Assembly: GCF_029395455.1 (NCBI RefSeq)
Contig: NZ_CP113916.1
Coordinates: forward strand, 1,054,001 to 1,118,000
DNA from: Lactobacillus sp. ESL0785
Lineage (GTDB): Bacteria > Bacillota > Bacilli > Lactobacillales > Lactobacillaceae
Length of the DNA stretch: 64,000 bases
Direction: 5' to 3'
Both the position numbers and the translations under genes were made by a program. The notes below the pieces were generated by a model. It had not been told where the DNA came from. It saw nothing but the letters and a program-made list of their open reading frames with translations, and made no database searches. This document shows positions 1-64,000 of the stretch, piece by piece; the stretch's first letter is position 1; every line of letters begins with the position of its first letter.

Positions 1-876
1 ATGAATATGCACCTTAACGACCTCATCATCAGAAACCGCCAACAGCGAATCACCAATTTCAGACAGATGTTTTCTAAACTCTTCAAGATTAAATTGCTTT
101 TTGTCAGGAATATCTGCAGTTAGGTCAACCATAATCTCGGTACAATAACCATTTTTAATATCCTGCGTAGATAATTGAGTCTGCACTGATTGGTGGTGCA
201 TGGCATTAATCATCTCGTCCATTTCACCTTTGTCTGGTTGGTAGCGATCAGCAAAGTTCTCACCCAGAATACCCTCCAAAAAGCCTTCATAGATAAAGAG
301 CAACCCTTGACCACCTGAATCGACAACACCAACTTGCTTTAATACCGGCAATAAATCAGGGGTCGTCTTCAGCGATTTTTTGGCTCCTTCGACAATTGCC
401 TTCATGACTTCTTCAACATCATCAGTTTCGTTAGCCTTGTTGGCCCCTTCTTGAGCAGCAACCCGAGCAACTGTCAAAATCGTTCCTTCAACTGGTTTCA
501 TTACGGCCTTATACGCGGTCGCTACCCCATTTGAAAAAGCATTAGCCAATTCTTGTGCATTAAGAGTTTGCATCCCTTGAGTTGCCTTATAAATTCCTCT
601 AAAAAGCTGTGAAGAAATAACACCACTATTACCACGGGCACCCATTAGCATTCCCTTAGCTAGACTTTCAGTCAAATCGCCGACACTAGTACTGGTATTT
701 TCAGCAACTGCTTTAGCACCACTTTCAATAGTCAAATTCATATTAGTACCAGTATCACCATCAGGAACGGGAAAAACATTCAATGAATTAACGAACTCTG
801 CATTGCGTCCCATCCGATGCGTGGCAACTCGGACCATATCTCTAAATTTGTTACTATCTATTTCCTTTAAAACCAA
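1..876 (-). CDS. fakA: Fatty acid kinase catalytic subunit FakA / DAK2-domain protein (3' part outside window)
   Basis: This reads as the N-terminal 292 codons of a YloV/FakA-type protein and continues past the left edge. The DhaL (DAK2) nucleotide-binding signature NVFPVPDGDTGTNM and the following GARGNSGVISSQLFRG motif are clear. In the family, FakA phosphorylates fatty acids presented by a FakB carrier so that they enter phospholipid synthesis. I chose a TTG start at 874-876 because a GGAGG (886-890) lies 9 nt upstream and no ATG fits better; the next ATG is after the KFRD segment. The gene follows the Asp23-like gene by about 21 bp, the usual Firmicute pairing (yloU-yloV in Bacillus). The family call is firm; the exact start is inferred. 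Confidence 0.88.
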   Translation of the reverse strand, partial: MVLKEIDSNKFRDMVRVATHRMGRNAEFVNSLNVFPVPDGDTGTNMNLTIESGAKAVAENTSTSVGDLTESLAKGMLMGARGNSGVISSQLFRGIYKATQGMQTLNAQELANAFSNGVATAYKAVMKPVEGTILTVARVAAQEGANKANETDDVEEVMKAIVEGAKKSLKTTPDLLPVLKQVGVVDSGGQGLLFIYEGFLEGILGENFADRYQPDKGEMDEMINAMHHQSVQTQLSTQDIKNGYCTEIMVDLTADIPDKKQFNLEEFRKHLSEIGDSLLAVSDDEVVKVHIH

Positions 877-897
877 TATTCTAAACCTCCGATTGAG

Positions 898-1260
898 TTA
901 CTCGTCAAGTACCTTAACACTTTGAACGATCACGTTAACAGCTCTTGTATCTATGCCAAGCTGATTTTTTAAACTAAATTTAACGCTATCTTGTACATTA
1001 CGACTAACTTCAGAAATCTTCAAGCCATAGCCGATTATAATATAAACATCAACCGTAATTTCATTATCCTCTGACTTGACGACAACGCCGCGCTTATAAT
1101 TTGCTCGATTAAGAATTCCATCAAAGCCATCACGAATTGCATTTTTAGATGCCATTCCGACAACACCATAATTAGACGTAGCTGCGCTACCAACGACAGT
1201 TGCGATTACTCCGTTTGAAATATCAATCAAACCTTTTTTTGTTTTGATTTTAACAGCCAT
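898..1260 (-). CDS. Asp23/Gls24 family envelope stress response protein (YloU-like)
   Basis: This is a roughly 120-residue protein of the Asp23/Gls24 family. The typical pattern is visible: an N-terminal strand ending in ISNGVIATVVGSAA, a central stretch about the protein's own regulation of function (GYGLKISEV) and the C-terminal VNVIVQSVKVLDE strand. The family is linked to alkaline and cell-wall stress; the biochemical role of this paralogue is unknown. A longer frame opens at 1278, but the ATG at 1258-1260 (MAVKIK) has a GGAGG about 6 nt upstream that overlaps the longer N-terminus, so I used it. It precedes fakA in the same direction and is divergent from rpmB. A second Asp23-family gene lies at 19360-19818. 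Confidence 0.88.
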   Translation of the reverse strand: MAVKIKTKKGLIDISNGVIATVVGSAATSNYGVVGMASKNAIRDGFDGILNRANYKRGVVVKSEDNEITVDVYIIIGYGLKISEVSRNVQDSVKFSLKNQLGIDTRAVNVIVQSVKVLDE

Positions 1261-1352
1261 GTTTATCCTCCGTCTCATTGTTCTTTTAGTATGAATCTAT
1301 TTTATCATAGTAATCCAAGATAAACGTAAAAATCCATTTATAAAAAATACTT

Positions 1353-1382
1353 TTGCAGTTGCATTCCAATTAAAGTTATGCT
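1353..1382 (+). promoter_or_regulatory. Probable sigma-A promoter of rpmB
   Basis: TTGCAG (1353-1358) and TATGCT (1377-1382) are separated by 18 nt and lie about 45 nt upstream of the rpmB start. The spacing is one nucleotide over the optimum, so the assignment is tentative. Confidence 0.45.
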
Positions 1383-1425
1383 ATCTTAAGTAAGTATGAA
1401 AACACAAATAAAGGAGGTTTAGCAA

Positions 1426-1611
1426 ATGGCAAAAGATTATATAACAGGTAAAAAGACCACTTTTGGTAACACACGTTCTCACTCATTGAATTCAGCACGT
1501 CGTGCTTGGAAGCCAAACCTTCAAAAAGTGCGTATCCTTGTTGATGGTAAACCAAAGCGTGTATGGGTTTCTACTAAGACCTTGAAGTCTGGTAAAGTTA
1601 CTCGTGCCTAA
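1426..1611 (+). CDS. rpmB: 50S ribosomal protein L28
   Basis: This 61-residue basic protein has the normal length for bL28. It starts [20 protein letters not shown] and has the conserved [14 protein letters not shown] segment. It is a structural component of the large ribosomal subunit. AAAGGAGG sits 9 nt before the ATG. It is monocistronic: it is divergent from the Asp23/fakA pair and followed directly by a strong terminator. The cysteine-pair zinc motif found in some L28 paralogues is absent, so this is the zinc-independent form. Confidence 0.97.
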
Positions 1612-1617
1612 CATACC

Positions 1618-1652
1618 AAAAAAAGTACTAGATTAATTTCTAGTACTTTTTT
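1618..1652 (+). terminator. Rho-independent terminator of rpmB
   Basis: The arms AAAAGTACTAGA (1621-1632) and TCTAGTACTTTT (1639-1650) form a perfect stem with a 6-nt loop followed by T residues, immediately after the rpmB stop. Confidence 0.9.
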
Positions 1653-1665
1653 ATTGTCTTAAATT

Positions 1666-1705
1666 AAAAACCATTTTCCAGAATTATAACTGGAAAATGG
1701 TTTTT
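1666..1705. terminator. Bidirectional terminator between rpmB and thiN
   Basis: The arms CCATTTTCCAG and CTGGAAAATGG are perfectly complementary and flanked by A and T runs, so the hairpin can stop transcripts in both directions. It lies 6 nt beyond the stop of thiN and so ends the long minus-strand priA-thiN operon. Confidence 0.88.
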
Positions 1706-1710
1706 CTTTT

Positions 1711-2397
1711 TTAAATATTTTGAAAACGATCTAGATCTTTAGCTTGAATTACCGCAACTGTGCCCGCAGTAAATGCTAATTTAAAGAATTTTTCATGCGG
1801 CAAAAATTCATTAGAGCCAAAGGAAACCGGAATCGTATTATTATAATGTGCTAACTTATACTTAGCATGAGTAATACGCAAATTTTTAACAGCAGTTAAT
1901 GTTGCAACACCAAAATAAGTATAATCTTGCTGCTTTTGCACATCATGCTCCCCTGGATTATAAAAATTAATTAAATTCTGCTGGTCAAGGAGCTGCACTC
2001 TTTCTGCATACTGATTAACGGCTGGATTAAGCATCATTAACAGGTTCACCAAAAAATGATCTAATCGACCACCAGTTGCACCCAGTAACAATAACGAATC
2101 TACATGGTAATCATTAAAGGCTGCCCTAATCATCAATTCTGTATCTGTATAGTCTTTTTCTGGTAAGGAATAACGGACATCTGAAACACTAGTGGTAATT
2201 TGCTTTAATTCAGTTGCTTGAAGTGAATCAAAATCCCCAATAGCTAAATCAGGAGTAAAACCCAACTCTTCTAAGAGCAAACTTCCCCGATCAACTCCAA
2301 TTAGTAAATCTCTATTTTTATTTGCCCGTGATAAAATTTGCTTAATCGAACGCGGCCACTCTGCTTCTGGGCCTCCTAATAATGCAATTGCCTTCAT
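1711..2397 (-). CDS. thiN: Thiamine pyrophosphokinase
   Basis: This 228-residue protein is of usual length for TPK, which transfers pyrophosphate from ATP to thiamine to make thiamine diphosphate. It shows the N-terminal catalytic motifs IGVDRGSLLL and DLAIGDFDSL, then YSLPEKDYTDTELM and LLLGATGGRLDHFLVNL, and a C-terminal thiamine-binding beta domain (TVKNLRITH region). The ATG overlaps the stop of rpe by 4 nt, indicating translational coupling. It is the last gene of the rsmB-stp-pknB-rsgA-rpe-thiN run, the arrangement usual in lactobacilli. Confidence 0.95.
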   Translation of the reverse strand: MKAIALLGGPEAEWPRSIKQILSRANKNRDLLIGVDRGSLLLEELGFTPDLAIGDFDSLQATELKQITTSVSDVRYSLPEKDYTDTELMIRAAFNDYHVDSLLLLGATGGRLDHFLVNLLMMLNPAVNQYAERVQLLDQQNLINFYNPGEHDVQKQQDYTYFGVATLTAVKNLRITHAKYKLAHYNNTIPVSFGSNEFLPHEKFFKLAFTAGTVAVIQAKDLDRFQNI

Positions 2398-3044
2398 CGT
2401 AAAATCTCCATTAATTCATCTACCTGACCAGCAATTGCACCACTTTTAAAGATATACGAACCAGCGACAATTACACTGGCACCAGCATCCCGCGCGGTTT
2501 TAGCTGTTACAGCATTAATCCCACCATCAACTTCAATTGGCAGTTGTCCTGCAAGCAATTCATTTGCCTGCTTAACTTTAGAAACGGCAGTTGGTAAAAA
2601 TTTTTGCCCACCGAATCCCGGATAAACTGTCATTAATAATACTTGCTGAATTTTAGCTTTAAACTTAGTTAAGACAGTAACTGGTGTATCTGGACTAAGA
2701 ACTAAGCCAGCCTTAACATGCTGCTCATTAAGATAATCTAGCCACTTGTTAAGCTCTTCTTCAGTCATTGCTTCATAGTGCAGTTCGACTAAGTCCGCAC
2801 CAGCCTTAACAAATGCAGGCACCAATACTTCTGGTTGATTACTCATTAAATGAATTTCGGCCTCAATTTCAGGAAACTGAGCCTTAAAATCACTAACTAA
2901 TTGGGGACCAAATGATAAGTTAGGAACAAAATGTCCATCCATAATATCAATGTGAAAGCGGCGGATACCAGCAGTTACGGCTGCTTGTATGTCACTTTTT
3001 AAGTCCAAATTATTTGCATTCAAAATTGATGGTGCAATTAACAT
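2394..3044 (-). CDS. rpe: Ribulose-phosphate 3-epimerase
   Basis: This 216-residue TIM-barrel enzyme interconverts ribulose 5-phosphate and xylulose 5-phosphate in the pentose phosphate pathway. The motifs APSILNANN (start of strand 1), HIDIMDGHFVPNLSFGP (metal-binding His and Asp), MTVYPGFGGQKF and EVDGGIN, and the phosphate-binding AGSYIF are all present, as in active enzymes. It follows rsgA after 10 bp and overlaps thiN by 4 nt. Confidence 0.97.
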   Translation of the reverse strand: MLIAPSILNANNLDLKSDIQAAVTAGIRRFHIDIMDGHFVPNLSFGPQLVSDFKAQFPEIEAEIHLMSNQPEVLVPAFVKAGADLVELHYEAMTEEELNKWLDYLNEQHVKAGLVLSPDTPVTVLTKFKAKIQQVLLMTVYPGFGGQKFLPTAVSKVKQANELLAGQLPIEVDGGINAVTAKTARDAGASVIVAGSYIFKSGAIAGQVDELMEILR

Positions 3045-3054
3045 TTTTTCTTCC

Positions 3055-3948
3055 TCATTTTAAATATTCGGGTATCCGACCATTAGTAATTTCCGTTCGC
3101 ATTGTCAAATAATCTTCATAACGGCTTGGGCGAATTTTGCCAGAGGCAACTAATTTTTTTATTTCACAGCCGGGTTCTTGCAGATGTTGACAGCCACGAA
3201 ACTTACATTGACTGCTGGCTCTTTTAAACTCAACAAAATAATTACAAAGTTCATTAAGCTTAATCGGCGTAAAATCAATTGCTGAAAAGCCGGGGGTGTC
3301 AGCCAAAAAGCCCTGACCAAGACTAAATAATTGAACAGTTCTAGTAGTATGCTTACCCCGATTTAAACTAGTAGAAATTGCAGCTGTTTCCTGCTGTAAA
3401 TCCTTTTTCAAATGATTAATTAAGGTTGACTTGCCAGCCCCTGACTGCCCAGCTAGTGTCCAAATTTGCCCAGCAGTAATAACTGTTGGTAATTCAGCTG
3501 CTAATTCTGACCAATTATCATAAATAGGGTAACCAATTGCGGCATAATAAGCGAGCTCATGCTTAATTTCTTGGCATTTATTGGCAGTTACCAAATCGCT
3601 CTTGGATAAATAAATGCTAACTGCAACTTGCTGCCACGAAAAGAAAGTTAAATACCGGTCTAACAGCTGCACAGAAAAATCAGGCTGCGCCGCCGAAATA
3701 ACTAATAGCACATGGTTAACATTCGCTAGTGCTGGTCGACCAATCAAGTTAAGCCGTGGCATAATTTCAACCAAGTAATTAGTACCCTGAGCATCAACTT
3801 GAATTTTAACATGGTCACCAACTGTCGGTTTTTGCTTTTTCTTACGAAAAACTCCGCGTGCCCGTGTTCGAACAATTCCACTTGGCGTTTGCACGTCATA
3901 AAATCCGGCAACCAAGCCAACGACGATTCCTTCAACTTGCGCGCTCAT
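3055..3948 (-). CDS. rsgA: Ribosome small subunit-dependent GTPase A
   Basis: RsgA (YloQ) is a circularly permuted GTPase that checks late 30S maturation. The 297-residue protein has an N-terminal OB fold, then G4 (SKSD, residues 115-118), G1/P-loop (GQSGAGKST, about 167-175) and G3 (DTPG, 217-220) in the permuted order. The C-terminal zinc-binding CxxxxCxHxxEPGC region follows (about 250-262). The start codon overlaps the pknB stop by 4 nt. The kinase-phosphatase-rsgA cluster is typical of Firmicutes, where PrkC is reported to phosphorylate this GTPase. Confidence 0.96.
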
Positions 3949-5906
3949 TTATTCACCTTTTCATTTAAAACTGTCTGACCATCACGAACAACTTTTAATG
4001 CTCCCGAACCATGCTTTAGTGAAAACGGAATCGAAAAGTTCATATCACGCTTGATATAAAGATCACGATAAATATTGCTCAAATTATGACTATCATCAGA
4101 AATATAAATTTGGACATGATTGCCTTCTTTGGCTGAATCTTCACCATTGTTCTTTTCATAATTAACGGTAAAAGTTTTAATTGCTGTAGAATCTTTTTCT
4201 TGATTAGGACCTTCAGACACGCTAACAGTAATCGTACTGCCGCGTTGAACCTCAGTTCCAGCTGCTGGGCTCATTGAAATGATCATTCCCTTTTTAACTT
4301 TGTTTGAATAAGTCGGCGTTACTTGCAGAGTTAAGCCGTATTTATGTGCATATTCTTGAGCAGTTTTCAATGATTCATTTTTAAAATTACTTAATTTAAT
4401 AGTATCACGCTTAGGACCTTCATCATGACCTTTGGACACTACTAATGTAATCGTCGTCTGATCAGGGCGAACTTCAACATCAGCGGCAATACTTTGACTA
4501 ATAACGTGGCCTAGCGGCACACTCGGTGAAAACTGATTTTCACGAATGACTTCAAAGCCCATCTTTTGCAGCTGCTGGACAGCAAAATTATAGTCTTCCC
4601 CAGTCACATCAGGAACGCGCACCATTCCTGTACCTGACGAAATATACAGATTAATCACTCGTCCACGCCGTGTTTGTGTACCAGCAGCTGGCGAAGTTGC
4701 AATCACTCGCCCACGATCAATGCTATCGGACTTTTTATGCTTGATCTGACCAATTTGCAAACCGACATTTTCCAATTGTTTGCGTGCACTTCTTTCCGTT
4801 AAATTGGTAACGTCTGGTATCCGAACATTTGAATGACTATTATTCGACAAGACTAAAAACATTAAGCCGACAACAGCAATTGCCGCAATTGCCACAAACA
4901 GCCACCACCACTTATTTTTACGCAAATTTTGCCAAAAATTACTTGTTGGCTTGGTCAAATCCTGATCTGGTGATTGTTTTTCATCCTGTTTAGTGTGCTG
5001 ACTTGCTTTAAAATTAGGCAGCACAATTGTTTCATCATTGTCTAGACCATGGTATGGTAAAAAAACTGGCTCATTTGCACGACTTGGATCAAGACTAGTA
5101 TCTAAATCTGCTTGCATTTCTTGAGCTGAATTATACCGATCACGTGGGTCCTTAGCCGTGGCTTTTAAAACAACATTTTCTAAAGCCTGTGGAACTTTAG
5201 GATCTTTTTCCTTAATTGATGGAATCGGCTCCTGAGCATGCTTAAGAGCAATTGCCACTGCCGTATCGCCATTAAATGGAACCGAACCAGTAATCAATTC
5301 ATAAAGAATAATTCCTAAAGAATAAATATCAGATTGCTTAGTCACCAAGCCACCACGCGTCTGCTCGGGAGACATATAATGAACTGAGCCAACTGCTGAG
5401 TTAGTTTGTGTAATTGAATTTTGATTCAAAGCAACCGCAATCCCAAAATCAGCAATTTTAATGTTACCGCGTTTATCCATCAAGATATTCTGCGGCTTTA
5501 AATCACGGTGAATTACATTATGTTTATGCGCTAACGCCATTGCACTCAAGATCTGATCCATAATGCGGACAACATCATGTAAATCCAGCGGTGAATTTTG
5601 TCGAATATAATCTTTTAGATCCGGACCCGAAACATATTCCATTACCATGTAAGGCAACCCGTGATCGGTGCCAACATCAAGTACCATCACAATATTAGGA
5701 TGACTTAATTCACTGGTCGCCAAAGCTTCTCGCTGAAATCGAGCTAATGTCTGCGGTTCTCGCTGCAAGTCAAGGCGCAAAATTTTAACCGCGACTTTAC
5801 GCTGCAAGATAATATCTTCAGCCAAATAAACGTTAGCCATGCCGCCTTCGCCTAGAGTATCAATAATGCGATAGCGGTCACCTAGTAAGTAGCCTTTATT
5901 GATCAC
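3945..5906 (-). CDS. pknB: Stk1-family PASTA-domain Ser/Thr protein kinase
   Basis: This is a 653-residue membrane receptor kinase (PrkC/StkP/PknB family). Residues 1-270 form a Hanks-type kinase with the glycine loop [10 protein letters not shown], catalytic Lys41, HRDLKPQN (Asp135) and DFG (153-155). A hydrophobic segment at about 337-358 (after KNKWWW) is the single membrane span. Three extracellular PASTA modules follow (starting [18 protein letters not shown] and DTIKLSNF), then a roughly 80-residue tail. PASTA domains bind muropeptides or lipid II, so the kinase senses cell-wall state. It overlaps stp and rsgA by 4 nt each, which keeps kinase and phosphatase levels coupled. The third PASTA begins with a non-canonical KLSNF in place of the usual PDV. 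Confidence 0.96.
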
Positions 5907-6652
5907 TGCGCGCCACCGCCTTCATTAGTTACCAGACAAACAGTAATATTATCACCACCGCCTAAACGATTAGCCTCATTAATTAGCTTATGACAACGAT
6001 CTTTTAGTGATAAATCCTTAGTCGCCAAAATTTGCTGAATCTGTGGATCACTAAGAGAGTTAGTCAAACCATCCGTACATAACAAAATAATATCATTATC
6101 ATGAAGCTCAATTTGGCGAAATTCCGGATCAATTGTACTGGAAACGCCTAAAGCCTGAGTAATAATATTTTTTTGCGGATGATGCTTGGCCTGCTGCTTG
6201 GTAATTTGTCCCATTTTGACAAGTTCGTTAACAAGTGAATGATCCTCTACTAATTGCGTAAATTGACCATTAGTATAACTATATGCTCGGGAATCACCTA
6301 AATGTGCAATCAAAGCAGCATGCTTAAAAGCAATTGCAACAACAATTGTTGTCCCCATCCCATTCAAGTCGGGAAAACGATCTGCCGTTTTAAGAATTGT
6401 TTCGTTTTCAGTATTCAGCTGTACCTCAAGCCACTTATGAGCACTAATACAATCATCAAAGTCAGTCATACTAAAGCTGTGCCCCAAATGGCTAACGGCC
6501 ATTGTCGAGGCAACATCGCCTCCTTGATGACCACCCATACCATCACAGACTACTGCCATAGTAGCAGCACTTTTATTTTTAAAAACCTGTACAAAATCTT
6601 GATTACTTTTTCGTATCCGTCCAATACTTGAAGCATATGCTGTTTTGATCAA
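5903..6652 (-). CDS. stp: Stp1/PrpC-type PP2C Ser/Thr protein phosphatase
   Basis: This 249-residue PPM/PP2C enzyme is the partner phosphatase of the adjacent PASTA kinase. Motifs include SNQDFVQVF-like N-terminal Asp, VCDGMGGHQGGDVAS (metal-binding Asp-Gly-Met-Gly-Gly), HLGDSRAY, LCTDGLTN and GGGDNITVCLV, so all metal-ligand aspartates are present. It overlaps the kinase start by 4 nt and lies 4 nt after rsmB. It is cytoplasmic, with no membrane segment. Confidence 0.96.
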   Translation of the reverse strand: MIKTAYASSIGRIRKSNQDFVQVFKNKSAATMAVVCDGMGGHQGGDVASTMAVSHLGHSFSMTDFDDCISAHKWLEVQLNTENETILKTADRFPDLNGMGTTIVVAIAFKHAALIAHLGDSRAYSYTNGQFTQLVEDHSLVNELVKMGQITKQQAKHHPQKNIITQALGVSSTIDPEFRQIELHDNDIILLCTDGLTNSLSDPQIQQILATKDLSLKDRCHKLINEANRLGGGDNITVCLVTNEGGGAQ

Positions 6653-6656
6653 AACT

Positions 6657-7982
6657 CTAACCTCGCATTACAAACTTAGCAATAAAAAAGCCATCACTAC
6701 CATAACTATCAGGCATAATCTTAAGCATCCCTGTGGGAGCAACCAACTTGCCTGCCTCAAAAGCTTGCAGCTTAAACTCAGGATGCCCTTGCAAAAATGC
6801 TTTAACTACTTCTTCATCCTCTTCAACTGCAATTGTACAAGTTGAATAAACTAATTCACCCTTTACCTTAACAAGTGAACTAAGATGATCAAGTAAATCA
6901 AGCTGAACCCGCTGTAAACTAGTTAAATCAGCTAACTTTTTGGTGTAACGAATTTCAGGTTTACGCCTTAGTAAACCTAAACCTGAACATGGAGCATCTA
7001 CTAAAATCTTACTAAATTGCCCCTTAGCAAAAACTTGATCGGCTTTACGGGCATCCATGGCCTTGGTTTTAACTCGCTTGGCAACATTCATTCTACTAGC
7101 ATTTTGCTTAACTAACCGTAACTTCTTATCGTGAATATCAAGTGCCGTAACATCACCTGTTGTTAACTGCTCAGCTAATTGCACAGTTTTACCGCCGGGA
7201 GCACTACAGGCATCTAAAACTGTCTCATCACCAGTAAAATTAAAAGCGCTTACTGCCAAACTAGCAGCTTCATCTTGAATTGTCAATTGTCCATTTTTAA
7301 ATAAATCAGTTTCACTGACACCACCACGATTAAGCACCAAGCTAGTATTTGATATCGCTGATTCTTCAGGCGCAAAGTCTAAATTCGTCAATGCAGTTAT
7401 TACCTGCTGTTTATCTGCCGAACGTGCTAAGCGTACCACATTTTTAGCCGGTAAATTAATACTAGCAAGAATTTTACTAGCTCTCTCTAGGCCCCAATGG
7501 TCAATCAAATACCGAACTAACCATTCAGGTACGCTCTCTTTAACACTCAAATATTGTACAGCATCTTGCTTACGTGGCAATACTGGACCCCGCCGAATCA
7601 GCGCATGCAAAATGCCGTTAACTATTTTGAAACCCGTTGAATTTCGCTTGCCAAATTGCTTAGCTAATAAGTTAGCTTCATTAACTGTAGCTCGGTTAGG
7701 AATTCGATCTAAAAATAGAATTTGATATGCCGACATCAGTAGCAGAGGCCATAAGTAATCTTCCTTGAGTTTAGTTTTAATTAGACCTTGCAATTGATAT
7801 TCTAAATATATTTTATACTGAATCGTACCATAGACTAACCGCGTACAAAAATTACGATCAGCCACGCTCAAATGAGTATTACGTAAACTGTTGTTCAGAC
7901 TAATGTTCGAATAAGAACCATCGCGCAAAACGCGAAGCAGTGTTTCTAGCGCAACTGCACGCGCACTTTTAGTCAGCGACAA
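6657..7982 (-). CDS. rsmB: 16S rRNA (cytosine(967)-C(5))-methyltransferase RsmB
   Basis: This 441-residue enzyme has the two-part RsmB (Sun) layout: a NusB-like N-terminal RNA-binding domain (residues 1-140) and a C-terminal SAM-dependent m5C methyltransferase. The SAM loop DACSAPGGKT, the DAPCSGLGLLRRKPE motif and VYSTCT with the catalytic cysteine are present. It methylates C967 of 16S rRNA. It overlaps fmt by 14 nt and is followed 4 nt later by stp. The fmt-rsmB-stp-pknB order is conserved in Firmicutes. Confidence 0.95.
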   Translation of the reverse strand: MSLTKSARAVALETLLRVLRDGSYSNISLNNSLRNTHLSVADRNFCTRLVYGTIQYKIYLEYQLQGLIKTKLKEDYLWPLLLMSAYQILFLDRIPNRATVNEANLLAKQFGKRNSTGFKIVNGILHALIRRGPVLPRKQDAVQYLSVKESVPEWLVRYLIDHWGLERASKILASINLPAKNVVRLARSADKQQVITALTNLDFAPEESAISNTSLVLNRGGVSETDLFKNGQLTIQDEAASLAVSAFNFTGDETVLDACSAPGGKTVQLAEQLTTGDVTALDIHDKKLRLVKQNASRMNVAKRVKTKAMDARKADQVFAKGQFSKILVDAPCSGLGLLRRKPEIRYTKKLADLTSLQRVQLDLLDHLSSLVKVKGELVYSTCTIAVEEDEEVVKAFLQGHPEFKLQAFEAGKLVAPTGMLKIMPDSYGSDGFFIAKFVMRG

Positions 7983-8913
7983 TTTTTTCTCCTACTGTGT
8001 ACTTACTACCTTGTCCGTTTAAAAAGCTCTTGACGTCTAATCGCTTTTTTCCAGCCGGTTGCAATTCTAACAATTCTAGAACCGTATGGTTAGCAAAACT
8101 AATAGCAAATCGTCCCTTATTGGCAACTAAACTACCAGCAGGCAAAGTTGTTTGCTCAGAACTAACTTGTGCCCGCCAAACCTTCATTCTTTTACCGTCA
8201 ACCAGTAAATAGGCACCCGGATCAGGATTAAGACCACGAATTAGATTATTAGCAGCAGTGGCTGTCAAATCAAGCTTAATTTGCTCTTGATCCTTGCTAA
8301 TATTTGGTGAGAAGACAACGGCACTAGTATCTTGTGGTGTTTTCTTACTTGGATCAGCAATAATCTGCGGTAAGGTCTTAAGCAGTAAATCCCGCCCAAT
8401 TAAGGATAATTTAGCAAAAACACTGCCTGCCGTATCTTCTGGCTCAATCTTTAATGCTTGTTGTGCATAAATATCACCAGCATCCATCTTTTTAACCATT
8501 TCCATGATCGTAACTCCAGTTTCGGCATCCCCATTAATCAAGGAATACTGAATTGGTGCACCGCCACGGTACTTCGGCAAAAGTGAGCCATGAACATTAA
8601 CCGCCGCAATTTTAACCGAACTGAGAAACTTAGTCGGCAAAAATTGCCCGTAAGCAGCCGTAACAATCAAATCTACATGCAAAGCAATTAATTGATCCAC
8701 TTCTAGCGAACCAGACAGTTTTACTGGCTGCACAACTGGCAAGCCTAATTCTTCTGCTGCTATTTTGACTGGCGTTTTAGTAACTTTTTGCTTCCGTCCC
8801 ACCTTTTTATCAGGCTGAGTAACAACTGCCTTAACCTCATAGTGATCTGCGACTAAAGCCCGCAAAATTGGCACCCCAAAGTCTGGCGTCCCCATAAAAA
8901 TAACTGAAGTCAT
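7969..8913 (-). CDS. fmt: Methionyl-tRNA formyltransferase
   Basis: This 314-residue enzyme formylates initiator Met-tRNA with 10-formyl-tetrahydrofolate. The N-terminal start SVIFMGTPDFGVPIL, the catalytic segment NVHGSLLPKYRGGAPIQ and the KKMDAGDIY aspartate motif are intact. A C-terminal OB-like tRNA-binding domain begins near residue 205. It follows priA by 12 bp. A peptide deformylase gene, which sits between priA and fmt in Bacillus, is absent here. Confidence 0.96.
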   Translation of the reverse strand: MTSVIFMGTPDFGVPILRALVADHYEVKAVVTQPDKKVGRKQKVTKTPVKIAAEELGLPVVQPVKLSGSLEVDQLIALHVDLIVTAAYGQFLPTKFLSSVKIAAVNVHGSLLPKYRGGAPIQYSLINGDAETGVTIMEMVKKMDAGDIYAQQALKIEPEDTAGSVFAKLSLIGRDLLLKTLPQIIADPSKKTPQDTSAVVFSPNISKDQEQIKLDLTATAANNLIRGLNPDPGAYLLVDGKRMKVWRAQVSSEQTTLPAGSLVANKGRFAISFANHTVLELLELQPAGKKRLDVKSFLNGQGSKYTVGEKIVAD

Positions 8914-8925
8914 GAGTATTCTCCT

Positions 8926-11325
8926 TTACATAATCCGTTCTGGTTCATTATCAATATATATATTTAAGCCGTACCGTTTAACTTCTTGTGCAGAGTCCTG
9001 AATTTGGTGCAACAAATTATTTAAGTTAGCTTCTTTTTTATATTTTACCAGTATTTGATAATAATATTGATTTTTTAAGCGAGAAATTGCACTTGGTGTT
9101 GGTCCCAAAATAATTGTTGCCGGATGCAAATTAGCCTGCAAACGCTGTTTTATTTTAAAGGCTTCCCGAGCGGCATTCTGCTCTTTTTTAGCTGCTACGG
9201 AAATCAGTACTGTATAAAAATACGGCGGATAATTACCTGCATGACGCATTTGCATTTCATAAGCATAAAAACGTTCATAATCCTGCGTTTGGGCAAATTT
9301 AATCGCATAGTGATCGGGATTGAAGGTTTGAATGATCACTTCACCCTTTTTTTCTGCCCGACCTGCTCGACCAGCAACTTGCGTCAACAACTCAAACGTG
9401 CGCTCAGAGGCATTATAATCTGGTACCCAAAGTCCAGTATCGGCGTTAATTACACCAACTAAAGTTACATTAGAAAAGTCTAACCCCTTAGCAATCATCT
9501 GCGTACCTAATAAAATATCAGCTTCATGATTGCCAAAACTATCCAAAATGCGTTTAAACGCGCCCTTACGCCTTGTTGTATCGACATCCATTCGTAAAAT
9601 TCTTGTTCCCGGTAAAAGTGCAGTTAATTCTTCCTGCACTTTTTGCGTTCCCGTTCCCAAAAAACGAATTTTTGAGCTATGACACTTGGGACAAACTGCA
9701 GGAATTGCTTCCGTATAACCACAATAATGGCATTGCATCTGTCCAGTATCTTTGTGCATTGTTAAGGAAAGATCACAATTCGGACATTGCATAACGTAAC
9801 CACACTCGCGGCACAGCATAAAATTGGCAAAACCACGCCGATTAAGCATTAGAATAACTTGCTCTTTTTTAATTAATCGTGCCTTAATTGCTTCAACTAG
9901 CTGTACTGACAGATCAAATTGTCCTCCAGCAAAGTCTGCTTGCTTAAGATCAAGTAAATTAACTTGGGGCAATTGCTTATTATTAGCCCGCTTCTTTAGC
10001 TGCAACAATTGATAAACGCCTTTTTGAGCACGAGCACGACTAGCAAGCGATGGGGTTGCACTACCAAGAAGTACAGGGCAAGAATTATATTTACTGCGCC
10101 AAAGAGCTACATCACGCGCATGATAACGCGGATTATCCTCTTGCTTATAAGATGACTCATGCTCCTCATCAATAACAATCAAGCCAATATTTGTTAACGG
10201 TGCAAAAACAGCACTGCGCGCCCCAACAACTACTCGGACTTCTCCCCGTCTAATTCGCCGCCATTCATCATAAAGTTCGCCTTCTGACAAGCCACTATGT
10301 AGAACAGCAACTTGTGCGCCAAAGCGGCCTTTAACTTGCGTAACCATTTGGGGTGTCAGTGAAATCTCCGGGACCAACATTAGTGCATTTTTACCTAATT
10401 CTAGTGTTTGACTAATTGCATGCAAATAGACTTCGGTCTTACCACTGCCAGTAATTCCTTCTAGCAAAAAGGTTTGTGCTTGAGCATCGGCAATTGCGGG
10501 ACTAAGTTTAGCTAAGGCAGCCCGTTGTTCCTGATTTAACTTTATTCGTTGCTTTTTTTGTGGTGTCACAGCAGAAGTGGCAAAGGGATCGCGATAAATT
10601 TCAATTGTCGCTTTTTTAAGCCAACCTTTTTTAACTGCACTAGTTAGCGTAGCCGTAGTTAAGTGCGCATCTTGCTCTAAATTAGCCTGCATTTTAGGAA
10701 AGGAACTATAATTTGTAATTATCTCTTGCAACAGCTGCTTTTGCTTAACTGCATTCTGTCTAAGTGAATTATAAATTTTAATGTATTCTTCTTTAGGTAA
10801 ACACAAAGAATATTGATTTTGCATCTTAACTTTTGCCTTATTTTCAACAAGATATTCAATTTTAGCATCGTCATTATTTAATAATTTACGTACAAAAGAA
10901 ATTTCTTTAGGTGCAGTAATTTTACTTAAGTCAACTGGTTCTCCCTGAAAAAAGGGTATTTTCTTGGCTTTATCAGAAAGTGGTACTAAAATCTTACGAT
11001 AATTTGCCCGCATCACTCGCGGTAACATTGCCTTCAAAATCGTAATCCGATAAGAAAAAATCTGTTTTGCTAGTGCCTGTGATAATGCAACTAATTCTGG
11101 CGTTAACGGTGGCATTTCATCAACCACTAATAGTAAATCTTTTAATTTGCCTTGAAAGTGACTAATCTCACTTAAACCTACGACAAATCCCTGCAATTTA
11201 CGCGGTCCAAAAGGCACAAAGACCCGCGCACCAATCTCTACCTCACCTAACTCATCAGGAATATGATATTCAAAAACGCGGTCTGTTTGTTTAGCCGCAA
11301 TATCGACAATTACTTGCGCAATCAT
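8926..11325 (-). CDS. priA: Primosomal protein N' (replication restart helicase PriA)
   Basis: This is a 799-residue superfamily 2 helicase that reloads the replisome at stalled forks. An N-terminal DNA-binding domain (start VIVDIAAKQTDRVFEYHIP) is followed by Walker A (LLEGITGSGKTEVYL), the DEEH box (VIDEEHESSYKQ), the zinc-binding cysteine cluster CRECG / CPNCD / CHYCG / CPKCH, and helicase motifs V-VI (GTQMIAKGLDF; QVAGRAGR). All eight zinc-ligand cysteines are visible. It lies 69 bp downstream of rpoZ behind a terminator, and 12 bp upstream of fmt. Confidence 0.97.
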   Translation of the reverse strand: MIAQVIVDIAAKQTDRVFEYHIPDELGEVEIGARVFVPFGPRKLQGFVVGLSEISHFQGKLKDLLLVVDEMPPLTPELVALSQALAKQIFSYRITILKAMLPRVMRANYRKILVPLSDKAKKIPFFQGEPVDLSKITAPKEISFVRKLLNNDDAKIEYLVENKAKVKMQNQYSLCLPKEEYIKIYNSLRQNAVKQKQLLQEIITNYSSFPKMQANLEQDAHLTTATLTSAVKKGWLKKATIEIYRDPFATSAVTPQKKQRIKLNQEQRAALAKLSPAIADAQAQTFLLEGITGSGKTEVYLHAISQTLELGKNALMLVPEISLTPQMVTQVKGRFGAQVAVLHSGLSEGELYDEWRRIRRGEVRVVVGARSAVFAPLTNIGLIVIDEEHESSYKQEDNPRYHARDVALWRSKYNSCPVLLGSATPSLASRARAQKGVYQLLQLKKRANNKQLPQVNLLDLKQADFAGGQFDLSVQLVEAIKARLIKKEQVILMLNRRGFANFMLCRECGYVMQCPNCDLSLTMHKDTGQMQCHYCGYTEAIPAVCPKCHSSKIRFLGTGTQKVQEELTALLPGTRILRMDVDTTRRKGAFKRILDSFGNHEADILLGTQMIAKGLDFSNVTLVGVINADTGLWVPDYNASERTFELLTQVAGRAGRAEKKGEVIIQTFNPDHYAIKFAQTQDYERFYAYEMQMRHAGNYPPYFYTVLISVAAKKEQNAAREAFKIKQRLQANLHPATIILGPTPSAISRLKNQYYYQILVKYKKEANLNNLLHQIQDSAQEVKRYGLNIYIDNEPERIM

Positions 11326-11342
11326 TTAATCACCTTAAAATT

Positions 11343-11382
11343 GAAAAAAATGACCTCCACCACTTGCTGATGAAGGTCATAA
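11343..11382 (-). terminator. Terminator or attenuator between rpoZ and priA
   Basis: On the minus strand ATGACCT and AGGTCAT form a stem with a 17-nt loop followed by seven T residues. The stem is short for its loop, so termination may be partial and let some gmk-rpoZ transcript continue into priA. Confidence 0.65.
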
Positions 11383-11394
11383 AATTTAACCAAC

Positions 11395-11613
11395 TTATTG
11401 ATTAACCTCGCGATGTTTTTGATCAATGGTAACTTTACCGGCTTCAATTTCTTCCAACGCTTTACCAACAGACTTTTGTGACTTGTAATTCTTTAAAGCC
11501 TCTGGATCGCCAGCCTCTAATTCGTGTGCTCTCTTTGCTGCAAGCACTGACAACGAATAACGCGAATCAACGCGATCTAATAACTTGTCAATTGATGGAT
11601 ATGTAACTCTCAT
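11395..11613 (-). CDS. rpoZ: DNA-directed RNA polymerase omega subunit
   Basis: This 72-residue protein is a standard-size omega subunit, which assists assembly of RNA polymerase around beta'. The [20 protein letters not shown] start and the [10 protein letters not shown] segment are characteristic. It begins 2 nt after the gmk stop, the usual gmk-rpoZ pair. Confidence 0.96.
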
Positions 11614-11615
11614 AA

Positions 11616-12230
11616 TTAGTCCTCCCTGACCATTTTCCGGTAAGTATCAATAACTCGCTTAACGCTAACATGTTCGGCATCAACGATTGCCTTGATGTGA
11701 TCAACTGCGTTGGCAACAGTATCATTGACAACAGCATAATCATAATCTTGCATCACCAAAATTTCATGTCTGGCTTGCTTAATACGACCCATAATAACGT
11801 CTTCTGATTCTGTACCACGATTTTCTAAACGCATATGTAATGTGTGCAAGTCTGGCGGTGTTAAGAAAATAAAAACTCCGTCTGGCATTTTTTCACGTAC
11901 CTTCTGCGCCCCATTAACGTCTATCTCGAGCAAAACATCTTTACCCTGCTCCAGCATCTGCTTAACTGGAGCCAAAGGCGTACCATAACAATGGTTCACA
12001 TATCTATTATATTCTAGAAGTTCACCATGGTTAATAGCTTGTTTAAAACGTTCTTCGCTCACAAAGTAGTAATCCTTGCCGTCAACCTCACCAGGTCTAG
12101 GCTTGCGTGTCGTCATCGATACTGAATATTCGAACGGAAAAACTTTGTTCTCAACTATTGCACTTTTAACAGTTCCTTTGCCAACGCCTGAAGGACCTGA
12201 AAGGACAAGTAACAACCCTTTATCTGCCAT
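11616..12230 (-). CDS. gmk: Guanylate kinase
   Basis: This 204-residue enzyme phosphorylates GMP to GDP. The P-loop [12 protein letters not shown] (residues 8-19), the GMP-binding [22 protein letters not shown] region (here [13 protein letters not shown]) and the lid GNRG-like segment [11 protein letters not shown] are all present. The gene usually upstream (yloC/yicC) is missing. Instead about 460 bp with a decayed ORF separates gmk from the next gene. Confidence 0.97.
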
Positions 12231-12372
12231 GCCATACTCCCCTATAAAAAGCTATTAAGTCTATTTAAAACTAAATGTAATAGTTTTTCAAGTTAATAAG
12301 TTTTTTAAGTAAATTTAGGTCAAACACTTGTTTTCTAAAACCAATGTTCGCAATTTTTTAGGGAGTACAATA

Positions 12373-12645
12373 ATGAAAAACTCGCTTAAGAAAATATACC
12401 ATTATTTACTTATAATATTAATAAGTTAAGCGTTTATAGCCAAGTTAGTAATGCTATTTTATCAGCCTTAAATTTTGCCTTACTTCACCGCTGCGATGTT
12501 TTACTTAACCTATTTTGATGACTCAAGTGAAATTGACCAGATCGTTAATTGGCTGTCAGTTAATCGGTTCGTTTTACACTTAAATGATCAAAAAATTCTA
12601 AAAATAATTGATGTTAGCAATATTTTTCGGATAAATTTGGCATAG
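12373..12645 (+). pseudogene. Decayed small membrane-protein gene with two in-frame stops
   Basis: An ATG at 12373 with GGGAG 7 nt upstream opens a frame MKNSLKKIYHYLLIILIS, which stops (TAA 12427-12429). It continues in the same frame for 13 codons to a second TAA (12469-12471), then stays open for 57 more codons to TAG at 12643-12645. The last part starts MFYLTYFDDSSEIDQIV. The three open segments share one frame over 91 codons. This suggests a former ~90-residue protein with a basic, hydrophobic N-terminus that has taken two stop mutations. It could be chance in AT-rich sequence. I do not recognise the family. It occupies most of the 460-bp gap between gmk and the ASCH gene. Confidence 0.45.
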
Positions 12646-12657
12646 TATATAACATTT

Positions 12658-12690
12658 AAAAAGACGAGAATTTTAAGTTCTCGTCTTTTT
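12658..12690 (-). terminator. Terminator of the recN-ASCH operon
   Basis: The arms AAAGACGAGAA and TTCTCGTCTTT enclose a short loop and end in T residues on the minus strand. It lies just beyond the ASCH gene stop and can also work on the plus strand after the pseudogene. Confidence 0.85.
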
Positions 12691-12692
12691 CA

Positions 12693-13133
12693 TTATGCAA
12701 TTTTTGCAAAAACTTCACAAACAACCAGTGTTTCTTCACTAAAAGTCCAATGATTTTGCTTGCATTCCTTAGTAAAGAAATCAACATGCGCCTTACGCCA
12801 ATATGCATACGTTCGGTTACCTTCACCCTCATGATAAGCATGCTCTTGCGATACCTGCTTAAAAGGCATTATTTCGCAGACCTTATTTTGAATAACACAA
12901 ACCGGCTCTTCAGACCCATTCAGAATAATACAGTATTTACCAACTTGTGCCAGACTATCATCTGGATCATAAAGGCTAGTTGTTGCCGTTTTTATTCCCC
13001 GATTAACTAAATTCGCCAGCTCGTCAGCCATTTGTTTGGTATCGCCAAAGGCAAAAGCTTCATCTAATTCGCTAGGATCAATCGCCTGCTTATTACAAAA
13101 ATTATGCCAGTATTCTTCTATTTGCTTATTCAT
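12693..13133 (-). CDS. ASCH domain-containing protein
   Basis: This 146-residue protein has the ASCH fold pattern: an N-terminal helix (EEYWHNFC), then GIKTATTSLYDPDDS (the GxKxxT motif), a QVGKYCIILNGSEEPVCVI strand pair and the C-terminal HAYHEGEGNRTYAYWRKAH segment. ASCH domains resemble PUA domains and are thought to bind RNA or modified nucleotides; some act as nucleoside hydrolases. The specific function here is unknown. Its start overlaps the recN stop by 4 nt, so it is translated with recN, an association not expected from the standard Firmicute order. Confidence 0.85.
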   Translation of the reverse strand: MNKQIEEYWHNFCNKQAIDPSELDEAFAFGDTKQMADELANLVNRGIKTATTSLYDPDDSLAQVGKYCIILNGSEEPVCVIQNKVCEIMPFKQVSQEHAYHEGEGNRTYAYWRKAHVDFFTKECKQNHWTFSEETLVVCEVFAKIA

Positions 13134-14815
13134 TGTTTCTTTTTAAAACTCTTCATTAAATCTTCAGCATTTTGCTTAGCTGCTTCTGTGACATCACTGC
13201 CGGCCATCATTTCCGCAATCGCGGTAATAGTTTCCTCCTGCGTCAGCGGCCCAATTTGCGTGTACGTAGCGCCATCTTTAACCTGCTTAGCTACCAAGTA
13301 CTTCTGGTCACCAGCAGCCGCAACTTGCGGTGAATGCGTAATCGCAATTACCTGCTTATCTTCACCAATTGAATGCATTTTGGCACCAATTGCAGCGGAA
13401 ACACGTCCGGAAACCCCGGTATCAATTTCATCAAAAATCATTGTACCTACTGGTTCACCCCGACTAAAAATCGCCTTTAAGGCTAAAATCAGTCGGGACT
13501 GCTCACCACCAGAAACTATCTTAACTAGCGGCATCAGATCTTCACCTGGATTTGGCGCAATTAAAAAGACAATCGTGTCGGTTCCCTTATTGGTAAAGGT
13601 ATTTGTTGTCGCAAAATCAATTGCAAAACGCGCTTTTGCCATATAAAGATCGGCTAATTCGTGCTTGATTTTTTCTTCAAGACTGCGGGCAACTTGTTCA
13701 CGGGTATTATGCAGGCCGCGAGCTTCTTGCGTCAGTTTACTTTCAATTTCAGCAACCTGCTGTTGCAATTCTTCTTCATCAAGGCCACCAGTTTCATACT
13801 GGCCTAATTCCGTTTGCACCTTAGTATAAAAGGCAAAAACATCTTCAAGACTAGGGCCATATTTTTTCTTCAATGAATTCAATGTATCTAAACGATTGGA
13901 AACATACTGAAATCGCTCATCATCAAAGTCCAGCTCATCAAGTACATTTGATAATTCACTGCGCGCGTCACTCAATGCGTAAACTCCATCATCAATTGTT
14001 TTAGCAATATCCTTAAATTTTGAACCATATTCAGTTAATTCATTAGCAGCATTTTGCGCGTCTCCCAGCAGGGTCTCAATGCCGTGTTCGTCATCATCAT
14101 ATAACTGCATCAAATAATTAGCAGTATCGACAATTTTTTGGTAATTATTTAATTCGTTAAATTCCTCTTCAAGCTGTTCATCTTCATGAGGATCTGTTAA
14201 ATTAGCCGCTGCTAATTCATCATTTTGAAATTTCAAAATGTCCTGCTTTTGCGCTAATTCCTGTGCATCTTTACGCAAGTGATTTAACCGTGCAGTTAAG
14301 TTTTGCCACTTAGCAAAATCAGCTTGATAAGCCGCTAAATCAGCCTTAAAGCCAGCTGGAGCATAATTATCAACTAAGTCAATTTGGCGGTCTTGATCCA
14401 TCAATATCTGCTGATCATTTTGCCCGTGAATATCAACTAAATAATTGCCAATTTCACGTAAAACATTAATTGTCGTTAACTGCCCGTTAATACGGACAAC
14501 ATTACGTCCTTTAATTGCTAACTCACGACTAATTACCAACTGACCATCAGAATCTGGTAAACCATATTTTTCACATAATGCCGCAATTTTTTTAGCACTT
14601 TGATTTACTTCAAATAGTCCCGTTACAACTGCTTTCTTTTCACCGCTGCGAACCATTTCCTTTTGGCCGCGGCCACCCATTAATAAAGAAACTGCATCAA
14701 TGATAATTGATTTACCTGCACCGGTTTCACCAATCAATACTGTCATATTTTCTTGAAAGCGAACCTTCAACGCCTTGATAATGGCGAAGTTCTTAATATC
14801 CAGCTCAACTAACAT
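13130..14815 (-). CDS. recN: DNA repair protein RecN
   Basis: This 561-residue SMC-like ATPase is used in double-strand-break repair. Walker A GETGAGKS (29-36) is near the N-terminus. A long coiled coil covers about 160-370, and the ABC signature SGGEQSR and Walker B MIFDEIDTGVSG are C-terminal, followed by ITHSPQVAA. Length and order are normal. It starts 9 bp after tlyA. In many Firmicutes argR lies between tlyA and recN, and it is absent here. Confidence 0.96.
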   Translation of the reverse strand: MLVELDIKNFAIIKALKVRFQENMTVLIGETGAGKSIIIDAVSLLMGGRGQKEMVRSGEKKAVVTGLFEVNQSAKKIAALCEKYGLPDSDGQLVISRELAIKGRNVVRINGQLTTINVLREIGNYLVDIHGQNDQQILMDQDRQIDLVDNYAPAGFKADLAAYQADFAKWQNLTARLNHLRKDAQELAQKQDILKFQNDELAAANLTDPHEDEQLEEEFNELNNYQKIVDTANYLMQLYDDDEHGIETLLGDAQNAANELTEYGSKFKDIAKTIDDGVYALSDARSELSNVLDELDFDDERFQYVSNRLDTLNSLKKKYGPSLEDVFAFYTKVQTELGQYETGGLDEEELQQQVAEIESKLTQEARGLHNTREQVARSLEEKIKHELADLYMAKARFAIDFATTNTFTNKGTDTIVFLIAPNPGEDLMPLVKIVSGGEQSRLILALKAIFSRGEPVGTMIFDEIDTGVSGRVSAAIGAKMHSIGEDKQVIAITHSPQVAAAGDQKYLVAKQVKDGATYTQIGPLTQEETITAIAEMMAGSDVTEAAKQNAEDLMKSFKKKQ

Positions 14816-14824
14816 TATTTACTC

Positions 14825-15637
14825 CTAAAGCTCATGAACCGCGCGTTCTACAACCTCTTCTGGCGTACCTGACCATAATCTTTGACCGCCACTTTGTTCT
14901 TCTTTTTGTAAATGAATTAGAAATTCAATATTACCCTTACCACCCTTAATTGGGGAATAGTCAACATCTAGCACATTAAATCCCGTTGCTAACGCTTGTT
15001 CAATCGTATGCTCAATTACCGCACAATGAACCGCATGATCATGCACAATCCCGTGCTTACCAACATTTTCCGGACCAGCTTCAAATTGCGGCTTAATTAA
15101 GCAGACGGCATCACAACCATTTTTTAAAATTTGATACATTGGTGGCATAATCAAGTCTAGTGAAATAAACGAAACATCGGTCATCGCAAAGTCAGGCAAG
15201 CCTTGCGTAAAATCTGCTGGCTTACTATACCGAAAATTTTGTTTCTCCATAACTACTACGCGTTGATCATCACGCAACTGCCACGCTAATTGGTTATATC
15301 CAACATCCAATGCATAGACCATTTTGGCGCCATTTTGTAAAGCAACATCAGTAAAACCACCAGTTGAAGCACCAATATCTAAACAAATCTTATCTTGCAA
15401 ATCAATTTGAAAAGATTTTAATGCCTTCTCTAATTTAAAACCACCGCGAGAAACATACTTTTTACCATCATCTTTAACGTAAAACTGTTCATCTTCAGGA
15501 AAACTTGTGCCACTTTTATCAATTCGCTGATGATTATGATCAGACACAAGTCCAGCCATAATTGCCCGCTGTGCTTGCGTTCTTGAATGAAATAGTCCTT
15601 GTTCTGCTAGTAAAATATCGGCTCGTTTCTTAGTCAT
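14825..15637 (-). CDS. tlyA: TlyA family rRNA (cytidine-2'-O)-methyltransferase
   Basis: The 270-residue protein combines an N-terminal S4 RNA-binding domain (KRADILLAEQGLFHSRTQAQ) with an FtsJ-like SAM methyltransferase (DIGASTGGFTDVAL; DVSFISLDLI; LIKPQFEAG). Family members 2'-O-methylate rRNA cytidines; the older name hemolysin is misleading. Its ATG is coupled to the ispA stop, sharing one nucleotide at 15637. Confidence 0.93.
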   Translation of the reverse strand: MTKKRADILLAEQGLFHSRTQAQRAIMAGLVSDHNHQRIDKSGTSFPEDEQFYVKDDGKKYVSRGGFKLEKALKSFQIDLQDKICLDIGASTGGFTDVALQNGAKMVYALDVGYNQLAWQLRDDQRVVVMEKQNFRYSKPADFTQGLPDFAMTDVSFISLDLIMPPMYQILKNGCDAVCLIKPQFEAGPENVGKHGIVHDHAVHCAVIEHTIEQALATGFNVLDVDYSPIKGGKGNIEFLIHLQKEEQSGGQRLWSGTPEEVVERAVHEL

Positions 15638-16503
15638 TACAACACCTTCTGATATAAAGCAAGAAAACCTAACAAAACATCGCTATTCAAATCTGCGACA
15701 CTAGCTTGCGCATGTTTAATTAAGCCTCGCAACTCTTGCCGACTTTGATCTACTCCAAGAAGAGTCAGCGTATTATTCTTCCCCTCTTCTTGATCCTTAT
15801 GCGTTGCCTTACCGGCTTCTTCACTTGTTTCAACCACATCAACGAGGTCATCATAAATCTGATATGACCGGCCAAAATCATGTGCAAATGACATTAATTT
15901 CTTTTTGCTTGTCTCATCCGCGCCAGCATAAGTTGCTGCCATTTCAACACAAGCCATGATTAAACAACCAGTTTTAAGCCATTCCATTCGGTTAATGAAC
16001 TGTCTATCATCTGCAACACTAGCATTATTAGTTGAATCAATATCTAGATATTGTCCGCCAACCATGCCGTTAGGGCCAACTGCTTGAGTAATTATTTTTA
16101 CTAATTTTGTTGAGTGACTACCTGACACAATCCATTCAATTCCTAATGGTAAAAGCGCATCCCCAGCTAATATTGCCTCGGCTTCGCCCCACTTTTTATG
16201 ACTAGTTAACTTACCGCGCCGATAGTCATCATTATCCATTGCCGGTAAATCATCATGAATTAATGAATAAGTATGAATTAATTCAATTCCACTAGCAATT
16301 TGAATTTCTGGCTGGTTAATATCCTTACCTAATGCCGCTAAAGTTGCTAAGAACAATAATGGTCGCAGCCTTTTGCCTCCAGCCATTACTGAATAAGCCA
16401 TAATCTGACTGATTTTAGCATCATCAATCTCACTTGCTAAATGCTCGGTTAAATATGTGTCAATAACTGGTGTCCACTTTACTCTAAATTCGTTAAAATT
16501 CAT
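15637..16503 (-). CDS. ispA: Polyprenyl (farnesyl/geranyl-type) diphosphate synthase
   Basis: This 288-residue trans-prenyl synthase condenses isopentenyl diphosphate with an allylic diphosphate. The first Asp-rich motif DDLPAMD (84-90, with the extra spacing usual for bacterial FPP synthases) is followed by NDDYRRGK. The second motif is YQIYDDLVDV, and GGKRLRP is near the start. A longer frame opens at 16560, but ATG 16503 has GAGG 6-7 nt upstream and begins at the family position MNFNEFRVKW, so I used it. It starts 1 nt after xseB ends. Product chain length cannot be read reliably. Confidence 0.92.
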   Translation of the reverse strand: MNFNEFRVKWTPVIDTYLTEHLASEIDDAKISQIMAYSVMAGGKRLRPLLFLATLAALGKDINQPEIQIASGIELIHTYSLIHDDLPAMDNDDYRRGKLTSHKKWGEAEAILAGDALLPLGIEWIVSGSHSTKLVKIITQAVGPNGMVGGQYLDIDSTNNASVADDRQFINRMEWLKTGCLIMACVEMAATYAGADETSKKKLMSFAHDFGRSYQIYDDLVDVVETSEEAGKATHKDQEEGKNNTLTLLGVDQSRQELRGLIKHAQASVADLNSDVLLGFLALYQKVL

Positions 16504-16504
16504 T

Positions 16505-16744
16505 TTATTCCTCTGGCGCTGCGGCATTATTAGGATCCAACTTATGTTCCGTACCATCACTATCGATTAATTTAGCAACTGTTTCCTCAGCTGCTGTTAA
16601 TTTTTGATTTAAATCTCGGCTAAGCTTTACCCCCGCTTGAAATTCTTTTAGGGCATCTTCTAGTGGTACATTGCCGTTTTCTAAATTTGCCACAATTTTT
16701 TGTAATTCTGTTAATTGTTCTTCAAAATTATTCTTCGTTGCCAT
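16505..16744 (-). CDS. xseB: Exodeoxyribonuclease VII small subunit
   Basis: This 79-residue helical protein is the small subunit of exonuclease VII, which degrades single-stranded DNA with XseA. The conserved core FEEQLTELQKIVANLENGNV followed by PLEDALKEFQAG is present. It overlaps the 3' end of xseA by 17 nt, so the two subunits are coupled. Confidence 0.96.
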   Translation of the reverse strand: MATKNNFEEQLTELQKIVANLENGNVPLEDALKEFQAGVKLSRDLNQKLTAAEETVAKLIDSDGTEHKLDPNNAAAPEE

Positions 16745-18092
16745 TTTCTAATTTCCTCACTGACTTAATAATTGCCTGCGCCTGACCATCTTTAAAATGA
16801 AGATTAATTTCATCTTTCTTTTTAAGTTGGGCTACCGAGCTCACAGTTTGATCTTGGGCATTAGTTGCATAAGTATAACCACGGTTCAATGTCTGCAACG
16901 GGCTATAATCACTTAATTGCTGGCCTACTTGACCTAATTGCTGTCGCTTCTCACGCAAAACACCTTTGATATTAATAAACAATTTTTGATGATAAAAATC
17001 TTCTTGTTGCAGCATCTGCGCAATTTGACCACTTAGATCAGTACTTAGCAATGCTTGCTTAGATAATTGATAACGTTGCCGGATGCGCTCCAATTGGTGC
17101 ATCATATTATTATTTAACCGTTCACGCAACATATCGAGCGTCTGTGCCTGCTCATCATATAACCGCGTTGGCTCCCGCATAATTACCGAATTATTAATGC
17201 GCTCAAGTGCATCTCGCCGAATACGAATCACATTTTGCATACTGGACAGCAAACTACTCTGTAATTGATGAATATTTGCTAATTCGTCTGTTAAGTTCGG
17301 CGTCGCATATTCTGCTGCTGCTGTCGGTGTTGCGGCCCGACTATCAGCAACTAAATCACATAGAGTAGTATCTGTTTCATGACCAACTGATGAAATTACC
17401 GGCATTGGCATTGCATAAACTTGCCGGACAACTTCTTCTTCATTAAAGGGCCACAAATCCTCGAGTGAACCACCACCACGCCCAATAATTAGAACATCGT
17501 ACTTATCACCATACGAAACAATTTGCTTCATTGCTGCCACTAATGAATCTTTGGCCCGCTCCCCTTGAACTTGAGCTGGAAACAAATCTACTTCAGCATG
17601 CGGAAAACGTCGATTAGCTGTAACTAAAATATCATGAATCACCGCTCCTGAAGCACTCGTGATCACAGCAATATGATCTGGAAAATGGGGCAATTTCTTT
17701 TTATGTTCAGGAGCAAACAAACCTTCCTTAGCTAACTTAGCTTGCAGTTGCTGCAACTGCTCATATAAGGCCCCAAGTCCAGCTGGTTCCATTGATTCTG
17801 CATAAAACTGATATGAACCTTGCGGACCATAGACACTAACATAACCAGTAACATACACTTTCATTCCTTCTTCTGGTCTAAACTTGACCTTATCAAAGTA
17901 GGAACGAAACATTACCACATTAATCTTAGATTTTTCATCTTTTAATGAAAAATACTGGTGTGAATTACGCCGAAAGCGAAAATTAGATAGTTCTCCCTGC
18001 AAAAAGACTTTATGCAGATACGGATCATTTTTAAATTTTTGGGTAATGTAATAATTCAAATCCGTAACAGTAAGATACTTATTATCTGCCAT
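16728..18092 (-). CDS. xseA: Exodeoxyribonuclease VII large subunit
   Basis: This 454-residue catalytic subunit has an N-terminal OB fold (LTVTDLNYYITQKFKNDPYL; the VYVTGYVSVYGPQGSYQF strand) and the nuclease core, with VITSASGAVIHDI, IGRGGGSLEDLWPFNEE and ISSVGHETDTTLCDLVADSR. A coiled-coil region and the C-terminal LNRGYTYATN motif follow. It overlaps folD by 11 nt upstream and xseB downstream. Confidence 0.96.
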   Translation of the reverse strand: MADNKYLTVTDLNYYITQKFKNDPYLHKVFLQGELSNFRFRRNSHQYFSLKDEKSKINVVMFRSYFDKVKFRPEEGMKVYVTGYVSVYGPQGSYQFYAESMEPAGLGALYEQLQQLQAKLAKEGLFAPEHKKKLPHFPDHIAVITSASGAVIHDILVTANRRFPHAEVDLFPAQVQGERAKDSLVAAMKQIVSYGDKYDVLIIGRGGGSLEDLWPFNEEEVVRQVYAMPMPVISSVGHETDTTLCDLVADSRAATPTAAAEYATPNLTDELANIHQLQSSLLSSMQNVIRIRRDALERINNSVIMREPTRLYDEQAQTLDMLRERLNNNMMHQLERIRQRYQLSKQALLSTDLSGQIAQMLQQEDFYHQKLFINIKGVLREKRQQLGQVGQQLSDYSPLQTLNRGYTYATNAQDQTVSSVAQLKKKDEINLHFKDGQAQAIIKSVRKLENGNEE

Positions 18093-18930
18093 GATTTCTC
18101 CTCGTTAACTTCACAACCTGCTCCATTAGTGACTCAACAGTTAATGGTCCTACCCCGCCGGGAACTGGTGTAATATAACTGGCCTGTGGTGCTACTTCTG
18201 CAAAGTCAACGTCACCGACAATTTTGCCAGCTATTCGATTAATGCCAACATCTACAATAACTGCACCGGGTTTAATCATATTAGCAGTTACTAGACCTGC
18301 TTGTCCCGCCGCTGAAACCAAAATATCCGCTCTCTTAGTATATTCTGAAAGGTTCTGCGTCTTCAAGTGCAAAATCGAAACCGTCGCATCCTGCTCAAGC
18401 ATTAAAGCTGCTAGTGGTTTGCCAACAATGCTACTGCGACCAATAATTACCACGTTTTTTCCACGCAAGCCAATCTGATAATGCTGTAATAATGCCAAAA
18501 TACCATGGGCCGTTGCTGGTTCAACAAAATGATCGCCGCGCCACAAACGACCAACATTGCTTGGCGTTAAGCAATCAACATCTTTTTCAGGGTTAATATG
18601 ATCTAAGGCTTCACTTAAATTAATCTGTTCGGGAACCGGTAGTTGAATCATAATACCATTAACTTCCTCAGCGGCATTCAACTGATCAATTAAAGCTAGC
18701 AGATAAACCTGCTTTTCATCAACTGGTAATTGATATACCCGTTGTTCAATCCCAATAGCTTCAGCTCGTCTTTTTTTCGTTCGTAAATATATTTTACTAC
18801 TTGGATCATTACCAATATTAATTACGCAAAATAATGGTTTTATGTCCTGCTTTTTTAAATCTGCAACTTCTTTTTTAAGATTACATGCCCGCAAATTCGC
18901 TAACTGTTGCCCATCTAGAATTTGCCCCAT
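18082..18930 (-). CDS. folD: Bifunctional methylenetetrahydrofolate dehydrogenase/cyclohydrolase
   Basis: This 282-residue enzyme interconverts 5,10-methylene-THF and 10-formyl-THF with NADP. Conserved motifs are SKIYLRTKKRRAEAIGI (with the catalytic Lys region), QLPVPEQ, IGRSSIVGKPLA for dinucleotide binding and TPVPGGVGPLTVESL near the C-terminus. It supplies the 10-formyl-THF that Fmt (also in this window) uses. It begins a unit behind a terminator downstream of nusB. Confidence 0.96.
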   Translation of the reverse strand: MGQILDGQQLANLRACNLKKEVADLKKQDIKPLFCVINIGNDPSSKIYLRTKKRRAEAIGIEQRVYQLPVDEKQVYLLALIDQLNAAEEVNGIMIQLPVPEQINLSEALDHINPEKDVDCLTPSNVGRLWRGDHFVEPATAHGILALLQHYQIGLRGKNVVIIGRSSIVGKPLAALMLEQDATVSILHLKTQNLSEYTKRADILVSAAGQAGLVTANMIKPGAVIVDVGINRIAGKIVGDVDFAEVAPQASYITPVPGGVGPLTVESLMEQVVKLTRRNHGR

Positions 18931-18949
18931 AAATTTTATTTTCCTTTTC

Positions 18950-18981
18950 TATAAAAATAGCCGGCTTCACAGCCGACTATT
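18950..18981 (-). terminator. Terminator between nusB and folD
   Basis: On the minus strand TAGTCGGC and GCCGGCTA (one G-T pair) enclose TGTGAA and are followed by TTTTTAT. It lies 3 nt beyond the nusB stop, which separates efp-asp23-nusB from folD and its followers. Confidence 0.8.
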
Positions 18982-18983
18982 AG

Positions 18984-19382
18984 TTATTTTTCAACAAAAT
19001 TTGCCAAAACACCATTAATAAATGGTTTTGTCTTCGGATCAGCAAATTCGTCACACAAATTTAAAGCCTCATTTACTGCTGCCTTAGGCTCAATTTCATC
19101 ACTATACTTAATTTCGTATAAGGCAACTTCCAAAATTGCAAGGGTAATCTGATTAATCCGATTAATCCGCCAATTCTTCTTCAAATGACTGGCAAGTTCG
19201 CCCTTCAATTCATCGCGTTTAGCAATTATGCCCGTAATTAGAGTTTTCGAATAAGCAGAAAGTTCTTTTAAATCAAGTGCTACAACAGTTTTGGCTTCAA
19301 CATCTGCAGGTTCTAATTTAACATCTTGATTAGCTAAATAAACCGCCTGCATCGCAACTCTACGACTCTCGTGTTGATTCAT
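18984..19382 (-). CDS. nusB: Transcription antitermination protein NusB
   Basis: NusB forms the boxA-binding complex with NusE (S10) for rRNA antitermination. The core MNQHESRRVAMQAVYLANQD, NRINQITLAILEVALYEI and AVNEALNLCDEFADPKTKPFINGVL motifs are clear; about 132 residues is normal. The open frame extends to 19445, but that part is shadow of asp23. I start at ATG 19382, with the ATG five codons upstream (19397) as an alternative. The start lies inside the end of asp23, overlapping by 23 nt. Confidence 0.93.
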   Translation of the reverse strand: MNQHESRRVAMQAVYLANQDVKLEPADVEAKTVVALDLKELSAYSKTLITGIIAKRDELKGELASHLKKNWRINRINQITLAILEVALYEIKYSDEIEPKAAVNEALNLCDEFADPKTKPFINGVLANFVEK

Positions 19383-19818
19383 TTTTACTCTTTTCATCAA
19401 TGTCAGAAAACAATTTTGCCGTCTGACTGTCTTCCTTATCTTCATCCTCTGGGAAAACTAAACCGGTTACGTGAACATTAATTTCTTTAAAGGTTAAATC
19501 AGTCATTTGCTCAACTTGCTCTTGCAAGTCTTTTTGCAAATTCATTGCAATTTTAGGTACATAACTACCTGCTTCAACACTGATATAAACATCAGCAATT
19601 AGATTATGGTCTTCATCAAGTCTAACTGTGACACCTTTACTGCGATCCTCACGTCCTAGAACTCGGTTAATTCCAGATCTGACACTGCCGCGCATTTCGG
19701 CAACACCGTCAACTTTTTCGGCAGCAATGCCCATGATAACTTCAAGAACACTAGGATCAATTTCGATTTCTTCACCGTTATTTTTATCATCTAAGACAAT
19801 TTTTGAACTATCTGCCAT
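19360..19818 (-). CDS. Asp23/Gls24 family envelope stress response protein
   Basis: This 152-residue Asp23-family protein (YqhY-like by context) has the core VLEVIMGIAAEKVDGVAEM and GVTVRLDEDHNLIADVYISV, then VPKIAMNLQKDLQEQVE and the INVHVTGLVFPEDE end. In Bacillus the homologue lies near acc and nusB genes, and here it sits between efp and nusB. An acidic C-terminal tail of about 25 residues follows the domain. It starts 18 bp after efp. Its exact role is unresolved; a link to membrane lipid or envelope homeostasis is known for the family. Confidence 0.9.
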   Translation of the reverse strand: MADSSKIVLDDKNNGEEIEIDPSVLEVIMGIAAEKVDGVAEMRGSVRSGINRVLGREDRSKGVTVRLDEDHNLIADVYISVEAGSYVPKIAMNLQKDLQEQVEQMTDLTFKEINVHVTGLVFPEDEDKEDSQTAKLFSDIDEKSKNESTRES

Positions 19819-19836
19819 TTTATTTACCTCGAAAAA

Positions 19837-20406
19837 CTACTTATTTGCGCGAGATACGTATGTACCGTCGACCGTATTAATAGTTAAGACGTCGCCTTCA
19901 TTAATAAAGAACGGAACGTTAACTACCAAGCCTGTTTCCATCGTTGCTGGCTTACCACCACCAGAAGATGTATCGCCCTTAATATTTGGCTCAGTTTTAG
20001 CAACTGCCAAATCAACAGTATTCGGCAATTGTACTCCCAAAGTCCGACCTTCATGCATGATTACACTAACATCCATATTTTCTTTTAAATAGTTAGCTTC
20101 ATCTTTAATTTGCTCATTAGGAATTGCTAATTGATCATAGGTCGTTGTGTCCATGAATACATAACTTGAACCATCATTATACAAATATTGCATTCCTTTG
20201 GTTTCAATTTCTGCAGTTTCTACCTTAGCAGTTGAACGGAAAGTATTTTCCTGAACTGCACCTGTAGTCAAGCTCTTAAGCTTTGAGCGAACAAAAGCAC
20301 TACCCTTACCTGGCTTTACGTGTTGGAATTCAACAATCCGCCATAAATCATTATTAAATTGAATAGTCAGGCCGTTCTTAAATTCGTTAACTGAAATCAT
20401 TGTCAT
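19837..20406 (-). CDS. efp: Translation elongation factor P
   Basis: EF-P relieves ribosome stalling at polyproline. The 189-residue protein has the KOW-like N-domain with the tip loop [11 protein letters not shown], whose lysine is the site of post-translational modification in relatives. Two OB domains follow, ending at [20 protein letters not shown]. Family proteins usually begin MISVNEF, which corresponds to ATG 20400 here and puts the tip lysine at residue 32. However, the GAGG ribosome-binding site is 8 nt from ATG 20406, so I kept the two-codon-longer start. It is the first gene of efp-asp23-nusB. Confidence 0.96.
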
Positions 20407-20477
20407 CTTGAGTACCTCATCTCCATAATCTATCTTACCAATTTAGGCATAATTTTACTATTAAAAATATTCAAATT

Positions 20478-21587
20478 TTACAAAGAAATTAATTCGTCTT
20501 TAGGCAAGGTGGACAAAGTTTCCGGCGTTTGATCGTGAACTAAAATGTCGTCTTCAATTCTAACGCCACCCTTACCCGGTAAATATATTCCCGGTTCAAC
20601 TGTATGCACCATATTATTTACCAATTCTTGCTTACCAAATGGTAAAGCTGGCTGGCATAATTCATGAATTTCTAAACCAATTCCATGACCAATCCCGTGG
20701 CCGAAATATTGACCATAGCCTTGCTCTTGAATGTAATCTCTAGCAGCACAATCAACATCCTTACCATGATTACCAGCAACTGCAGCGGCAATTCCACGTC
20801 GTTGTGCTTCATGCACAATGTTGTAAATCTGATGCATTTCATGATCAACTTTGCCAACAGACACAGTTCGAGTGATGTCAGCAGCATAACCATGATAAAA
20901 AGCACCAAAGTCAATTACCACCATGTCGCCGTCTTCAATCATCTTGTTACTGGCAACACCATGTGCCCATGCAGAGCGGACGCCTGAGGCAATAATTGTA
21001 TCAAAACTCGGGCCTTCACCGCCATTAACTTTAAACAAATAATCAAGCTTAGCACCAATATTACGTTCGATTGCTCCCGGTTGAATTAACGGTAAAATGC
21101 CATTAAAGCTATCCATAGAGATACTGATTGCCTGCTTTAGAGCAGCCAGCTCCAATTCATCTTTAACATTACGTACCCGTTCAACCAATTCTTCAGTTAA
21201 GGAAAATTCAATCTCTGGATTTAATTTTTGTAAATTAGCAAATTCAACTGCCGAAATAAACTCACCTTCAACCAATACTTTCTTGAGGTTAGCTTGCTTT
21301 AATTGCTTACTGATCTCAGCGTCTTGATTACCATGCTTCATAATTACGGTCAGTTCACCAGGAGCCTGTGCCTTAATTTGATCAGCAAAACGGGAATCAG
21401 ACAATAAAATTCTGTCTCCTGCAGCTGTTAAAATTAATTGTGCTTCTTCACCAGTAAAGTTCGTTAAATAGCGGTAGTTAGCTTGATTAAAAATAAGTAG
21501 ACCGTCGGCTCCTTGCTCTTTAATCAATTTAGTAACCACGGTAATCCGCCTATTTAAAAGTGTCAGCAGTTGATCTTGTTCGTTCAT
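20478..21587 (-). CDS. Xaa-Pro aminopeptidase (M24 family, PepP/PepQ-like)
   Basis: This 369-residue pita-bread metallopeptidase cleaves N-terminal residues before proline. An N-terminal creatinase domain (FNQANYRYLTNFTGEEAQL) precedes the catalytic domain, with metal ligands in VVIDFGAFYHGYAADITRT, GHGIGHGIGLEIHE, HTVEPGIYLPG and GGVRIEDD. All five ligands appear present. The gene is upstream of efp in the same direction, the usual pepP/ypdF-efp pairing, with a 70-bp gap that may hold the efp promoter. Confidence 0.93.
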   Translation of the reverse strand: MNEQDQLLTLLNRRITVVTKLIKEQGADGLLIFNQANYRYLTNFTGEEAQLILTAAGDRILLSDSRFADQIKAQAPGELTVIMKHGNQDAEISKQLKQANLKKVLVEGEFISAVEFANLQKLNPEIEFSLTEELVERVRNVKDELELAALKQAISISMDSFNGILPLIQPGAIERNIGAKLDYLFKVNGGEGPSFDTIIASGVRSAWAHGVASNKMIEDGDMVVIDFGAFYHGYAADITRTVSVGKVDHEMHQIYNIVHEAQRRGIAAAVAGNHGKDVDCAARDYIQEQGYGQYFGHGIGHGIGLEIHELCQPALPFGKQELVNNMVHTVEPGIYLPGKGGVRIEDDILVHDQTPETLSTLPKDELISL

Positions 21588-21689
21588 TTTCGACCTCTTT
21601 CATGGTAAAATATTTAATCTTATTTTACCGCTAAAAGATATCATTGCCTACATATTTAAATATTAATATAGAATAAAATTAAAAAAGCA

Positions 21690-21724
21690 TAAAAAAGACG
21701 AGAAGCATGTGCTTTTCGTCTTCA
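21690..21724 (-). terminator. Terminator of rplU-rpmA operon
   Basis: The arms AAGACGAGAAGC and GCTTTTCGTCTT (one mismatch) with a 4-nt loop are followed by T residues on the minus strand, 12 nt beyond the rpmA stop. Confidence 0.88.
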
Positions 21725-21735
21725 TAAGAACTAAA

Positions 21736-22029
21736 TTACTTAGCTTCTTCTTCGACTGGAATAACAGAAACTTGTTTTCTGTACTTGTCCAGACGTTCAA
21801 ACTTAACTACTCCGTTAACTAATGCAAACAAAGTATCGTCTCCACCTTGACCAACATTCTTGCCTGGGTGAATGTGTGTACCACGTTGACGGTAAATAAT
21901 TGAACCTGCGTGAATAGTTTGACCATCAGCAGCCTTAGCGCCTAAACGACGACCAGCTGAGTCACGACCGTTAGCAGTAGAACCTCCACCCTTGTGGTGG
22001 GCAAATAATTTAAGACCTAAAATATTCAT
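21736..22029 (-). CDS. rpmA: 50S ribosomal protein L27 with Firmicute N-terminal extension
   Basis: This 97-residue bL27 starts [18 protein letters not shown]. The first nine to ten residues match the Firmicute-type leader that the cysteine protease Prp removes after the FA step. The mature protein then starts at the HHKGGGS segment that reaches the peptidyl transferase centre. The body ([33 protein letters not shown]) is standard. Only 17 bp separate it from rplU, so the prp gene usually found between them is not at this locus. Confidence 0.97.
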
Positions 22030-22046
22030 ATCATTTCACCTCTGAA

Positions 22047-22358
22047 TTAAGCTTCAATCTTTTCAACTGTAACCTTAGTATAAGGTTGACGGTGACCATA
22101 CTTTGAATGTGAGTGCTTCTTAGGCTTGTACTTGAAAGTTACAACTTTCTTTTCCTTACCTTGCTTTTCAACTTTAGCAGTTACTTTAGCACCCTTAACC
22201 AATGGGTTACCGATTTTAACATCTTTACCATCAGAAACAAGAATGACTTCATCAAAGGTAACTTCTTTGCCTTCTTCTACATCAAGCTTTTCTACAAAAA
22301 CAGCGTCGCCTTCAGCAACTTTATATTGCTTACCACCGGTTTTAATAATTGCGTACAT
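22047..22358 (-). CDS. rplU: 50S ribosomal protein L21
   Basis: This 103-residue bL21 begins [18 protein letters not shown], has [19 protein letters not shown] in the middle and ends [20 protein letters not shown], all family-typical. It is the first gene of the rplU-rpmA operon. GGAGG lies 7 nt before ATG and overlaps the end of a structured leader that probably regulates it. Confidence 0.97.
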
Positions 22359-22467
22359 TACTGCACCTCCAAAAAATACTTAGACTCGCCAATCGGGGTG
22401 CCTTTTTCAAAGTCTTCTAACTCCCGAAATGTGCGGTTGCAGATGTGGAGGTCTCCACAAATACAAC
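22359..22467 (-). ncRNA. Probable L21 leader (ribosomal protein autoregulatory RNA)
   Basis: Between the promoter and rplU the transcript has a roughly 109-nt leader. Its first stem is TGTGGAGAC/CTCCACA. A central element follows with AACCGCACATTTCGGG and the segment GGCACCCCGATTGGCGAGTC, and the end runs into the GGAGG of rplU. Position and layout match the known L21 leader class of Firmicutes. I have not compared it with a covariance model, so the class is inferred. Confidence 0.6.
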
Positions 22468-22473
22468 TACTTT

Positions 22474-22502
22474 ATAATACTACCCTTAAGCATAATTGGC
22501 AA
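22474..22502 (-). promoter_or_regulatory. Sigma-A promoter of rplU-rpmA
   Basis: On the minus strand TTGCCA (22497-22502) and TATTAT (22474-22479) are separated by exactly 17 nt, about 7 nt before the expected start of the leader RNA. Confidence 0.7.
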
Positions 22503-22600
22503 TAAAAAATTATTGGCTTAACATTCACTATCAAATAAGCGTGTTTTTTTAATTACTATTTGCAATTGTGCTGCTTTAACTTAATTTACATAGTTACACA

Positions 22601-22644
22601 CATAATTCTTAATGCCCTTTACACAAGGCACTTAAAGAATTATG
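22601..22644. repeat. Imperfect inverted repeat upstream of the SLAP gene
   Basis: CATAATTCTT (22601-22610) and AAGAATTATG (22635-22644) are perfectly complementary, and an inner TGCC/GGCA (22613-22616, 22627-22630) extends the stem. No T-run follows, so it is not an obvious terminator. It lies 43 nt before the start of the first SLAP gene. It could be an operator or a 5' UTR hairpin. Confidence 0.6.
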
Positions 22645-22686
22645 ATGAATGCAAATTTATTATTAATAATTTTAATAAGGAAAAAA

Positions 22687-23658
22687 ATGCAAGAAAAAAA
22701 GACTAAGAATTTACTTAAACTTGCCGCTTCAGTCAGCTTGTTCACATTTGGCAGTATTATCTTTTCAAGTCAATTGGTGCACGCTGACAACACTAGCCAA
22801 GAACCTGAAATAATCGACTACGATAAATTCACGCCACTAGCATTGCCGGCAGGACAAGAGGAAGTTATCCCAACTAACACAGTATTAACTAAAAATTCTG
22901 AGACCGCTAAACTGAGTCTAGCTAATTGGCAAGACATGCCTGATGGCACTACTTTTGTTTGGGGTAGTAAACCAGCAACTATTATCAATGGCTTAGCTAC
23001 TGGCAGCGTTAACGTGACTTTACCAGATGGTACTTTTAAGTATACTTTGGTCAGAGTTAGAATTGCTGGGCAAAAACAGATCAAACTTAAACATGCTACC
23101 TATTTATTTAATGCTACTGGTAAACAGCTAAACAGCACAATTTTAGCAGCGGGTTCAATTGTCAATATTAACGGTACTAAAGACATTAAAGGCCATACTT
23201 TTTACCAGTTAAATAATCAATATTACCTACCACTAAAAACCTTTAAAGTTAAGCCTAAAGACCAACTTAAGGCTGCTAAGGGCACCAAACGCATCATGCA
23301 CAGTACCTACCTATATGATGCTAAAAGTCATCGAGCAAACGGTTTGCTGCTAAAGGCTGGTTCATACGTCAAAATTCAAAAAATCAAGGGAACTTTTGGA
23401 CAGCAAGCAAATATTCATTATGCTGGCGGTCGCTATTTTTACCTAATTGATAATAATTTTTATGTTCCACAAAGCAACATTAGTGGACGCGGAATTGAAT
23501 GGTCAGATCATGCCGCCACCCTGTATAACACTAAGGGTAAAAAAATCGGTAAAATACCAGCACACACACCATATAACACCTACGGTGATCCAATTAAGCT
23601 CAATGGTAAAGCCTACTACATTATCGGCAAAGGTAAAATGATTTCAGTGAAGTTTTAA
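22687..23658 (+). CDS. Secreted SLAP-domain cell-surface protein
   Basis: This is a roughly 323-residue exported protein. Residues 1-33 form a signal peptide (basic MQEKKTKN, hydrophobic core, cleavage near VHA-DN). From about residue 125 three repeated SLAP-type motifs follow, each with the AxYLYxxxGK...LxAGSxV pattern and a YYxxxxxxxYxP end (motifs begin KLKHATYLFN, KRIMHSTYLYD and WSDHAATLYN). SLAP domains bind cell-wall polymers non-covalently in lactobacilli. The N-terminal ~90 residues (EPEIIDYDKF...) have no recognised fold. The frame opens at 22642, but AAGG 6 nt before ATG 22687 and the signal peptide decide the start. It is followed 14 bp later by another SLAP-like gene. Confidence 0.82.
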   Translation: MQEKKTKNLLKLAASVSLFTFGSIIFSSQLVHADNTSQEPEIIDYDKFTPLALPAGQEEVIPTNTVLTKNSETAKLSLANWQDMPDGTTFVWGSKPATIINGLATGSVNVTLPDGTFKYTLVRVRIAGQKQIKLKHATYLFNATGKQLNSTILAAGSIVNINGTKDIKGHTFYQLNNQYYLPLKTFKVKPKDQLKAAKGTKRIMHSTYLYDAKSHRANGLLLKAGSYVKIQKIKGTFGQQANIHYAGGRYFYLIDNNFYVPQSNISGRGIEWSDHAATLYNTKGKKIGKIPAHTPYNTYGDPIKLNGKAYYIIGKGKMISVKF

Positions 23659-23672
23659 TAATGAGGCAAATA

Positions 23673-25118
23673 ATGAAATTAACTAAAAAATTAAACATTC
23701 TGCTAGCTGTCATGCTGCTTGGTAGTCCCTGTTTAACCATGATACAATCACAAAAAGTACAGGCTGTTAAAAAAACACCCAAAAATACGCTTGAAATAAT
23801 CGATAGTCCTTTCATTTATCAGGCAAATGGCAAACGTTACCGTTATTATGACAGCATCCCTGGTGTTACTCTTGATATTAATACTGACAGAAAAGGTTAC
23901 GCTCATTTAGATTGTGACAGTGATGATAACGAATTTCACTATACTGGTCAAACTGCTTTAATTAAAGGTAAAAAATATTACCGCATTGCTAAAAATGCTT
24001 ATATTAATGCTAAGTATGTGATTGGCGTTAATGGTAAAAACCTGCAAAAAGGTAAATTAATGCTCAACCATAATTCTAATATTTATCATCAAAATGGCAA
24101 AAAAACAGGAAAAACTTTAACTAAAGATACGTTAGTCACCTATGCTGATAGAAGAAAGACGACCACGAAAATTCCTAAGTATTTTTATTATATTAGTAAT
24201 CAACAGTATGGTTATTTGCCTACTCACAAAATCCACGGTAAAGATTACTATGCTTTAGGCAATAATCAATATATTAATGCCAAAAATATTGGCAGAATCA
24301 ACGGCACAGTTGCCCACTATAATGGCATCACAACTGCCGTCGTGACAGCAAATACTACCACCCAATATATTTCAAATATCGGCACCAATCATCAACTTAA
24401 AAAGGGACAAAAAGTTAAAATTGACCGGACTGTTACTCCATGGGCAGAAGATTTTGATGGTTACATCTACCACTTGCATGATTATCCTGATGAATATCTT
24501 GATCAAAGTCTGCTTAAGTTAAGAAATGATCCCCCCATCGCTGATTATAATGAAATGGCCTATCGAACTTTCTCCTCGACTTCAAACGCGCCAATTAAGC
24601 TCTATTCTAATCTAGGCACCGAACTTTCTAAGCCACTAACACCACTAAAAGATGAAGCTGTCAGCGCCGATGGTCTATTTTATCTTTGGAACAATAAGAC
24701 TCAAAAAGCAGAATTATTCTATCATTTATTCCGGCAAAACAATGATGTAATTCCTGCTTCTGATCCCGAACGAATGACTTTTAGTAACAGTTTCGTTAAA
24801 GCAGATGCAATTAAATTCACCAACAACTACATTACTTTGAAACCACTAAATAGTCCGCAAGATGCTCAAGCTGATCAAGTAACTGCAACAACAGCTGACA
24901 AAAAAGAATTGGCTCAATTATTTATGGCTGGACAAAAAAACCTAAATGCTATCGCTATTGATGCTAGCCTGAAGAATAACTATGAAAATGCCTTGGGAAT
25001 AGCAGCAGTAACTTTAAGATCAACTTCTGTTAGCCGCGGTGAAGTCAAAGAAGTTATCTGGCTAGTAAAAACAACTAAAAAGCAACTTCAGTCATTATAT
25101 TTTGAAGATTGGAGTTAA
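23673..25118 (+). CDS. Secreted SLAP-like cell-surface protein
   Basis: The 481-residue protein has a signal peptide (MKLTKKLNILLAVMLLGS, cleavage near VQA-VK). Repeated tracts resembling SLAP motifs follow: KGKKYYRIAKNAYINAKYVI, HGKDYYALGNNQYINAKNI and similar, each ending with an aromatic-rich YY-Y pattern. The C-terminal ~150 residues (from about PLTPLKDEAV) differ and I do not recognise them. I chose ATG 23673 because GAGG lies 6 nt upstream; the ATG at 23661 has no such site. It is co-directional with, and 14 bp after, the previous SLAP gene, so the two are probably one operon ended by the terminator at 25143-25170. It is likely wall-bound; no LPxTG motif is present. Confidence 0.72.
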   Translation: MKLTKKLNILLAVMLLGSPCLTMIQSQKVQAVKKTPKNTLEIIDSPFIYQANGKRYRYYDSIPGVTLDINTDRKGYAHLDCDSDDNEFHYTGQTALIKGKKYYRIAKNAYINAKYVIGVNGKNLQKGKLMLNHNSNIYHQNGKKTGKTLTKDTLVTYADRRKTTTKIPKYFYYISNQQYGYLPTHKIHGKDYYALGNNQYINAKNIGRINGTVAHYNGITTAVVTANTTTQYISNIGTNHQLKKGQKVKIDRTVTPWAEDFDGYIYHLHDYPDEYLDQSLLKLRNDPPIADYNEMAYRTFSSTSNAPIKLYSNLGTELSKPLTPLKDEAVSADGLFYLWNNKTQKAELFYHLFRQNNDVIPASDPERMTFSNSFVKADAIKFTNNYITLKPLNSPQDAQADQVTATTADKKELAQLFMAGQKNLNAIAIDASLKNNYENALGIAAVTLRSTSVSRGEVKEVIWLVKTTKKQLQSLYFEDWS

Positions 25119-25142
25119 TATTTACCACTTTTGATACTACAT

Positions 25143-25170
25143 AAAAAGGAGCATTAAGCTCCTTTTTTGT
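25143..25170. terminator. Terminator between SLAP operon and BspA-like gene
   Basis: AAAGGAGC and GCTCCTTT flank a 5-nt loop, with A and T runs on both sides, so it can serve both convergent genes. Confidence 0.9.
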
Positions 25171-25198
25171 TTTATCTATTTATTTTTTATCCTTGCAT

Positions 25199-25861
25199 TT
25201 ACTTGCCTACATGAGCAACTGCACCAGTTTGTGTAGACTCAGGTTTATTATCTAAACCTGAGTTGGTTAACATCCCTCTTTTCTTAGCAGCCGGCACATG
25301 ACTAAGATCAAGCCTACTCAAGTCAAGTTGGGTTAACTTTTTATCACCATAAAACATATTGGTTACGTTTGCGACCTTGCTTGTATTAATCCCACTTAAA
25401 TCCAGTTTGTATAACTTATCATCATTGCTAAATAGCTCTGACATATTAACTACTTTACTTGTATCAACGAGGTTAAAATTATCAATTGTCTTTAAATTAT
25501 ACAAATAACTAAATTTTCCACCAGAATTAATTGCCAAGCTAACTGGTGTTGCAAAATTAATATGCTCTATCCAATTACTCCAAGGAATAAGACCACCTGT
25601 CTGACCTGTAAGTATCTTAGTCCCTAACTGCTTGCCGCGACTGCTAGCACTGATTGTCAAAGTTCTAGTAACAATATCATAGGACCAGTCACACTCACCA
25701 TCTTTTCCCGTCCACAAAGCAGAAAAAGTAGTATCCTCAGAGGAATTCACATTATCTGCATGAACTGTAACAATGTCAGTTGCCATGAGATTTATTCCCA
25801 ATAGCGTTGCCAACATTAACACGGTTATTTTATTTTTCTTTTTATCAATACATTTTTTCAT
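25199..25861 (-). CDS. Short secreted BspA-type leucine-rich repeat protein, probably truncated
   Basis: This 220-residue protein has a signal peptide (KKNKITVLMLATLLGINLMA... cleaved near VHA-DN). A domain starting WTGKDGECDWSYDIVTRTLT is the usual opening of lactobacillar DUF285/BspA adhesins. Only two or three BspA LRR units follow (LYKLDLSGINTSKVANVTNMF; LTQLDLSRLDLSHV). It ends soon after without SLAP, LPxTG or mucin-binding modules, whereas family members are usually several hundred residues longer and anchored. It is probably a truncated adhesin, or a secreted form. ATG 25861 has GAGG 9 nt upstream; the frame's TTG at 25876 overlaps that site. Confidence 0.7.
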   Translation of the reverse strand: MKKCIDKKKNKITVLMLATLLGINLMATDIVTVHADNVNSSEDTTFSALWTGKDGECDWSYDIVTRTLTISASSRGKQLGTKILTGQTGGLIPWSNWIEHINFATPVSLAINSGGKFSYLYNLKTIDNFNLVDTSKVVNMSELFSNDDKLYKLDLSGINTSKVANVTNMFYGDKKLTQLDLSRLDLSHVPAAKKRGMLTNSGLDNKPESTQTGAVAHVGK

Positions 25862-25993
25862 TTTGTAATACCTCAAATTTGGCTTAATTATGTTAATTAT
25901 AAACTAAAACAATTTTGTTTTTACAATTAAAAGCAAATTTTATTAATATCATTACTTTCATTAGCAATGCTACTGCAACCTTCATTAGTTACT

Positions 25994-26020
25994 TAAAAAG
26001 ACGAGATTAACATCCCGTCC
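25994..26020 (-). terminator. Terminator of the YitT-like gene
   Basis: On the minus strand GACGGGA and TCTCGTC (one G-U pair) enclose a TGTTAA loop and are followed by TTTTT, 15 nt beyond the stop. Confidence 0.7.
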
Positions 26021-26034
26021 TTCATTTTATTATT

Positions 26035-26874
26035 TTATATTTGCCACTTACCGCCATGAACTTTGGCTACACTTTCCGTCACAATAAAAGCTTCGCTATC
26101 AATTGCACGCACTTTAGCAACCAGCTGACCGTATTCGTTTGTATCAACCACGATTACTAGCTGTTGCTTATCCTCATCACTATAGCCGCCAACGACATTA
26201 TAGACGGTTAATCCTTCATAATCGCCCTGCAGCATTTGCTTAATTACGTTCAACTTATCATTACTCATGATGCGAACCTGATACTTTTTGTCAAAGCCCA
26301 TCTCGGTGTAACGCATCGTAATTGTCGTCACTATCTGTGAGAACGCTGCTAGTAAAAATGCTTCCATACCAGCGACAAAAATGTTTAACACAATAATTGC
26401 CATATCTAACATTAACAAAGTTAATGCTGGCTCCAGATAAAAATATTTTTTAAAAATTAATGGTGGAATCGTTGTCCCGCCAGCCGATGCATTAATGCGG
26501 TACAACATCGACACACCAATCCCCATCAAGACGCCGCCATAGACAACTGCTAACAAGTTATTGCTGGTTAATTTAAAGCTGGGAGTAATCGCCATTAATA
26601 GTGGCAATAATATACTACCTAAAGCAACTTTTTTTAATGTTTCTTTACCTAAAAAAACAGCTGCCAACACTAATAGCAGTGTGTTAATACTAAACACCGT
26701 CACTGACCGATTAATTCCCCAGACAGCATCAACTAAAATTGCAATTCCTGTTGAGCCACCAGCTGCAATATTAATCGGCGCGTAAAAGAAGTTAATTGCA
26801 ATCGTAATTATTTCTAAGCCTGCTAGGAAAAATAACCAATATTGCCATGTATGTTTCTGTTTATCTGTTACCAT
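26035..26874 (-). CDS. YitT family membrane protein (DUF161/DUF2179)
   Basis: This 279-residue integral membrane protein has about five hydrophobic spans in residues 10-190. They contain the family motifs PINIAAGGSTGIAILVD and YRINASAGGTTIPPL. A cytoplasmic DUF2179 domain follows (YQVRIMSNDKLNVIKQML; GGYSDEDKQQLVIVVD; DSEAFIVTESVAKVHG). The family is widespread in Firmicutes and its transport function, if any, is not established. It stands alone with its own terminator. Confidence 0.9.
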   Translation of the reverse strand: MVTDKQKHTWQYWLFFLAGLEIITIAINFFYAPINIAAGGSTGIAILVDAVWGINRSVTVFSINTLLLVLAAVFLGKETLKKVALGSILLPLLMAITPSFKLTSNNLLAVVYGGVLMGIGVSMLYRINASAGGTTIPPLIFKKYFYLEPALTLLMLDMAIIVLNIFVAGMEAFLLAAFSQIVTTITMRYTEMGFDKKYQVRIMSNDKLNVIKQMLQGDYEGLTVYNVVGGYSDEDKQQLVIVVDTNEYGQLVAKVRAIDSEAFIVTESVAKVHGGKWQI

Positions 26875-27058
26875 CTCATCTTCCTTCCAAAATAAAATTA
26901 TCGTTTCCTATTATACAAATAAACAACAATTTACAGCAAGCAGGACGGCATGAGATAACAATAAATTTAAAATGATTTAAATTATCAGGTCTTTCTTTTT
27001 CTTCATATCTATACGGTATATCCTGCAATTATCAGTTTTCAATCTAAATTATCAAAGA

Positions 27059-27098
27059 TAAAAGCCTAGAGTAATAAATTACTACTCTAGGCTTTTAT
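27059..27098. terminator. Terminator of the DUF2325 gene
   Basis: AAAGCCTAGAGTA (27061-27073) and TACTCTAGGCTTT (27083-27095) form a perfect 13-bp stem ending in T residues on the minus strand, 7 nt after the stop. Confidence 0.92.
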
Positions 27099-27104
27099 TG
27101 CCAT

Positions 27105-28427
27105 TTATTCCGTCTTATATTCAATCATCTGGTTGCCTTCATACGCCGGTAAACCTTTTTCTGCACGATAGAGCGCACGCTCAAATGCTTGATAGCCTTT
27201 GCTGGAGCTAACTGCAAATTTCACCTGATATTTACTGGCAAATTCACTGATATTCCACGCACTATCATGAGCTGCAAATGCAGTTACTAAAATCACAATG
27301 TCCAAATCCTTAATTTGATTTTCCATTACCTTTTTCTTACCTTGAAAGGCATCAATCGGAATTGGAATTCCATGATACCGATTAACAATTCCCTCAAGCA
27401 CCGCTTCATTCTGATTGTCACCAACAGCAATTCCCACACGTTGGTAATGTAAGTCCATCTCTAACTTAATTAATTCAGCAGTTTCTTTAGCTACCTTAAC
27501 TTTCTTCTTTTTAACTGTTGTCGTAGTTTTAGGTTGCTCAACTTCATAAATCCATCGGATTTGAATAGCCTCAGCTGGATTTTTCTTCAAGCGAATATCG
27601 CCATCATACCATGCTAAGTCAACAATTGAGCCATCAACTAACTGGACATTATCTTCTTGCCAATGACTAGAATCAACCGGGAGCAACACAGATTTTCCCC
27701 GGATTCGTAACTTTTGGCCTTTGATATTACGACTTACTGCCAAGTGACCAATACGACCTTGCACAACAGCATATTTAAAGGTAGAAATTGAATCAACTTC
27801 ATTAGATGATAATTTACGAAAGCCGACAACCCGCAGAATTGTCGCTTCATAATTAGCATTGTTTTCCTCTGCCACTGCTTCAACAATGTCACCACTCTTT
27901 AAATTTAATGAATGAATTTGCGATTCTTTTAGAGTATAAACACGCTGATTATTACTATTGATTAAGTCACAGCCAGCAAGCAAGCGAATTACTGTATAGC
28001 GTTTTCCTTTGCGATAGTCACGCTTGGGTCTTTCCTTCGGCTTTACAGCTTGTTCAAAAATTTTTCTGTTAATTACCTCTTTAGTTGTGTTAGAAGCCTG
28101 AATTGCCTTTTCCAACTGACTTAGATTCTTACCATATTTGTTGCCAATCTTAGGAAAAAAAGTTAATTGATGAATTGCCGACAAAGAAGTATTCTTGGCT
28201 GCTGGATCACCCGGTGTTGCAATTAAGTCAGTTAAACCAGTCAAAAGCAACTTAACTTGCTTATCATTAACTTTAACTTCATTAGTGCGCGATATTGCAG
28301 CTGCCGGTTCACTTTCATTCGCCATCCCTAATATCATTTTAATTGCAGCCAGGCCATTACGCAGGCTCTTTTCATCACCAGCTGTGTTATTCAAAATTCT
28401 TTTTAAATTATTACGATAATCAAACAT
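27105..28427 (-). CDS. DUF2325 domain-containing protein
   Basis: This 440-residue cytoplasmic protein has a C-terminal DUF2325 domain (about 330-425). It shows QRVGIAVGDNQ, then NRYHGIPIPIDAFQGKKKV, LDIVILVTAFAAHDSAWN and VKFAVSSSKGYQAFERAL, following the family's pattern of an I-V-G-D loop and a H-D-xx-W segment. A basic linker (KPKERPKRDYRKGKRYTVIR) and a beta-rich middle precede it. The N-terminal ~130 residues are helical and unrecognised. The function is unknown; such proteins occur near mobile and repair genes elsewhere, but context here is uninformative. Confidence 0.7.
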   Translation of the reverse strand: MFDYRNNLKRILNNTAGDEKSLRNGLAAIKMILGMANESEPAAAISRTNEVKVNDKQVKLLLTGLTDLIATPGDPAAKNTSLSAIHQLTFFPKIGNKYGKNLSQLEKAIQASNTTKEVINRKIFEQAVKPKERPKRDYRKGKRYTVIRLLAGCDLINSNNQRVYTLKESQIHSLNLKSGDIVEAVAEENNANYEATILRVVGFRKLSSNEVDSISTFKYAVVQGRIGHLAVSRNIKGQKLRIRGKSVLLPVDSSHWQEDNVQLVDGSIVDLAWYDGDIRLKKNPAEAIQIRWIYEVEQPKTTTTVKKKKVKVAKETAELIKLEMDLHYQRVGIAVGDNQNEAVLEGIVNRYHGIPIPIDAFQGKKKVMENQIKDLDIVILVTAFAAHDSAWNISEFASKYQVKFAVSSSKGYQAFERALYRAEKGLPAYEGNQMIEYKTE

Positions 28428-28539
28428 CTTTTTCTCAACTTTTCTAATCTGATTATTCTAGTATATACCAAATCTCAAATTTCCGGCACCTGCTAGTGTT
28501 TCATCATCTATTCTCTTTAAGTTGATTGTAATTTTATAA

Positions 28540-28582
28540 TGAAAAAGCGTTTCTAATTCAATTGATTAGAAACGCTTTTTTT
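28540..28582. terminator. Terminator of the giant adhesin gene (bidirectional)
   Basis: AAAAAGCGTTTCTAAT and ATTAGAAACGCTTTTT are perfectly complementary with a short loop and A/T runs on both sides; it lies 7 nt beyond the adhesin stop. Confidence 0.92.
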
Positions 28583-28588
28583 AATTAT

Positions 28589-31500
28589 CTACTTGATATT
28601 ATTTTTCTTAACTTCTCTATTTTTACCGACAATATAGAACTTCTTACCATGAATTGAAATACGTTCACCGTAAATTGTTATCTTGTGGTTCTTCTTCGTA
28701 ACCTTCTTTCCAACACGTTTACCATATTGATTGTAAGTATAAGCATTATGCTTTAACTTAACTCGTTTACCAATGACATTACCTAAAGCGATATAGTAAT
28801 TATCAGCAACAACTAAATATTTTTTGCCCTTAATTACTTTTGTACCAAAAGTATTAATAATTGAACCAGCTTTTAAGATAATACCATTAGCACGTTGACC
28901 CTGTTCATTGTAGAGATAGGCATGGTGCATAATCCTCTTAGTGACTGCATTTTCAGGTACCGTTATTGCCGTACCTAAACCAGCAGGACTTGCTTTATGC
29001 TTACCAGCAGTATTAGCTGCCTTGATAAATTGATTCTTACCAATAATATAGTATGACTTACCATGAATTGAAACCGTACTGCCGTATGTTCGAATTACAC
29101 GACCTATCTTAAGTAAACGCTTATTAGTTCTTTCACCATACTTATTATAAACATAAGCATTATGCTTAAGCTTTCTTTGCGTACTAATTACGTTCTCTAC
29201 TGCTATATAATACTTACCATTTTGAATTATGTAATACTTAGAACCATTAATTGTAGTAGTTCCATGAGTGGCAACAACTGAACCAGCTTTTAAAACAACC
29301 TTATTAGTGCGTTTGCCTTCTGCATTGTATAGGTAAGCATTGTGCTTCAAAGTTACATTAGTCGTTGTCTCTTCATCAGGTGTTTTTTCACCAGGTGCTG
29401 GAGTAGCAGGCGTCGAAGAAACTGGAGCCGAGTTTGAGATTGGGTAGGCATCAGCAACTTTCGCTACGTGTTCCGGACTAGTAATTTCTGTTAAGTCATT
29501 CAAAGCGGTATTTTTAGCAGTATCAACACCTGGTTTATCAGTAGCTTGATCAATTGTACCTTTATTGTCTTTACTGCCATTAGCAGTAGCAACTAACTTA
29601 TCAACCTCATCCTTTAAATGCTGCTTAGCTTCATCACTACAATTTAGATGATTAATCTTATCTTTAGCATTAGCTGCTTCATTAGTAATATCTTTCTTGG
29701 CCTGCTCTTTGGCTTTACTTAAGCTATCGGCACTGCTGGTTGCGCCACTAATACCTGCTTTGCCAGCATTATAAGCATCCTTGATTGCGTCCTGCTTGTT
29801 GCCGACATTTTCGCTATTGGTATCTGCACTATTAAGCTTATCGATCGCTTCTTTGGCACTATTAAGCTTTTGCTGAGCTTCACTAATTGCCTTGTCTTTA
29901 TCACTTTGACTTAAACCTGGTGTCTGATTGATTGCTCCTTCAGCTGCTGTTTCTTCAGCTTCAAGTTGCTGCTTACCAGTGTCTTTTTCGGCGCTGACGA
30001 CATTCGCTAAGCCGTTATTCTCGGCGGTGTCATACTTGCCGTCTTTGACCTGCTCAAGACTATTCAAAGCATCTTGCTCGGCCTTATCAATCGCTGCTGC
30101 TTCACTGCTGCCCTTGTCAACTCCTAAGTCTTGACGTGCCTTGTCGGCGGCTGCCGTTACGGCATCTTTGGCTGCCTGCTTAGCTTTTTGTTCTTGTTGA
30201 ACTGCACTATTGCCATTGGTTATCGGATCTAAAATACTACCATCATTACTGGTACATGCATCCTTGATCTTATTAATCGCATTAATGGCATCTTGCTTAG
30301 CTTGATTAACTTCAGCTACATTGCCTGCTTGGTCAATGGTACCAGTATCTGCTTTGTTCGCTTTGTCAACTTCTTGTTGAATGGCATCCTTGATTGCTTG
30401 CTTTTCGGCGTCTGTATAAGGCTGGCCATTCTGATGTGTCTTCAACTGATCAACTGCTTCATTGGCTGCTATACCAGCTGCACTTACGTCTTTCTTGGCC
30501 TGCTCTTTGGCTTTACTTAAGCTATCGGCACTGCTGGTTGCGCCACTAATACCTGCTTTGCCAGCATTATAAGCATCCTTGATTGCGTCCTGCTTGTTGC
30601 CGACATTTTCGCTATTGGTATCTGCACTATTAAGCTTATCGATCGCTTCTTTGGCACTATTAAGCTTTTGCTGAGCTTCACTAATTGCCTTGTCTTTATC
30701 ACTTTGACTTAAACCTGGTGTCTGATTGATTGCTCCTTCAGCTGCTGTTTCTTCAGCTTCAAGTTGCTGCTTACCAGTGTCTTTTTCGGCGCTGACGACA
30801 TTCGCTAAGCCGTTATTCTCGGCGGTGTCATACTTGCCGTCTTTGACCTGCTCAAGACTATTCAAAGCATCTTGCTCGGCCTTATCAATCGCTGCTGCTT
30901 CACTGCTGCCCTTGTCAACTCCTAAGTCTTGACGTGCCTTGTCGGCGGCTGCCGTTACGGCATCTTTGGCTGCCTGCTTAGCTTTTTGTTCTTGTTGAAC
31001 TGCACTATTGCCATTGGTTATCGGATCTAAAATACTACCATCATTACTGGTACATGCATCCTTGATCTTATTAATCGCATTAATGGCATCTTGCTTAGCT
31101 TGATTAACTTCAGCTACATTGCCTGCTTGGTCAATGGTACCAGTATCTGCTTTGTTCGCTTTGTCAACTTCTTGTTGAATGGCATCCTTGATTGCTTGCT
31201 TTTCGGCGTCTGTATAAGGCTGGCCATTCTGATGTGTCTTCAACTGATCAACTGCTTCATTGGCTGCTATACCAGCTGCACTTACGTCTTTCTTGGCCTG
31301 CTCTTTGGCTTTACTTAAGCTATCGGCACTGCTGGTTGCGCCACTAATACCTGCTTTGCCAGCATTATAAGCATCCTTGATTGCGTCCTGCTTGTTGCCG
31401 ACATTTTCGCTATTGGTATCTGCACTATTAAGCTTATCGATCGCTTCTTTGGCACTATTAAGCTTTTGCTGAGCTTCACTAATTGCCTTGTCTTTATCAC

Positions 31501-34500
31501 TTTGACTTAAACCTGGTGTCTGATTGATTGCTCCTTCAGCTGCTGTTTCTTCAGCTTCAAGTTGCTGCTTACCAGTGTCTTTTTCGGCGCTGACGACATT
31601 CGCTAAGCCGTTATTCTCGGCGGTGTCATACTTGCCGTCTTTGACCTGCTCAAGACTATTCAAAGCATCTTGCTCGGCCTTATCAATCGCTGCTGCTTCA
31701 CTGCTGCCCTTGTCAACTCCTAAGTCTTGACGTGCCTTGTCGGCGGCTGCCGTTACGGCATCTTTGGCTGCCTGCTTAGCTTTTTGTTCTTGTTGAACTG
31801 CACTATTGCCATTGGTTATCGGATCTAAAATACTACCATCATTACTGGTACATGCATCCTTGATCTTATTAATCGCATTAATGGCATCTTGCTTAGCTTG
31901 ATTAACTTCAGCTACATTGCCTGCTTGGTCAATGGTACCAGTATCTGCTTTGTTCGCTTTGTCAACTTCTTGTTGAATGGCATCCTTGATTGCTTGCTTT
32001 TCGGCGTCTGTATAAGGCTGGCCATTCTGATGTGTCTTCAACTGATCAACTGCTTCATTGGCTGCTATACCAGCTGCACTTACGTCTTTCTTGGCCTGCT
32101 CTTTGGCTTTACTTAAGCTATCGGCACTGCTGGTTGCGCCACTAATACCTGCTTTGCCAGCATTATAAGCATCCTTGATTGCGTCCTGCTTGTTGCCGAC
32201 ATTTTCGCTATTGGTATCTGCACTATTAAGCTTATCGATCGCTTCTTTGGCACTATTAAGCTTTTGCTGAGCTTCACTAATTGCCTTGTCTTTATCACTT
32301 TGACTTAAACCTGGTGTCTGATTGATTGCTCCTTCAGCTGCTGTTTCTTCAGCTTCAAGTTGCTGCTTACCAGTGTCTTTTTCGGCGCTGACGACATTCG
32401 CTAAGCCGTTATTCTCGGCGGTGTCATACTTGCCGTCTTTGACCTGCTCAAGACTATTCAAAGCATCTTGCTCGGCCTTATCAATCGCTGCTGCTTCACT
32501 GCTGCCCTTGTCAACTCCTAAGTCTTGACGTGCCTTGTCGGCGGCTGCCGTTACGGCATCTTTGGCTGCCTGCTTAGCTTTTTGTTCTTGTTGAACTGCA
32601 CTATTGCCATTGGTTATCGGATCTAAAATACTACCATCATTACTGGTACATGCATCCTTGATCTTATTAATCGCATTAATGGCATCTTGCTTAGCTTGAT
32701 TAACTTCAGCTACATTGCCTGCTTGGTCAATGGTACCAGTATCTGCTTTGTTCGCTTTGTCAACTTCTTGTTGAATGGCATCCTTGATTGCTTGCTTTTC
32801 GGCGTCTGTATAAGGCTGGCCATTCTGATGTGTCTTCAACTGATCAACTGCTTCATTGGCTGCTATACCAGCTGCACTTACGTCTTTCTTGGCCTGCTCT
32901 TTGGCTTTACTTAAGCTATCGGCACTGCTGGTTGCGCCACTAATACCTGCTTTGCCAGCATTATAAGCATCCTTGATTGCGTCCTGCTTGTTGCCGACAT
33001 TTTCGCTATTGGTATCTGCACTATTAAGCTTATCGATCGCTTCTTTGGCACTATTAAGCTTTTGCTGAGCTTCACTAATTGCCTTGTCTTTATCACTTTG
33101 ACTTAAACCTGGTGTCTGATTGATTGCTCCTTCAGCTGCTGTTTCTTCAGCTTCAAGTTGCTGCTTACCAGTGTCTTTTTCGGCGCTGACGACATTCGCT
33201 AAGCCGTTATTCTCGGCGGTGTCATACTTGCCGTCTTTGACCTGCTCAAGACTATTCAAAGCATCTTGCTCGGCCTTATCAATCGCTGCTGCTTCACTGC
33301 TGCCCTTGTCAACTCCTAAGTCTTGACGTGCCTTGTCGGCGGCTGCCGTTACGGCATCTTTGGCTGCCTGCTTAGCTTTTTGTTCTTGTTGAACTGCACT
33401 ATTGCCATTGGTTATCGGATCTAAAATACTACCATCATTACTGGTACATGCATCCTTGATCTTATTAATCGCATTAATGGCATCTTGCTTAGCTTGATTA
33501 ACTTCAGCTACATTGCCTGCTTGGTCAATGGTACCAGTATCTGCTTTGTTCGCTTTGTCAACTTCTTGTTGAATGGCATCCTTGATTGCTTGCTTTTCGG
33601 CGTCTGTATAAGGCTGGCCATTCTGATGTGTCTTCAACTGATCAACTGCTTCATTGGCTGCTATACCAGCTGCACTTACGTCTTTCTTGGCCTGCTCTTT
33701 GGCTTTACTTAAGCTATCGGCACTGCTGGTTGCGCCACTAATACCTGCTTTGCCAGCATTATAAGCATCCTTGATTGCGTCCTGCTTGTTGCCGACATTT
33801 TCGCTATTGGTATCTGCACTATTAAGCTTATCGATCGCTTCTTTGGCACTATTAAGCTTTTGCTGAGCTTCACTAATTGCCTTGTCTTTATCACTTTGAC
33901 TTAAACCTGGTGTCTGATTGATTGCTCCTTCAGCTGCTGTTTCTTCAGCTTCAAGTTGCTGCTTACCAGTGTCTTTTTCGGCGCTGACGACATTCGCTAA
34001 GCCGTTATTCTCGGCGGTGTCATACTTGCCGTCTTTGACCTGCTCAAGACTATTCAAAGCATCTTGCTCGGCCTTATCAATCGCTGCTGCTTCACTGCTG
34101 CCCTTGTCAACTCCTAAGTCTTGACGTGCCTTGTCGGCGGCTGCCGTTACGGCATCTTTGGCTGCCTGCTTAGCTTTTTGTTCTTGTTGAACTGCACTAT
34201 TGCCATTGGTTATCGGATCTAAAATACTACCATCATTACTGGTACATGCATCCTTGATCTTATTAATCGCATTAATGGCATCTTGCTTAGCTTGATTAAC
34301 TTCAGCTACATTGCCTGCTTGGTCAATGGTACCAGTATCTGCTTTGTTCGCTTTGTCAACTTCTTGTTGAATGGCATCCTTGATTGCTTGCTTTTCGGCG
34401 TCTGTATAAGGCTGGCCATTCTGATGTGTCTTCAACTGATCAACTGCTTCATTGGCTGCTATACCAGCTGCACTTACGTCTTTCTTGGCCTGCTCTTTGG

Positions 34501-37500
34501 CTTTACTTAAGCTATCGGCACTGCTGGTTGCGCCACTAATACCTGCTTTGCCAGCATTATAAGCATCCTTGATTGCGTCCTGCTTGTTGCCGACATTTTC
34601 GCTATTGGTATCTGCACTATTAAGCTTATCGATCGCTTCTTTGGCACTATTAAGCTTTTGCTGAGCTTCACTAATTGCCTTGTCTTTATCACTTTGACTT
34701 AAACCTGGTGTCTGATTGATTGCTCCTTCAGCTGCTGTTTCTTCAGCTTCAAGTTGCTGCTTACCAGTGTCTTTTTCGGCGCTGACGACATTCGCTAAGC
34801 CGTTATTCTCGGCGGTGTCATACTTGCCGTCTTTGACCTGCTCAAGACTATTCAAAGCATCTTGCTCGGCCTTATCAATCGCTGCTGCTTCACTGCTGCC
34901 CTTGTCAACTCCTAAGTCTTGACGTGCCTTGTCGGCGGCTGCCGTTACGGCATCTTTGGCTGCCTGCTTAGCTTTTTGTTCTTGTTGAACTGCACTATTG
35001 CCATTGGTTATCGGATCTAAAATACTACCATCATTACTGGTACATGCATCCTTGATCTTATTAATCGCATTAATGGCATCTTGCTTAGCTTGATTAACTT
35101 CAGCTACATTGCCTGCTTGGTCAATGGTACCAGTATCTGCTTTGTTCGCTTTGTCAACTTCTTGTTGAATGGCATCCTTGATTGCTTGCTTTTCGGCGTC
35201 TGTATAAGGCTGGCCATTCTGATGTGTCTTCAACTGATCAACTGCTTCATTGGCTGCTATACCAGCTGCACTTACGTCTTTCTTGGCCTGCTCTTTGGCT
35301 TTACTTAAGCTATCGGCACTGCTGGTTGCGCCACTAATACCTGCTTTGCCAGCATTATAAGCATCCTTGATTGCGTCCTGCTTGTTGCCGACATTTTCGC
35401 TATTGGTATCTGCACTATTAAGCTTATCGATCGCTTCTTTGGCACTATTAAGCTTTTGCTGAGCTTCACTAATTGCCTTGTCTTTATCACTTTGACTTAA
35501 ACCTGGTGTCTGATTGATTGCTCCTTCAGCTGCTGTTTCTTCAGCTTCAAGTTGCTGCTTACCAGTGTCTTTTTCGGCGCTGACGACATTCGCTAAGCCG
35601 TTATTCTCGGCGGTGTCATACTTGCCGTCTTTGACCTGCTCAAGACTATTCAAAGCATCTTGCTCGGCCTTATCAATCGCTGCTGCTTCACTGCTGCCCT
35701 TGTCAACTCCTAAGTCTTGACGTGCCTTGTCGGCGGCTGCCGTTACGGCATCTTTGGCTGCCTGCTTAGCTTTTTGTTCTTGTTGAACTGCACTATTGCC
35801 ATTGGTTATCGGATCTAAAATACTACCATCATTACTGGTACATGCATCCTTGATCTTATTAATCGCATTAATGGCATCTTGCTTAGCTTGATTAACTTCA
35901 GCTACATTGCCTGCTTGGTCAATGGTACCAGTATCTGCTTTGTTCGCTTTGTCAACTTCTTGTTGAATGGCATCCTTGATTGCTTGCTTTTCGGCGTCTG
36001 TATAAGGCTGGCCATTCTGATGTGTCTTCAACTGATCAACTGCTTCATTGGCTGCTATACCAGCTGCACTTACGTCTTTCTTGGCCTGCTCTTTGGCTTT
36101 ACTTAAGCTATCGGCACTGCTGGTTGCGCCACTAATACCTGCTTTGCCAGCATTATAAGCATCCTTGATTGCGTCCTGCTTGTTGCCGACATTTTCGCTA
36201 TTGGTATCTGCACTATTAAGCTTATCGATCGCTTCTTTGGCACTATTAAGCTTTTGCTGAGCTTCACTAATTGCCTTGTCTTTATCACTTTGACTTAAAC
36301 CTGGTGTCTGATTGATTGCTCCTTCAGCTGCTGTTTCTTCAGCTTCAAGTTGCTGCTTACCAGTGTCTTTTTCGGCGCTGACGACATTCGCTAAGCCGTT
36401 ATTCTCGGCGGTGTCATACTTGCCGTCTTTGACCTGCTCAAGACTATTCAAAGCATCTTGCTCGGCCTTATCAATCGCTGCTGCTTCACTGCTGCCCTTG
36501 TCAACTCCTAAGTCTTGACGTGCCTTGTCGGCGGCTGCCGTTACGGCATCTTTGGCTGCCTGCTTAGCTTTTTGTTCTTGTTGAACTGCACTATTGCCAT
36601 TGGTTATCGGATCTAAAATACTACCATCATTACTGGTACATGCATCCTTGATCTTATTAATCGCATTAATGGCATCTTGCTTAGCTTGATTAACTTCAGC
36701 TACATTGCCTGCTTGGTCAATGGTACCAGTATCTGCTTTGTTCGCTTTGTCAACTTCTTGTTGAATGGCATCCTTGATTGCTTGCTTTTCGGCGTCTGTA
36801 TAAGGCTGGCCATTCTGATGTGTCTTCAACTGATCAACTGCTTCATTGGCTGCTATACCAGCTGCACTTACGTCTTTCTTGGCCTGCTCTTTGGCTTTAC
36901 TTAAGCTATCGGCACTGCTGGTTGCGCCACTAATACCTGCTTTGCCAGCATTATAAGCATCCTTGATTGCGTCCTGCTTGTTGCCGACATTTTCGCTATT
37001 GGTATCTGCACTATTAAGCTTATCGATCGCTTCTTTGGCACTATTAAGCTTTTGCTGAGCTTCACTAATTGCCTTGTCTTTATCACTTTGACTTAAACCT
37101 GGTGTCTGATTGATTGCTCCTTCAGCTGCTGTTTCTTCAGCTTCAAGTTGCTGCTTACCAGTGTCTTTTTCGGCGCTGACGACATTCGCTAAGCCGTTAT
37201 TCTCGGCGGTGTCATACTTGCCGTCTTTGACCTGCTCAAGACTATTCAAAGCATCTTGCTCGGCCTTATCAATCGCTGCTGCTTCACTGCTGCCCTTGTC
37301 AACTCCTAAGTCTTGACGTGCCTTGTCGGCGGCTGCCGTTACGGCATCTTTGGCTGCCTGCTTAGCTTTTTGTTCTTGTTGAACTGCACTATTGCCATTG
37401 GTTATCGGATCTAAAATACTACCATCATTACTGGTACATGCATCCTTGATCTTATTAATCGCATTAATGGCATCTTGCTTAGCTTGATTAACTTCAGCTA

Positions 37501-40500
37501 CATTGCCTGCTTGGTCAATGGTACCAGTATCTGCTTTGTTCGCTTTGTCAACTTCTTGTTGAATGGCATCCTTGATTGCTTGCTTTTCGGCGTCTGTATA
37601 AGGCTGGCCATTCTGATGTGTCTTCAACTGATCAACTGCTTCATTGGCTGCTATACCAGCTGCACTTACGTCTTTCTTGGCCTGCTCTTTGGCATCATTT
37701 ACAAGAACTGAATCATTATTCAAAGCATTATTATCATTACTTGAAGTACCTTCACTATCAGCCGCAATTGTAGCTAATTGATCATTTAAAGTACCACTAA
37801 CTGAACCATCATTTGTAGCTTTCTCAGCATCATCTTTACTAATACTATCTTTATCTTTAGTTGAATTGTCGATTGCTTCATTGGCCGCAGTAACATCCTT
37901 ATCAATTTGATTCTTCAAAGCTTCCTTTTCATCATCAGTATAATGCGTTAAACCATTAATCTTGTTTTTAGCAGCTTCGGCAGCAGCTTGAACTGCACCC
38001 TTCGCAATTGCTTGCTGTGCCTTTTCAGCATTATGCTTAATTTCATCAGGTGTGGAACCAATAACTACCTTATTGTTATTAAACGCATCATCAAGCTTAG
38101 AACTATCGGCGCCCATAGGTAACTTTTCCTTAGCAGCTTGATAAATCGTTGCTAAATCTTTTTCAGCCTGTTCTTTAGCATCAGCAAGTTGACAAGCTGG
38201 ATCATTCTTAATTGCCTCTTTATCAGCATCACTTGTACCAGTAGCATCAGCTAAGATTTTATCAATTGCAGCATCACGAGCACCACTAACCGTATCATCA
38301 GGATCAACTGTACCATTCGTAATTGTACCTTGATCACCGTTAGCTGCAGTAACATCATTAGCAATTACATTGTTCAGAACATTCTTTTCTTCATTTGAAT
38401 ATGGCTTGTTAGCAGAATGTTGCAGATTAGAAATCTTGTTTTTAGCATAAGTAGCTGCTTCATTAACCGCTGCCTTATCAATATTCTTGATTGCAGCAGT
38501 CGAATCTTGAAGGGCATCATATGATAGTCCTGACAACTTATCAAGTTCATGCTTATAAGCTTGATCAAGTTCACCATCAGGTGTATAGGCATCACCTAAT
38601 TTTTCCTTAGCAGCATTATATGCAGCATCAATCTTATTTTTAGCATTTTGACGAGCGTCAGCAATCGCACCAGCATTAGCACTATCAGCTGCTGCAGCAA
38701 TGTCAGCAATGTTATTTTTCTTAGCGGTATCAATCTTATCTTGATTACCAATAGTATCATTATCAGTTGGAATTATCTTATTAATGTTAGCAATTGTCTT
38801 GTCAGCATTTTGCTTAACTCGCTCTTTATAATCTTGTTTTTGCTGGTCAGTTAGACCATCAGTGCCATCAATTGCATTGTTAGCAGCATTCTCAGCATCC
38901 TCAACTTCTTTGATTGCCTTGAGCTTGTTCAAAGCTGTCAAACCAGCATCATAAGTATCAGTTGCATCCTTGATTGAAGAATTATGACCATCTTTAGACT
39001 TATCAAGTTTAGCAATACTATTATTGACTGTATCGATTAAATCCGCGTACTTAGCCTTTTGTTCGGGTGATAAATTACCTTCAAGATCCTGCCACTTATT
39101 ATTCAAATCACCATGAGCATTATCAACTTCATTACCAAACCATGGGAAGTTAGTGCTATCAGTATTTTCTTCAAGTACCTGAGCAACCTCTTTTTCATAT
39201 CCTTGTTTAATTATATCTGCTTGGTGCGCATAAATATCTGCTGGAACATTAGGATTATGATGGTTATTATTGTTTGGATCTTTATCTGGATATAATGGAT
39301 CCTTATGAGCATCCGCAAGCATTTTAGCTGCATCTGCATACAAAGCTTGTAACTTGGCCTTAGCATCCTGCTTTTGTTGATCAGTTAACTGCGAACGATC
39401 AATAATTGCTTCAGCTTCGCGTTCTTGCTCAAGCAAGTCACGATCAATATCGTTACCATACTGATTACTCTTAGCCTGATCAACTAAATCTTGAATCTTA
39501 TTCTCGGTATTTTCCTTAATACCATCTGGAGAATTTGGTCCCGCTGTATCAGTAGCACCAGCAATATCTTGCTCGGCTTGGTTAACCAGCTTATCAACAG
39601 CAGTTGAATCAACTCCATCTTGCTTCTCAGCTTCATCGGCAGTGTTTTGAATATCAGCAATATCTTGCCGCTTATTAGAAGCTAATTTGGCATTATTAAT
39701 AATTTGATCAATTGCTTTTTCACCAGCAGTTTCATCATCACCAACTTGACTCTTACCAGTATTATAATCATCAGTAGTTGCATCAGCTGGTAATTTTTCA
39801 CCAAGAATGTTATTAGCAGCTGCTTGACGAGCTTGTTCAATCTGCTTCTTGTAAGCACTAATTTCATCTGAGGTTAAACCATTTGGATTATCCTTATTTT
39901 GAGCAAGAGCATCTAAATCCTTGTCTTTATCAACAGCATAGTCATTAAGTTTACTTGTCTGCTTATTCTTATCATTAAGCAACTTGGATGGCAATAAAGC
40001 ATTGTCAATAGCAGTTTCCCACTTTTGTTCTGTTTGATTCAAATATTCTTGATCTGTCATGCTTGGATCATGATTAGTCATATCTAAGCCAAGGATATCG
40101 TTTTCACCATCATGCTCAACTTGATCAGCAGCTGCTTGAGCAGCTGCAATTTCAGCTGGGGTTAATGTAGCATAATCTGGATTATCCTTGTTGACCTTGT
40201 CTTCAACATCTTTAGCATGTTGCTTAAGCTTTTCGACAGCAGTCTCTTTTTCATCCCACTTATCTGTCAGCTTACCGAGTTTATCAATACCAGCTTGAGC
40301 AGCTTCTTCCATGTTGCTAATCGCATCACTCTTATCTGTCCGGTGTTGGTTAATTTCATTAGTAGTATCATTACTAATTGAATTAATTTGATCATACAAA
40401 TGTTTCTTTTGCTGCTCAGTTAAGGTTGGATGATTCTTAATATAATCAGCAGCCTTTTGGTTAGCAGTAGTTACTGCAGCTGCAACTTTATCTAAGTCAG

Positions 40501-43500
40501 CTTTTTGAACTTCATCTTTATTGATTTCCGCATCATCTAAAGCAAAGGCTAAATTACCATTACTTTCGGCAGTAGCAACACCAGCTTGCGTTGTTGCGTT
40601 ATCAACAGCATCTTCAGCACCAGCTAAATCATGAGTAACTGCTCCAATCAAAGCATCAGCTTGCGTGGAACTCAATTTACCAGCTAACTTATCAGCAGTA
40701 ATTCGATCTGTTCGCTGCTTAGCATTAGCCTCTAAACGATTCTTAGCATCTGTCTTAGCTTGCTGCAAGGCATTATTTTTAGCAGTAGATACAATATCAT
40801 TAAAATGATTCTTAGTATTATTAACAATACTGTTAATTGAATCTTTATCTTTAGCTTGGTTTACTTGATATTTTCCACCATTGTATTTTTCAGATGCAGC
40901 ACTATTAATGCTATTAATCGCATCTTGCTTTTGCTGATCAGTTAAAGTGGAATCACTATTAATCTTATCAACAGCATCTTGACGAGCTTGCTCAATTTGC
41001 TTATTGGCAGCATTTTTAGCATTTTGCAGCTTAGCATCTTCTACTGCCTTGTTAATTTCAGCGATACCTGTATCACGGTCTGAATTAATGGCGGTAACAT
41101 TATCATCACCTGTAACTGAATTAACATATTTATCATGAGCATCTTTAGCTTGTTGTTCATACTTAGCTTTTTCAGTATCGCTCAGATCACCTAAATCTTG
41201 AATGTCATCAACTGCACCCGCAGCACCAGTTGTACTATCGCCATTTAACGTATGATCAAGAGCATTAATTGCATCTTGTTTAGCTGTATTAATTTCTTTA
41301 TTGTGGTCAGAAGAAGCTGTATTTTGAATACCATCAAGTTTTCCTTTATAAACTGTCACGGTATTTGTAACGTCACTTGGCGTTTGATCATTAGTGATTT
41401 CTTCTTTACCACTTGTTAGTAATTCATCAACCTGATCACGATAACCACCATTAACAGGCAATTGATTCTTAATCTTGTCTGCATACTCCTGCAGTTCTTT
41501 CTTACCTTTAGCCTGAGAAGAAGCTAAGAATGCTGGCTTCTTGGCATTGGTAACATCCGTATTAGCTTGATTAGTTGCACCAGTAATATCAGCTGAATTT
41601 TTAGCATTATTAACACTAGTGTGACCCTTTGATCTCGCATCTTCAATATCTTGCTTAGCCTGATCAAATTTTGGCTTAACCTCAGCTTGCTCATCATCGT
41701 CTAAACTATTAAATTCATTAGTTAAAGCAGTTTGGGCATCATTACAAATTTTGTCAATTTTTTTATTAGCTTGATCCTTTAAGTCGTTAAGATATTGCTT
41801 ACGAGCATCAGCCTCAGCATCTGTAATTGCTTGCTTACCATAATCTCTTTGATTATTCGCGTCAGCAATAGTTCCTGCAGCGTCAACCCTGTTTTTCGCA
41901 GCATCACGAGCTTGATTAATGGCTTGATGAGCATTCTGTTTTTCTTGATCATTTAAATCGGATTGATCAATGCGAGCATTAGCGTCTTTGGCAGCTTGAT
42001 CTAATGCGGTCTTATCATTTGTCTTGGTTTGATCAAGACCTTGAGCATTTTCAAGAACTTGATCCATATTGTCACAACCAGTTTGGGCTTCTTTACCAAC
42101 CTGATCAGTTGTTGCTGGTGTAGGATTATTAATTTTACCTAAAGCATCATCATAAGCGTTTTGAACATCTTGTTTTAAGGCAGCCAAACTATCTGAGTCA
42201 ATGTTTTGTAAACCATCAAGAGCTTGATCAACCTTAGATTTTTCTTGGTCAAGCTTATTCTTAGCAGCATTCTGAGCATCCTCTAAATCAGCAGTATTAG
42301 CTACATCTTGGATGTTGTTTTGACCTATAGCAGAAGCAGAAGTGATATCTTTCGGTGTTTTAGCACCATTAACTGCAGTATGTGCGGCAGCCAATTCTTT
42401 ATCAACATCGCCTTTAAGCTTAGCTTTTTCATCAGAACCAAGATTACTTAAGTCATCAATATGTTTTTTAGCTTTGCCAGCAAGCGTATCCAAATCATTA
42501 TTAGCTTGATCACGATCATTATCTAAAGTTGTATTATCAATAGTAGCAACCACGCCATCCATCTGCTTTCCTGCAGTATTCTGAGCAGATGTAATTTCAT
42601 CTTGGTTTTTAGCATTATTAATGTTCTTAGCACCATCAAGATAGTAATTATCAATTTGGTCGTCCATCGACTTTTGCTGATCTGGTGTTATCTTACCGTC
42701 TTTAGCAGCTTGATCAACAATCGCTTTATCAGTATCACGTTTTTGCTGTAAAGCATTGATAGCTTGAGACTTTTTCGCCTCAAGATCAGCTTCATCAGCA
42801 TCAGCATTCATGTTATTTGCACCGGTTTCTTCAGCTGAAGAAACAGCATCCTGATTTGTAGCGCCATTAATAGCATTTACAGCAGCTTTGTAATCAGCTT
42901 CAATTTTATTGATAATAGCAGTTTTCTTACTTTGATCGACAGCAGTATCATCATAAGCATTAACTCGTTTCTCAGCCTGTTGCTTAGCTACAGCTAAAGC
43001 TCCAAGTGCAGTTTGCCGAGCTACTTTAAGTTCATTAGTATGTGTATTATTTACAGTATTAGCATTAGCTATAATATCATTCAAATGATCAATAGCAGTT
43101 GTCTTATTAGTATCAACAGCATCATCAGCACCATTTAAAATAGTACCTTCATCTTGTTTAGCGGTGTTATTCGCACTAGTAATTAAGTCTTGACGTTCTT
43201 GATCCGTTAAATTTGGATACTTAGTTTTATCATTAAGATCGTTGATTACATCTTGACGCTTTTGTTCAACGTCATTGATAGCTTGTTGCTTTCTATCCTT
43301 ATTAACTGCATCTATTAGGAAATTATTAAGCGCATCGATACCATCATTCAATGCAGCGCCAACACCAGTTAGATCTTTGGCTGCATCAACTTTATCCTGT
43401 GATCCTGTCTTATCTGAACTATGAATCAGACCTTGAGCCTTCTGCTTAGCAGCAGCTAATTCATCACCAGTTAAAGTTGACAACTTACCAAGTGCATCTT

Positions 43501-46500
43501 CGACTTCTTTTTCTTTATCGGCTAACTGTTTATCAGCACTATGTTGAGCTGCTGCCAAAATATTTTCTTTAGCTTTTTCTTCAGCTTGGGCAATCTTGGC
43601 AGAATTATCATTTGCAGAAAGACCACCATCCGAAATTTTGTCAATTGTACCAGTCTGATCAGCTGTTGCATCATTAGCAGCGGCATCAATAGCAGCAGTA
43701 TCACCAGCAACAATATCCTTAGCATCTTGAGCATAGCCATTGATCGCAGCCTTAGCAGCAGCCTTCTTGATCTTGTTAATAGCTCTGTTTTTACGATTAT
43801 TAATGTCCTCTGGATTATCAGAACCATAAATTGAACTAGTATCATCCTTGTCAGGAGTTGGGTTTAAGGCCGCATTCTTAGCATCATCAATTGCTTTATT
43901 ATATGCGTCCTTTTGAATTTGCGGGATATTCGCATTGTTAACTTGATTATGAGCCTCTTCAGCAGCCTTTTGAATGTCATCATTAGCAGGTGTATCTTCA
44001 ACAATCCTGTCAATTGTATCTTTACCCTTTTGAGCAGCATCTTCAATTGGTGTCTTGCCAGTTGTATCTTTAGGAGCCTTAAAAATGTCCTTAGAAGCAG
44101 AAGCTAAAACTTTATCAATATTTGGCTTACTACCTGAATTAGCATTAGCTTTATTGGTAGCATAATTTTCTAAATCTTTAAGGGCATCAAGACGATGCTG
44201 AACATCATCGAGTAAGTCTTGAGCCGTTTGATGAGCTTGTTCAGTTGTCTTACCATCTTGACCTTTATCAATAGCAGCAGCATCTGCTGGATCACCATTA
44301 GTTACTTGATCTTGATCCTTAGCAATTGCGGCAGCTTCAGCCAACTCATCTTGTAGACCCTTAAAATCATTAGCAATATCAGGGTCATCACCTAAGCCAT
44401 GATTATTTAGTAACTTTTTAACAGTATCTAATTCGTCATTTAACTTACTCTGTTGTTCATTGATATTGTCCTTTAAGCCTTTTTTATAAGCTTTAACAGC
44501 ATTATCAATGGCAGTTATACCAACTTGATCATCAGGAACATTAGCCCGGTTATCATCAGTTGCGTCAGCACCAGTCTTGCTATCTTGCAAATTGCTATCA
44601 TTAGTTTCATTTTGAATGACTTTTTCTTGAGCAGCAGAGGCAGCTATAATTTGGTCCTTAGCGTTAGGATATGCAGTACCGATGGTATCACAATAATTAC
44701 GTAATGCTGATAAGGCACGAGCCTTCCGATATGCCGTGTCTACTTGCTTATGAGCGGCAATGATAGCTGCACTATTGTTAAATTCTGTGCCATCACCTAC
44801 GTAACCAAGTTTATCAATAACATCAAGATCACTAGCAGATGTAATTGCGCTGTTACAGATTGAACTCTGCTCACTTGACAAGTTTAGCTTATTAAGATCA
44901 GTCTTAGCAGGTGAATCATAATTTTTAAGTGCATTTTGAACAGCTGTTTGGTAATCGTTTAAGATACTTTTCTTGGCAGTTGTATCTGCCATAGTAGCAG
45001 CATCTGGTGTGGCAGCAGCAGTAATGGCATGAATTAAAGGTAGTGTTGCAGCAGTTGGTATCACACTATCAGGGATACCAGCATCCTTTAAATCCTTCTT
45101 AGCAGCTTGCAAATAATATTGTGTATCGCTGGAAGCATACGTTTTAGCTGCCATAGTAACCATATTATTAAATTTATCAAGAGCTGCTTGCTTAGCCTTG
45201 TTAATATCAGCAGTACTACTATTCGGATTATAAATTGAATCTGTATCAGACGCTGTAGTTGGATTCCTTAACGCATTATTCTTAATCGCATTAATTGCAG
45301 CTTCATAAGTTTGATAATTACGTTGATGTTCTGGCGTTTGATCTGGGTCAGCCTCAGCATCAGCCTTAACTTTCGCAATTGCATCATTTGCAGCTTTATT
45401 AATTGCTGCATCAGCAGCTGCTTGCACATCAGTAACGTTAAGAATGTTTAAATCAAGCACTGTAGGTTTAACTTCAGGATCATAGCCAATAAAGTTAGCA
45501 GTTGGTGTTAATTCAATAGCATCACCCTTTTCCAAGCCAGAAGTAAATTCAGCAGGTAACGTAAAACTAAATGTACCATCTGGGTTAACTTTAGCCGCAA
45601 AAGTCATCTTTTGGGGCAAACTTGGATCACCATTAGGGTTCTGAGGATGAGTGCCTTTAATTATGTGATTACTTAAATCTGATAAATCAGTATCCATTGT
45701 ACATAAATCTGTCATGCCATATGGATCATCTGTCAGAGTTGGATCAGTCCAATTCTTCTTAGGTACCCAATTACCAGCATTGTCTTTATGTACAATACTA
45801 GCTGTAATATATGCATAAGTACCTCCAGGTAAGATCTTACCAAACAAGCCGTCACTATTTGGGCCATCAAGCTGATCAGTATAATTTTCAATTGAACCAG
45901 TTACTATTCTAGAGCCATCATCTTCAGGCTGAGTAATAACCTTAGCATTATCAATATTTAAGAAGCCTTCTTGGTTTGCAGAGACAAATGCAATATCATT
46001 ATAGCCAGGGCTATTGGGATCCATAAACGCTGCTTCAATAATACCAGCAAAAATTTCATCAAAAGTCTTCCCAACCAAACTATCAAGTTGGCTAGCAATT
46101 GCACCAAGCATAGCACTAATCTGTGGATTCTTCTTAAGAGCTTCAGCAAGTTCTGGCGTTAGTTTTCGTTTACCATTTAACAATTCAATATTATCAACCA
46201 AAATCAAATTATGAAGACCATCTGGATTAGTATGATGTACTACTAATTTATGAAACGGTGGTAACGAAATCAGACTACCACCAAGATTCAAATTCTGCCG
46301 TACATTCTGAATAGTAATTGGATGATCACCAATAATTGAAGTTTTGTGACTTGGATCATCATTTAAATGGTCATCTAATGTTAATTTAGTCGGATTATTA
46401 ACTACCAAATTACCAGTAACATCAACTAAAGTAATAGTTCCTGTACCACCAGTAGTCGCTCCTTTAATATCCTTACCACTTGGATCAACAAGTTTAATAT

Positions 46501-48409
46501 TAAAGGCAGCATTTTCCAAATATGCATTACGGGTAATAGATACAAGAGTGCCACTATAATCTTGCATATTTGTACCAGTAATATTTAATTCAGCACCCTG
46601 ATTTACTTTAAGGTTACCATTGTCATAAATTAAGGTTTTTGCTGCTCCACTTGTCCAATTAGTACTAATGTCCCCATTGGTATTTACATCAATAATACCA
46701 TTATTAATAATTTGACTCTTATCAGAAATTAAAGTAATCGCTGCTGCTTGATGATAATCATAACCACCTCGATAGCTATTTCGAGTAGCTTCATCTTTAC
46801 CACCAACATTAATGATTAGCTTACCACCTTGGGCAACAGTAACTGTATTATTGCCCGAACCATTAATGATAATACCATTGGACTTCCCAGTATTTTCCGA
46901 ACCATTAGCTGTTGCCCTCGAATCAGCGTTACCAGTAGGATTTAAAGTAACGGTAGCATTCTTACCAACGAACACTGAACTGTTAGGTCCCGACATTTCA
47001 ATAACATTACCTTGATAAGTTGAACCAGTAAAAGTACAACCTTCATCAAAGAAAAGTTTACTATTAGCACCTGTAAACTGAAATAATTGTTGAGTAGTTG
47101 GATCGGGAGTTACTTCATTTGTATCCCCATCAACCGGACCAACATATGGTGTTCTAATAACATCAGCTATATCAGTACCCTTAAAGTGAACTTCAACGTC
47201 TGCTCCTAGATAGAGCATCTGCGTTCCATGAAAATTAATATTATTAAATGTAACTGTAGTGGCGACACCTTCCGTTTCGGCAACACCATAATAAGATTCA
47301 CTCCAAAGATCAACATTGTCATAAGTCAAAAACATCCGACCATCAGTACCATTGGTACCATCACCATCGCCAGCAGCGAACTGAGCTGAAAATCTGCTGG
47401 CTTTCTCTGGACGAGGTTGTAAACCTTTAAAGTCAATTTTGAATCGCTTACCACTAGTTGGGTTAGAAGTAATCGTTAGTCCACCTACTCGATCAGCAAC
47501 ATATCTATCACCAGTACCATAATGAGCACCAACACCGCTGCCCCACCAATCATTGCCCCACACAGAGCCTTGTTCATCGTCAGCAATATCTTGAGTCAAA
47601 TAAACCTTAGTAATATTGGTATTTCTAAACACTTGCATTAAGTCTGACCAACTACTTACGTAGGCAATATGATCATGAGTAGTTAGTAAAGGAAGCCCAT
47701 CGCTGCTTTGACTAGTAGCAACCTGTTCGGCTTCTCTTTTTTGATTACTACCCTCATTATTTACTGCAACAGCGTTATCACCAGTTGAAGTTTCTGGCTT
47801 TTGTACTGGTTTAACATCAGTTGCATTACCACTAGTAATATCGCTAGCTCCTGGCTTATTGGCAGCTGCTGAAGTAGTACTAGTATTGTTATCAGTACCT
47901 ACATCATTAGAAGTACTTACAGCTGGGGTTTGCGCTGCAGTTGCAGTAGCAGTATCTGGTTTAGCCGAAGTTGTCGGTTTTTTAGCAGTATCTGGTTTAG
48001 CTGCAGTATTTGCAGTTTCAGGATCACTGCCACGCAAAAACTTGCTTAACTTATCATAAGTATCAATTTTTGGCTCTTTTTTAGCAGCCGGCTTGGCTTC
48101 AGGCTGAGCAGTAGCTACTTTTTGCTTTTTGGGCGTCGTTGCAGCACTATTTTGTTCAGCGTTTGCAGCTGTACTACCTGCTTGTGAAGCATTAGAATCC
48201 GCAGCAGAAGTATTCTGCTCAACTTGCTTAACTTGTGCAGCAGAATCAACTGTATCAGCTTGTACGCTTTGAGTGCCGGCATTGAAGAATGTAAATCCTA
48301 ATAGCACTGAGGCTGCACCAATACTTAATTTACGAATAGAAAAACGGTCTTGCTTATCTTGCAACTCCATTTTATGAAGTCTTTCAAAAAAATTGTTTTT
48401 TCCTAACAT
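28589..48409 (-). CDS. Giant SLAP-anchored adhesin with helical-repeat stalk (about 6,606 aa)
   Basis: This is one 19.8-kb open frame. Residues 1-51 are a YSIRK-type signal peptide (FSIRKLSIGAASVLLG, cleavage after VQA), followed by an Ala/Thr/Ser/Lys-rich linker to about 235. Residues ~240-705 form a right-handed beta-helix of the pectate-lyase-like adhesive type (VYLTQDI, GLTITSNP and many short NN/NG turns). A further beta domain runs to ~990. Residues ~990-6,330 are a helical stalk of DUF1542/Ebh-like modules rich in A, D, K, N and Q. Within it, 3,570-6,235 are ten 266-residue repeats. Four SLAP motifs (~6,350-6,606) end the protein, with no LPxTG, so anchoring is likely non-covalent. The frame opens at 48505, but ATG 48409 has AAAGGAAAG upstream and begins the signal peptide. 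Likely role: a surface fibre for adhesion or aggregation. Confidence 0.93.
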   Translation of the reverse strand: MLGKNNFFERLHKMELQDKQDRFSIRKLSIGAASVLLGFTFFNAGTQSVQADTVDSAAQVKQVEQNTSAADSNASQAGSTAANAEQNSAATTPKKQKVATAQPEAKPAAKKEPKIDTYDKLSKFLRGSDPETANTAAKPDTAKKPTTSAKPDTATATAAQTPAVSTSNDVGTDNNTSTTSAAANKPGASDITSGNATDVKPVQKPETSTGDNAVAVNNEGSNQKREAEQVATSQSSDGLPLLTTHDHIAYVSSWSDLMQVFRNTNITKVYLTQDIADDEQGSVWGNDWWGSGVGAHYGTGDRYVADRVGGLTITSNPTSGKRFKIDFKGLQPRPEKASRFSAQFAAGDGDGTNGTDGRMFLTYDNVDLWSESYYGVAETEGVATTVTFNNINFHGTQMLYLGADVEVHFKGTDIADVIRTPYVGPVDGDTNEVTPDPTTQQLFQFTGANSKLFFDEGCTFTGSTYQGNVIEMSGPNSSVFVGKNATVTLNPTGNADSRATANGSENTGKSNGIIINGSGNNTVTVAQGGKLIINVGGKDEATRNSYRGGYDYHQAAAITLISDKSQIINNGIIDVNTNGDISTNWTSGAAKTLIYDNGNLKVNQGAELNITGTNMQDYSGTLVSITRNAYLENAAFNIKLVDPSGKDIKGATTGGTGTITLVDVTGNLVVNNPTKLTLDDHLNDDPSHKTSIIGDHPITIQNVRQNLNLGGSLISLPPFHKLVVHHTNPDGLHNLILVDNIELLNGKRKLTPELAEALKKNPQISAMLGAIASQLDSLVGKTFDEIFAGIIEAAFMDPNSPGYNDIAFVSANQEGFLNIDNAKVITQPEDDGSRIVTGSIENYTDQLDGPNSDGLFGKILPGGTYAYITASIVHKDNAGNWVPKKNWTDPTLTDDPYGMTDLCTMDTDLSDLSNHIIKGTHPQNPNGDPSLPQKMTFAAKVNPDGTFSFTLPAEFTSGLEKGDAIELTPTANFIGYDPEVKPTVLDLNILNVTDVQAAADAAINKAANDAIAKVKADAEADPDQTPEHQRNYQTYEAAINAIKNNALRNPTTASDTDSIYNPNSSTADINKAKQAALDKFNNMVTMAAKTYASSDTQYYLQAAKKDLKDAGIPDSVIPTAATLPLIHAITAAATPDAATMADTTAKKSILNDYQTAVQNALKNYDSPAKTDLNKLNLSSEQSSICNSAITSASDLDVIDKLGYVGDGTEFNNSAAIIAAHKQVDTAYRKARALSALRNYCDTIGTAYPNAKDQIIAASAAQEKVIQNETNDSNLQDSKTGADATDDNRANVPDDQVGITAIDNAVKAYKKGLKDNINEQQSKLNDELDTVKKLLNNHGLGDDPDIANDFKGLQDELAEAAAIAKDQDQVTNGDPADAAAIDKGQDGKTTEQAHQTAQDLLDDVQHRLDALKDLENYATNKANANSGSKPNIDKVLASASKDIFKAPKDTTGKTPIEDAAQKGKDTIDRIVEDTPANDDIQKAAEEAHNQVNNANIPQIQKDAYNKAIDDAKNAALNPTPDKDDTSSIYGSDNPEDINNRKNRAINKIKKAAAKAAINGYAQDAKDIVAGDTAAIDAAANDATADQTGTIDKISDGGLSANDNSAKIAQAEEKAKENILAAAQHSADKQLADKEKEVEDALGKLSTLTGDELAAAKQKAQGLIHSSDKTGSQDKVDAAKDLTGVGAALNDGIDALNNFLIDAVNKDRKQQAINDVEQKRQDVINDLNDKTKYPNLTDQERQDLITSANNTAKQDEGTILNGADDAVDTNKTTAIDHLNDIIANANTVNNTHTNELKVARQTALGALAVAKQQAEKRVNAYDDTAVDQSKKTAIINKIEADYKAAVNAINGATNQDAVSSAEETGANNMNADADEADLEAKKSQAINALQQKRDTDKAIVDQAAKDGKITPDQQKSMDDQIDNYYLDGAKNINNAKNQDEITSAQNTAGKQMDGVVATIDNTTLDNDRDQANNDLDTLAGKAKKHIDDLSNLGSDEKAKLKGDVDKELAAAHTAVNGAKTPKDITSASAIGQNNIQDVANTADLEDAQNAAKNKLDQEKSKVDQALDGLQNIDSDSLAALKQDVQNAYDDALGKINNPTPATTDQVGKEAQTGCDNMDQVLENAQGLDQTKTNDKTALDQAAKDANARIDQSDLNDQEKQNAHQAINQARDAAKNRVDAAGTIADANNQRDYGKQAITDAEADARKQYLNDLKDQANKKIDKICNDAQTALTNEFNSLDDDEQAEVKPKFDQAKQDIEDARSKGHTSVNNAKNSADITGATNQANTDVTNAKKPAFLASSQAKGKKELQEYADKIKNQLPVNGGYRDQVDELLTSGKEEITNDQTPSDVTNTVTVYKGKLDGIQNTASSDHNKEINTAKQDAINALDHTLNGDSTTGAAGAVDDIQDLGDLSDTEKAKYEQQAKDAHDKYVNSVTGDDNVTAINSDRDTGIAEINKAVEDAKLQNAKNAANKQIEQARQDAVDKINSDSTLTDQQKQDAINSINSAASEKYNGGKYQVNQAKDKDSINSIVNNTKNHFNDIVSTAKNNALQQAKTDAKNRLEANAKQRTDRITADKLAGKLSSTQADALIGAVTHDLAGAEDAVDNATTQAGVATAESNGNLAFALDDAEINKDEVQKADLDKVAAAVTTANQKAADYIKNHPTLTEQQKKHLYDQINSISNDTTNEINQHRTDKSDAISNMEEAAQAGIDKLGKLTDKWDEKETAVEKLKQHAKDVEDKVNKDNPDYATLTPAEIAAAQAAADQVEHDGENDILGLDMTNHDPSMTDQEYLNQTEQKWETAIDNALLPSKLLNDKNKQTSKLNDYAVDKDKDLDALAQNKDNPNGLTSDEISAYKKQIEQARQAAANNILGEKLPADATTDDYNTGKSQVGDDETAGEKAIDQIINNAKLASNKRQDIADIQNTADEAEKQDGVDSTAVDKLVNQAEQDIAGATDTAGPNSPDGIKENTENKIQDLVDQAKSNQYGNDIDRDLLEQEREAEAIIDRSQLTDQQKQDAKAKLQALYADAAKMLADAHKDPLYPDKDPNNNNHHNPNVPADIYAHQADIIKQGYEKEVAQVLEENTDSTNFPWFGNEVDNAHGDLNNKWQDLEGNLSPEQKAKYADLIDTVNNSIAKLDKSKDGHNSSIKDATDTYDAGLTALNKLKAIKEVEDAENAANNAIDGTDGLTDQQKQDYKERVKQNADKTIANINKIIPTDNDTIGNQDKIDTAKKNNIADIAAAADSANAGAIADARQNAKNKIDAAYNAAKEKLGDAYTPDGELDQAYKHELDKLSGLSYDALQDSTAAIKNIDKAAVNEAATYAKNKISNLQHSANKPYSNEEKNVLNNVIANDVTAANGDQGTITNGTVDPDDTVSGARDAAIDKILADATGTSDADKEAIKNDPACQLADAKEQAEKDLATIYQAAKEKLPMGADSSKLDDAFNNNKVVIGSTPDEIKHNAEKAQQAIAKGAVQAAAEAAKNKINGLTHYTDDEKEALKNQIDKDVTAANEAIDNSTKDKDSISKDDAEKATNDGSVSGTLNDQLATIAADSEGTSSNDNNALNNDSVLVNDAKEQAKKDVSAAGIAANEAVDQLKTHQNGQPYTDAEKQAIKDAIQQEVDKANKADTGTIDQAGNVAEVNQAKQDAINAINKIKDACTSNDGSILDPITNGNSAVQQEQKAKQAAKDAVTAAADKARQDLGVDKGSSEAAAIDKAEQDALNSLEQVKDGKYDTAENNGLANVVSAEKDTGKQQLEAEETAAEGAINQTPGLSQSDKDKAISEAQQKLNSAKEAIDKLNSADTNSENVGNKQDAIKDAYNAGKAGISGATSSADSLSKAKEQAKKDVSAAGIAANEAVDQLKTHQNGQPYTDAEKQAIKDAIQQEVDKANKADTGTIDQAGNVAEVNQAKQDAINAINKIKDACTSNDGSILDPITNGNSAVQQEQKAKQAAKDAVTAAADKARQDLGVDKGSSEAAAIDKAEQDALNSLEQVKDGKYDTAENNGLANVVSAEKDTGKQQLEAEETAAEGAINQTPGLSQSDKDKAISEAQQKLNSAKEAIDKLNSADTNSENVGNKQDAIKDAYNAGKAGISGATSSADSLSKAKEQAKKDVSAAGIAANEAVDQLKTHQNGQPYTDAEKQAIKDAIQQEVDKANKADTGTIDQAGNVAEVNQAKQDAINAINKIKDACTSNDGSILDPITNGNSAVQQEQKAKQAAKDAVTAAADKARQDLGVDKGSSEAAAIDKAEQDALNSLEQVKDGKYDTAENNGLANVVSAEKDTGKQQLEAEETAAEGAINQTPGLSQSDKDKAISEAQQKLNSAKEAIDKLNSADTNSENVGNKQDAIKDAYNAGKAGISGATSSADSLSKAKEQAKKDVSAAGIAANEAVDQLKTHQNGQPYTDAEKQAIKDAIQQEVDKANKADTGTIDQAGNVAEVNQAKQDAINAINKIKDACTSNDGSILDPITNGNSAVQQEQKAKQAAKDAVTAAADKARQDLGVDKGSSEAAAIDKAEQDALNSLEQVKDGKYDTAENNGLANVVSAEKDTGKQQLEAEETAAEGAINQTPGLSQSDKDKAISEAQQKLNSAKEAIDKLNSADTNSENVGNKQDAIKDAYNAGKAGISGATSSADSLSKAKEQAKKDVSAAGIAANEAVDQLKTHQNGQPYTDAEKQAIKDAIQQEVDKANKADTGTIDQAGNVAEVNQAKQDAINAINKIKDACTSNDGSILDPITNGNSAVQQEQKAKQAAKDAVTAAADKARQDLGVDKGSSEAAAIDKAEQDALNSLEQVKDGKYDTAENNGLANVVSAEKDTGKQQLEAEETAAEGAINQTPGLSQSDKDKAISEAQQKLNSAKEAIDKLNSADTNSENVGNKQDAIKDAYNAGKAGISGATSSADSLSKAKEQAKKDVSAAGIAANEAVDQLKTHQNGQPYTDAEKQAIKDAIQQEVDKANKADTGTIDQAGNVAEVNQAKQDAINAINKIKDACTSNDGSILDPITNGNSAVQQEQKAKQAAKDAVTAAADKARQDLGVDKGSSEAAAIDKAEQDALNSLEQVKDGKYDTAENNGLANVVSAEKDTGKQQLEAEETAAEGAINQTPGLSQSDKDKAISEAQQKLNSAKEAIDKLNSADTNSENVGNKQDAIKDAYNAGKAGISGATSSADSLSKAKEQAKKDVSAAGIAANEAVDQLKTHQNGQPYTDAEKQAIKDAIQQEVDKANKADTGTIDQAGNVAEVNQAKQDAINAINKIKDACTSNDGSILDPITNGNSAVQQEQKAKQAAKDAVTAAADKARQDLGVDKGSSEAAAIDKAEQDALNSLEQVKDGKYDTAENNGLANVVSAEKDTGKQQLEAEETAAEGAINQTPGLSQSDKDKAISEAQQKLNSAKEAIDKLNSADTNSENVGNKQDAIKDAYNAGKAGISGATSSADSLSKAKEQAKKDVSAAGIAANEAVDQLKTHQNGQPYTDAEKQAIKDAIQQEVDKANKADTGTIDQAGNVAEVNQAKQDAINAINKIKDACTSNDGSILDPITNGNSAVQQEQKAKQAAKDAVTAAADKARQDLGVDKGSSEAAAIDKAEQDALNSLEQVKDGKYDTAENNGLANVVSAEKDTGKQQLEAEETAAEGAINQTPGLSQSDKDKAISEAQQKLNSAKEAIDKLNSADTNSENVGNKQDAIKDAYNAGKAGISGATSSADSLSKAKEQAKKDVSAAGIAANEAVDQLKTHQNGQPYTDAEKQAIKDAIQQEVDKANKADTGTIDQAGNVAEVNQAKQDAINAINKIKDACTSNDGSILDPITNGNSAVQQEQKAKQAAKDAVTAAADKARQDLGVDKGSSEAAAIDKAEQDALNSLEQVKDGKYDTAENNGLANVVSAEKDTGKQQLEAEETAAEGAINQTPGLSQSDKDKAISEAQQKLNSAKEAIDKLNSADTNSENVGNKQDAIKDAYNAGKAGISGATSSADSLSKAKEQAKKDVSAAGIAANEAVDQLKTHQNGQPYTDAEKQAIKDAIQQEVDKANKADTGTIDQAGNVAEVNQAKQDAINAINKIKDACTSNDGSILDPITNGNSAVQQEQKAKQAAKDAVTAAADKARQDLGVDKGSSEAAAIDKAEQDALNSLEQVKDGKYDTAENNGLANVVSAEKDTGKQQLEAEETAAEGAINQTPGLSQSDKDKAISEAQQKLNSAKEAIDKLNSADTNSENVGNKQDAIKDAYNAGKAGISGATSSADSLSKAKEQAKKDITNEAANAKDKINHLNCSDEAKQHLKDEVDKLVATANGSKDNKGTIDQATDKPGVDTAKNTALNDLTEITSPEHVAKVADAYPISNSAPVSSTPATPAPGEKTPDEETTTNVTLKHNAYLYNAEGKRTNKVVLKAGSVVATHGTTTINGSKYYIIQNGKYYIAVENVISTQRKLKHNAYVYNKYGERTNKRLLKIGRVIRTYGSTVSIHGKSYYIIGKNQFIKAANTAGKHKASPAGLGTAITVPENAVTKRIMHHAYLYNEQGQRANGIILKAGSIINTFGTKVIKGKKYLVVADNYYIALGNVIGKRVKLKHNAYTYNQYGKRVGKKVTKKNHKITIYGERISIHGKKFYIVGKNREVKKNNIK
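29691..37693. repeat. Ten tandem 798-bp direct repeats inside the giant adhesin gene
   Basis: The unit is exactly 798 bp (266 codons), so the frame is kept. The junction TCTTTCTTGGCCTGCTCTTT recurs every 798 bp from 29691 to 37671, a distance of 7,980 bp, giving ten units bounded by eleven junctions. All ten translations are the same, and short antisense and alternative-frame ORFs recur unchanged in each unit, so even synonymous positions are (nearly) identical. Each unit encodes about three helical modules (starting KDVSAAGIAANEAVDQL, AKQAAKDAVTAAADKARQ and QQLEAEETAAEGAINQT) and one cysteine (KDACTSNDGS). Confidence 0.97.
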
Positions 48410-48460
48410 ACATTTCTTTCCTTTTGTAACACTAAATTTCAACAAGTATATACAGTAATA

Positions 48461-48489
48461 AGCATAGGTGGTCATGGAATGAATGTAAA
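48461..48489 (-). promoter_or_regulatory. Candidate promoter of the giant adhesin gene
   Basis: On the minus strand TTTACA (48484-48489) and TATGCT (48461-48466) are separated by 17 nt, giving a leader of about 45 nt before ATG 48409. The remaining 48,500-48,800 stretch is AT-rich and shows no gene that I can support. Confidence 0.5.
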
Positions 48490-48811
48490 CGTTAGAAAAT
48501 AACATCTATGTATAGGAAAAATAATGTTTCTTTCACAATAAATTTTAATGCCACTGACAATATAATAAATTATTGTAAATTATTGCAGTAATAGCATTTT
48601 CTATACGAGCCCACAATAATTATTTAGTTTTAATTAATGAATATTAAGTAATAAAAAATAATAAAAGTAATTTTTGATTTTTAAGGAAAGCTAACTGTTA
48701 ATTCTATATATTTTCAAATAAATATATTTAATTTTTCATTAACGGGCAGATTGGTTAACGTGCCACAATCTAGGAGCCAAATAAAAAAGTACTGAAAAGC
48801 AAATTTTTTTA

Positions 48812-48840
48812 TTGCAATTAGCAAAAATTTACTCTATAAT
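48812..48840 (+). promoter_or_regulatory. Strong sigma-A promoter of tRNA-Arg
   Basis: TTGCAA (48812-48817) and TATAAT (48835-48840) are separated by 17 nt, with the tRNA starting 36 nt further on. Confidence 0.8.
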
Positions 48841-48876
48841 AGTTAATGTTCTGTGAGGAACAAGCAAACATACAAT

Positions 48877-48950
48877 GGTCTGGTAGCTCAGCTGGATAGA
48901 GCAACGGTCTTCTAAACCGTGGGTCGTGGGTTCGAATCTCACCCGGATCA
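48877..48950 (+). tRNA. tRNA-Arg (anticodon UCU)
   Basis: The 74-nt sequence folds as a full cloverleaf: acceptor GGTCTGG/CCGGATC with two G-U pairs, D arm GCTC...GAGC, anticodon arm ACGGT-CTTCTAA-ACCGT with TCT in the loop, variable GGGTC, and T arm GTGGG-TTCGAAT-CTCAC. The discriminator is A; CCA is not encoded. It reads AGA codons (and AGG by wobble). It is a single tRNA with its own promoter and terminator. Confidence 0.96.
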
Positions 48951-48955
48951 TTCAT

Positions 48956-48999
48956 ACAAAAAAAGCTAGGGTTTCGATGCAAAGGCCCTAGCTTTTTTG
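48956..48999 (+). terminator. Terminator of tRNA-Arg
   Basis: AAAAGCTAGGG and CCCTAGCTTTT flank a loop and end in a T-run directly after the tRNA. Confidence 0.92.
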
Positions 49000-49112
49000 T
49001 TTTAAAAATTATTACGTCCAACTGTCTAAAAAGCGTATACTAAAATTACTCATTAGACTAAATATAGTTATTTAACACAATTTTATATTTATGAGGGACA
49101 AAGGACAACGTT

Positions 49113-49358
49113 ATGGAAATTACCTCTAGCCCAACAAGTTTAATATTGAATTTACTATTATTAATTATAACTTTAGCTCTTGGCTTGTATCTCTTATATC
49201 CGCTCTATGATTTTTTCAAAACGCGGCGGCAAAATCAGTCACCTAAATACAAAACATTAAGAATTTTGCTCAGCAGCTTGGCCGGTGTCCTGTTTTTGCT
49301 GTATTCAATTAACGAGGTCGATATAGTATTTACCCTACTTCATTACCTCCACAACTAA
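49113..49358 (+). CDS. Small membrane protein of unknown function
   Basis: This 81-residue protein has two hydrophobic segments: about 10-30 (LILNLLLLIITLALGLYLLY) and 48-68 (LRILLSSLAGVLFLLYSI). A basic loop (FFKTRRQNQSPKYKT) lies between them. AAAGGA lies about 8 nt before the ATG. I do not recognise the family. It is followed 18 bp later by the SAP-domain gene and may be co-transcribed with it. Confidence 0.65.
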   Translation: MEITSSPTSLILNLLLLIITLALGLYLLYPLYDFFKTRRQNQSPKYKTLRILLSSLAGVLFLLYSINEVDIVFTLLHYLHN

Positions 49359-49376
49359 AATCTGGACTAATCTACT

Positions 49377-50015
49377 ATGAAACAACTTACCCTGAACGAA
49401 TTTAAGCAAAAATATTTTTATAAAACTGAACTTCAAGACTTATGCAGACAATATGGCCTGCCAACTTCTGGAACCAAGGCCGAACTTAATTCTTACCTGC
49501 AGGCTTTTTTATCTGGCACGCCTAAGGAGCAGATCAAGCCAGCAAGAAAAAAGAAGCAGGTGCAGCAATTAGCAGCAAGCGAGATTACATTGAGAACGCC
49601 AATTGTTGATTCCGGCTTTTCCTTTAACGCTGCCAGTCGGCAATTTTTCGCACAATACTTTCATGTTGAACATTTTTCCTTTAAAAAAGAAATGGCAATT
49701 ATTAAACGTGCAGCCGAGACTCGCCACGACACAGACATGACCGTTGCTGACTTAATTGCTCAATATCAAGAACTAACTTCAGCTAAACAGCGCAAACAAA
49801 TTATTGACCAAACTGTTGAAGAACATACTTATCAATGGAACAACTTTGTCCGTGCTTTCTGTCAAGATCCAGTTAGTCAACAGTTCAATAATAAGCTAAA
49901 AGTTGCGGCTATCTTATGGCACCATGTCAAAAATTCAACTAAACCGAAAGAATTTACGTTTGACTTAGTTAATACTTATGCCGCAGAGATTAATCAGTTC
50001 AATAAAAATAAATAG
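49377..50015 (+). CDS. SAP domain-containing protein
   Basis: This 212-residue protein has an N-terminal SAP-like helix-extended loop-helix motif (residues ~15-47: YKTELQDLCRQYGLPTSGTK then AELNSYLQAFL), which binds nucleic acid in other proteins. A basic linker (PARKKKQVQQ) follows. The C-terminal ~120-residue region starting FSFNAASRQFFAQYF is shared by related Firmicute SAP proteins (DUF6434-like layout). It probably binds DNA; the role is unknown. It overlaps a terminator hairpin at its stop. Confidence 0.75.
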   Translation: MKQLTLNEFKQKYFYKTELQDLCRQYGLPTSGTKAELNSYLQAFLSGTPKEQIKPARKKKQVQQLAASEITLRTPIVDSGFSFNAASRQFFAQYFHVEHFSFKKEMAIIKRAAETRHDTDMTVADLIAQYQELTSAKQRKQIIDQTVEEHTYQWNNFVRAFCQDPVSQQFNNKLKVAAILWHHVKNSTKPKEFTFDLVNTYAAEINQFNKNK

Positions 50016-50047
50016 GAACCTCCTAATACAGGAAGGTTCCTATTTAT
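50008..50047. terminator. Bidirectional terminator between convergent genes
   Basis: AAATAGGAACCT (50010-50021) and AGGTTCCTATTT (50034-50045) are perfectly complementary. The left arm includes the stop codon of the SAP gene, and the right arm ends 5 nt before the stop of the hydrolase gene. Confidence 0.9.
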
Positions 50048-50050
50048 TTG

Positions 50051-51409
50051 CTATTTTTTAAAGATTGTTGGCTTACCTAGCGCTGGTTCAGTCATTATTT
50101 CTAGCCCTGCAGTTGTAAATTTCAGCGGCAGCAATGTATCATAGATTTTTATTTCAATAAATTTTTGCCCGCGTTCATTTTCAATAATTGGAAACGGCCA
50201 ATGACCAATTGTTGCCAATAATTGATTATCTTGCTCACTAATTGTAACAATCCCGTAACCTGGATTGCGGTAATCACCCAATAGCTCCGGTTTAGCCTTA
50301 ACAGGTTGCGGATTATCACCTTCTGCTTCACTGAACTTGCGTTGCTTAGTTGCTAATCTTTGCGTCATAAAGTCCGATGAAGTCTTAATCCAGTCATGTT
50401 GCTTAAGACCAGCAAAGGTATCAATCGTTTGGTATGCCAAAGCAAAAATCGCATCCGTTGAATCCAAGTTCATCGTGGAAACAAAAGCTAAATCAAGCTC
50501 AGGAATAAAGCCCAAGAAAGAACAATAGCCGACATATGAACCACTATGGAAGAGATACTTGTAACCATGGTAATCTTCCATCATCATCCCCAAACCATAA
50601 TTTGAGAAGGATGCTCCACCATAAGCGCGATCAACCGGCATAATTGATTGCGGTTGATACCGCTGCATCGTAATGCCACTGCCAGTTTGAGCCGTTTTTA
50701 GCTGAAACTTAGCCCATTCGAGCAAATCCGAAATACTGGCAAGCATGCTACTAGCACCACCGACTTTTCCCGGAGCAATCAAAGGTACTTCTCGTAGCTT
50801 ACCATGATCTAGCAGATAGGGCTTGGCAATTTGATCCCGATCACATTCATGATGATTAATATATGTACTGCTTAATTGTAACGGCTTGAGTAAATTTTCA
50901 TGAATATAAGAACCATAATCCTGATTAATCACTTGTTCCATCACATAAGTAGCAACTGCAAAAATCAAGTTACTATATTGCATCTTAACTCGCAGCTCGT
51001 GATTAGGCTCAAGATGACTCACAGCGGCAACTTTTTGTGCCAAAGTTAAGTCTTGCTTATTGCAATTAGTAATCCGCATCCAATCATGAGCTGGTAACCC
51101 ACTCTGGTGACTCAATGCATCCCGCCACGTTAAATGCTCCGTTACATAAGGATCAACCATCTTAAAGCCAGACCAGTACTTTTTCAATGGTTGATCCAAA
51201 TCAATCTTACCTTCATCAGCCAACTTACAAATTGCTGTTGCTAAAAAAGTTTTTGAAATCGAAGCCAGTGGGTACAGTGTATCTTGCTCAGCATCACCAT
51301 ACACATGACTGTAAGTTTCACCTTTGTAATAGATTCCTAATCCTAAACTCGGCAGTCTAAAGTTTGCCCGAATTTTTTCAGCATAATTATCAATTTCTTG
51401 GGTTTTCAT
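50051..51409 (-). CDS. Serine hydrolase of the beta-lactamase / class C-like family
   Basis: The 452-residue protein has a class C beta-lactamase-like fold. The active-site SxxK motif is LASISKTFLATA (Ser50, Lys53) and the YxN motif is KMQYSNLIFAV; GYGIVTIS and related strands occur in a C-terminal roughly 100-residue domain. There is no signal peptide or membrane segment, so it is probably cytoplasmic. Such proteins in lactobacilli are esterases or peptidases rather than true beta-lactamases, and the substrate cannot be predicted. A GGAGG-type site precedes ATG 51409. The gene stands alone. Confidence 0.88.
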   Translation of the reverse strand: MKTQEIDNYAEKIRANFRLPSLGLGIYYKGETYSHVYGDAEQDTLYPLASISKTFLATAICKLADEGKIDLDQPLKKYWSGFKMVDPYVTEHLTWRDALSHQSGLPAHDWMRITNCNKQDLTLAQKVAAVSHLEPNHELRVKMQYSNLIFAVATYVMEQVINQDYGSYIHENLLKPLQLSSTYINHHECDRDQIAKPYLLDHGKLREVPLIAPGKVGGASSMLASISDLLEWAKFQLKTAQTGSGITMQRYQPQSIMPVDRAYGGASFSNYGLGMMMEDYHGYKYLFHSGSYVGYCSFLGFIPELDLAFVSTMNLDSTDAIFALAYQTIDTFAGLKQHDWIKTSSDFMTQRLATKQRKFSEAEGDNPQPVKAKPELLGDYRNPGYGIVTISEQDNQLLATIGHWPFPIIENERGQKFIEIKIYDTLLPLKFTTAGLEIMTEPALGKPTIFKK

Positions 51410-51610
51410 GATTTAAGTCCTCCTTGTATATTCTTTGATTATAGCATTTATTTTAATTACTACATTAAAATTTTTATAAAAAATAAATTGAACTGCTTAA
51501 GCAAATGATTTTTCTATTCGTATAAATTTTTAGCAAATTAATATTTTGGCTTGCTATTTTTTCAAAATCTAGTAATATTATGCTTAAACATTTATGAGAG
51601 GTAAATAATT

Positions 51611-51679
51611 ATGACGACAATTAAATTTCATCAAACACAAGTTAAATATTATCTTCGGTACTTTAGCAAAACGATCTGA
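51611..51679 (+). CDS. Possible 22-codon leader peptide upstream of the PTS_EIIC_2 gene
   Basis: An ATG at 51611 preceded by GAGAGG (9-nt spacing) opens MTTIKFHQTQVKYYLRYFSKTI and stops at 51677-51679. The peptide's last codons overlap the left arm of the structured leader (GGTACT, 51657-51662). A TTGCTA-16-TAATAT promoter lies just upstream (about 51,550-51,580). Three tyrosines (YY-Y) fall near its end. Whether it is translated or only part of the RNA is unproven. Confidence 0.4.
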   Translation: MTTIKFHQTQVKYYLRYFSKTI

Positions 51680-51808
51680 GTGCCGTATTTGTCATTACAT
51701 TAGACACACAGGTCATGAAATTGACAATTGTGTGCCTTTATTAAGTACAGTACCTTCTTCTCTTCTTAAAAAACGTACACAGTTGTCGTCATCTGTGTAC
51801 GTTTTTTT
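51657..51808 (+). promoter_or_regulatory. Attenuator-like leader RNA ending in a terminator before the PTS_EIIC_2 gene
   Basis: GGTACT (51657-51662) pairs with AGTACC (51749-51754). Within that span a hairpin forms from ACACA and TGTGT with an inner GTCA/TGAC stem. A strong intrinsic terminator then follows (AAAAAACGTACACAG, 51768-51782, with CTGTGTACGTTTTTT), only about 18 nt before the next start codon. A terminator at this position argues for conditional readthrough, that is a riboswitch or leader-peptide attenuator. The signal is unknown. Confidence 0.6.
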
Positions 51809-51826
51809 ATCAGGAGAAATAATCAA

Positions 51827-52864
51827 ATGAAAGTTATCAAACAAATTGTCCTTGACACGCTAAATGGACTCTCAACGGGGGTTGTTGTTGCCTTAATTCC
51901 CGGAGCGCTAGTCAATCAACTCGTTAAAGCATTATTGCCAACTTGGCCGCAACTAAACTTTATTTTGGCATTAACAGCATTTGCTACCGGATTATTGCCG
52001 GCAATCAGTGGTGTCTGTGTTGGCATGAATGCTAAATTAACACCAATTCAAACATCTTCATTAGCCCTTGCTGCTACAGCTGGAGCCGGTAATTTCGTCA
52101 TGCAACACGGAAAACTCATGATCAATGGCTCCGGTGATGTCATTAACACTGCAATTACAATTATGATTGCCTATGGATTAATTTTAATCTTAGGTAAAAA
52201 ACTTAAGGCATACACTATTTTATTAGTACCACTACTAGTATTAGTTATTGCTGGCGGTCTTGGTAGCTTAACTAGAATACCAGTTGGGCAACTGACAGCT
52301 CTAATTAGTCTGGCAATTAAGCACCTGACAACTTTACAGCCAATTATCATGGGCATCATTATGGGAGTTATTTTTGCCCTACTAATTGTTTCGCCAATTT
52401 CTTCAGTTGGAATTGCGACTGCGATCGGTATCTCTGGAATTGCTTCCGGTGCTGCTAATCTCGGAATTACAGCTGTAGGATTTAGTTTGGCAATTTTTGG
52501 CTGGCAGGCAAACACAATTGGTACTTCAATTGCCCATTTTTTAGGCTCGCCCAAGATGCAAATGGCCAATTTAATGACCAAACCCAAATTATTACTGCCA
52601 TTAATCCTCAATGCTGGAATCTGTGGCGGACTAGGTGCTGCTTTTAATATTGGTGGTACGCCGATGAGTGCCGGCTTCGGCTTCTCTGGATTAATCGGTC
52701 CACTAGCGGCATTAGCCAATCGGCCAATAAACGCTAGCAATATCACCTTAATTGTAATGCTCTTCATAATTATCCCTATTATCTTAGGTTTAATAATAAA
52801 TTACCTTTTCAATCACCAACTGCATTACTTCTCTAGCAAAGATTTTGAATTAGACTTCAGCTAA
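51827..52864 (+). CDS. PTS_EIIC_2-family (PfoR-type) membrane transporter
   Basis: This 345-residue integral membrane protein has about nine to ten hydrophobic spans. Conserved segments include TGLLPAISGVCVGMNAKLTP, LAATAGAGNFVMQHGKLMI, MGIIMGVIFALLIVSPISS, ISGIASGAANLGITAVGF and FGFSGLIGPLAAL. These match the PF13303 family of EIIC-like proteins. No EIIA or EIIB gene lies nearby, so a classical PTS role is uncertain. AGGAG lies 8 nt before the ATG. Expression is probably controlled by the leader with terminator just upstream. Confidence 0.85.
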   Translation: MKVIKQIVLDTLNGLSTGVVVALIPGALVNQLVKALLPTWPQLNFILALTAFATGLLPAISGVCVGMNAKLTPIQTSSLALAATAGAGNFVMQHGKLMINGSGDVINTAITIMIAYGLILILGKKLKAYTILLVPLLVLVIAGGLGSLTRIPVGQLTALISLAIKHLTTLQPIIMGIIMGVIFALLIVSPISSVGIATAIGISGIASGAANLGITAVGFSLAIFGWQANTIGTSIAHFLGSPKMQMANLMTKPKLLLPLILNAGICGGLGAAFNIGGTPMSAGFGFSGLIGPLAALANRPINASNITLIVMLFIIIPIILGLIINYLFNHQLHYFSSKDFELDFS

Positions 52865-52928
52865 GAAATATCAAAGCGGCACCATTATTTAGATTTAGGA
52901 AAAGTACCCCCACCTACTGCTGGCGATT

Positions 52929-53894
52929 TTATTCGCTAACAACGTTTAAGTTCTCACCATTTAAGTAAGCTCGCAAATTAGCAAACACAATTTGTAATAA
53001 CCGATCGCGAGTTTCCTTTGGAGCCCAAGCAATGTGTGGTGTAATATAGCAATTTTTAGCAGTTAGCAATGGACTAGTAGCAGGGATCGGCTCTGTCTGC
53101 GCAACATCCACCCCGGCAGCTGCTATCCGACCACTATTTAATGCTTCAGCAAGATCGGCTTCGTTGATTAACCCACCGCGAGCAGTATTCAGAATAATTA
53201 CCCCTTTTTTCATTTGCTTAATTGCTTGGGTACAAATCAAATTTGTGGTTTCAGGGGTTTGTGGCACGTGTAAACTGATAACATCAGCCTCTTTATATAA
53301 TTGTTCAAGACTAACCTGCTTAACCCAAGTATTAGTAATTGCTTTAGGTCGATGATTATAAAAAATAATCTTCATCCCCAAAGCATGACCAATTTCAGCT
53401 ACTCGTTTAGCAATTGCTCCAAAACCAACTAAACCCAAGGTCTTACCCGTTAATTCCATTAAAGGCTTAGCCCAAAAAGTAAAATCAGGATTACTCGTCC
53501 ACTTACCTTCATGAACTAACTTATTGTGTAAGCCAACTTGATTAGTAATTTCCAGCAATAACGCAAAAGTAAATTGAGCAACCGCATCTGAACCATAACT
53601 TGGAACATTAGTTACTGTTACACCAGCTTCTGCAGCTGCAGCAAGATCAATGACATTATAGCCTGTTGCCGTAACCCCAATATACTTCAAATTAGGCGCT
53701 TTAATGATAACTTCCTTATCAAGTGGCGTTTTATTAGTTAAAACAATTTCAGCAGTACCAATCCGTTTTAAAATTTCCTGATTATCAGTAATTGGTGTTC
53801 GATCATAAAATTTGCAGTCACCTAATTTGGTTAGTGGTGTCCAATCAAGATCACCAGGATTAAGCGCATAACTATCTAAATTAACGATTTTCAT
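52929..53894 (-). CDS. D-2-hydroxyacid dehydrogenase (NAD-dependent)
   Basis: This 321-residue enzyme has the split two-domain layout of the family. The Rossmann motif GLVGFGAIAKRVAEIG is central. The catalytic Arg is in LNTARGGLINE, the Glu follows in VDVAQTEPIP, and the His is in YITPHIAWAP. The family reduces 2-keto acids (hydroxypyruvate, glyoxylate, lactate-type substrates) with NAD(P)H; substrate is not predictable here. ATG 53894 is the start. A 54-codon remnant of a second copy is at 55963-56127, just beyond the OppA gene. Confidence 0.92.
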   Translation of the reverse strand: MKIVNLDSYALNPGDLDWTPLTKLGDCKFYDRTPITDNQEILKRIGTAEIVLTNKTPLDKEVIIKAPNLKYIGVTATGYNVIDLAAAAEAGVTVTNVPSYGSDAVAQFTFALLLEITNQVGLHNKLVHEGKWTSNPDFTFWAKPLMELTGKTLGLVGFGAIAKRVAEIGHALGMKIIFYNHRPKAITNTWVKQVSLEQLYKEADVISLHVPQTPETTNLICTQAIKQMKKGVIILNTARGGLINEADLAEALNSGRIAAAGVDVAQTEPIPATSPLLTAKNCYITPHIAWAPKETRDRLLQIVFANLRAYLNGENLNVVSE

Positions 53895-54097
53895 GTAAGT
53901 CCCTCATTTCTAGATTTAAAAAGCATTAATTCTAATTCATTATAACAATAATTAGGGTAATGCTTTTTAAAATTTAATATAAAGTTATCAGCAAACATTA
54001 AAAATAAATAAATGTTAAATTTTTCCTCATTTTATTAATATAATATGTTAGAATATATAACAAAATTATTATTTTTTTAATATTAAGGAGTAACAAT

Positions 54098-55864
54098 ATG
54101 AAAACAGCCAAATTATTAGGTTCAATCGGAATCATGACTTCAACTCTCTTAGTCTTAACAGCATGTGGTAAAAGTGCCGATACTAGCAATGAAAGCAAAG
54201 ATGTCAGCAAATTACCAGAAACTACACCTGCCAAAACTGCCAAGCAAGGTGGAACATTAAAATTAGCTCTAGAAACAGACACACCATTTTCAGGAATTTT
54301 TTCAAACGAATTGTCAACTAGTGATATTGACTCTAGTGTTGCCGGTCCTGGTGCTGAGACCCTTTTTGATACTGATAATCATTATCGAATTACTGACAAA
54401 GGCCCAGCGACTTTAAAGCTAAATCGCAAAAATAATACAGTTACAATTACTGTTAAAAATGGGGTTAAGTGGTCAGATGGGCACCAGGTAACAGCTAAGG
54501 ACTTGGAATATCCCTATGAAATCATTGCTAATAAAAAGTCCAAATCTGAACGTTATAATAAAAACTTAGAAAATATTAAAGGTCTAAAAGACTACCATGA
54601 TGGCAAAGCCCAAAGCATTTCTGGTATCGAAATGCCTGATGGTGAAAATGGTCGGACAATTATTATCCATTTTTATGAATTAAAGCCCGGCATGTACAAC
54701 AGTGGTAACCGTTATTTCTGGGAATCCGCAGAGCCATACCACTACTTAAAGGACGTTCCTTTTAATAAATTAATTTCATCTGATCAAATTCGGAAAAAGC
54801 CACTGTTTTTCGGTCCATTTAAAATCAGCAAAATTGTCAGAGGTCAATCTGTAACTTGGACACCTAATAAGTACTATTGGCGCGGTCAACCAAAACTGAA
54901 TAAAATAATTGTTCAGGTTGTTGCTCCTAACTCTGCAACCCAGGCAATTAAGAGTCATAAATTTGATGTTGCAGATGTCATACCAACACAATGGATTCAG
55001 GTTAAAAACACCAAAAAGGTTAATTTTATTGCACAAATTCCCCTATCTTACCACTACATCGGCTTTAAAGTCGGTAAATGGAATGCCAAAGAGAATAAGA
55101 ATGTCATGAACAAAAATTCTAAAATGAACAATAAGGCATTACGTGAAGCTATCGGCTACGCAATGAATGTTGATCAAGTAGATAAACACTACACTCATGG
55201 CATCAAGTTCCGTGTACCAACCCTAATTCCAGCACAATATGGTGATTATTCAGATAAAACCAATTCTGGCTTTAATTATGATTTGAAAAAGGCCAATAAT
55301 ATTTTAGATAAGGCTGGCTTCAAAAAGAAGGGCAAGTGGCGTGTCCAGCCAAATGGCAAGCCGTTGACAATTACCTTTGCAGCAATGAGTGGTGACACTA
55401 ACCAAGAACCAATTGTTCAAAATTACTTACAACAGTGGCACAAGATTGGCTTAAACGTTAAATTAGCCGGTGGTCGATTAACTGAATTTAATTCATTCTA
55501 TGACAAAATTCAAAATGATGACCCATCAATTGACATGTACATGGCCGGCTGGGGGCTGCCAAGTGAGCCATCGCCACAATCATATTATAGTGAGACTTCA
55601 ATTTTGAATTACATGCGTTATGTAACACCTGAAAACAATAAATTATTACAAGAAATTGATTCTCCTAAGGCATTCAACCACAAATATCGGGTACAGAAAT
55701 TCCATGAATGGCAAAAGTATATGACTGATGAGGCATGGGCTATTCCAATCGATAATGCTTATACAATTACCGCTGTTAACTCTAATATTACGGGCTATTC
55801 TAAGGAACCAGCACAATCAAACAACAATCAGCCACTTTGGTATAAAGTAGGTTATGCTAAATAA
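54098..55864 (+). CDS. Peptide ABC transporter substrate-binding lipoprotein (OppA family)
   Basis: This 588-residue extracellular solute-binding protein has a lipoprotein signal peptide with lipobox LTAC (lipidated Cys23), then a short Ser/Asp-rich linker. The family 5 fold shows GGTLKLALETDTPFSG, VKWSDGHQVTAKDLEY, EAIGYAMNVDQVDKHY and a C-terminal AWAIPIDNAYTITAVN segment. It would deliver oligopeptides to an ABC permease. No permease or ATPase gene is adjacent, so it probably works with an Opp system encoded elsewhere. It has its own terminator. Confidence 0.93.
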   Translation: MKTAKLLGSIGIMTSTLLVLTACGKSADTSNESKDVSKLPETTPAKTAKQGGTLKLALETDTPFSGIFSNELSTSDIDSSVAGPGAETLFDTDNHYRITDKGPATLKLNRKNNTVTITVKNGVKWSDGHQVTAKDLEYPYEIIANKKSKSERYNKNLENIKGLKDYHDGKAQSISGIEMPDGENGRTIIIHFYELKPGMYNSGNRYFWESAEPYHYLKDVPFNKLISSDQIRKKPLFFGPFKISKIVRGQSVTWTPNKYYWRGQPKLNKIIVQVVAPNSATQAIKSHKFDVADVIPTQWIQVKNTKKVNFIAQIPLSYHYIGFKVGKWNAKENKNVMNKNSKMNNKALREAIGYAMNVDQVDKHYTHGIKFRVPTLIPAQYGDYSDKTNSGFNYDLKKANNILDKAGFKKKGKWRVQPNGKPLTITFAAMSGDTNQEPIVQNYLQQWHKIGLNVKLAGGRLTEFNSFYDKIQNDDPSIDMYMAGWGLPSEPSPQSYYSETSILNYMRYVTPENNKLLQEIDSPKAFNHKYRVQKFHEWQKYMTDEAWAIPIDNAYTITAVNSNITGYSKEPAQSNNNQPLWYKVGYAK

Positions 55865-55891
55865 TTAGAATTTCTTCTTAATTTTGCACTA

Positions 55892-55936
55892 GGAAAGAGC
55901 AACTCTTCAAATTGAAAAGTTGCTCTTTTGTTTTTT
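55892..55936 (+). terminator. Terminator of the OppA gene
   Basis: AAAGAGCAACT (55894-55904) and AGTTGCTCTTT (55918-55928) form a perfect 11-bp stem followed by T residues. Confidence 0.92.
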
Positions 55937-55962
55937 ATTCAATAACGTTTAATTTTCACTAT

Positions 55963-56127
55963 TTATATAAAGCCGGCTTTCTCAGCATCACCAATCCGAC
56001 GCAAAATTTCTGCGTTATCATCAACTGGTGTCCGATCATATAATCTGTATTCGCCAAATTCTTTTAGTGGTGACCAATCTAAGTCACCTGGGTTCAAGGC
56101 ATAACTATCCAAATTTACAATTTTCAC
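55963..56127 (-). pseudogene. N-terminal remnant of a D-2-hydroxyacid dehydrogenase
   Basis: From a GTG at 56127 the frame reads VKIVNLDSYALNPGDLDW followed by SPLKEFGEYRLYDRTPVDDN. It then follows the first ~50 residues of the full-length dehydrogenase encoded at 52929-53894 (MKIVNLDSYALNPGDLDW...) before diverging after IGDAEKA and stopping at 55963. The rest of the enzyme is absent. It is most likely what is left of a tandem paralogue after deletion. An upstream GAGG-like site remains. Confidence 0.85.
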
Positions 56128-56317
56128 GCTGTTTCCTCGTTTCTATCATCAAAGAATTTTAATCAATCTTATTATAGCAATTAATTAGATTAATTATCGC
56201 TGTATTGCTTATTTTTAACGCATAACTTAGATAGTAAAATATTGCAGGTAACTAATAGAACTGCCTTTCAATTGTTATTACAACAGATTATTTTAAAATA
56301 GGAAAACTATAATTGTA

Positions 56318-56346
56318 TTCCTTTATATCTATTTTTTAGATATAAT
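56318..56346 (+). promoter_or_regulatory. Promoter of the small-peptide transcript
   Basis: TATAAT at 56341-56346 is a consensus -10; the -35 TTCCTT (56318-56323, 17-nt spacer) is weak. Transcription would start near 56353, at the first arm of the long-range inverted repeat. Confidence 0.6.
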
Positions 56347-56353
56347 ATTTATT

Positions 56354-56698
56354 ACAGAACAGCTAAAGCTGGTGGCTATTTCCTTCAAAAGAGGTGGTGC
56401 TTATGGTGTGTCTACACCTGATGCAAAATCCTAATGAAAGGAGGTTAGCCCGATACCTTTATGGGTATTGCACTTTTTATCTTGCGTTTGGCAATTATCT
56501 TTACCGTATTAAGCTACTTACTGTATTCTTTAACGAATGCGACAAATTCCTTAACCACTTGGATTATTGCTTTAGCAAGATTGTTTCTTGTAATCAAACT
56601 ATTTTTTACGAGAAACAAAAAGTAATCACTTTAGCTTGGCAGAGCTGATGATTACTAGATAATTACTATTTGCCACCACTTTAGCTAGTGGCTTCTGT
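56354..56698 (+). repeat. Long-range inverted repeat joining the 5' and 3' ends of a ~385-nt transcript
   Basis: AGCTAAAGCTGGTGGC (56361-56376) pairs with GCCACCACTTTAGCT (56672-56686) as 15 bp with one bulged nucleotide. An outer ACAGAA (56354-56359) pairs with TTCTGT (56693-56698). The 3' arm can alternatively form a local hairpin CCACT-TTAGCT-AGTGG. The terminator follows at once. The pairing brings both transcript ends together. Confidence 0.75.
56461..56625 (+). CDS. 54-residue hydrophobic peptide, candidate type I toxin
   Basis: The frame MGIALFILRLAIIFTVLSYL... runs to TAA 56623-56625. It holds two hydrophobic segments (residues 3-23 and 33-49) with a basic end (FTRNKK), the look of a small membrane toxin. 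AAAGGAGG is present but 16 nt from the ATG, and the ATG lies in the loop of a small hairpin (ATACC/GGTAT), so translation may be restrained or started differently. An overlapping 80-84-residue frame (56394/56403-56648) has a better-placed GAGG but a Cys-rich, non-hydrophobic product. I do not recognise the family (it is not an obvious Fst or TxpA). Confidence 0.45.
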   Translation: MGIALFILRLAIIFTVLSYLLYSLTNATNSLTTWIIALARLFLVIKLFFTRNKK

Positions 56699-56700
56699 GA

Positions 56701-56735
56701 GGAGTTCTATTCCCATTAGAACTCCTTTTCTTTTG
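56701..56735 (+). terminator. Terminator of the small-peptide transcript
   Basis: GGAGTTCTA and TAGAACTCC flank a 7-nt loop and are followed by TTTTCTTTT. The stretch from here to about 56,920 is AT-rich and shows no gene. Confidence 0.9.
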
Positions 56736-56926
56736 TCATTATAGCACATGAATTTTGAGAATAAAAATTATACTCTTGCTTTGTAATATCAATTTTTCTT
56801 TTCGTTTAAGCTATGACTAAGTACCTAAGTTATGACACAATTATTATGCTATCGCCTATCTTTAATGTATTACTCAGATAGTTAGAATACTGCCAATAAT
56901 TATTTGGATAATTTAGTATTAATTAG

Positions 56927-58093
56927 TTTCTATCACATAATACATTTACTTGGGAACAGAATGAATTTATTGACCTACTGATTAGAAATAATAAAAAGAA
57001 TAAAGATTTAAAAATTAATAATGTAGAATCCATATCTAATAAAGTGGGATTCATTAAACAAACTGAACAGTTTGGAGATTATTCAGTTGCAAGCACAGAC
57101 TTATCAAATTATTTTGTCATAAGTGAGTATACATTTGCTTACAATCCATCACGTATTAATGTGGGATCTATTGCCTATAAATCACAAGGAAAACAAAATT
57201 CTATTGTTTCTCCTTTATATATTTCTTTTAAAACTACAGAAAAACTTGGGGATACTTATTTGTGGTATTGGTTTAAAACTCAGAATTTTGAAAAGCAAAG
57301 AGAAGTTTTTTCGGAAGGAGGCGTAAGAGATACTCTTTCCTTTAATCAATTAAGTGAAATGCAAATATATATCCCACAACTGTTAGAGCAACAAAATATA
57401 GGAATATTACTTACTAATATTCAAAAATTTATTACACTCCAAGAACGTAAGCTAGAACTGTATAAACAACTTAAGAAATATTTGCTTCAAAAGATGTTTG
57501 CTAATGAACAGGAAAAAGCTCCACAAATTAGATTTAAGGGATTTGATGGTAAATGGGAAAAGAAAAGGCTAGAAAATTATTTTTCTGAAAGTAATAAACG
57601 TTCTTCAAAAGGTAAAATGCTTTCTGTAACGATTAATCATGGCGTTATTCCATTTTGCAAATTAAATAAAAAAGATAATTCAAGTAAAGATAAGTCAAAA
57701 TATAAATTAGTTAACATTAATGATATTGCATATAACACTATGCGTATGTGGCAGGGGGCGTGTGGCGTGTCTAATTATTGTGGTATTGTCAGTCCTGCAT
57801 ATACGGTTATTACACCTAATAAATCAACATCTCCTGATTTTTTTGTTGAATTATTTAAACAGGAGAAAATAAAACAACTTTTCCAAAAGCACTCTCAAGG
57901 TCTCACTTCTGATACTTGGAATTTGAAATTTCCTTTATTTAAAAAGATAGGAGTTTACGTACCTTTAATTGACGAACAAAATCTGATAAGCAATGAACTT
58001 AAAAAAATCAACAAAAAATTATTATTACAAGAAAATCAGATAAATTTCTTAAGTGCTGTAAAACAATACCTTCTCCAAAATTTATTCTGTTAA
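56927..58093 (+). pseudogene. hsdS': Silent, 5'-truncated hsdS (type I specificity subunit cassette)
   Basis: Homology to HsdS starts about 56942 (FTWEQNEFIDLL) in a frame closed upstream by TAG at 56924. The usual first ~15 residues and a start are missing; the first in-frame GTG is 57044. The body is complete. TRD1 runs to a conserved central region with LQERKLELYKQLKKYLLQKM and then QIRFKGFDGKWEKKRLE; TRD2 follows, ending KQYLLQNLFC. Both TRDs differ from the hsdS at 60094-61302, but the central region and last ten codons are nearly the same. It has no promoter or ribosome-binding site that I can see. It is likely a donor for DNA-inversion switching of specificity. Confidence 0.85.
57439..57546 (+). 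repeat. Inverted-repeat arm in hsdS' (pairs with 60680-60787)
   Basis: This 108-bp segment of the central conserved region matches the reverse complement of 60680-60787 with about four mismatches, starting CCAAGAACGTAAGCTA and ending GGATTTGA. Recombination between the two would invert the intervening segment. Confidence 0.88.
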
Positions 58094-58111
58094 ATCATAA
58101 TATAATACATA

Positions 58112-58163
58112 CGAAAAAGGATATGTCTTTCAGTTAATTCTGAAAAAGTATGTCCTTTTTATT
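58112..58163. terminator. Terminator between hsdS' and the recombinase unit
   Basis: AAAAAGGATATG and the right arm TATGTCCTTTTT (with G-U pairs) enclose an inner TTCAG/CTGAA stem, with A and T runs on both sides. Confidence 0.75.
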
Positions 58164-58167
58164 TGAT

Positions 58168-58207
58168 TTGTTCAAAATTGTCGTCTATTTTCAACAACTT
58201 TGAACAA
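58168..58207. repeat. Perfect 9-bp inverted repeat near the recombinase unit
   Basis: TTGTTCAAA (58168-58176) and TTTGAACAA (58199-58207) are perfect inverses separated by 22 nt. The size is compatible with a recombinase or repressor binding site; no function is shown. Confidence 0.45.
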
Positions 58208-58255
58208 AAAATATATAAACTATTTTTGCTTATTATTGGTAATACCAATGATACG

Positions 58256-58417
58256 CTATAAATTATACCAATCTATGCTAGCAAATCCTGTCTTATCTGT
58301 TTGTCGTTCACGAATGTTTTTCAGTACACCAGAATTTTTAAGATATAAAGTTTCATTAACAGAATTAGAATAATCTAAATTTTTTCGTAATTGATATAAT
58401 CTTTTGTGAACTTTCAT
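58256..58417 (-). CDS. Small 53-residue protein downstream of the recombinase
   Basis: ATG 58415-58417 has GAGG 7 nt upstream. The frame MKVHKRLYQLRKNLDYSNSV... is 53 residues and stops at 58256. It is basic (many K and R) and ends GFASIDWYNL. It lies 16 bp after the recombinase stop, so it is probably co-transcribed. It is too small to assign: it could be a directionality factor, a regulator, or the remnant of a longer gene. Confidence 0.55.
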   Translation of the reverse strand: MKVHKRLYQLRKNLDYSNSVNETLYLKNSGVLKNIRERQTDKTGFASIDWYNL

Positions 58418-58433
58418 GCCTTAACCTCATCAA

Positions 58434-59354
58434 CTATTTCAATGTTGAAATATACTTAATAATTTTATCGTTATCTTGATTATCTAGTTCGCGAATCACA
58501 TGCAGATATGTTTCTTGAGTTGTTGTAATACTAGAATGACCTAATCTTCTGGCAACTGAAGCAATTGAAACACCAGCGTAAAGCAGCACACTAGCGTGAG
58601 TATGTCTTAAACCATGAACACTAATTACTGGAATATTAGCACGACTGCATAAGACTTCCAGGCGATTATTAATTGTAGAATTAAATATTCGTTGCTGCTC
58701 CTGAATAAATATTGGTTTACTTGCATCCATTTTCTTAGTCAAACGTTTAAATTGTGTGTTTAATTTGCTATCAATTGGTATTTTGCGAATTGATGAATCA
58801 TTTTTAGTTGGAATAAAATTGCCAATTTTTGATTTATAATCCCAAGTCTTATTAACATTAAGAGTTCTAGCTTCAAAATCAAAATCTTTAGCAGTTAATC
58901 CCAATGCTTCACTAAATCTTAAACCCGTTTTCGCAACAAGCAAAATTAAATAGTCCCAAGAAATTCTTGGACCTATTTCCAACTCTCGCATTAATTTGAT
59001 TAGTTCTTTTTGACTAAGATATTTCTTTTTGTGATTACGACTTATTGTTCCTTTAATAACAACTTTACGGGTTGGATCACGCTTAATTAACTCATCATCA
59101 AGAGCATCAACTAACGAAGATTTAAGGTGACGATTAAAATCAATTACTGTTTGATGTTCATGATTTTGCGCATATTCATTAATGATTTTTTGATATAATT
59201 TACGGTCTAATTGATCTAAAGTAACATGCGGTGCTAATTTCTTTAATGTTCTAAGTGTAATCTGATACTTTGCAAAGGTAACAGGTCTAACTGCACCACT
59301 TTTATATAATTCTATCCATTCTTCAAAATACTCCCAAAATAATTGCTTCTTCAT
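58434..59354 (-). CDS. Tyrosine recombinase (hsdS-inverting type candidate)
   Basis: This 306-residue integrase has an N-terminal SAM-like core-binding domain (residues 10-95) and a C-terminal catalytic domain. Arg146 (TGLRFSEAL), His247-x-x-Arg250 (VHGLRHTH), His273 (LGHSSITTT) and the nucleophile Tyr283 are all present, so it should be active. Its place between two oppositely oriented hsdS genes is that of the PsrA/CreX-type recombinases that invert type I specificity genes. The frame opens at 59369, but GGGGG 8 nt before ATG 59354 supports the shorter start. An alternative view is that it is a phage- or transposon-derived integrase, but no other mobile-element genes are seen. Confidence 0.9.
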   Translation of the reverse strand: MKKQLFWEYFEEWIELYKSGAVRPVTFAKYQITLRTLKKLAPHVTLDQLDRKLYQKIINEYAQNHEHQTVIDFNRHLKSSLVDALDDELIKRDPTRKVVIKGTISRNHKKKYLSQKELIKLMRELEIGPRISWDYLILLVAKTGLRFSEALGLTAKDFDFEARTLNVNKTWDYKSKIGNFIPTKNDSSIRKIPIDSKLNTQFKRLTKKMDASKPIFIQEQQRIFNSTINNRLEVLCSRANIPVISVHGLRHTHASVLLYAGVSIASVARRLGHSSITTTQETYLHVIRELDNQDNDKIIKYISTLK

Positions 59355-59429
59355 AAAATATACCCCCAAAATAATTTTGCCCCTAGGACTTACTTAGCTT
59401 AAACCATTTGGATAAAGATTAAAAAAGCA

Positions 59430-59464
59430 ATGCAATTGTAGTTATAAATTATTGCTAATTGCAT
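59430..59464. promoter_or_regulatory. Candidate operator of the RelB/YafQ module
   Basis: ATGCAATTGTAG (59430-59441) and CTAATTGCAT (59455-59464) are inverses with a 2-nt insertion, and lie just before the antitoxin gene. RelB-type antitoxins repress their own promoter at such sites. Confidence 0.5.
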
Positions 59465-59497
59465 ATAAAAATAATAAAATTAATTTGAGGTGATATT

Positions 59498-59755
59498 ATG
59501 AATAAAACTTTACAGGCCCGAATGGATGGTAAACTTATGGATGAGGCAGAAGGTATCTTAAAAGATTTAGGACTTAATCGTTCAACTGCCTTGAAAATTT
59601 TTTATCAACAAATTGTATGGAATAATGGGTTGCCTTTTGCAGTTAAAAAACCTGAAATCCCAAATGAAGAAACGTTAGATGCGATGCATGAAGATTTATC
59701 TAAGACTAAGACTTACGATAATTCAGATGAATTATGGCATGACTTGGGCATTTAA
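59498..59755 (+). CDS. RelB/DinJ family antitoxin
   Basis: The 85-residue protein has the N-terminal ribbon-helix-helix layout of RelB/DinJ (LQARMDGKLMDEAEGILKDL; GLNRSTALKIFYQQIV) and an acidic C-terminus (NEETLDAMHEDLSKT) that would neutralise the toxin. GAGGTG lies 7 nt before the ATG. It is followed 3 nt later by the toxin gene. Confidence 0.92.
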   Translation: MNKTLQARMDGKLMDEAEGILKDLGLNRSTALKIFYQQIVWNNGLPFAVKKPEIPNEETLDAMHEDLSKTKTYDNSDELWHDLGI

Positions 59756-59758
59756 AAT

Positions 59759-60031
59759 ATGTTAAATATTAAGGTTACAGCTAAGTTTAGGAAAGACGTC
59801 AAGCGGTGTAATAAGCAAGGGTTACCAATGACTCAACTTAAGTTAGTTATTCATGAACTAGAACAAAATCATGTCCTGCCCTCTAATTATAAAAATCATG
59901 CTTTAGATGGAACTTACTCTAATTATCTTGAATGTCATATAAAGCCAGATTGGTTGTTAATCTATCAAATTACTCAAACAACTTTGGCTCTTATTAGAAC
60001 AGGCAGTCATGCAGAATTATTTAAAAAATAG
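59759..60031 (+). CDS. YafQ/RelE-type mRNA interferase toxin
   Basis: This 90-residue toxin has the family's KVTAKFRKDVKRCNKQG start, HALDGTYSNYLECHIKPDWLLIYQI core and the RTGSHAELF C-terminus with the His and Phe used by YafQ for ribosome-dependent cleavage. It is paired with the RelB/DinJ antitoxin. The pair sits inside the DNA segment that would invert. Confidence 0.93.
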   Translation: MLNIKVTAKFRKDVKRCNKQGLPMTQLKLVIHELEQNHVLPSNYKNHALDGTYSNYLECHIKPDWLLIYQITQTTLALIRTGSHAELFKK

Positions 60032-60039
60032 AATTTTAT

Positions 60040-60086
60040 ACAAAAAAGCCATATTCTTGATCTAGTTGAAGAATATGGCTTTTTGT
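60040..60086. terminator. Bidirectional terminator between toxin and hsdS
   Basis: AAAAAAGCCATATTCTT and AAGAATATGGCTTTTT form a strong stem with a 10-nt loop, serving the convergent toxin and hsdS genes. Confidence 0.92.
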
Positions 60087-60093
60087 ATGTACC

Positions 60094-61302
60094 TTAGCAG
60101 AATAAGTTTTGAAGAAGGTATTGTTTAAGCTGTTTGAAAAATTTGTTTTTATTCATATTAAAATTTATATTTTCGTTAATTCTCTTTAATGTACTACCTA
60201 CTTTGACTTGTTCTTCGTATTTAGGAAGTCTAATAGGGGTTATTTTACCACTGTTAATGGTATATGTTACTACAGTTCCTGAGCCGGATGAGATATGAAT
60301 ATATTTTTGAATGCTGTTTCCAATAAAAGAATAGTAAAAGAATTCACCAAAAATTTTTCCGCTATTTTTAAACCAAATAATATTACCATCTTTAAAATAA
60401 ATTGGGTTGGTATCTCTTATTAATAGAGGTATACCTATAGAGCCTACTCCAGTAACAATTAAATCACCTAATTTTACTTTTCCTGATATTTTTGAAAGCT
60501 TATTATAAAGTTCAAAAGGAATATATATTTTTTCACTTGGTTCAATATGTTTTGAAATAGACACTATGTCTCTTGCTCTAAAAAATCTAACTCCCTTGTT
60601 TGTCCAATCAGATTGATGAACTCGTTTTACTGATGAAACTTCCATAATTTCACCTAATTTTTTCTTTTTCCAGTCTTCCTCAAATCCTTTAAATCTAATT
60701 TGTGGAGCTTTTTCCTGTTCATTGGCAAACATCTTTTGAAGCAAATATTTCTTGAGTTGTTTATACAGTTTTAGCTTACGTTCTTGGAGAGTTAGAAGAA
60801 TGTCAACCGATTCTAATAAATAAGATATTTCTTTTTGCTCTTTAATTGTAGTAATCTTAATTTCAGTATTTTCTAGCTCCTTAGAGCTTATGCTTTCGAA
60901 AGTTGATCCGGAACTAATTCTTGACCAATAATTAGTTTGGTTCAATAGTTTAAGTCTTTGAAAAATAAAGTTATTCGCCTTAATTGAAGCCATACCTCGA
61001 CCTATAACCACATCTAGACTTGCTTTATATACCTCTCCCACAGGTGCACGAACAGTAAAAAGTATATCATTTGTCTTCGCCAATTTTGTAACTTGCTTTG
61101 TCCATACCCTAGGACAAATTTTGTTATTTTTAATATCAGCTTTTCCTTGTACTAAAACATAATAACTTGAATCTGTAGTATAATTCTTCGAATTAGGAGA
61201 TTGTCCCATTATGATTTTTCCAATATCTCCAACTCTATGCCGTTCCCAAGCGTTAGTGAATCCCTTAAACCTAATCCGCGGTACATTAGTATCTTTACTC
61301 AT
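60094..61302 (-). CDS. hsdS: Type I restriction-modification specificity subunit (expressed copy)
   Basis: This 402-residue HsdS recognises the DNA target for the HsdM/HsdR complex. It starts MSKDTNVPRIRFKGFTNAWE, then TRD1, the central conserved helix (TLQERKLKLYKQLKKYLLQK), a second RFKGFEEDWKKKKLG start, TRD2 (SVKRVHQSDWTNKGVRFFRA...) and a C-terminal conserved helix (KQLKQYLLQNLFC). The start overlaps hsdM by 8 nt, so it is the expressed gene. Its central and 3' conserved parts match the silent hsdS' in inverted orientation. Confidence 0.95.
   Translation of the reverse strand: MSKDTNVPRIRFKGFTNAWERHRVGDIGKIIMGQSPNSKNYTTDSSYYVLVQGKADIKNNKICPRVWTKQVTKLAKTNDILFTVRAPVGEVYKASLDVVIGRGMASIKANNFIFQRLKLLNQTNYWSRISSGSTFESISSKELENTEIKITTIKEQKEISYLLESVDILLTLQERKLKLYKQLKKYLLQKMFANEQEKAPQIRFKGFEEDWKKKKLGEIMEVSSVKRVHQSDWTNKGVRFFRARDIVSISKHIEPSEKIYIPFELYNKLSKISGKVKLGDLIVTGVGSIGIPLLIRDTNPIYFKDGNIIWFKNSGKIFGEFFYYSFIGNSIQKYIHISSGSGTVVTYTINSGKITPIRLPKYEEQVKVGSTLKRINENINFNMNKNKFFKQLKQYLLQNLFC
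60680..60787 (-). repeat. Inverted-repeat arm in hsdS (pairs with 57439-57546)
   Basis: This is the other copy of the 108-bp near-identical segment, in the central conserved region of hsdS. Inversion here would keep TRD1 and exchange TRD2. A shorter 29-bp match with two mismatches is at the gene ends (60098-60126 and 58061-58089). Confidence 0.88.
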
Positions 61303-62950
61303 TCTTGAACAACTCCTTCAGCAATTCTATTTCTTGATTTGATTGTTCATCAGAACCTACTAAGTCATTCAAATCTTCCAATATAGAGCTATTTAGCTCC
61401 TTAATCTTTTTATCAGTTTCTTGAATTTCATCCACGACTTTTTTAATGTCAACAGGTGGTTCTTCTTCAAATGTATCTACATAACGTGGAATATTAAGGT
61501 TATATTCGTTTTCCTTAATTTCATCCAAACTAGCGTCATGGGCATACTTATCAACGTCTTCACGCTTAAGATAAGTAGAAACAATCTTATCAATATCCGT
61601 TTCACGCAATAGATTTTGATTTTTACCCTTTTCAAAATCCTTGCTGGCATCAATAAAGAAGATATCTTTACGCTCACGCTTTTTCTTTAATACCAAAATA
61701 ACTGTTGGAATACCAGTCGAATAGAATAACCCTGCTGGCAATCCAATTACAGCATCAAGACGATTCTTATCAATTAACGCCTGACGAATTTTTCCTTCTT
61801 TAGCACCTCTAAACAAGACACCGTGAGGTAAAACAATCGCCATTGTACCGCTATCTTTCAAGTGATATAAGCCGTGCAAAACAAAAGCATAATCTGCTTT
61901 ACTCTTAGGTGGTAATGCACCATATTCTCCGAATCGCGGATCCTTTAATTTTCGGTCGTCATTATCCCACTTTTGTGAATATGGCGGGTTCATAACCACT
62001 GCATCAAAAGTTTGTGGGCCTTCACTACCATCAGTATTTTTACGTTTAGGCCAATCTTCTTCTAAAGTATCAGCGTTAGATAAAGTCATATTCTGATATG
62101 GCACATGGTGCATCATTAAGTTCATCCGTGCTAAGTTGTATGTTGTCGTATTTAATTCTTGTCCATAAAAGCGGACCGGAATCTTTTTAGCAAGTTGCTT
62201 ACTTAATTCACCTTGAACTGTTAATAACAGCGAGCCTGATCCCATTGCAGCATCATAGACACTAAATGGTTCACCATTATCTGTTGCAGATGCAGTTGCC
62301 AATCTTGCTAAAACTTGTGAGACTTGGTGTGGTGTATAAAACTCCCCGGCTTTTTTACCAGAATTACCAGCAAACTTAGCAATTAGATATTCATAAACAT
62401 CCCCTAGAATATCATGGCCAGATTCATCGTTATATTCAAACTGATCAACCAAATTAACAATCTTCATTAATGACTTAGCACGTTGATTAGTATTATTTCC
62501 TAAACGACTGTTACCTAAGTTAATATCTGCAAAGACCCCGCTAAAATCTTGTTCGGCATCAGTATTAATCTTAGTGTTGTCGTTGAAGCGATTAAACATC
62601 TCTTGAAAGTCTTCTGGCTTCAACGTATTATTATTGACTTTATCAGTAATTGACTGCCAAGTATATTCTGGCTCAATTGCATAACCTAGGTCTTCAGCAA
62701 TTGCTGTTAGGAAGTCTTGTAGTTCATCTCCTACTGCTTGCTCTAGATAGTCTTTATTTAATTCTTCAAAAGTATTTCCAGTCAATAGATCACTTTTACG
62801 TAAATGATCTAATTGATTTTCTGACAAATAACGATAAAACATGAAACCCAGAATATAATTACGATATTCATCAGCTGCCATATTTCCTCGCAATTCATTG
62901 GCCATAGCCCATAATTTACTTGTAATTTCTTGAGCACGATTTTCACTCAT
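61295..62950 (-). CDS. hsdM: Type I restriction-modification methyltransferase subunit
   Basis: This 551-residue N6-adenine methyltransferase subunit has an N-terminal helical domain (EITSKLWAMANELRGNMAAD) and the SAM motif DAAMGSGSLLL (233-243). GKKAGEFYTPHQVSQ lies before it, and the catalytic NPPY is at 321-324. A C-terminal coiled region contacts HsdS. It follows hsdR after 11 bp and overlaps hsdS by 8 nt; the order R-M-S is intact. Confidence 0.97.
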   Translation of the reverse strand: MSENRAQEITSKLWAMANELRGNMAADEYRNYILGFMFYRYLSENQLDHLRKSDLLTGNTFEELNKDYLEQAVGDELQDFLTAIAEDLGYAIEPEYTWQSITDKVNNNTLKPEDFQEMFNRFNDNTKINTDAEQDFSGVFADINLGNSRLGNNTNQRAKSLMKIVNLVDQFEYNDESGHDILGDVYEYLIAKFAGNSGKKAGEFYTPHQVSQVLARLATASATDNGEPFSVYDAAMGSGSLLLTVQGELSKQLAKKIPVRFYGQELNTTTYNLARMNLMMHHVPYQNMTLSNADTLEEDWPKRKNTDGSEGPQTFDAVVMNPPYSQKWDNDDRKLKDPRFGEYGALPPKSKADYAFVLHGLYHLKDSGTMAIVLPHGVLFRGAKEGKIRQALIDKNRLDAVIGLPAGLFYSTGIPTVILVLKKKRERKDIFFIDASKDFEKGKNQNLLRETDIDKIVSTYLKREDVDKYAHDASLDEIKENEYNLNIPRYVDTFEEEPPVDIKKVVDEIQETDKKIKELNSSILEDLNDLVGSDEQSNQEIELLKELFKNE

Positions 62951-62961
62951 TTGTTTCTCCC

Positions 62962-64000
62962 TTACTTATTTAACTGATCTGCAAACTTTTTAAATGATTG
63001 ACGCAACTTAGTATGATATTTAATTTTACTAAGTTCTCTAACCATTGTATCTTCTGCGTCATTTTGGTAATTCTGTTGGCCTTCCTGCACTATCTTGGAT
63101 AGACCGCCTTCAACATCCAAGTCATCTTGACCAACAACGTGTTTTTCTAATAGCTCGTTGATTCTTTGTGAATCAGTAATATCAACTAAGCCCCATTTTT
63201 TCTTAAAGTCTAGAATTTCTGTTCGATGGTTCTTCTCGGTATGATCTTTAATTAACTGTTTTACTTCTTCTGATAAAACCGGATATTTTTGAATATCTAC
63301 TTTATGAACCATTAAGTCATTAGCTACAGTTTGAACATCTTTAGCATATTTTTCATCTTCTAATTGGGCAATGAAGTTTTCAATTTGCAGTTTGGTTTTA
63401 ACAGCCTCGGTCATTTGCTCATCATTAACTTGATTTGCCAACTGTGCAATTAATTCATCGAGGTAGTCATAGTCAACGTCAATATCTTTGATATGTTCCA
63501 TTTCTAAAGTTAAGTCACTAACGTCCAAATGCCGACTTTTAGCTACACATTCTTTTATTTGACTAGTAAATGCACCTGTAAGTTTTGCCTCATCATCTTC
63601 AGACATTCCGAGCTCTTGCAATAATTTTTCTGGATGTTCCTCATCATATTTCTCATCCTGCTTAATTCTAGCCATTGAATGACTGTAATCATTCAGAGTG
63701 TTATACATTTGCTTTTGTTTAACTTCACTATGAGGAATATCATCAAAATTATTAGTTAACGTGGCTAATTCATCCACTGTCTTCTTTAGCGCTTCAACTT
63801 CTTCATCGTACGACTTTGCTAAAATTGAGGTTGCGGCAACTTCAGGTAATTCTTCTTGCACAAAAGCAGATTGCCTGTCAGCATAAGTTGCCAAAGCTTG
63901 CTTCATTAGCTTTTCAGCGTTCTTAGGCCAGCGATAATTAACAATGCGACCAAAGGGCTTTTTCTGCATATCATGAACCCTATTTGTTCTTGAATAAGCT
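62962..64000 (-). CDS. hsdR: Type I restriction endonuclease subunit R (C-terminal part)
   Basis: Only the last ~346 codons are in the window. The visible start, TNRVHDMQKKPFGRIVNYRW, matches the end of the helicase motor (motif VI region), and the rest is the helical C-terminal domain. That domain is long and acidic-basic (EELPEVAATSILAKSYDEEV...) and binds HsdM/HsdS. The frame stays open to the window edge, so the nuclease and ATPase domains lie beyond 64,000. It is the first gene of the hsdRMS operon. Confidence 0.93.
   Translation of the reverse strand, partial: AYSRTNRVHDMQKKPFGRIVNYRWPKNAEKLMKQALATYADRQSAFVQEELPEVAATSILAKSYDEEVEALKKTVDELATLTNNFDDIPHSEVKQKQMYNTLNDYSHSMARIKQDEKYDEEHPEKLLQELGMSEDDEAKLTGAFTSQIKECVAKSRHLDVSDLTLEMEHIKDIDVDYDYLDELIAQLANQVNDEQMTEAVKTKLQIENFIAQLEDEKYAKDVQTVANDLMVHKVDIQKYPVLSEEVKQLIKDHTEKNHRTEILDFKKKWGLVDITDSQRINELLEKHVVGQDDLDVEGGLSKIVQEGQQNYQNDAEDTMVRELSKIKYHTKLRQSFKKFADQLNK

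Follow-up and report, generated by a model that had tools for sequence, protein, structure and literature searches.

In the account of Ellegaard et al (2015; PMC4449606) on which we draw, the giant surface proteins of Firm-5 bacteria, a bee-gut Lactobacillus group, are 1,500–4,600 aa long, with up to five DUF1542 modules and two SLAP domains. Periscope Proteins, as characterised in the sections consulted of PMC8201768 and PMC9704523, are surface proteins in which highly identical tandem stalk repeats separate an N-terminal functional domain from a C-terminal anchor; their repeat domains are about 50–165 residues long and their folds include three-helix bundles. CmbA of Limosilactobacillus reuteri, a cell-wall-anchored mucus adhesin by its own paper's description, carries a macrosatellite of perfectly identical intragenic repeats with units of about 290 bp, 8 copies in one strain and 11 in another, and 2.3–3.2 kb in total (PMC13339910, in part). 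Among the bee-associated giants Giant1–5 of Apilactobacillus kunkeei, which have an N-terminal beta-solenoid, highly imperfect repeats and a C-terminal DUF5776, Giant1–3 form alpha-helical repeat rods (PMC12863079, in part).

The window, the whole stretch of 64,000 nucleotides of Lactobacillus sp. ESL0785 analysed here, probably encodes a giant SLAP-anchored fibrillar surface protein in which one stalk module has been multiplied to ten identical copies, by a process that would also keep them identical.

The gene and its array

Positions are those of the window.

28589–48409, minus strand: giant surface protein gene, 6,606 aa (ORF of 6,638 aa from 48505)
48416–48424, minus strand: Shine-Dalgarno-like AAAGGAAAG before the ATG at 48409, read by eye
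48284–48358, minus strand: YSIRK-type signal peptide (PF04650, E 2e-9; also NCBIfam TIGR01168)
45476–47725, minus strand: N-terminal tip domain, strand-rich, ORF residues 261–1010; tentative (model mean pLDDT 62.9)
37694–45448, minus strand: diverged helical stalk of DUF1542 and GA-type modules, ORF residues about 1020–3604
29691–37693, minus strand: perfect tandem array, 10 x 798 bp + 23 bp
36896–37693, minus strand: unit 1 of the protein (266 aa), modelled by AF2 as nine helices (pLDDT 94.5), with DUF1542 matches
29714–30511, minus strand: unit 10 of the protein
29691–29713, minus strand: 23-bp partial copy at the 3' end of the array, matching the opening 23 bp of each unit exactly
29477–29713, minus strand: last, diverged DUF1542 module after the array, 36% identical to unit residues 2–82
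28592–29368, minus strand: C-terminal SLAP region, presumed wall anchor (PF03217 SlpA, four stretches, E 1.9e-54; outer bounds by eye)
48876–48951, plus strand: tRNA-Arg(TCT), synteny marker, also adjoining the ESL0701 gene
27105–28427, minus strand: DUF2325 protein, synteny marker, 82.5% identical to the copy beside the ESL0701 gene

The listed open reading frame (28589–48505, minus strand) is longer than the gene that we prefer, whose start is best placed at 48409 because relatives begin with MLGKNNF and the Shine-Dalgarno-like motif precedes this ATG. The resulting length of 19,821 bp fits the 19.8 kb originally given.

The array covers 8,003 bp with no mismatches. At a lag of 798 the sequence matches itself over 7,205 consecutive positions without a mismatch, which bears out the predicted 798-bp periodicity of the repeat junction, and the base-by-base comparison of units, named beforehand as the check, gave zero differences and so no synonymous-site differences. 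The original prediction of ten near-perfect repeats was right in the number and too cautious in the wording: as assembled the ten units are a single sequence, letter for letter, with a 95% upper bound of 4.2e-4 on the divergence of neighbouring copies (rule of three), both the unit count and the perfect identity being properties of a single-contig assembly and not of reads. The secondary-frame ORFs repeat unchanged because the units are identical and add nothing to the evidence for identity. Since 798 is 3 x 266, the unit is in frame and encodes 266 residues.

Across the window, lags of 60–5999 bases gave self-matches of at least 90% over 120 bases only at multiples of 798, which limits the expansion to a single module, as had been supposed; the part of the protein before the array gave 20 matches to the unit with E below 1e-5, at 21–33% identity. 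Genome-wide there are ten copies of the unit, all in the array (of 11 matches with E <= 0.001, one falls on the diverged module after it, at 41% identity). DUF1542 scored above its cut-off in all four pieces scanned, in one narrowly (24.7 against 24.3 bits), while the LEA epithelial adhesin model NF033647 reached 24.9 bits over residues 46–220, below the NCBIfam cut-off of 200 bits.

The array has the same 23-bp stretch, the start of the unit, at each end. This stretch may be the short homology from which the duplication started, or just as well a final remnant of an array end. A start of the form A[KR]..A[KQ] is present, in the roughly 60 residues that follow the unit, in two of nine genes, the window gene and one from genome G052 that carries a second partial copy of the unit.

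When the model of one unit was compared with solved structures (Foldseek), no match was significant, the top one being 4kjm (E 0.62, TMq 0.22), a helical domain of the staphylococcal giant adhesin Ebh. The tip model, built with four sequences, is of modest confidence; structures of the L. reuteri serine-rich repeat protein SRRP occupy ranks 1–4 of its fold matches (E 5e-4 to 3.5e-2, probability 1.00), led by 5nxk (E 5e-4). The structures 5nxk and 5ny0 are the binding regions of SRRP. The tip tentatively resembles a beta-solenoid.

It would seem likely that the YSIRK signal leads to export and that the four C-terminal SLAP matches hold the protein to the wall, the long alpha-helical stalk spacing this anchor from a beta-solenoid-like tip that presumably binds a glycan. 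A single-copy stalk module would have become ten identical in-frame copies through unequal homologous recombination (or replication slippage), and the same process would keep the units identical. Recombination may add and remove units in living cells, every unit would lengthen the stalk, and stalk length may matter for attachment.

Relatives and a second array

Named homologues were found only in Lactobacillus sp. ESL0701 and in ESL0679, which, judging from the ESL-numbered isolates in the part of PMC10128065 consulted, would be bee-gut strains; the source Lactobacillus apparently belongs to the same social-bee-gut group, a bee-associated commensal lineage. Orthology, first guessed from C-terminal tails, was examined with a tree and by synteny. 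In ESL0701 the positional orthologue, flanked like the window gene by DUF2325/YitT and SAP/tRNA-Arg, has one unit, and the window protein reduced to one unit aligns with it end to end (residues 33–4244 with 1–4300; 48.5% over 4,454 columns). Because this orthologue has one unit, nine in-frame units were probably gained in the window gene. These comparisons support recent amplification and/or homogenisation, as had been proposed. In-frame change of copy number by recombination is plausible as a mechanism; the difference in number is one between species, with one genome for each.

One recognisable unit is found in seven relatives from five genomes. In another species (genome G051) a gene for a protein of 6,899 aa has an exact array of 15,428 bases, or 19.6 x 786 bp. 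In the C-terminal tree, clade A (support 100/99) includes the window gene but not this G051 gene, which places the G051 array in a sister paralogue, separate from that of the window. Because this paralogue bears a separate perfect array of a homologous unit, the module has been amplified at least twice, in different paralogues, as a recurrent property of the module. The original prediction, sound in its amplification or homogenisation and in its limit to one module, is refined by this separate event. The block itself, or its position in the stalk, may invite amplification.

Codon usage in the two arrays

The array has lost the codon adaptation seen in the rest of the gene, as has the array in G051; this is newly found here. 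At four-fold sites C/(C+T) is 34/63 in the window unit, while the remainder of its gene has 141/1118 (OR 8.1, p 6e-14), and 43/69 against 75/441 in G051 (OR 8.1, p 3e-14). The corresponding counts at two-fold pyrimidine sites are 20/72 against 187/1131 (OR 1.9, p 0.02) and 13/64 against 98/531 (OR 1.1, p 0.73). Relative to unamplified homologues, the window unit has T down from 42 to 20 and C up from 12 to 30 among 80 positions, and the G051 unit has T down from 43.5 to 15 and C up from 11.7 to 32 among 81; the positions counted are residues shared with two or more of nine homologous units without amplification, G052 contributing both its copies. Codon-optimality is −0.091 in the window unit, the genome level, and −0.001 in the rest of its gene, where the lowest of 186 windows scores −0.079; in G051 the values are −0.206 and −0.018. 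All eight unamplified units scored (G000 table) differ from their own genes by no more than 0.04. The window and G051 units use AGY for every serine (TCN 0/19 and 0/18), against 110/208 and 72/126 TCN in the rest of the respective genes. Array, codon-adapted rest and eight unamplified controls together offer a within-gene contrast on continual homogenisation at synonymous sites.

Because the synonymous sites of the unit differ from those of its unamplified homologues, the homogenised sequence seems to have its own history and to be more than a handful of new copies of an ordinary module; just-now copying from a neighbouring module, which should leave synonymous sites like those of ordinary modules, fits less well. 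It is conceivable, though doubtful, that homogenised arrays in highly codon-adapted genes follow a synonymous regime of their own, in which four-fold optimal codons are eroded, UCN serines are gone and two-fold sites are kept, as separately in two species. If so, array turnover would leave a codon footprint separating long-lived, continually homogenised arrays from fresh ones, caused either by recombination that blunts codon selection or by a preference for slow codons in identical neighbouring domains.

Other intragenic arrays were surveyed through searches for Rib (10 of 121 and at least 30 of 397 genomes), MucBP (at least 69 of 151), SHIRT (3 of 398) and SasG_E (3 of 398); a search for SSSPR-51 gave 0 of 151 genomes, but matched no control and so is not evidence of absence. 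Frames under 500 aa, genes with no detectable tandem array, repeated gene starts, arrays with fewer than 40 four-fold sites, rests with fewer than 100 and 'diverged' arrays more than 90% identical were left out. The survey is small, biased to Rib and MucBP, and took only repetitive-looking arrays; in it four-fold T changes by a mean of −0.145 in 12 near-perfect arrays and −0.035 in 19 diverged ones (p 0.027).

The shift may well mean, at a little short of an even chance, that the array has long existed under persistent concerted evolution and is no fresh burst, with constant intragenic recombination re-homogenising the units and their turnover weakening or overriding the selection of optimal codons inside it. 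The same four-fold odds ratio in both species is consistent with this, as is a third-base shift from T to C in both arrays that nevertheless leaves the same third base at just 17 of 65 common residues, and so is the fall in codon-optimality below the own gene in both amplified units, against a deviation of at most 0.04 in the eight unamplified ones scored. A unit rewritten before amplification would, however, look identical, and the survey speaks weakly for generality, its p value rising to 0.10 without the window and G051.

Rather unlikely is selection for the rewritten codons, by which slower translation through identical neighbouring domains would aid export or folding. The lack of TCN serines in either unit agrees with it, and the G051 unit falls below genome-codon simulations (z −2.8), but 21 of 90 background genes are equally low, whereas the window unit does no more than match the genome (z −0.9), with 52 of 88 background genes equal or lower, and has its Ile, Leu and Arg codons on the optimal side (z +3.2).

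Import of the unit from a higher-GC organism before amplification is improbable, even though its GC content is 45.2% against 37.4% upstream. The window unit is 0.54–0.57 identical to that of ESL0701, inside the flank range of 0.37–0.69, two-fold sites are not GC-rich, and the two arrays do not have their third bases in common. In G051 replacement may have occurred, the unit being 44–72% identical and the next module barely alignable before identity returns to 81–98% up to the C-terminus. A mobile or plasmid origin was rejected, with no match in 72,556 plasmid records; among viral contigs, none of 280 pattern-matching stretches encodes a relative.

Quite improbable, too, is that the units owe their higher GC to GC-biased gene conversion as they were homogenised; such conversion is disputed in bacteria (PMC4450053, PMC8153448, both in part). 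Four-fold GC is 0.410 in the window unit, 0.157 in the rest and 0.313 at the sampled genome level (0.528, 0.188 and 0.386 in G051), opposed to the ribosomal-protein pattern, and the mean change over the survey is +0.108 in near-perfect against +0.003 in diverged arrays (one-sided p 0.012; 0.045 without the window and G051). Such conversion should ignore codon degeneracy, yet two-fold pyrimidine sites barely shift, and four-fold G is up in the G051 unit but not in that of the window. Array GC4 is moreover at or below background, sampled from 20–40 kb per genome, in five of six other genomes with a near-perfect array and slightly above it in G673, and arrays L052 (G149), L053 (G059) and L069 (G210) oppose the trend. 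As sole cause it was rejected on the nearly still two-fold sites and the GC4 of the six genomes.

An assembly or polishing artefact, the true array having fewer, more or slightly different units, is very improbable: the array lies in a single contig with unique colinear flanks and an intact frame, and a second species bears one of the same kind. Short-read polishing could nonetheless hide rare unit differences. The 2023 stingless-bee ESL isolates were assembled from ONT reads filtered at 7 kb with Flye, Racon and short-read Pilon (PMC10128065, in part), which is relevant only if this genome comes from that study, and the cmbA paper (PMC13339910), in the part consulted, makes the case that earlier assemblies gave such an array too few copies, and shows that PCR of identical repeats yields ladder artefacts. 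Avoidance of mRNA structure (compared with synonymous recodings, the units have slightly more structure, z −2.0 and −1.6), general U-avoidance (two-fold T is largely retained) and translational optimisation (the shift leads away from ribosomal-protein codons) were rejected.

Comparison with known systems

The staphylococcal giant-adhesin domain 4kjm is close to the unit only as a non-significant top match. The SRRP structures 5nxk and 5ny0 have a similar tip fold at 12–14% identity, but the stalk here is helical and not serine-rich, with 19 Ser against 50 Ala in the 266 residues of the unit. Giant1–5 of A. kunkeei are bee-associated, as this lineage appears to be, and have an N-terminal beta-solenoid comparable to the tentative tip here, with rods of helical repeats in Giant1–3; they differ in their highly imperfect repeats and in ending with DUF5776 where the window protein has SLAP (PMC12863079, in part). 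With the Firm-5 giants the window protein has in common a YSIRK signal at the N-terminus, DUF1542 modules in the middle, SLAP at the C-terminus, the presence of several paralogues and, apparently, a source in the bee-gut Lactobacillus group, but it is longer, at 6,606 aa, with SLAP matched in four stretches and a ten-unit array free of mismatches, and identical internal arrays are absent from the description of these giants in the part of PMC4449606 consulted.

CmbA has the same perfect identity of intragenic repeats in an adhesin, on a smaller scale than the 798-bp units and 8.0 kb here (PMC13339910, in part). The window protein resembles Periscope Proteins, the repeat number here being compared between species only. 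As in those proteins, a surface-protein gene contains long, highly identical tandem repeats (ten exact 798-bp copies), though the unit, with 266 residues and nine helices, is larger than their repeat domains and the anchor is SLAP (PMC8201768, PMC9704523, both in part). Such a Periscope-like architecture in an apparently bee-associated commensal lineage would make stalk-length variation testable in a natural host without a pathogen.

The exact array and its gene

The array consists of 798-bp units, each encoding 266 residues, and lies wholly within one giant gene:

29691-37693, in the minus-strand gene: tandem array of 8,003 bp (10 x 798 + 23 bp)
28589-48505, minus strand: reading frame of the giant gene as listed, enclosing the whole array

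Comparison of the window with itself at a lag of 798 gave zero mismatches across 7,205 consecutive positions and, as assembled, all ten units are one identical string, so that the ten near-perfect repeats of the original prediction are in fact exact. The proposal that only one module type had expanded was also upheld: over the lags tested (60-5999), self-matches of at least 90% over 120 bases were seen within the window only at multiples of 798, and the stalk preceding the array matches the unit 20 times with E below 1e-5 at just 21-33% identity. In the genome containing the window, a single contig of 1,694,003 bases, there are 11 unit matches at E <= 0.001. Ten are the array, which holds the only close copies, and the eleventh is the module 3' of it, which is 41% identical to the unit. 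Polishing could partly produce the perfect identity of the units. A gross assembly artefact is unlikely given that the frame is intact, the flanks are unique and a second species carries a like array. The methionine of MLGKNNF, which is the start in relatives, is residue 33 of the window reading frame and is preceded by a Shine-Dalgarno-like stretch, so that the protein is likely to be 6,606 amino acids long.

Unit number in relatives and a second amplification

A match to the unit (E <= 1e-5) is present in 19 of 75 genomes of the genus, the window's own counted. The named relatives with the unit in the genome-collection search are Lactobacillus sp. ESL0701 and ESL0679, which we infer from the available text of PMC10128065 to be among its ESL-numbered stingless-bee gut isolates; no paper was found with the strain name ESL0701 as an exact term. 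Among the relatives compared, which include one G051 gene with an exact array, a single recognisable unit is seen in seven genes from five genomes (G049, G051, G052, G054 and G055), three of the seven also having a weaker neighbouring unit at 36-40% identity. A further G052 gene contains a complete copy and an incomplete one, 84% identical to each other over 190 residues, a G050 gene two adjacent diverged units and a G053 gene a partial unit. One unit is likely to be the ancestral state.

From gene order, the ESL0701 gene is the positional orthologue of the window gene, both being flanked by DUF2325 and YitT on one side and by SAP, a beta-lactamase-family gene and tRNA-Arg(TCT) on the other. 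As this orthologue has one unit, and the window protein minus nine units aligns with it from one end to the other with 48.5% identity, nine copies have probably been gained in frame in the window gene. Although the ESL0701 assembly is a draft, a search past its unit revealed no further unit start, and the single unit does not seem to be a collapsed array. Between the two genomes, identity is 82-89% for four flanking genes and 48.5% for the giant protein, which thus evolves much faster than its surroundings. Elsewhere in the window's genome, a 3,174-residue paralogue (L035, G000:C1:496065-497297) has a related N-terminal domain and a SLAP-like end, with no unit match at E <= 0.001. In G050, dense short repeats with periods of 66, 120 and 186 bp (L025, G050:C1:1556000-1561000) lie in a serine-rich reading frame adjoining a relative of the giant gene.

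The array in G051, also a single-contig genome, extends over 15,428 bases (19.63 x 786 bp):

G051:C1:695908-711335: exact array of a 786-bp unit (loci L016 and L017)

The protein has 6,899 residues and its unit is 58% identical to that of the window. In a tree of the C-terminal regions, the window gene groups with the clade-A genes of ESL0701 and G051 (support 100/99), while the G051 array gene falls in the other paralogue group. This placement, together with the single unit of the G051 clade-A gene and the differing register of the two array ends, indicates from the sequences that a homologous module was amplified at least twice, in different paralogues. Compared with the clade-B gene of ESL0701, the G051 array gene shows 44-72% identity in the unit, is barely alignable in the following module and shows 81-98% identity from residue 6412 to the end; the amplified unit has undergone either fast evolution or replacement. 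The G051 array begins ~165 residues past the stretch that aligns with the window tip domain, so most of the diverged stalk of other relatives is absent there.

Synonymous sites in the arrays

The rest of the window gene has codon usage like that of the ribosomal proteins, with a GC content at four-fold sites of 0.157 and 0.152, respectively, and 0.313 in a genome sample of 94 ORFs. The unit has 0.410, exceeding all 173 of the 266-codon windows taken from the rest of the gene. In G051 the values are 0.528 for the unit, 0.188 for the rest, 0.162 for ribosomal proteins and 0.386 for the genome sample (102 ORFs), with 0 of 63 rest windows reaching the unit. Unamplified units are mostly near their own genes, the partial exceptions being the G050 units (reached by 1/50 and 0/50 windows), G054b (3/166) and G053 (12/147).

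On a codon-optimality scale of ribosomal versus genome usage, scores are -0.091 for the window unit and -0.001 for the rest (lowest of 186 rest windows, -0.079), and -0.206 for the G051 unit and -0.018 for its rest. A near-perfect Rib array in the window's genome (L049) scores -0.184 versus -0.031; L049 (G000:C1:362017-363204) belongs to a surface protein of ~1,975 residues whose 4.6 Rib repeats of 240 bp are nearly identical (98.6%). All eight unamplified units scored, from the seven single-copy genes and the G052 duplicate (G050 and G053 left out, G000 table throughout), lie within 0.04 of their own genes. The array scores are not extreme for their genomes, since 52/88 sampled genes do not score above the window array and 21/90 do not score above the G051 array. 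Where a residue also occurs in two or more of nine unamplified units, the third base differs in both arrays, mostly at different sites; of the 65 residues that the two arrays have in common, only 17 have the same third base. Every serine codon in both units is AGY (TCN 0/19 in the window, 0/18 in G051); elsewhere in each gene UCN accounts for about half of the serine codons.

There are two candidate causes: continual turnover of the array may blunt codon selection, or slow codons may be selected in its units. Biased gene conversion does not suffice, because the C/(C+T) odds change eightfold at four-fold sites in both arrays and only 1.9-fold (p 0.02, window) and 1.1-fold (p 0.73, G051) at two-fold sites. 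The small two-fold shift is also the reason for rejecting a GC-rich donor of the unit, and avoidance of mRNA structure was not seen in the two units.

In a small survey of further arrays, picked by Rib, MucBP, SHIRT and SasG_E matches, four-fold GC changed by a mean of +0.108 in 12 near-perfect arrays (9 positive) and +0.003 in 19 diverged arrays (10 positive), and four-fold T by -0.145 (10/12 negative) and -0.035 (14/19 negative). With several measures and no correction, the one-sided p for GC is 0.012, or 0.045 without the window and G051 arrays that had prompted the idea, and the two-sided p for T is 0.027, or 0.10 without them. L052, L053 and L069, all near-perfect, go the other way for GC. 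A codon shift as a general trait of near-perfect arrays is suggestive only.

Protein architecture and comparison with known systems

The domains matched in Pfam are a YSIRK signal, the DUF1542 and GA-type modules that make up the stalk, and four terminal SlpA (SLAP) stretches. The single-unit model (11-row alignment) has nine helices with a mean pLDDT of 94.5, and from this count and the length of DUF1542 the unit would comprise three helical bundles in series. A PDB fold search with the unit gave no significant match, the best of 66 (E <= 10) being the staphylococcal adhesin-like domain 4kjm (E 0.62), and a PDB sequence search only a weak one, to N-WASP (E 0.017). The 750 residues modelled for the tip (ORF residues 261-1010, four sequences) are strand-rich with a pLDDT of 62.9; with this weak model, Foldseek placed L. 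reuteri SRRP structures at ranks 1-4 of 216 (best E 5e-4, TMt 0.64), and a PDB sequence search with the tip gave no match. Taken together, the protein is pictured as a helical stalk that is held by SLAP and carries an adhesin tip, with a putative ligand-binding role. Also in the window are:

22642-25118, plus strand: two adjacent small SLAP-domain proteins, one with a Rib domain
22372-22448, minus strand: ribosomal protein L21 leader (RF00559)

Giant YSIRK/DUF1542/SLAP proteins of 1,500-4,600 residues were described from bee-gut Firm-5 lactobacilli in 2015 (PMC4449606, available text); the window protein has their domain features but is longer. Among the papers listed by searches covering few subscription journals, none dealt with exact arrays in these proteins or with loss of codon adaptation within arrays of this kind. 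The Apilactobacillus Giant1-5 proteins, as far as the accessible part of PMC12863079 describes them, likewise have a tip and helical rods, but their repeats are highly imperfect. Periscope Proteins, in the portions available of PMC8201768 and PMC9704523, are displayed on the cell surface and have a stalk of highly identical tandem repeats whose number varies. Their sequence features are present in the window gene, which may work in the same way; as variation in repeat number is their defining trait, it is a candidate and not a proven member. Among lactobacilli, the nearest case found is the macrosatellite of cmbA, with 8 and 11 identical 288-bp repeats in two strains; the available text of PMC13339910, which describes it, warns that such arrays are miscounted by PCR and short reads.
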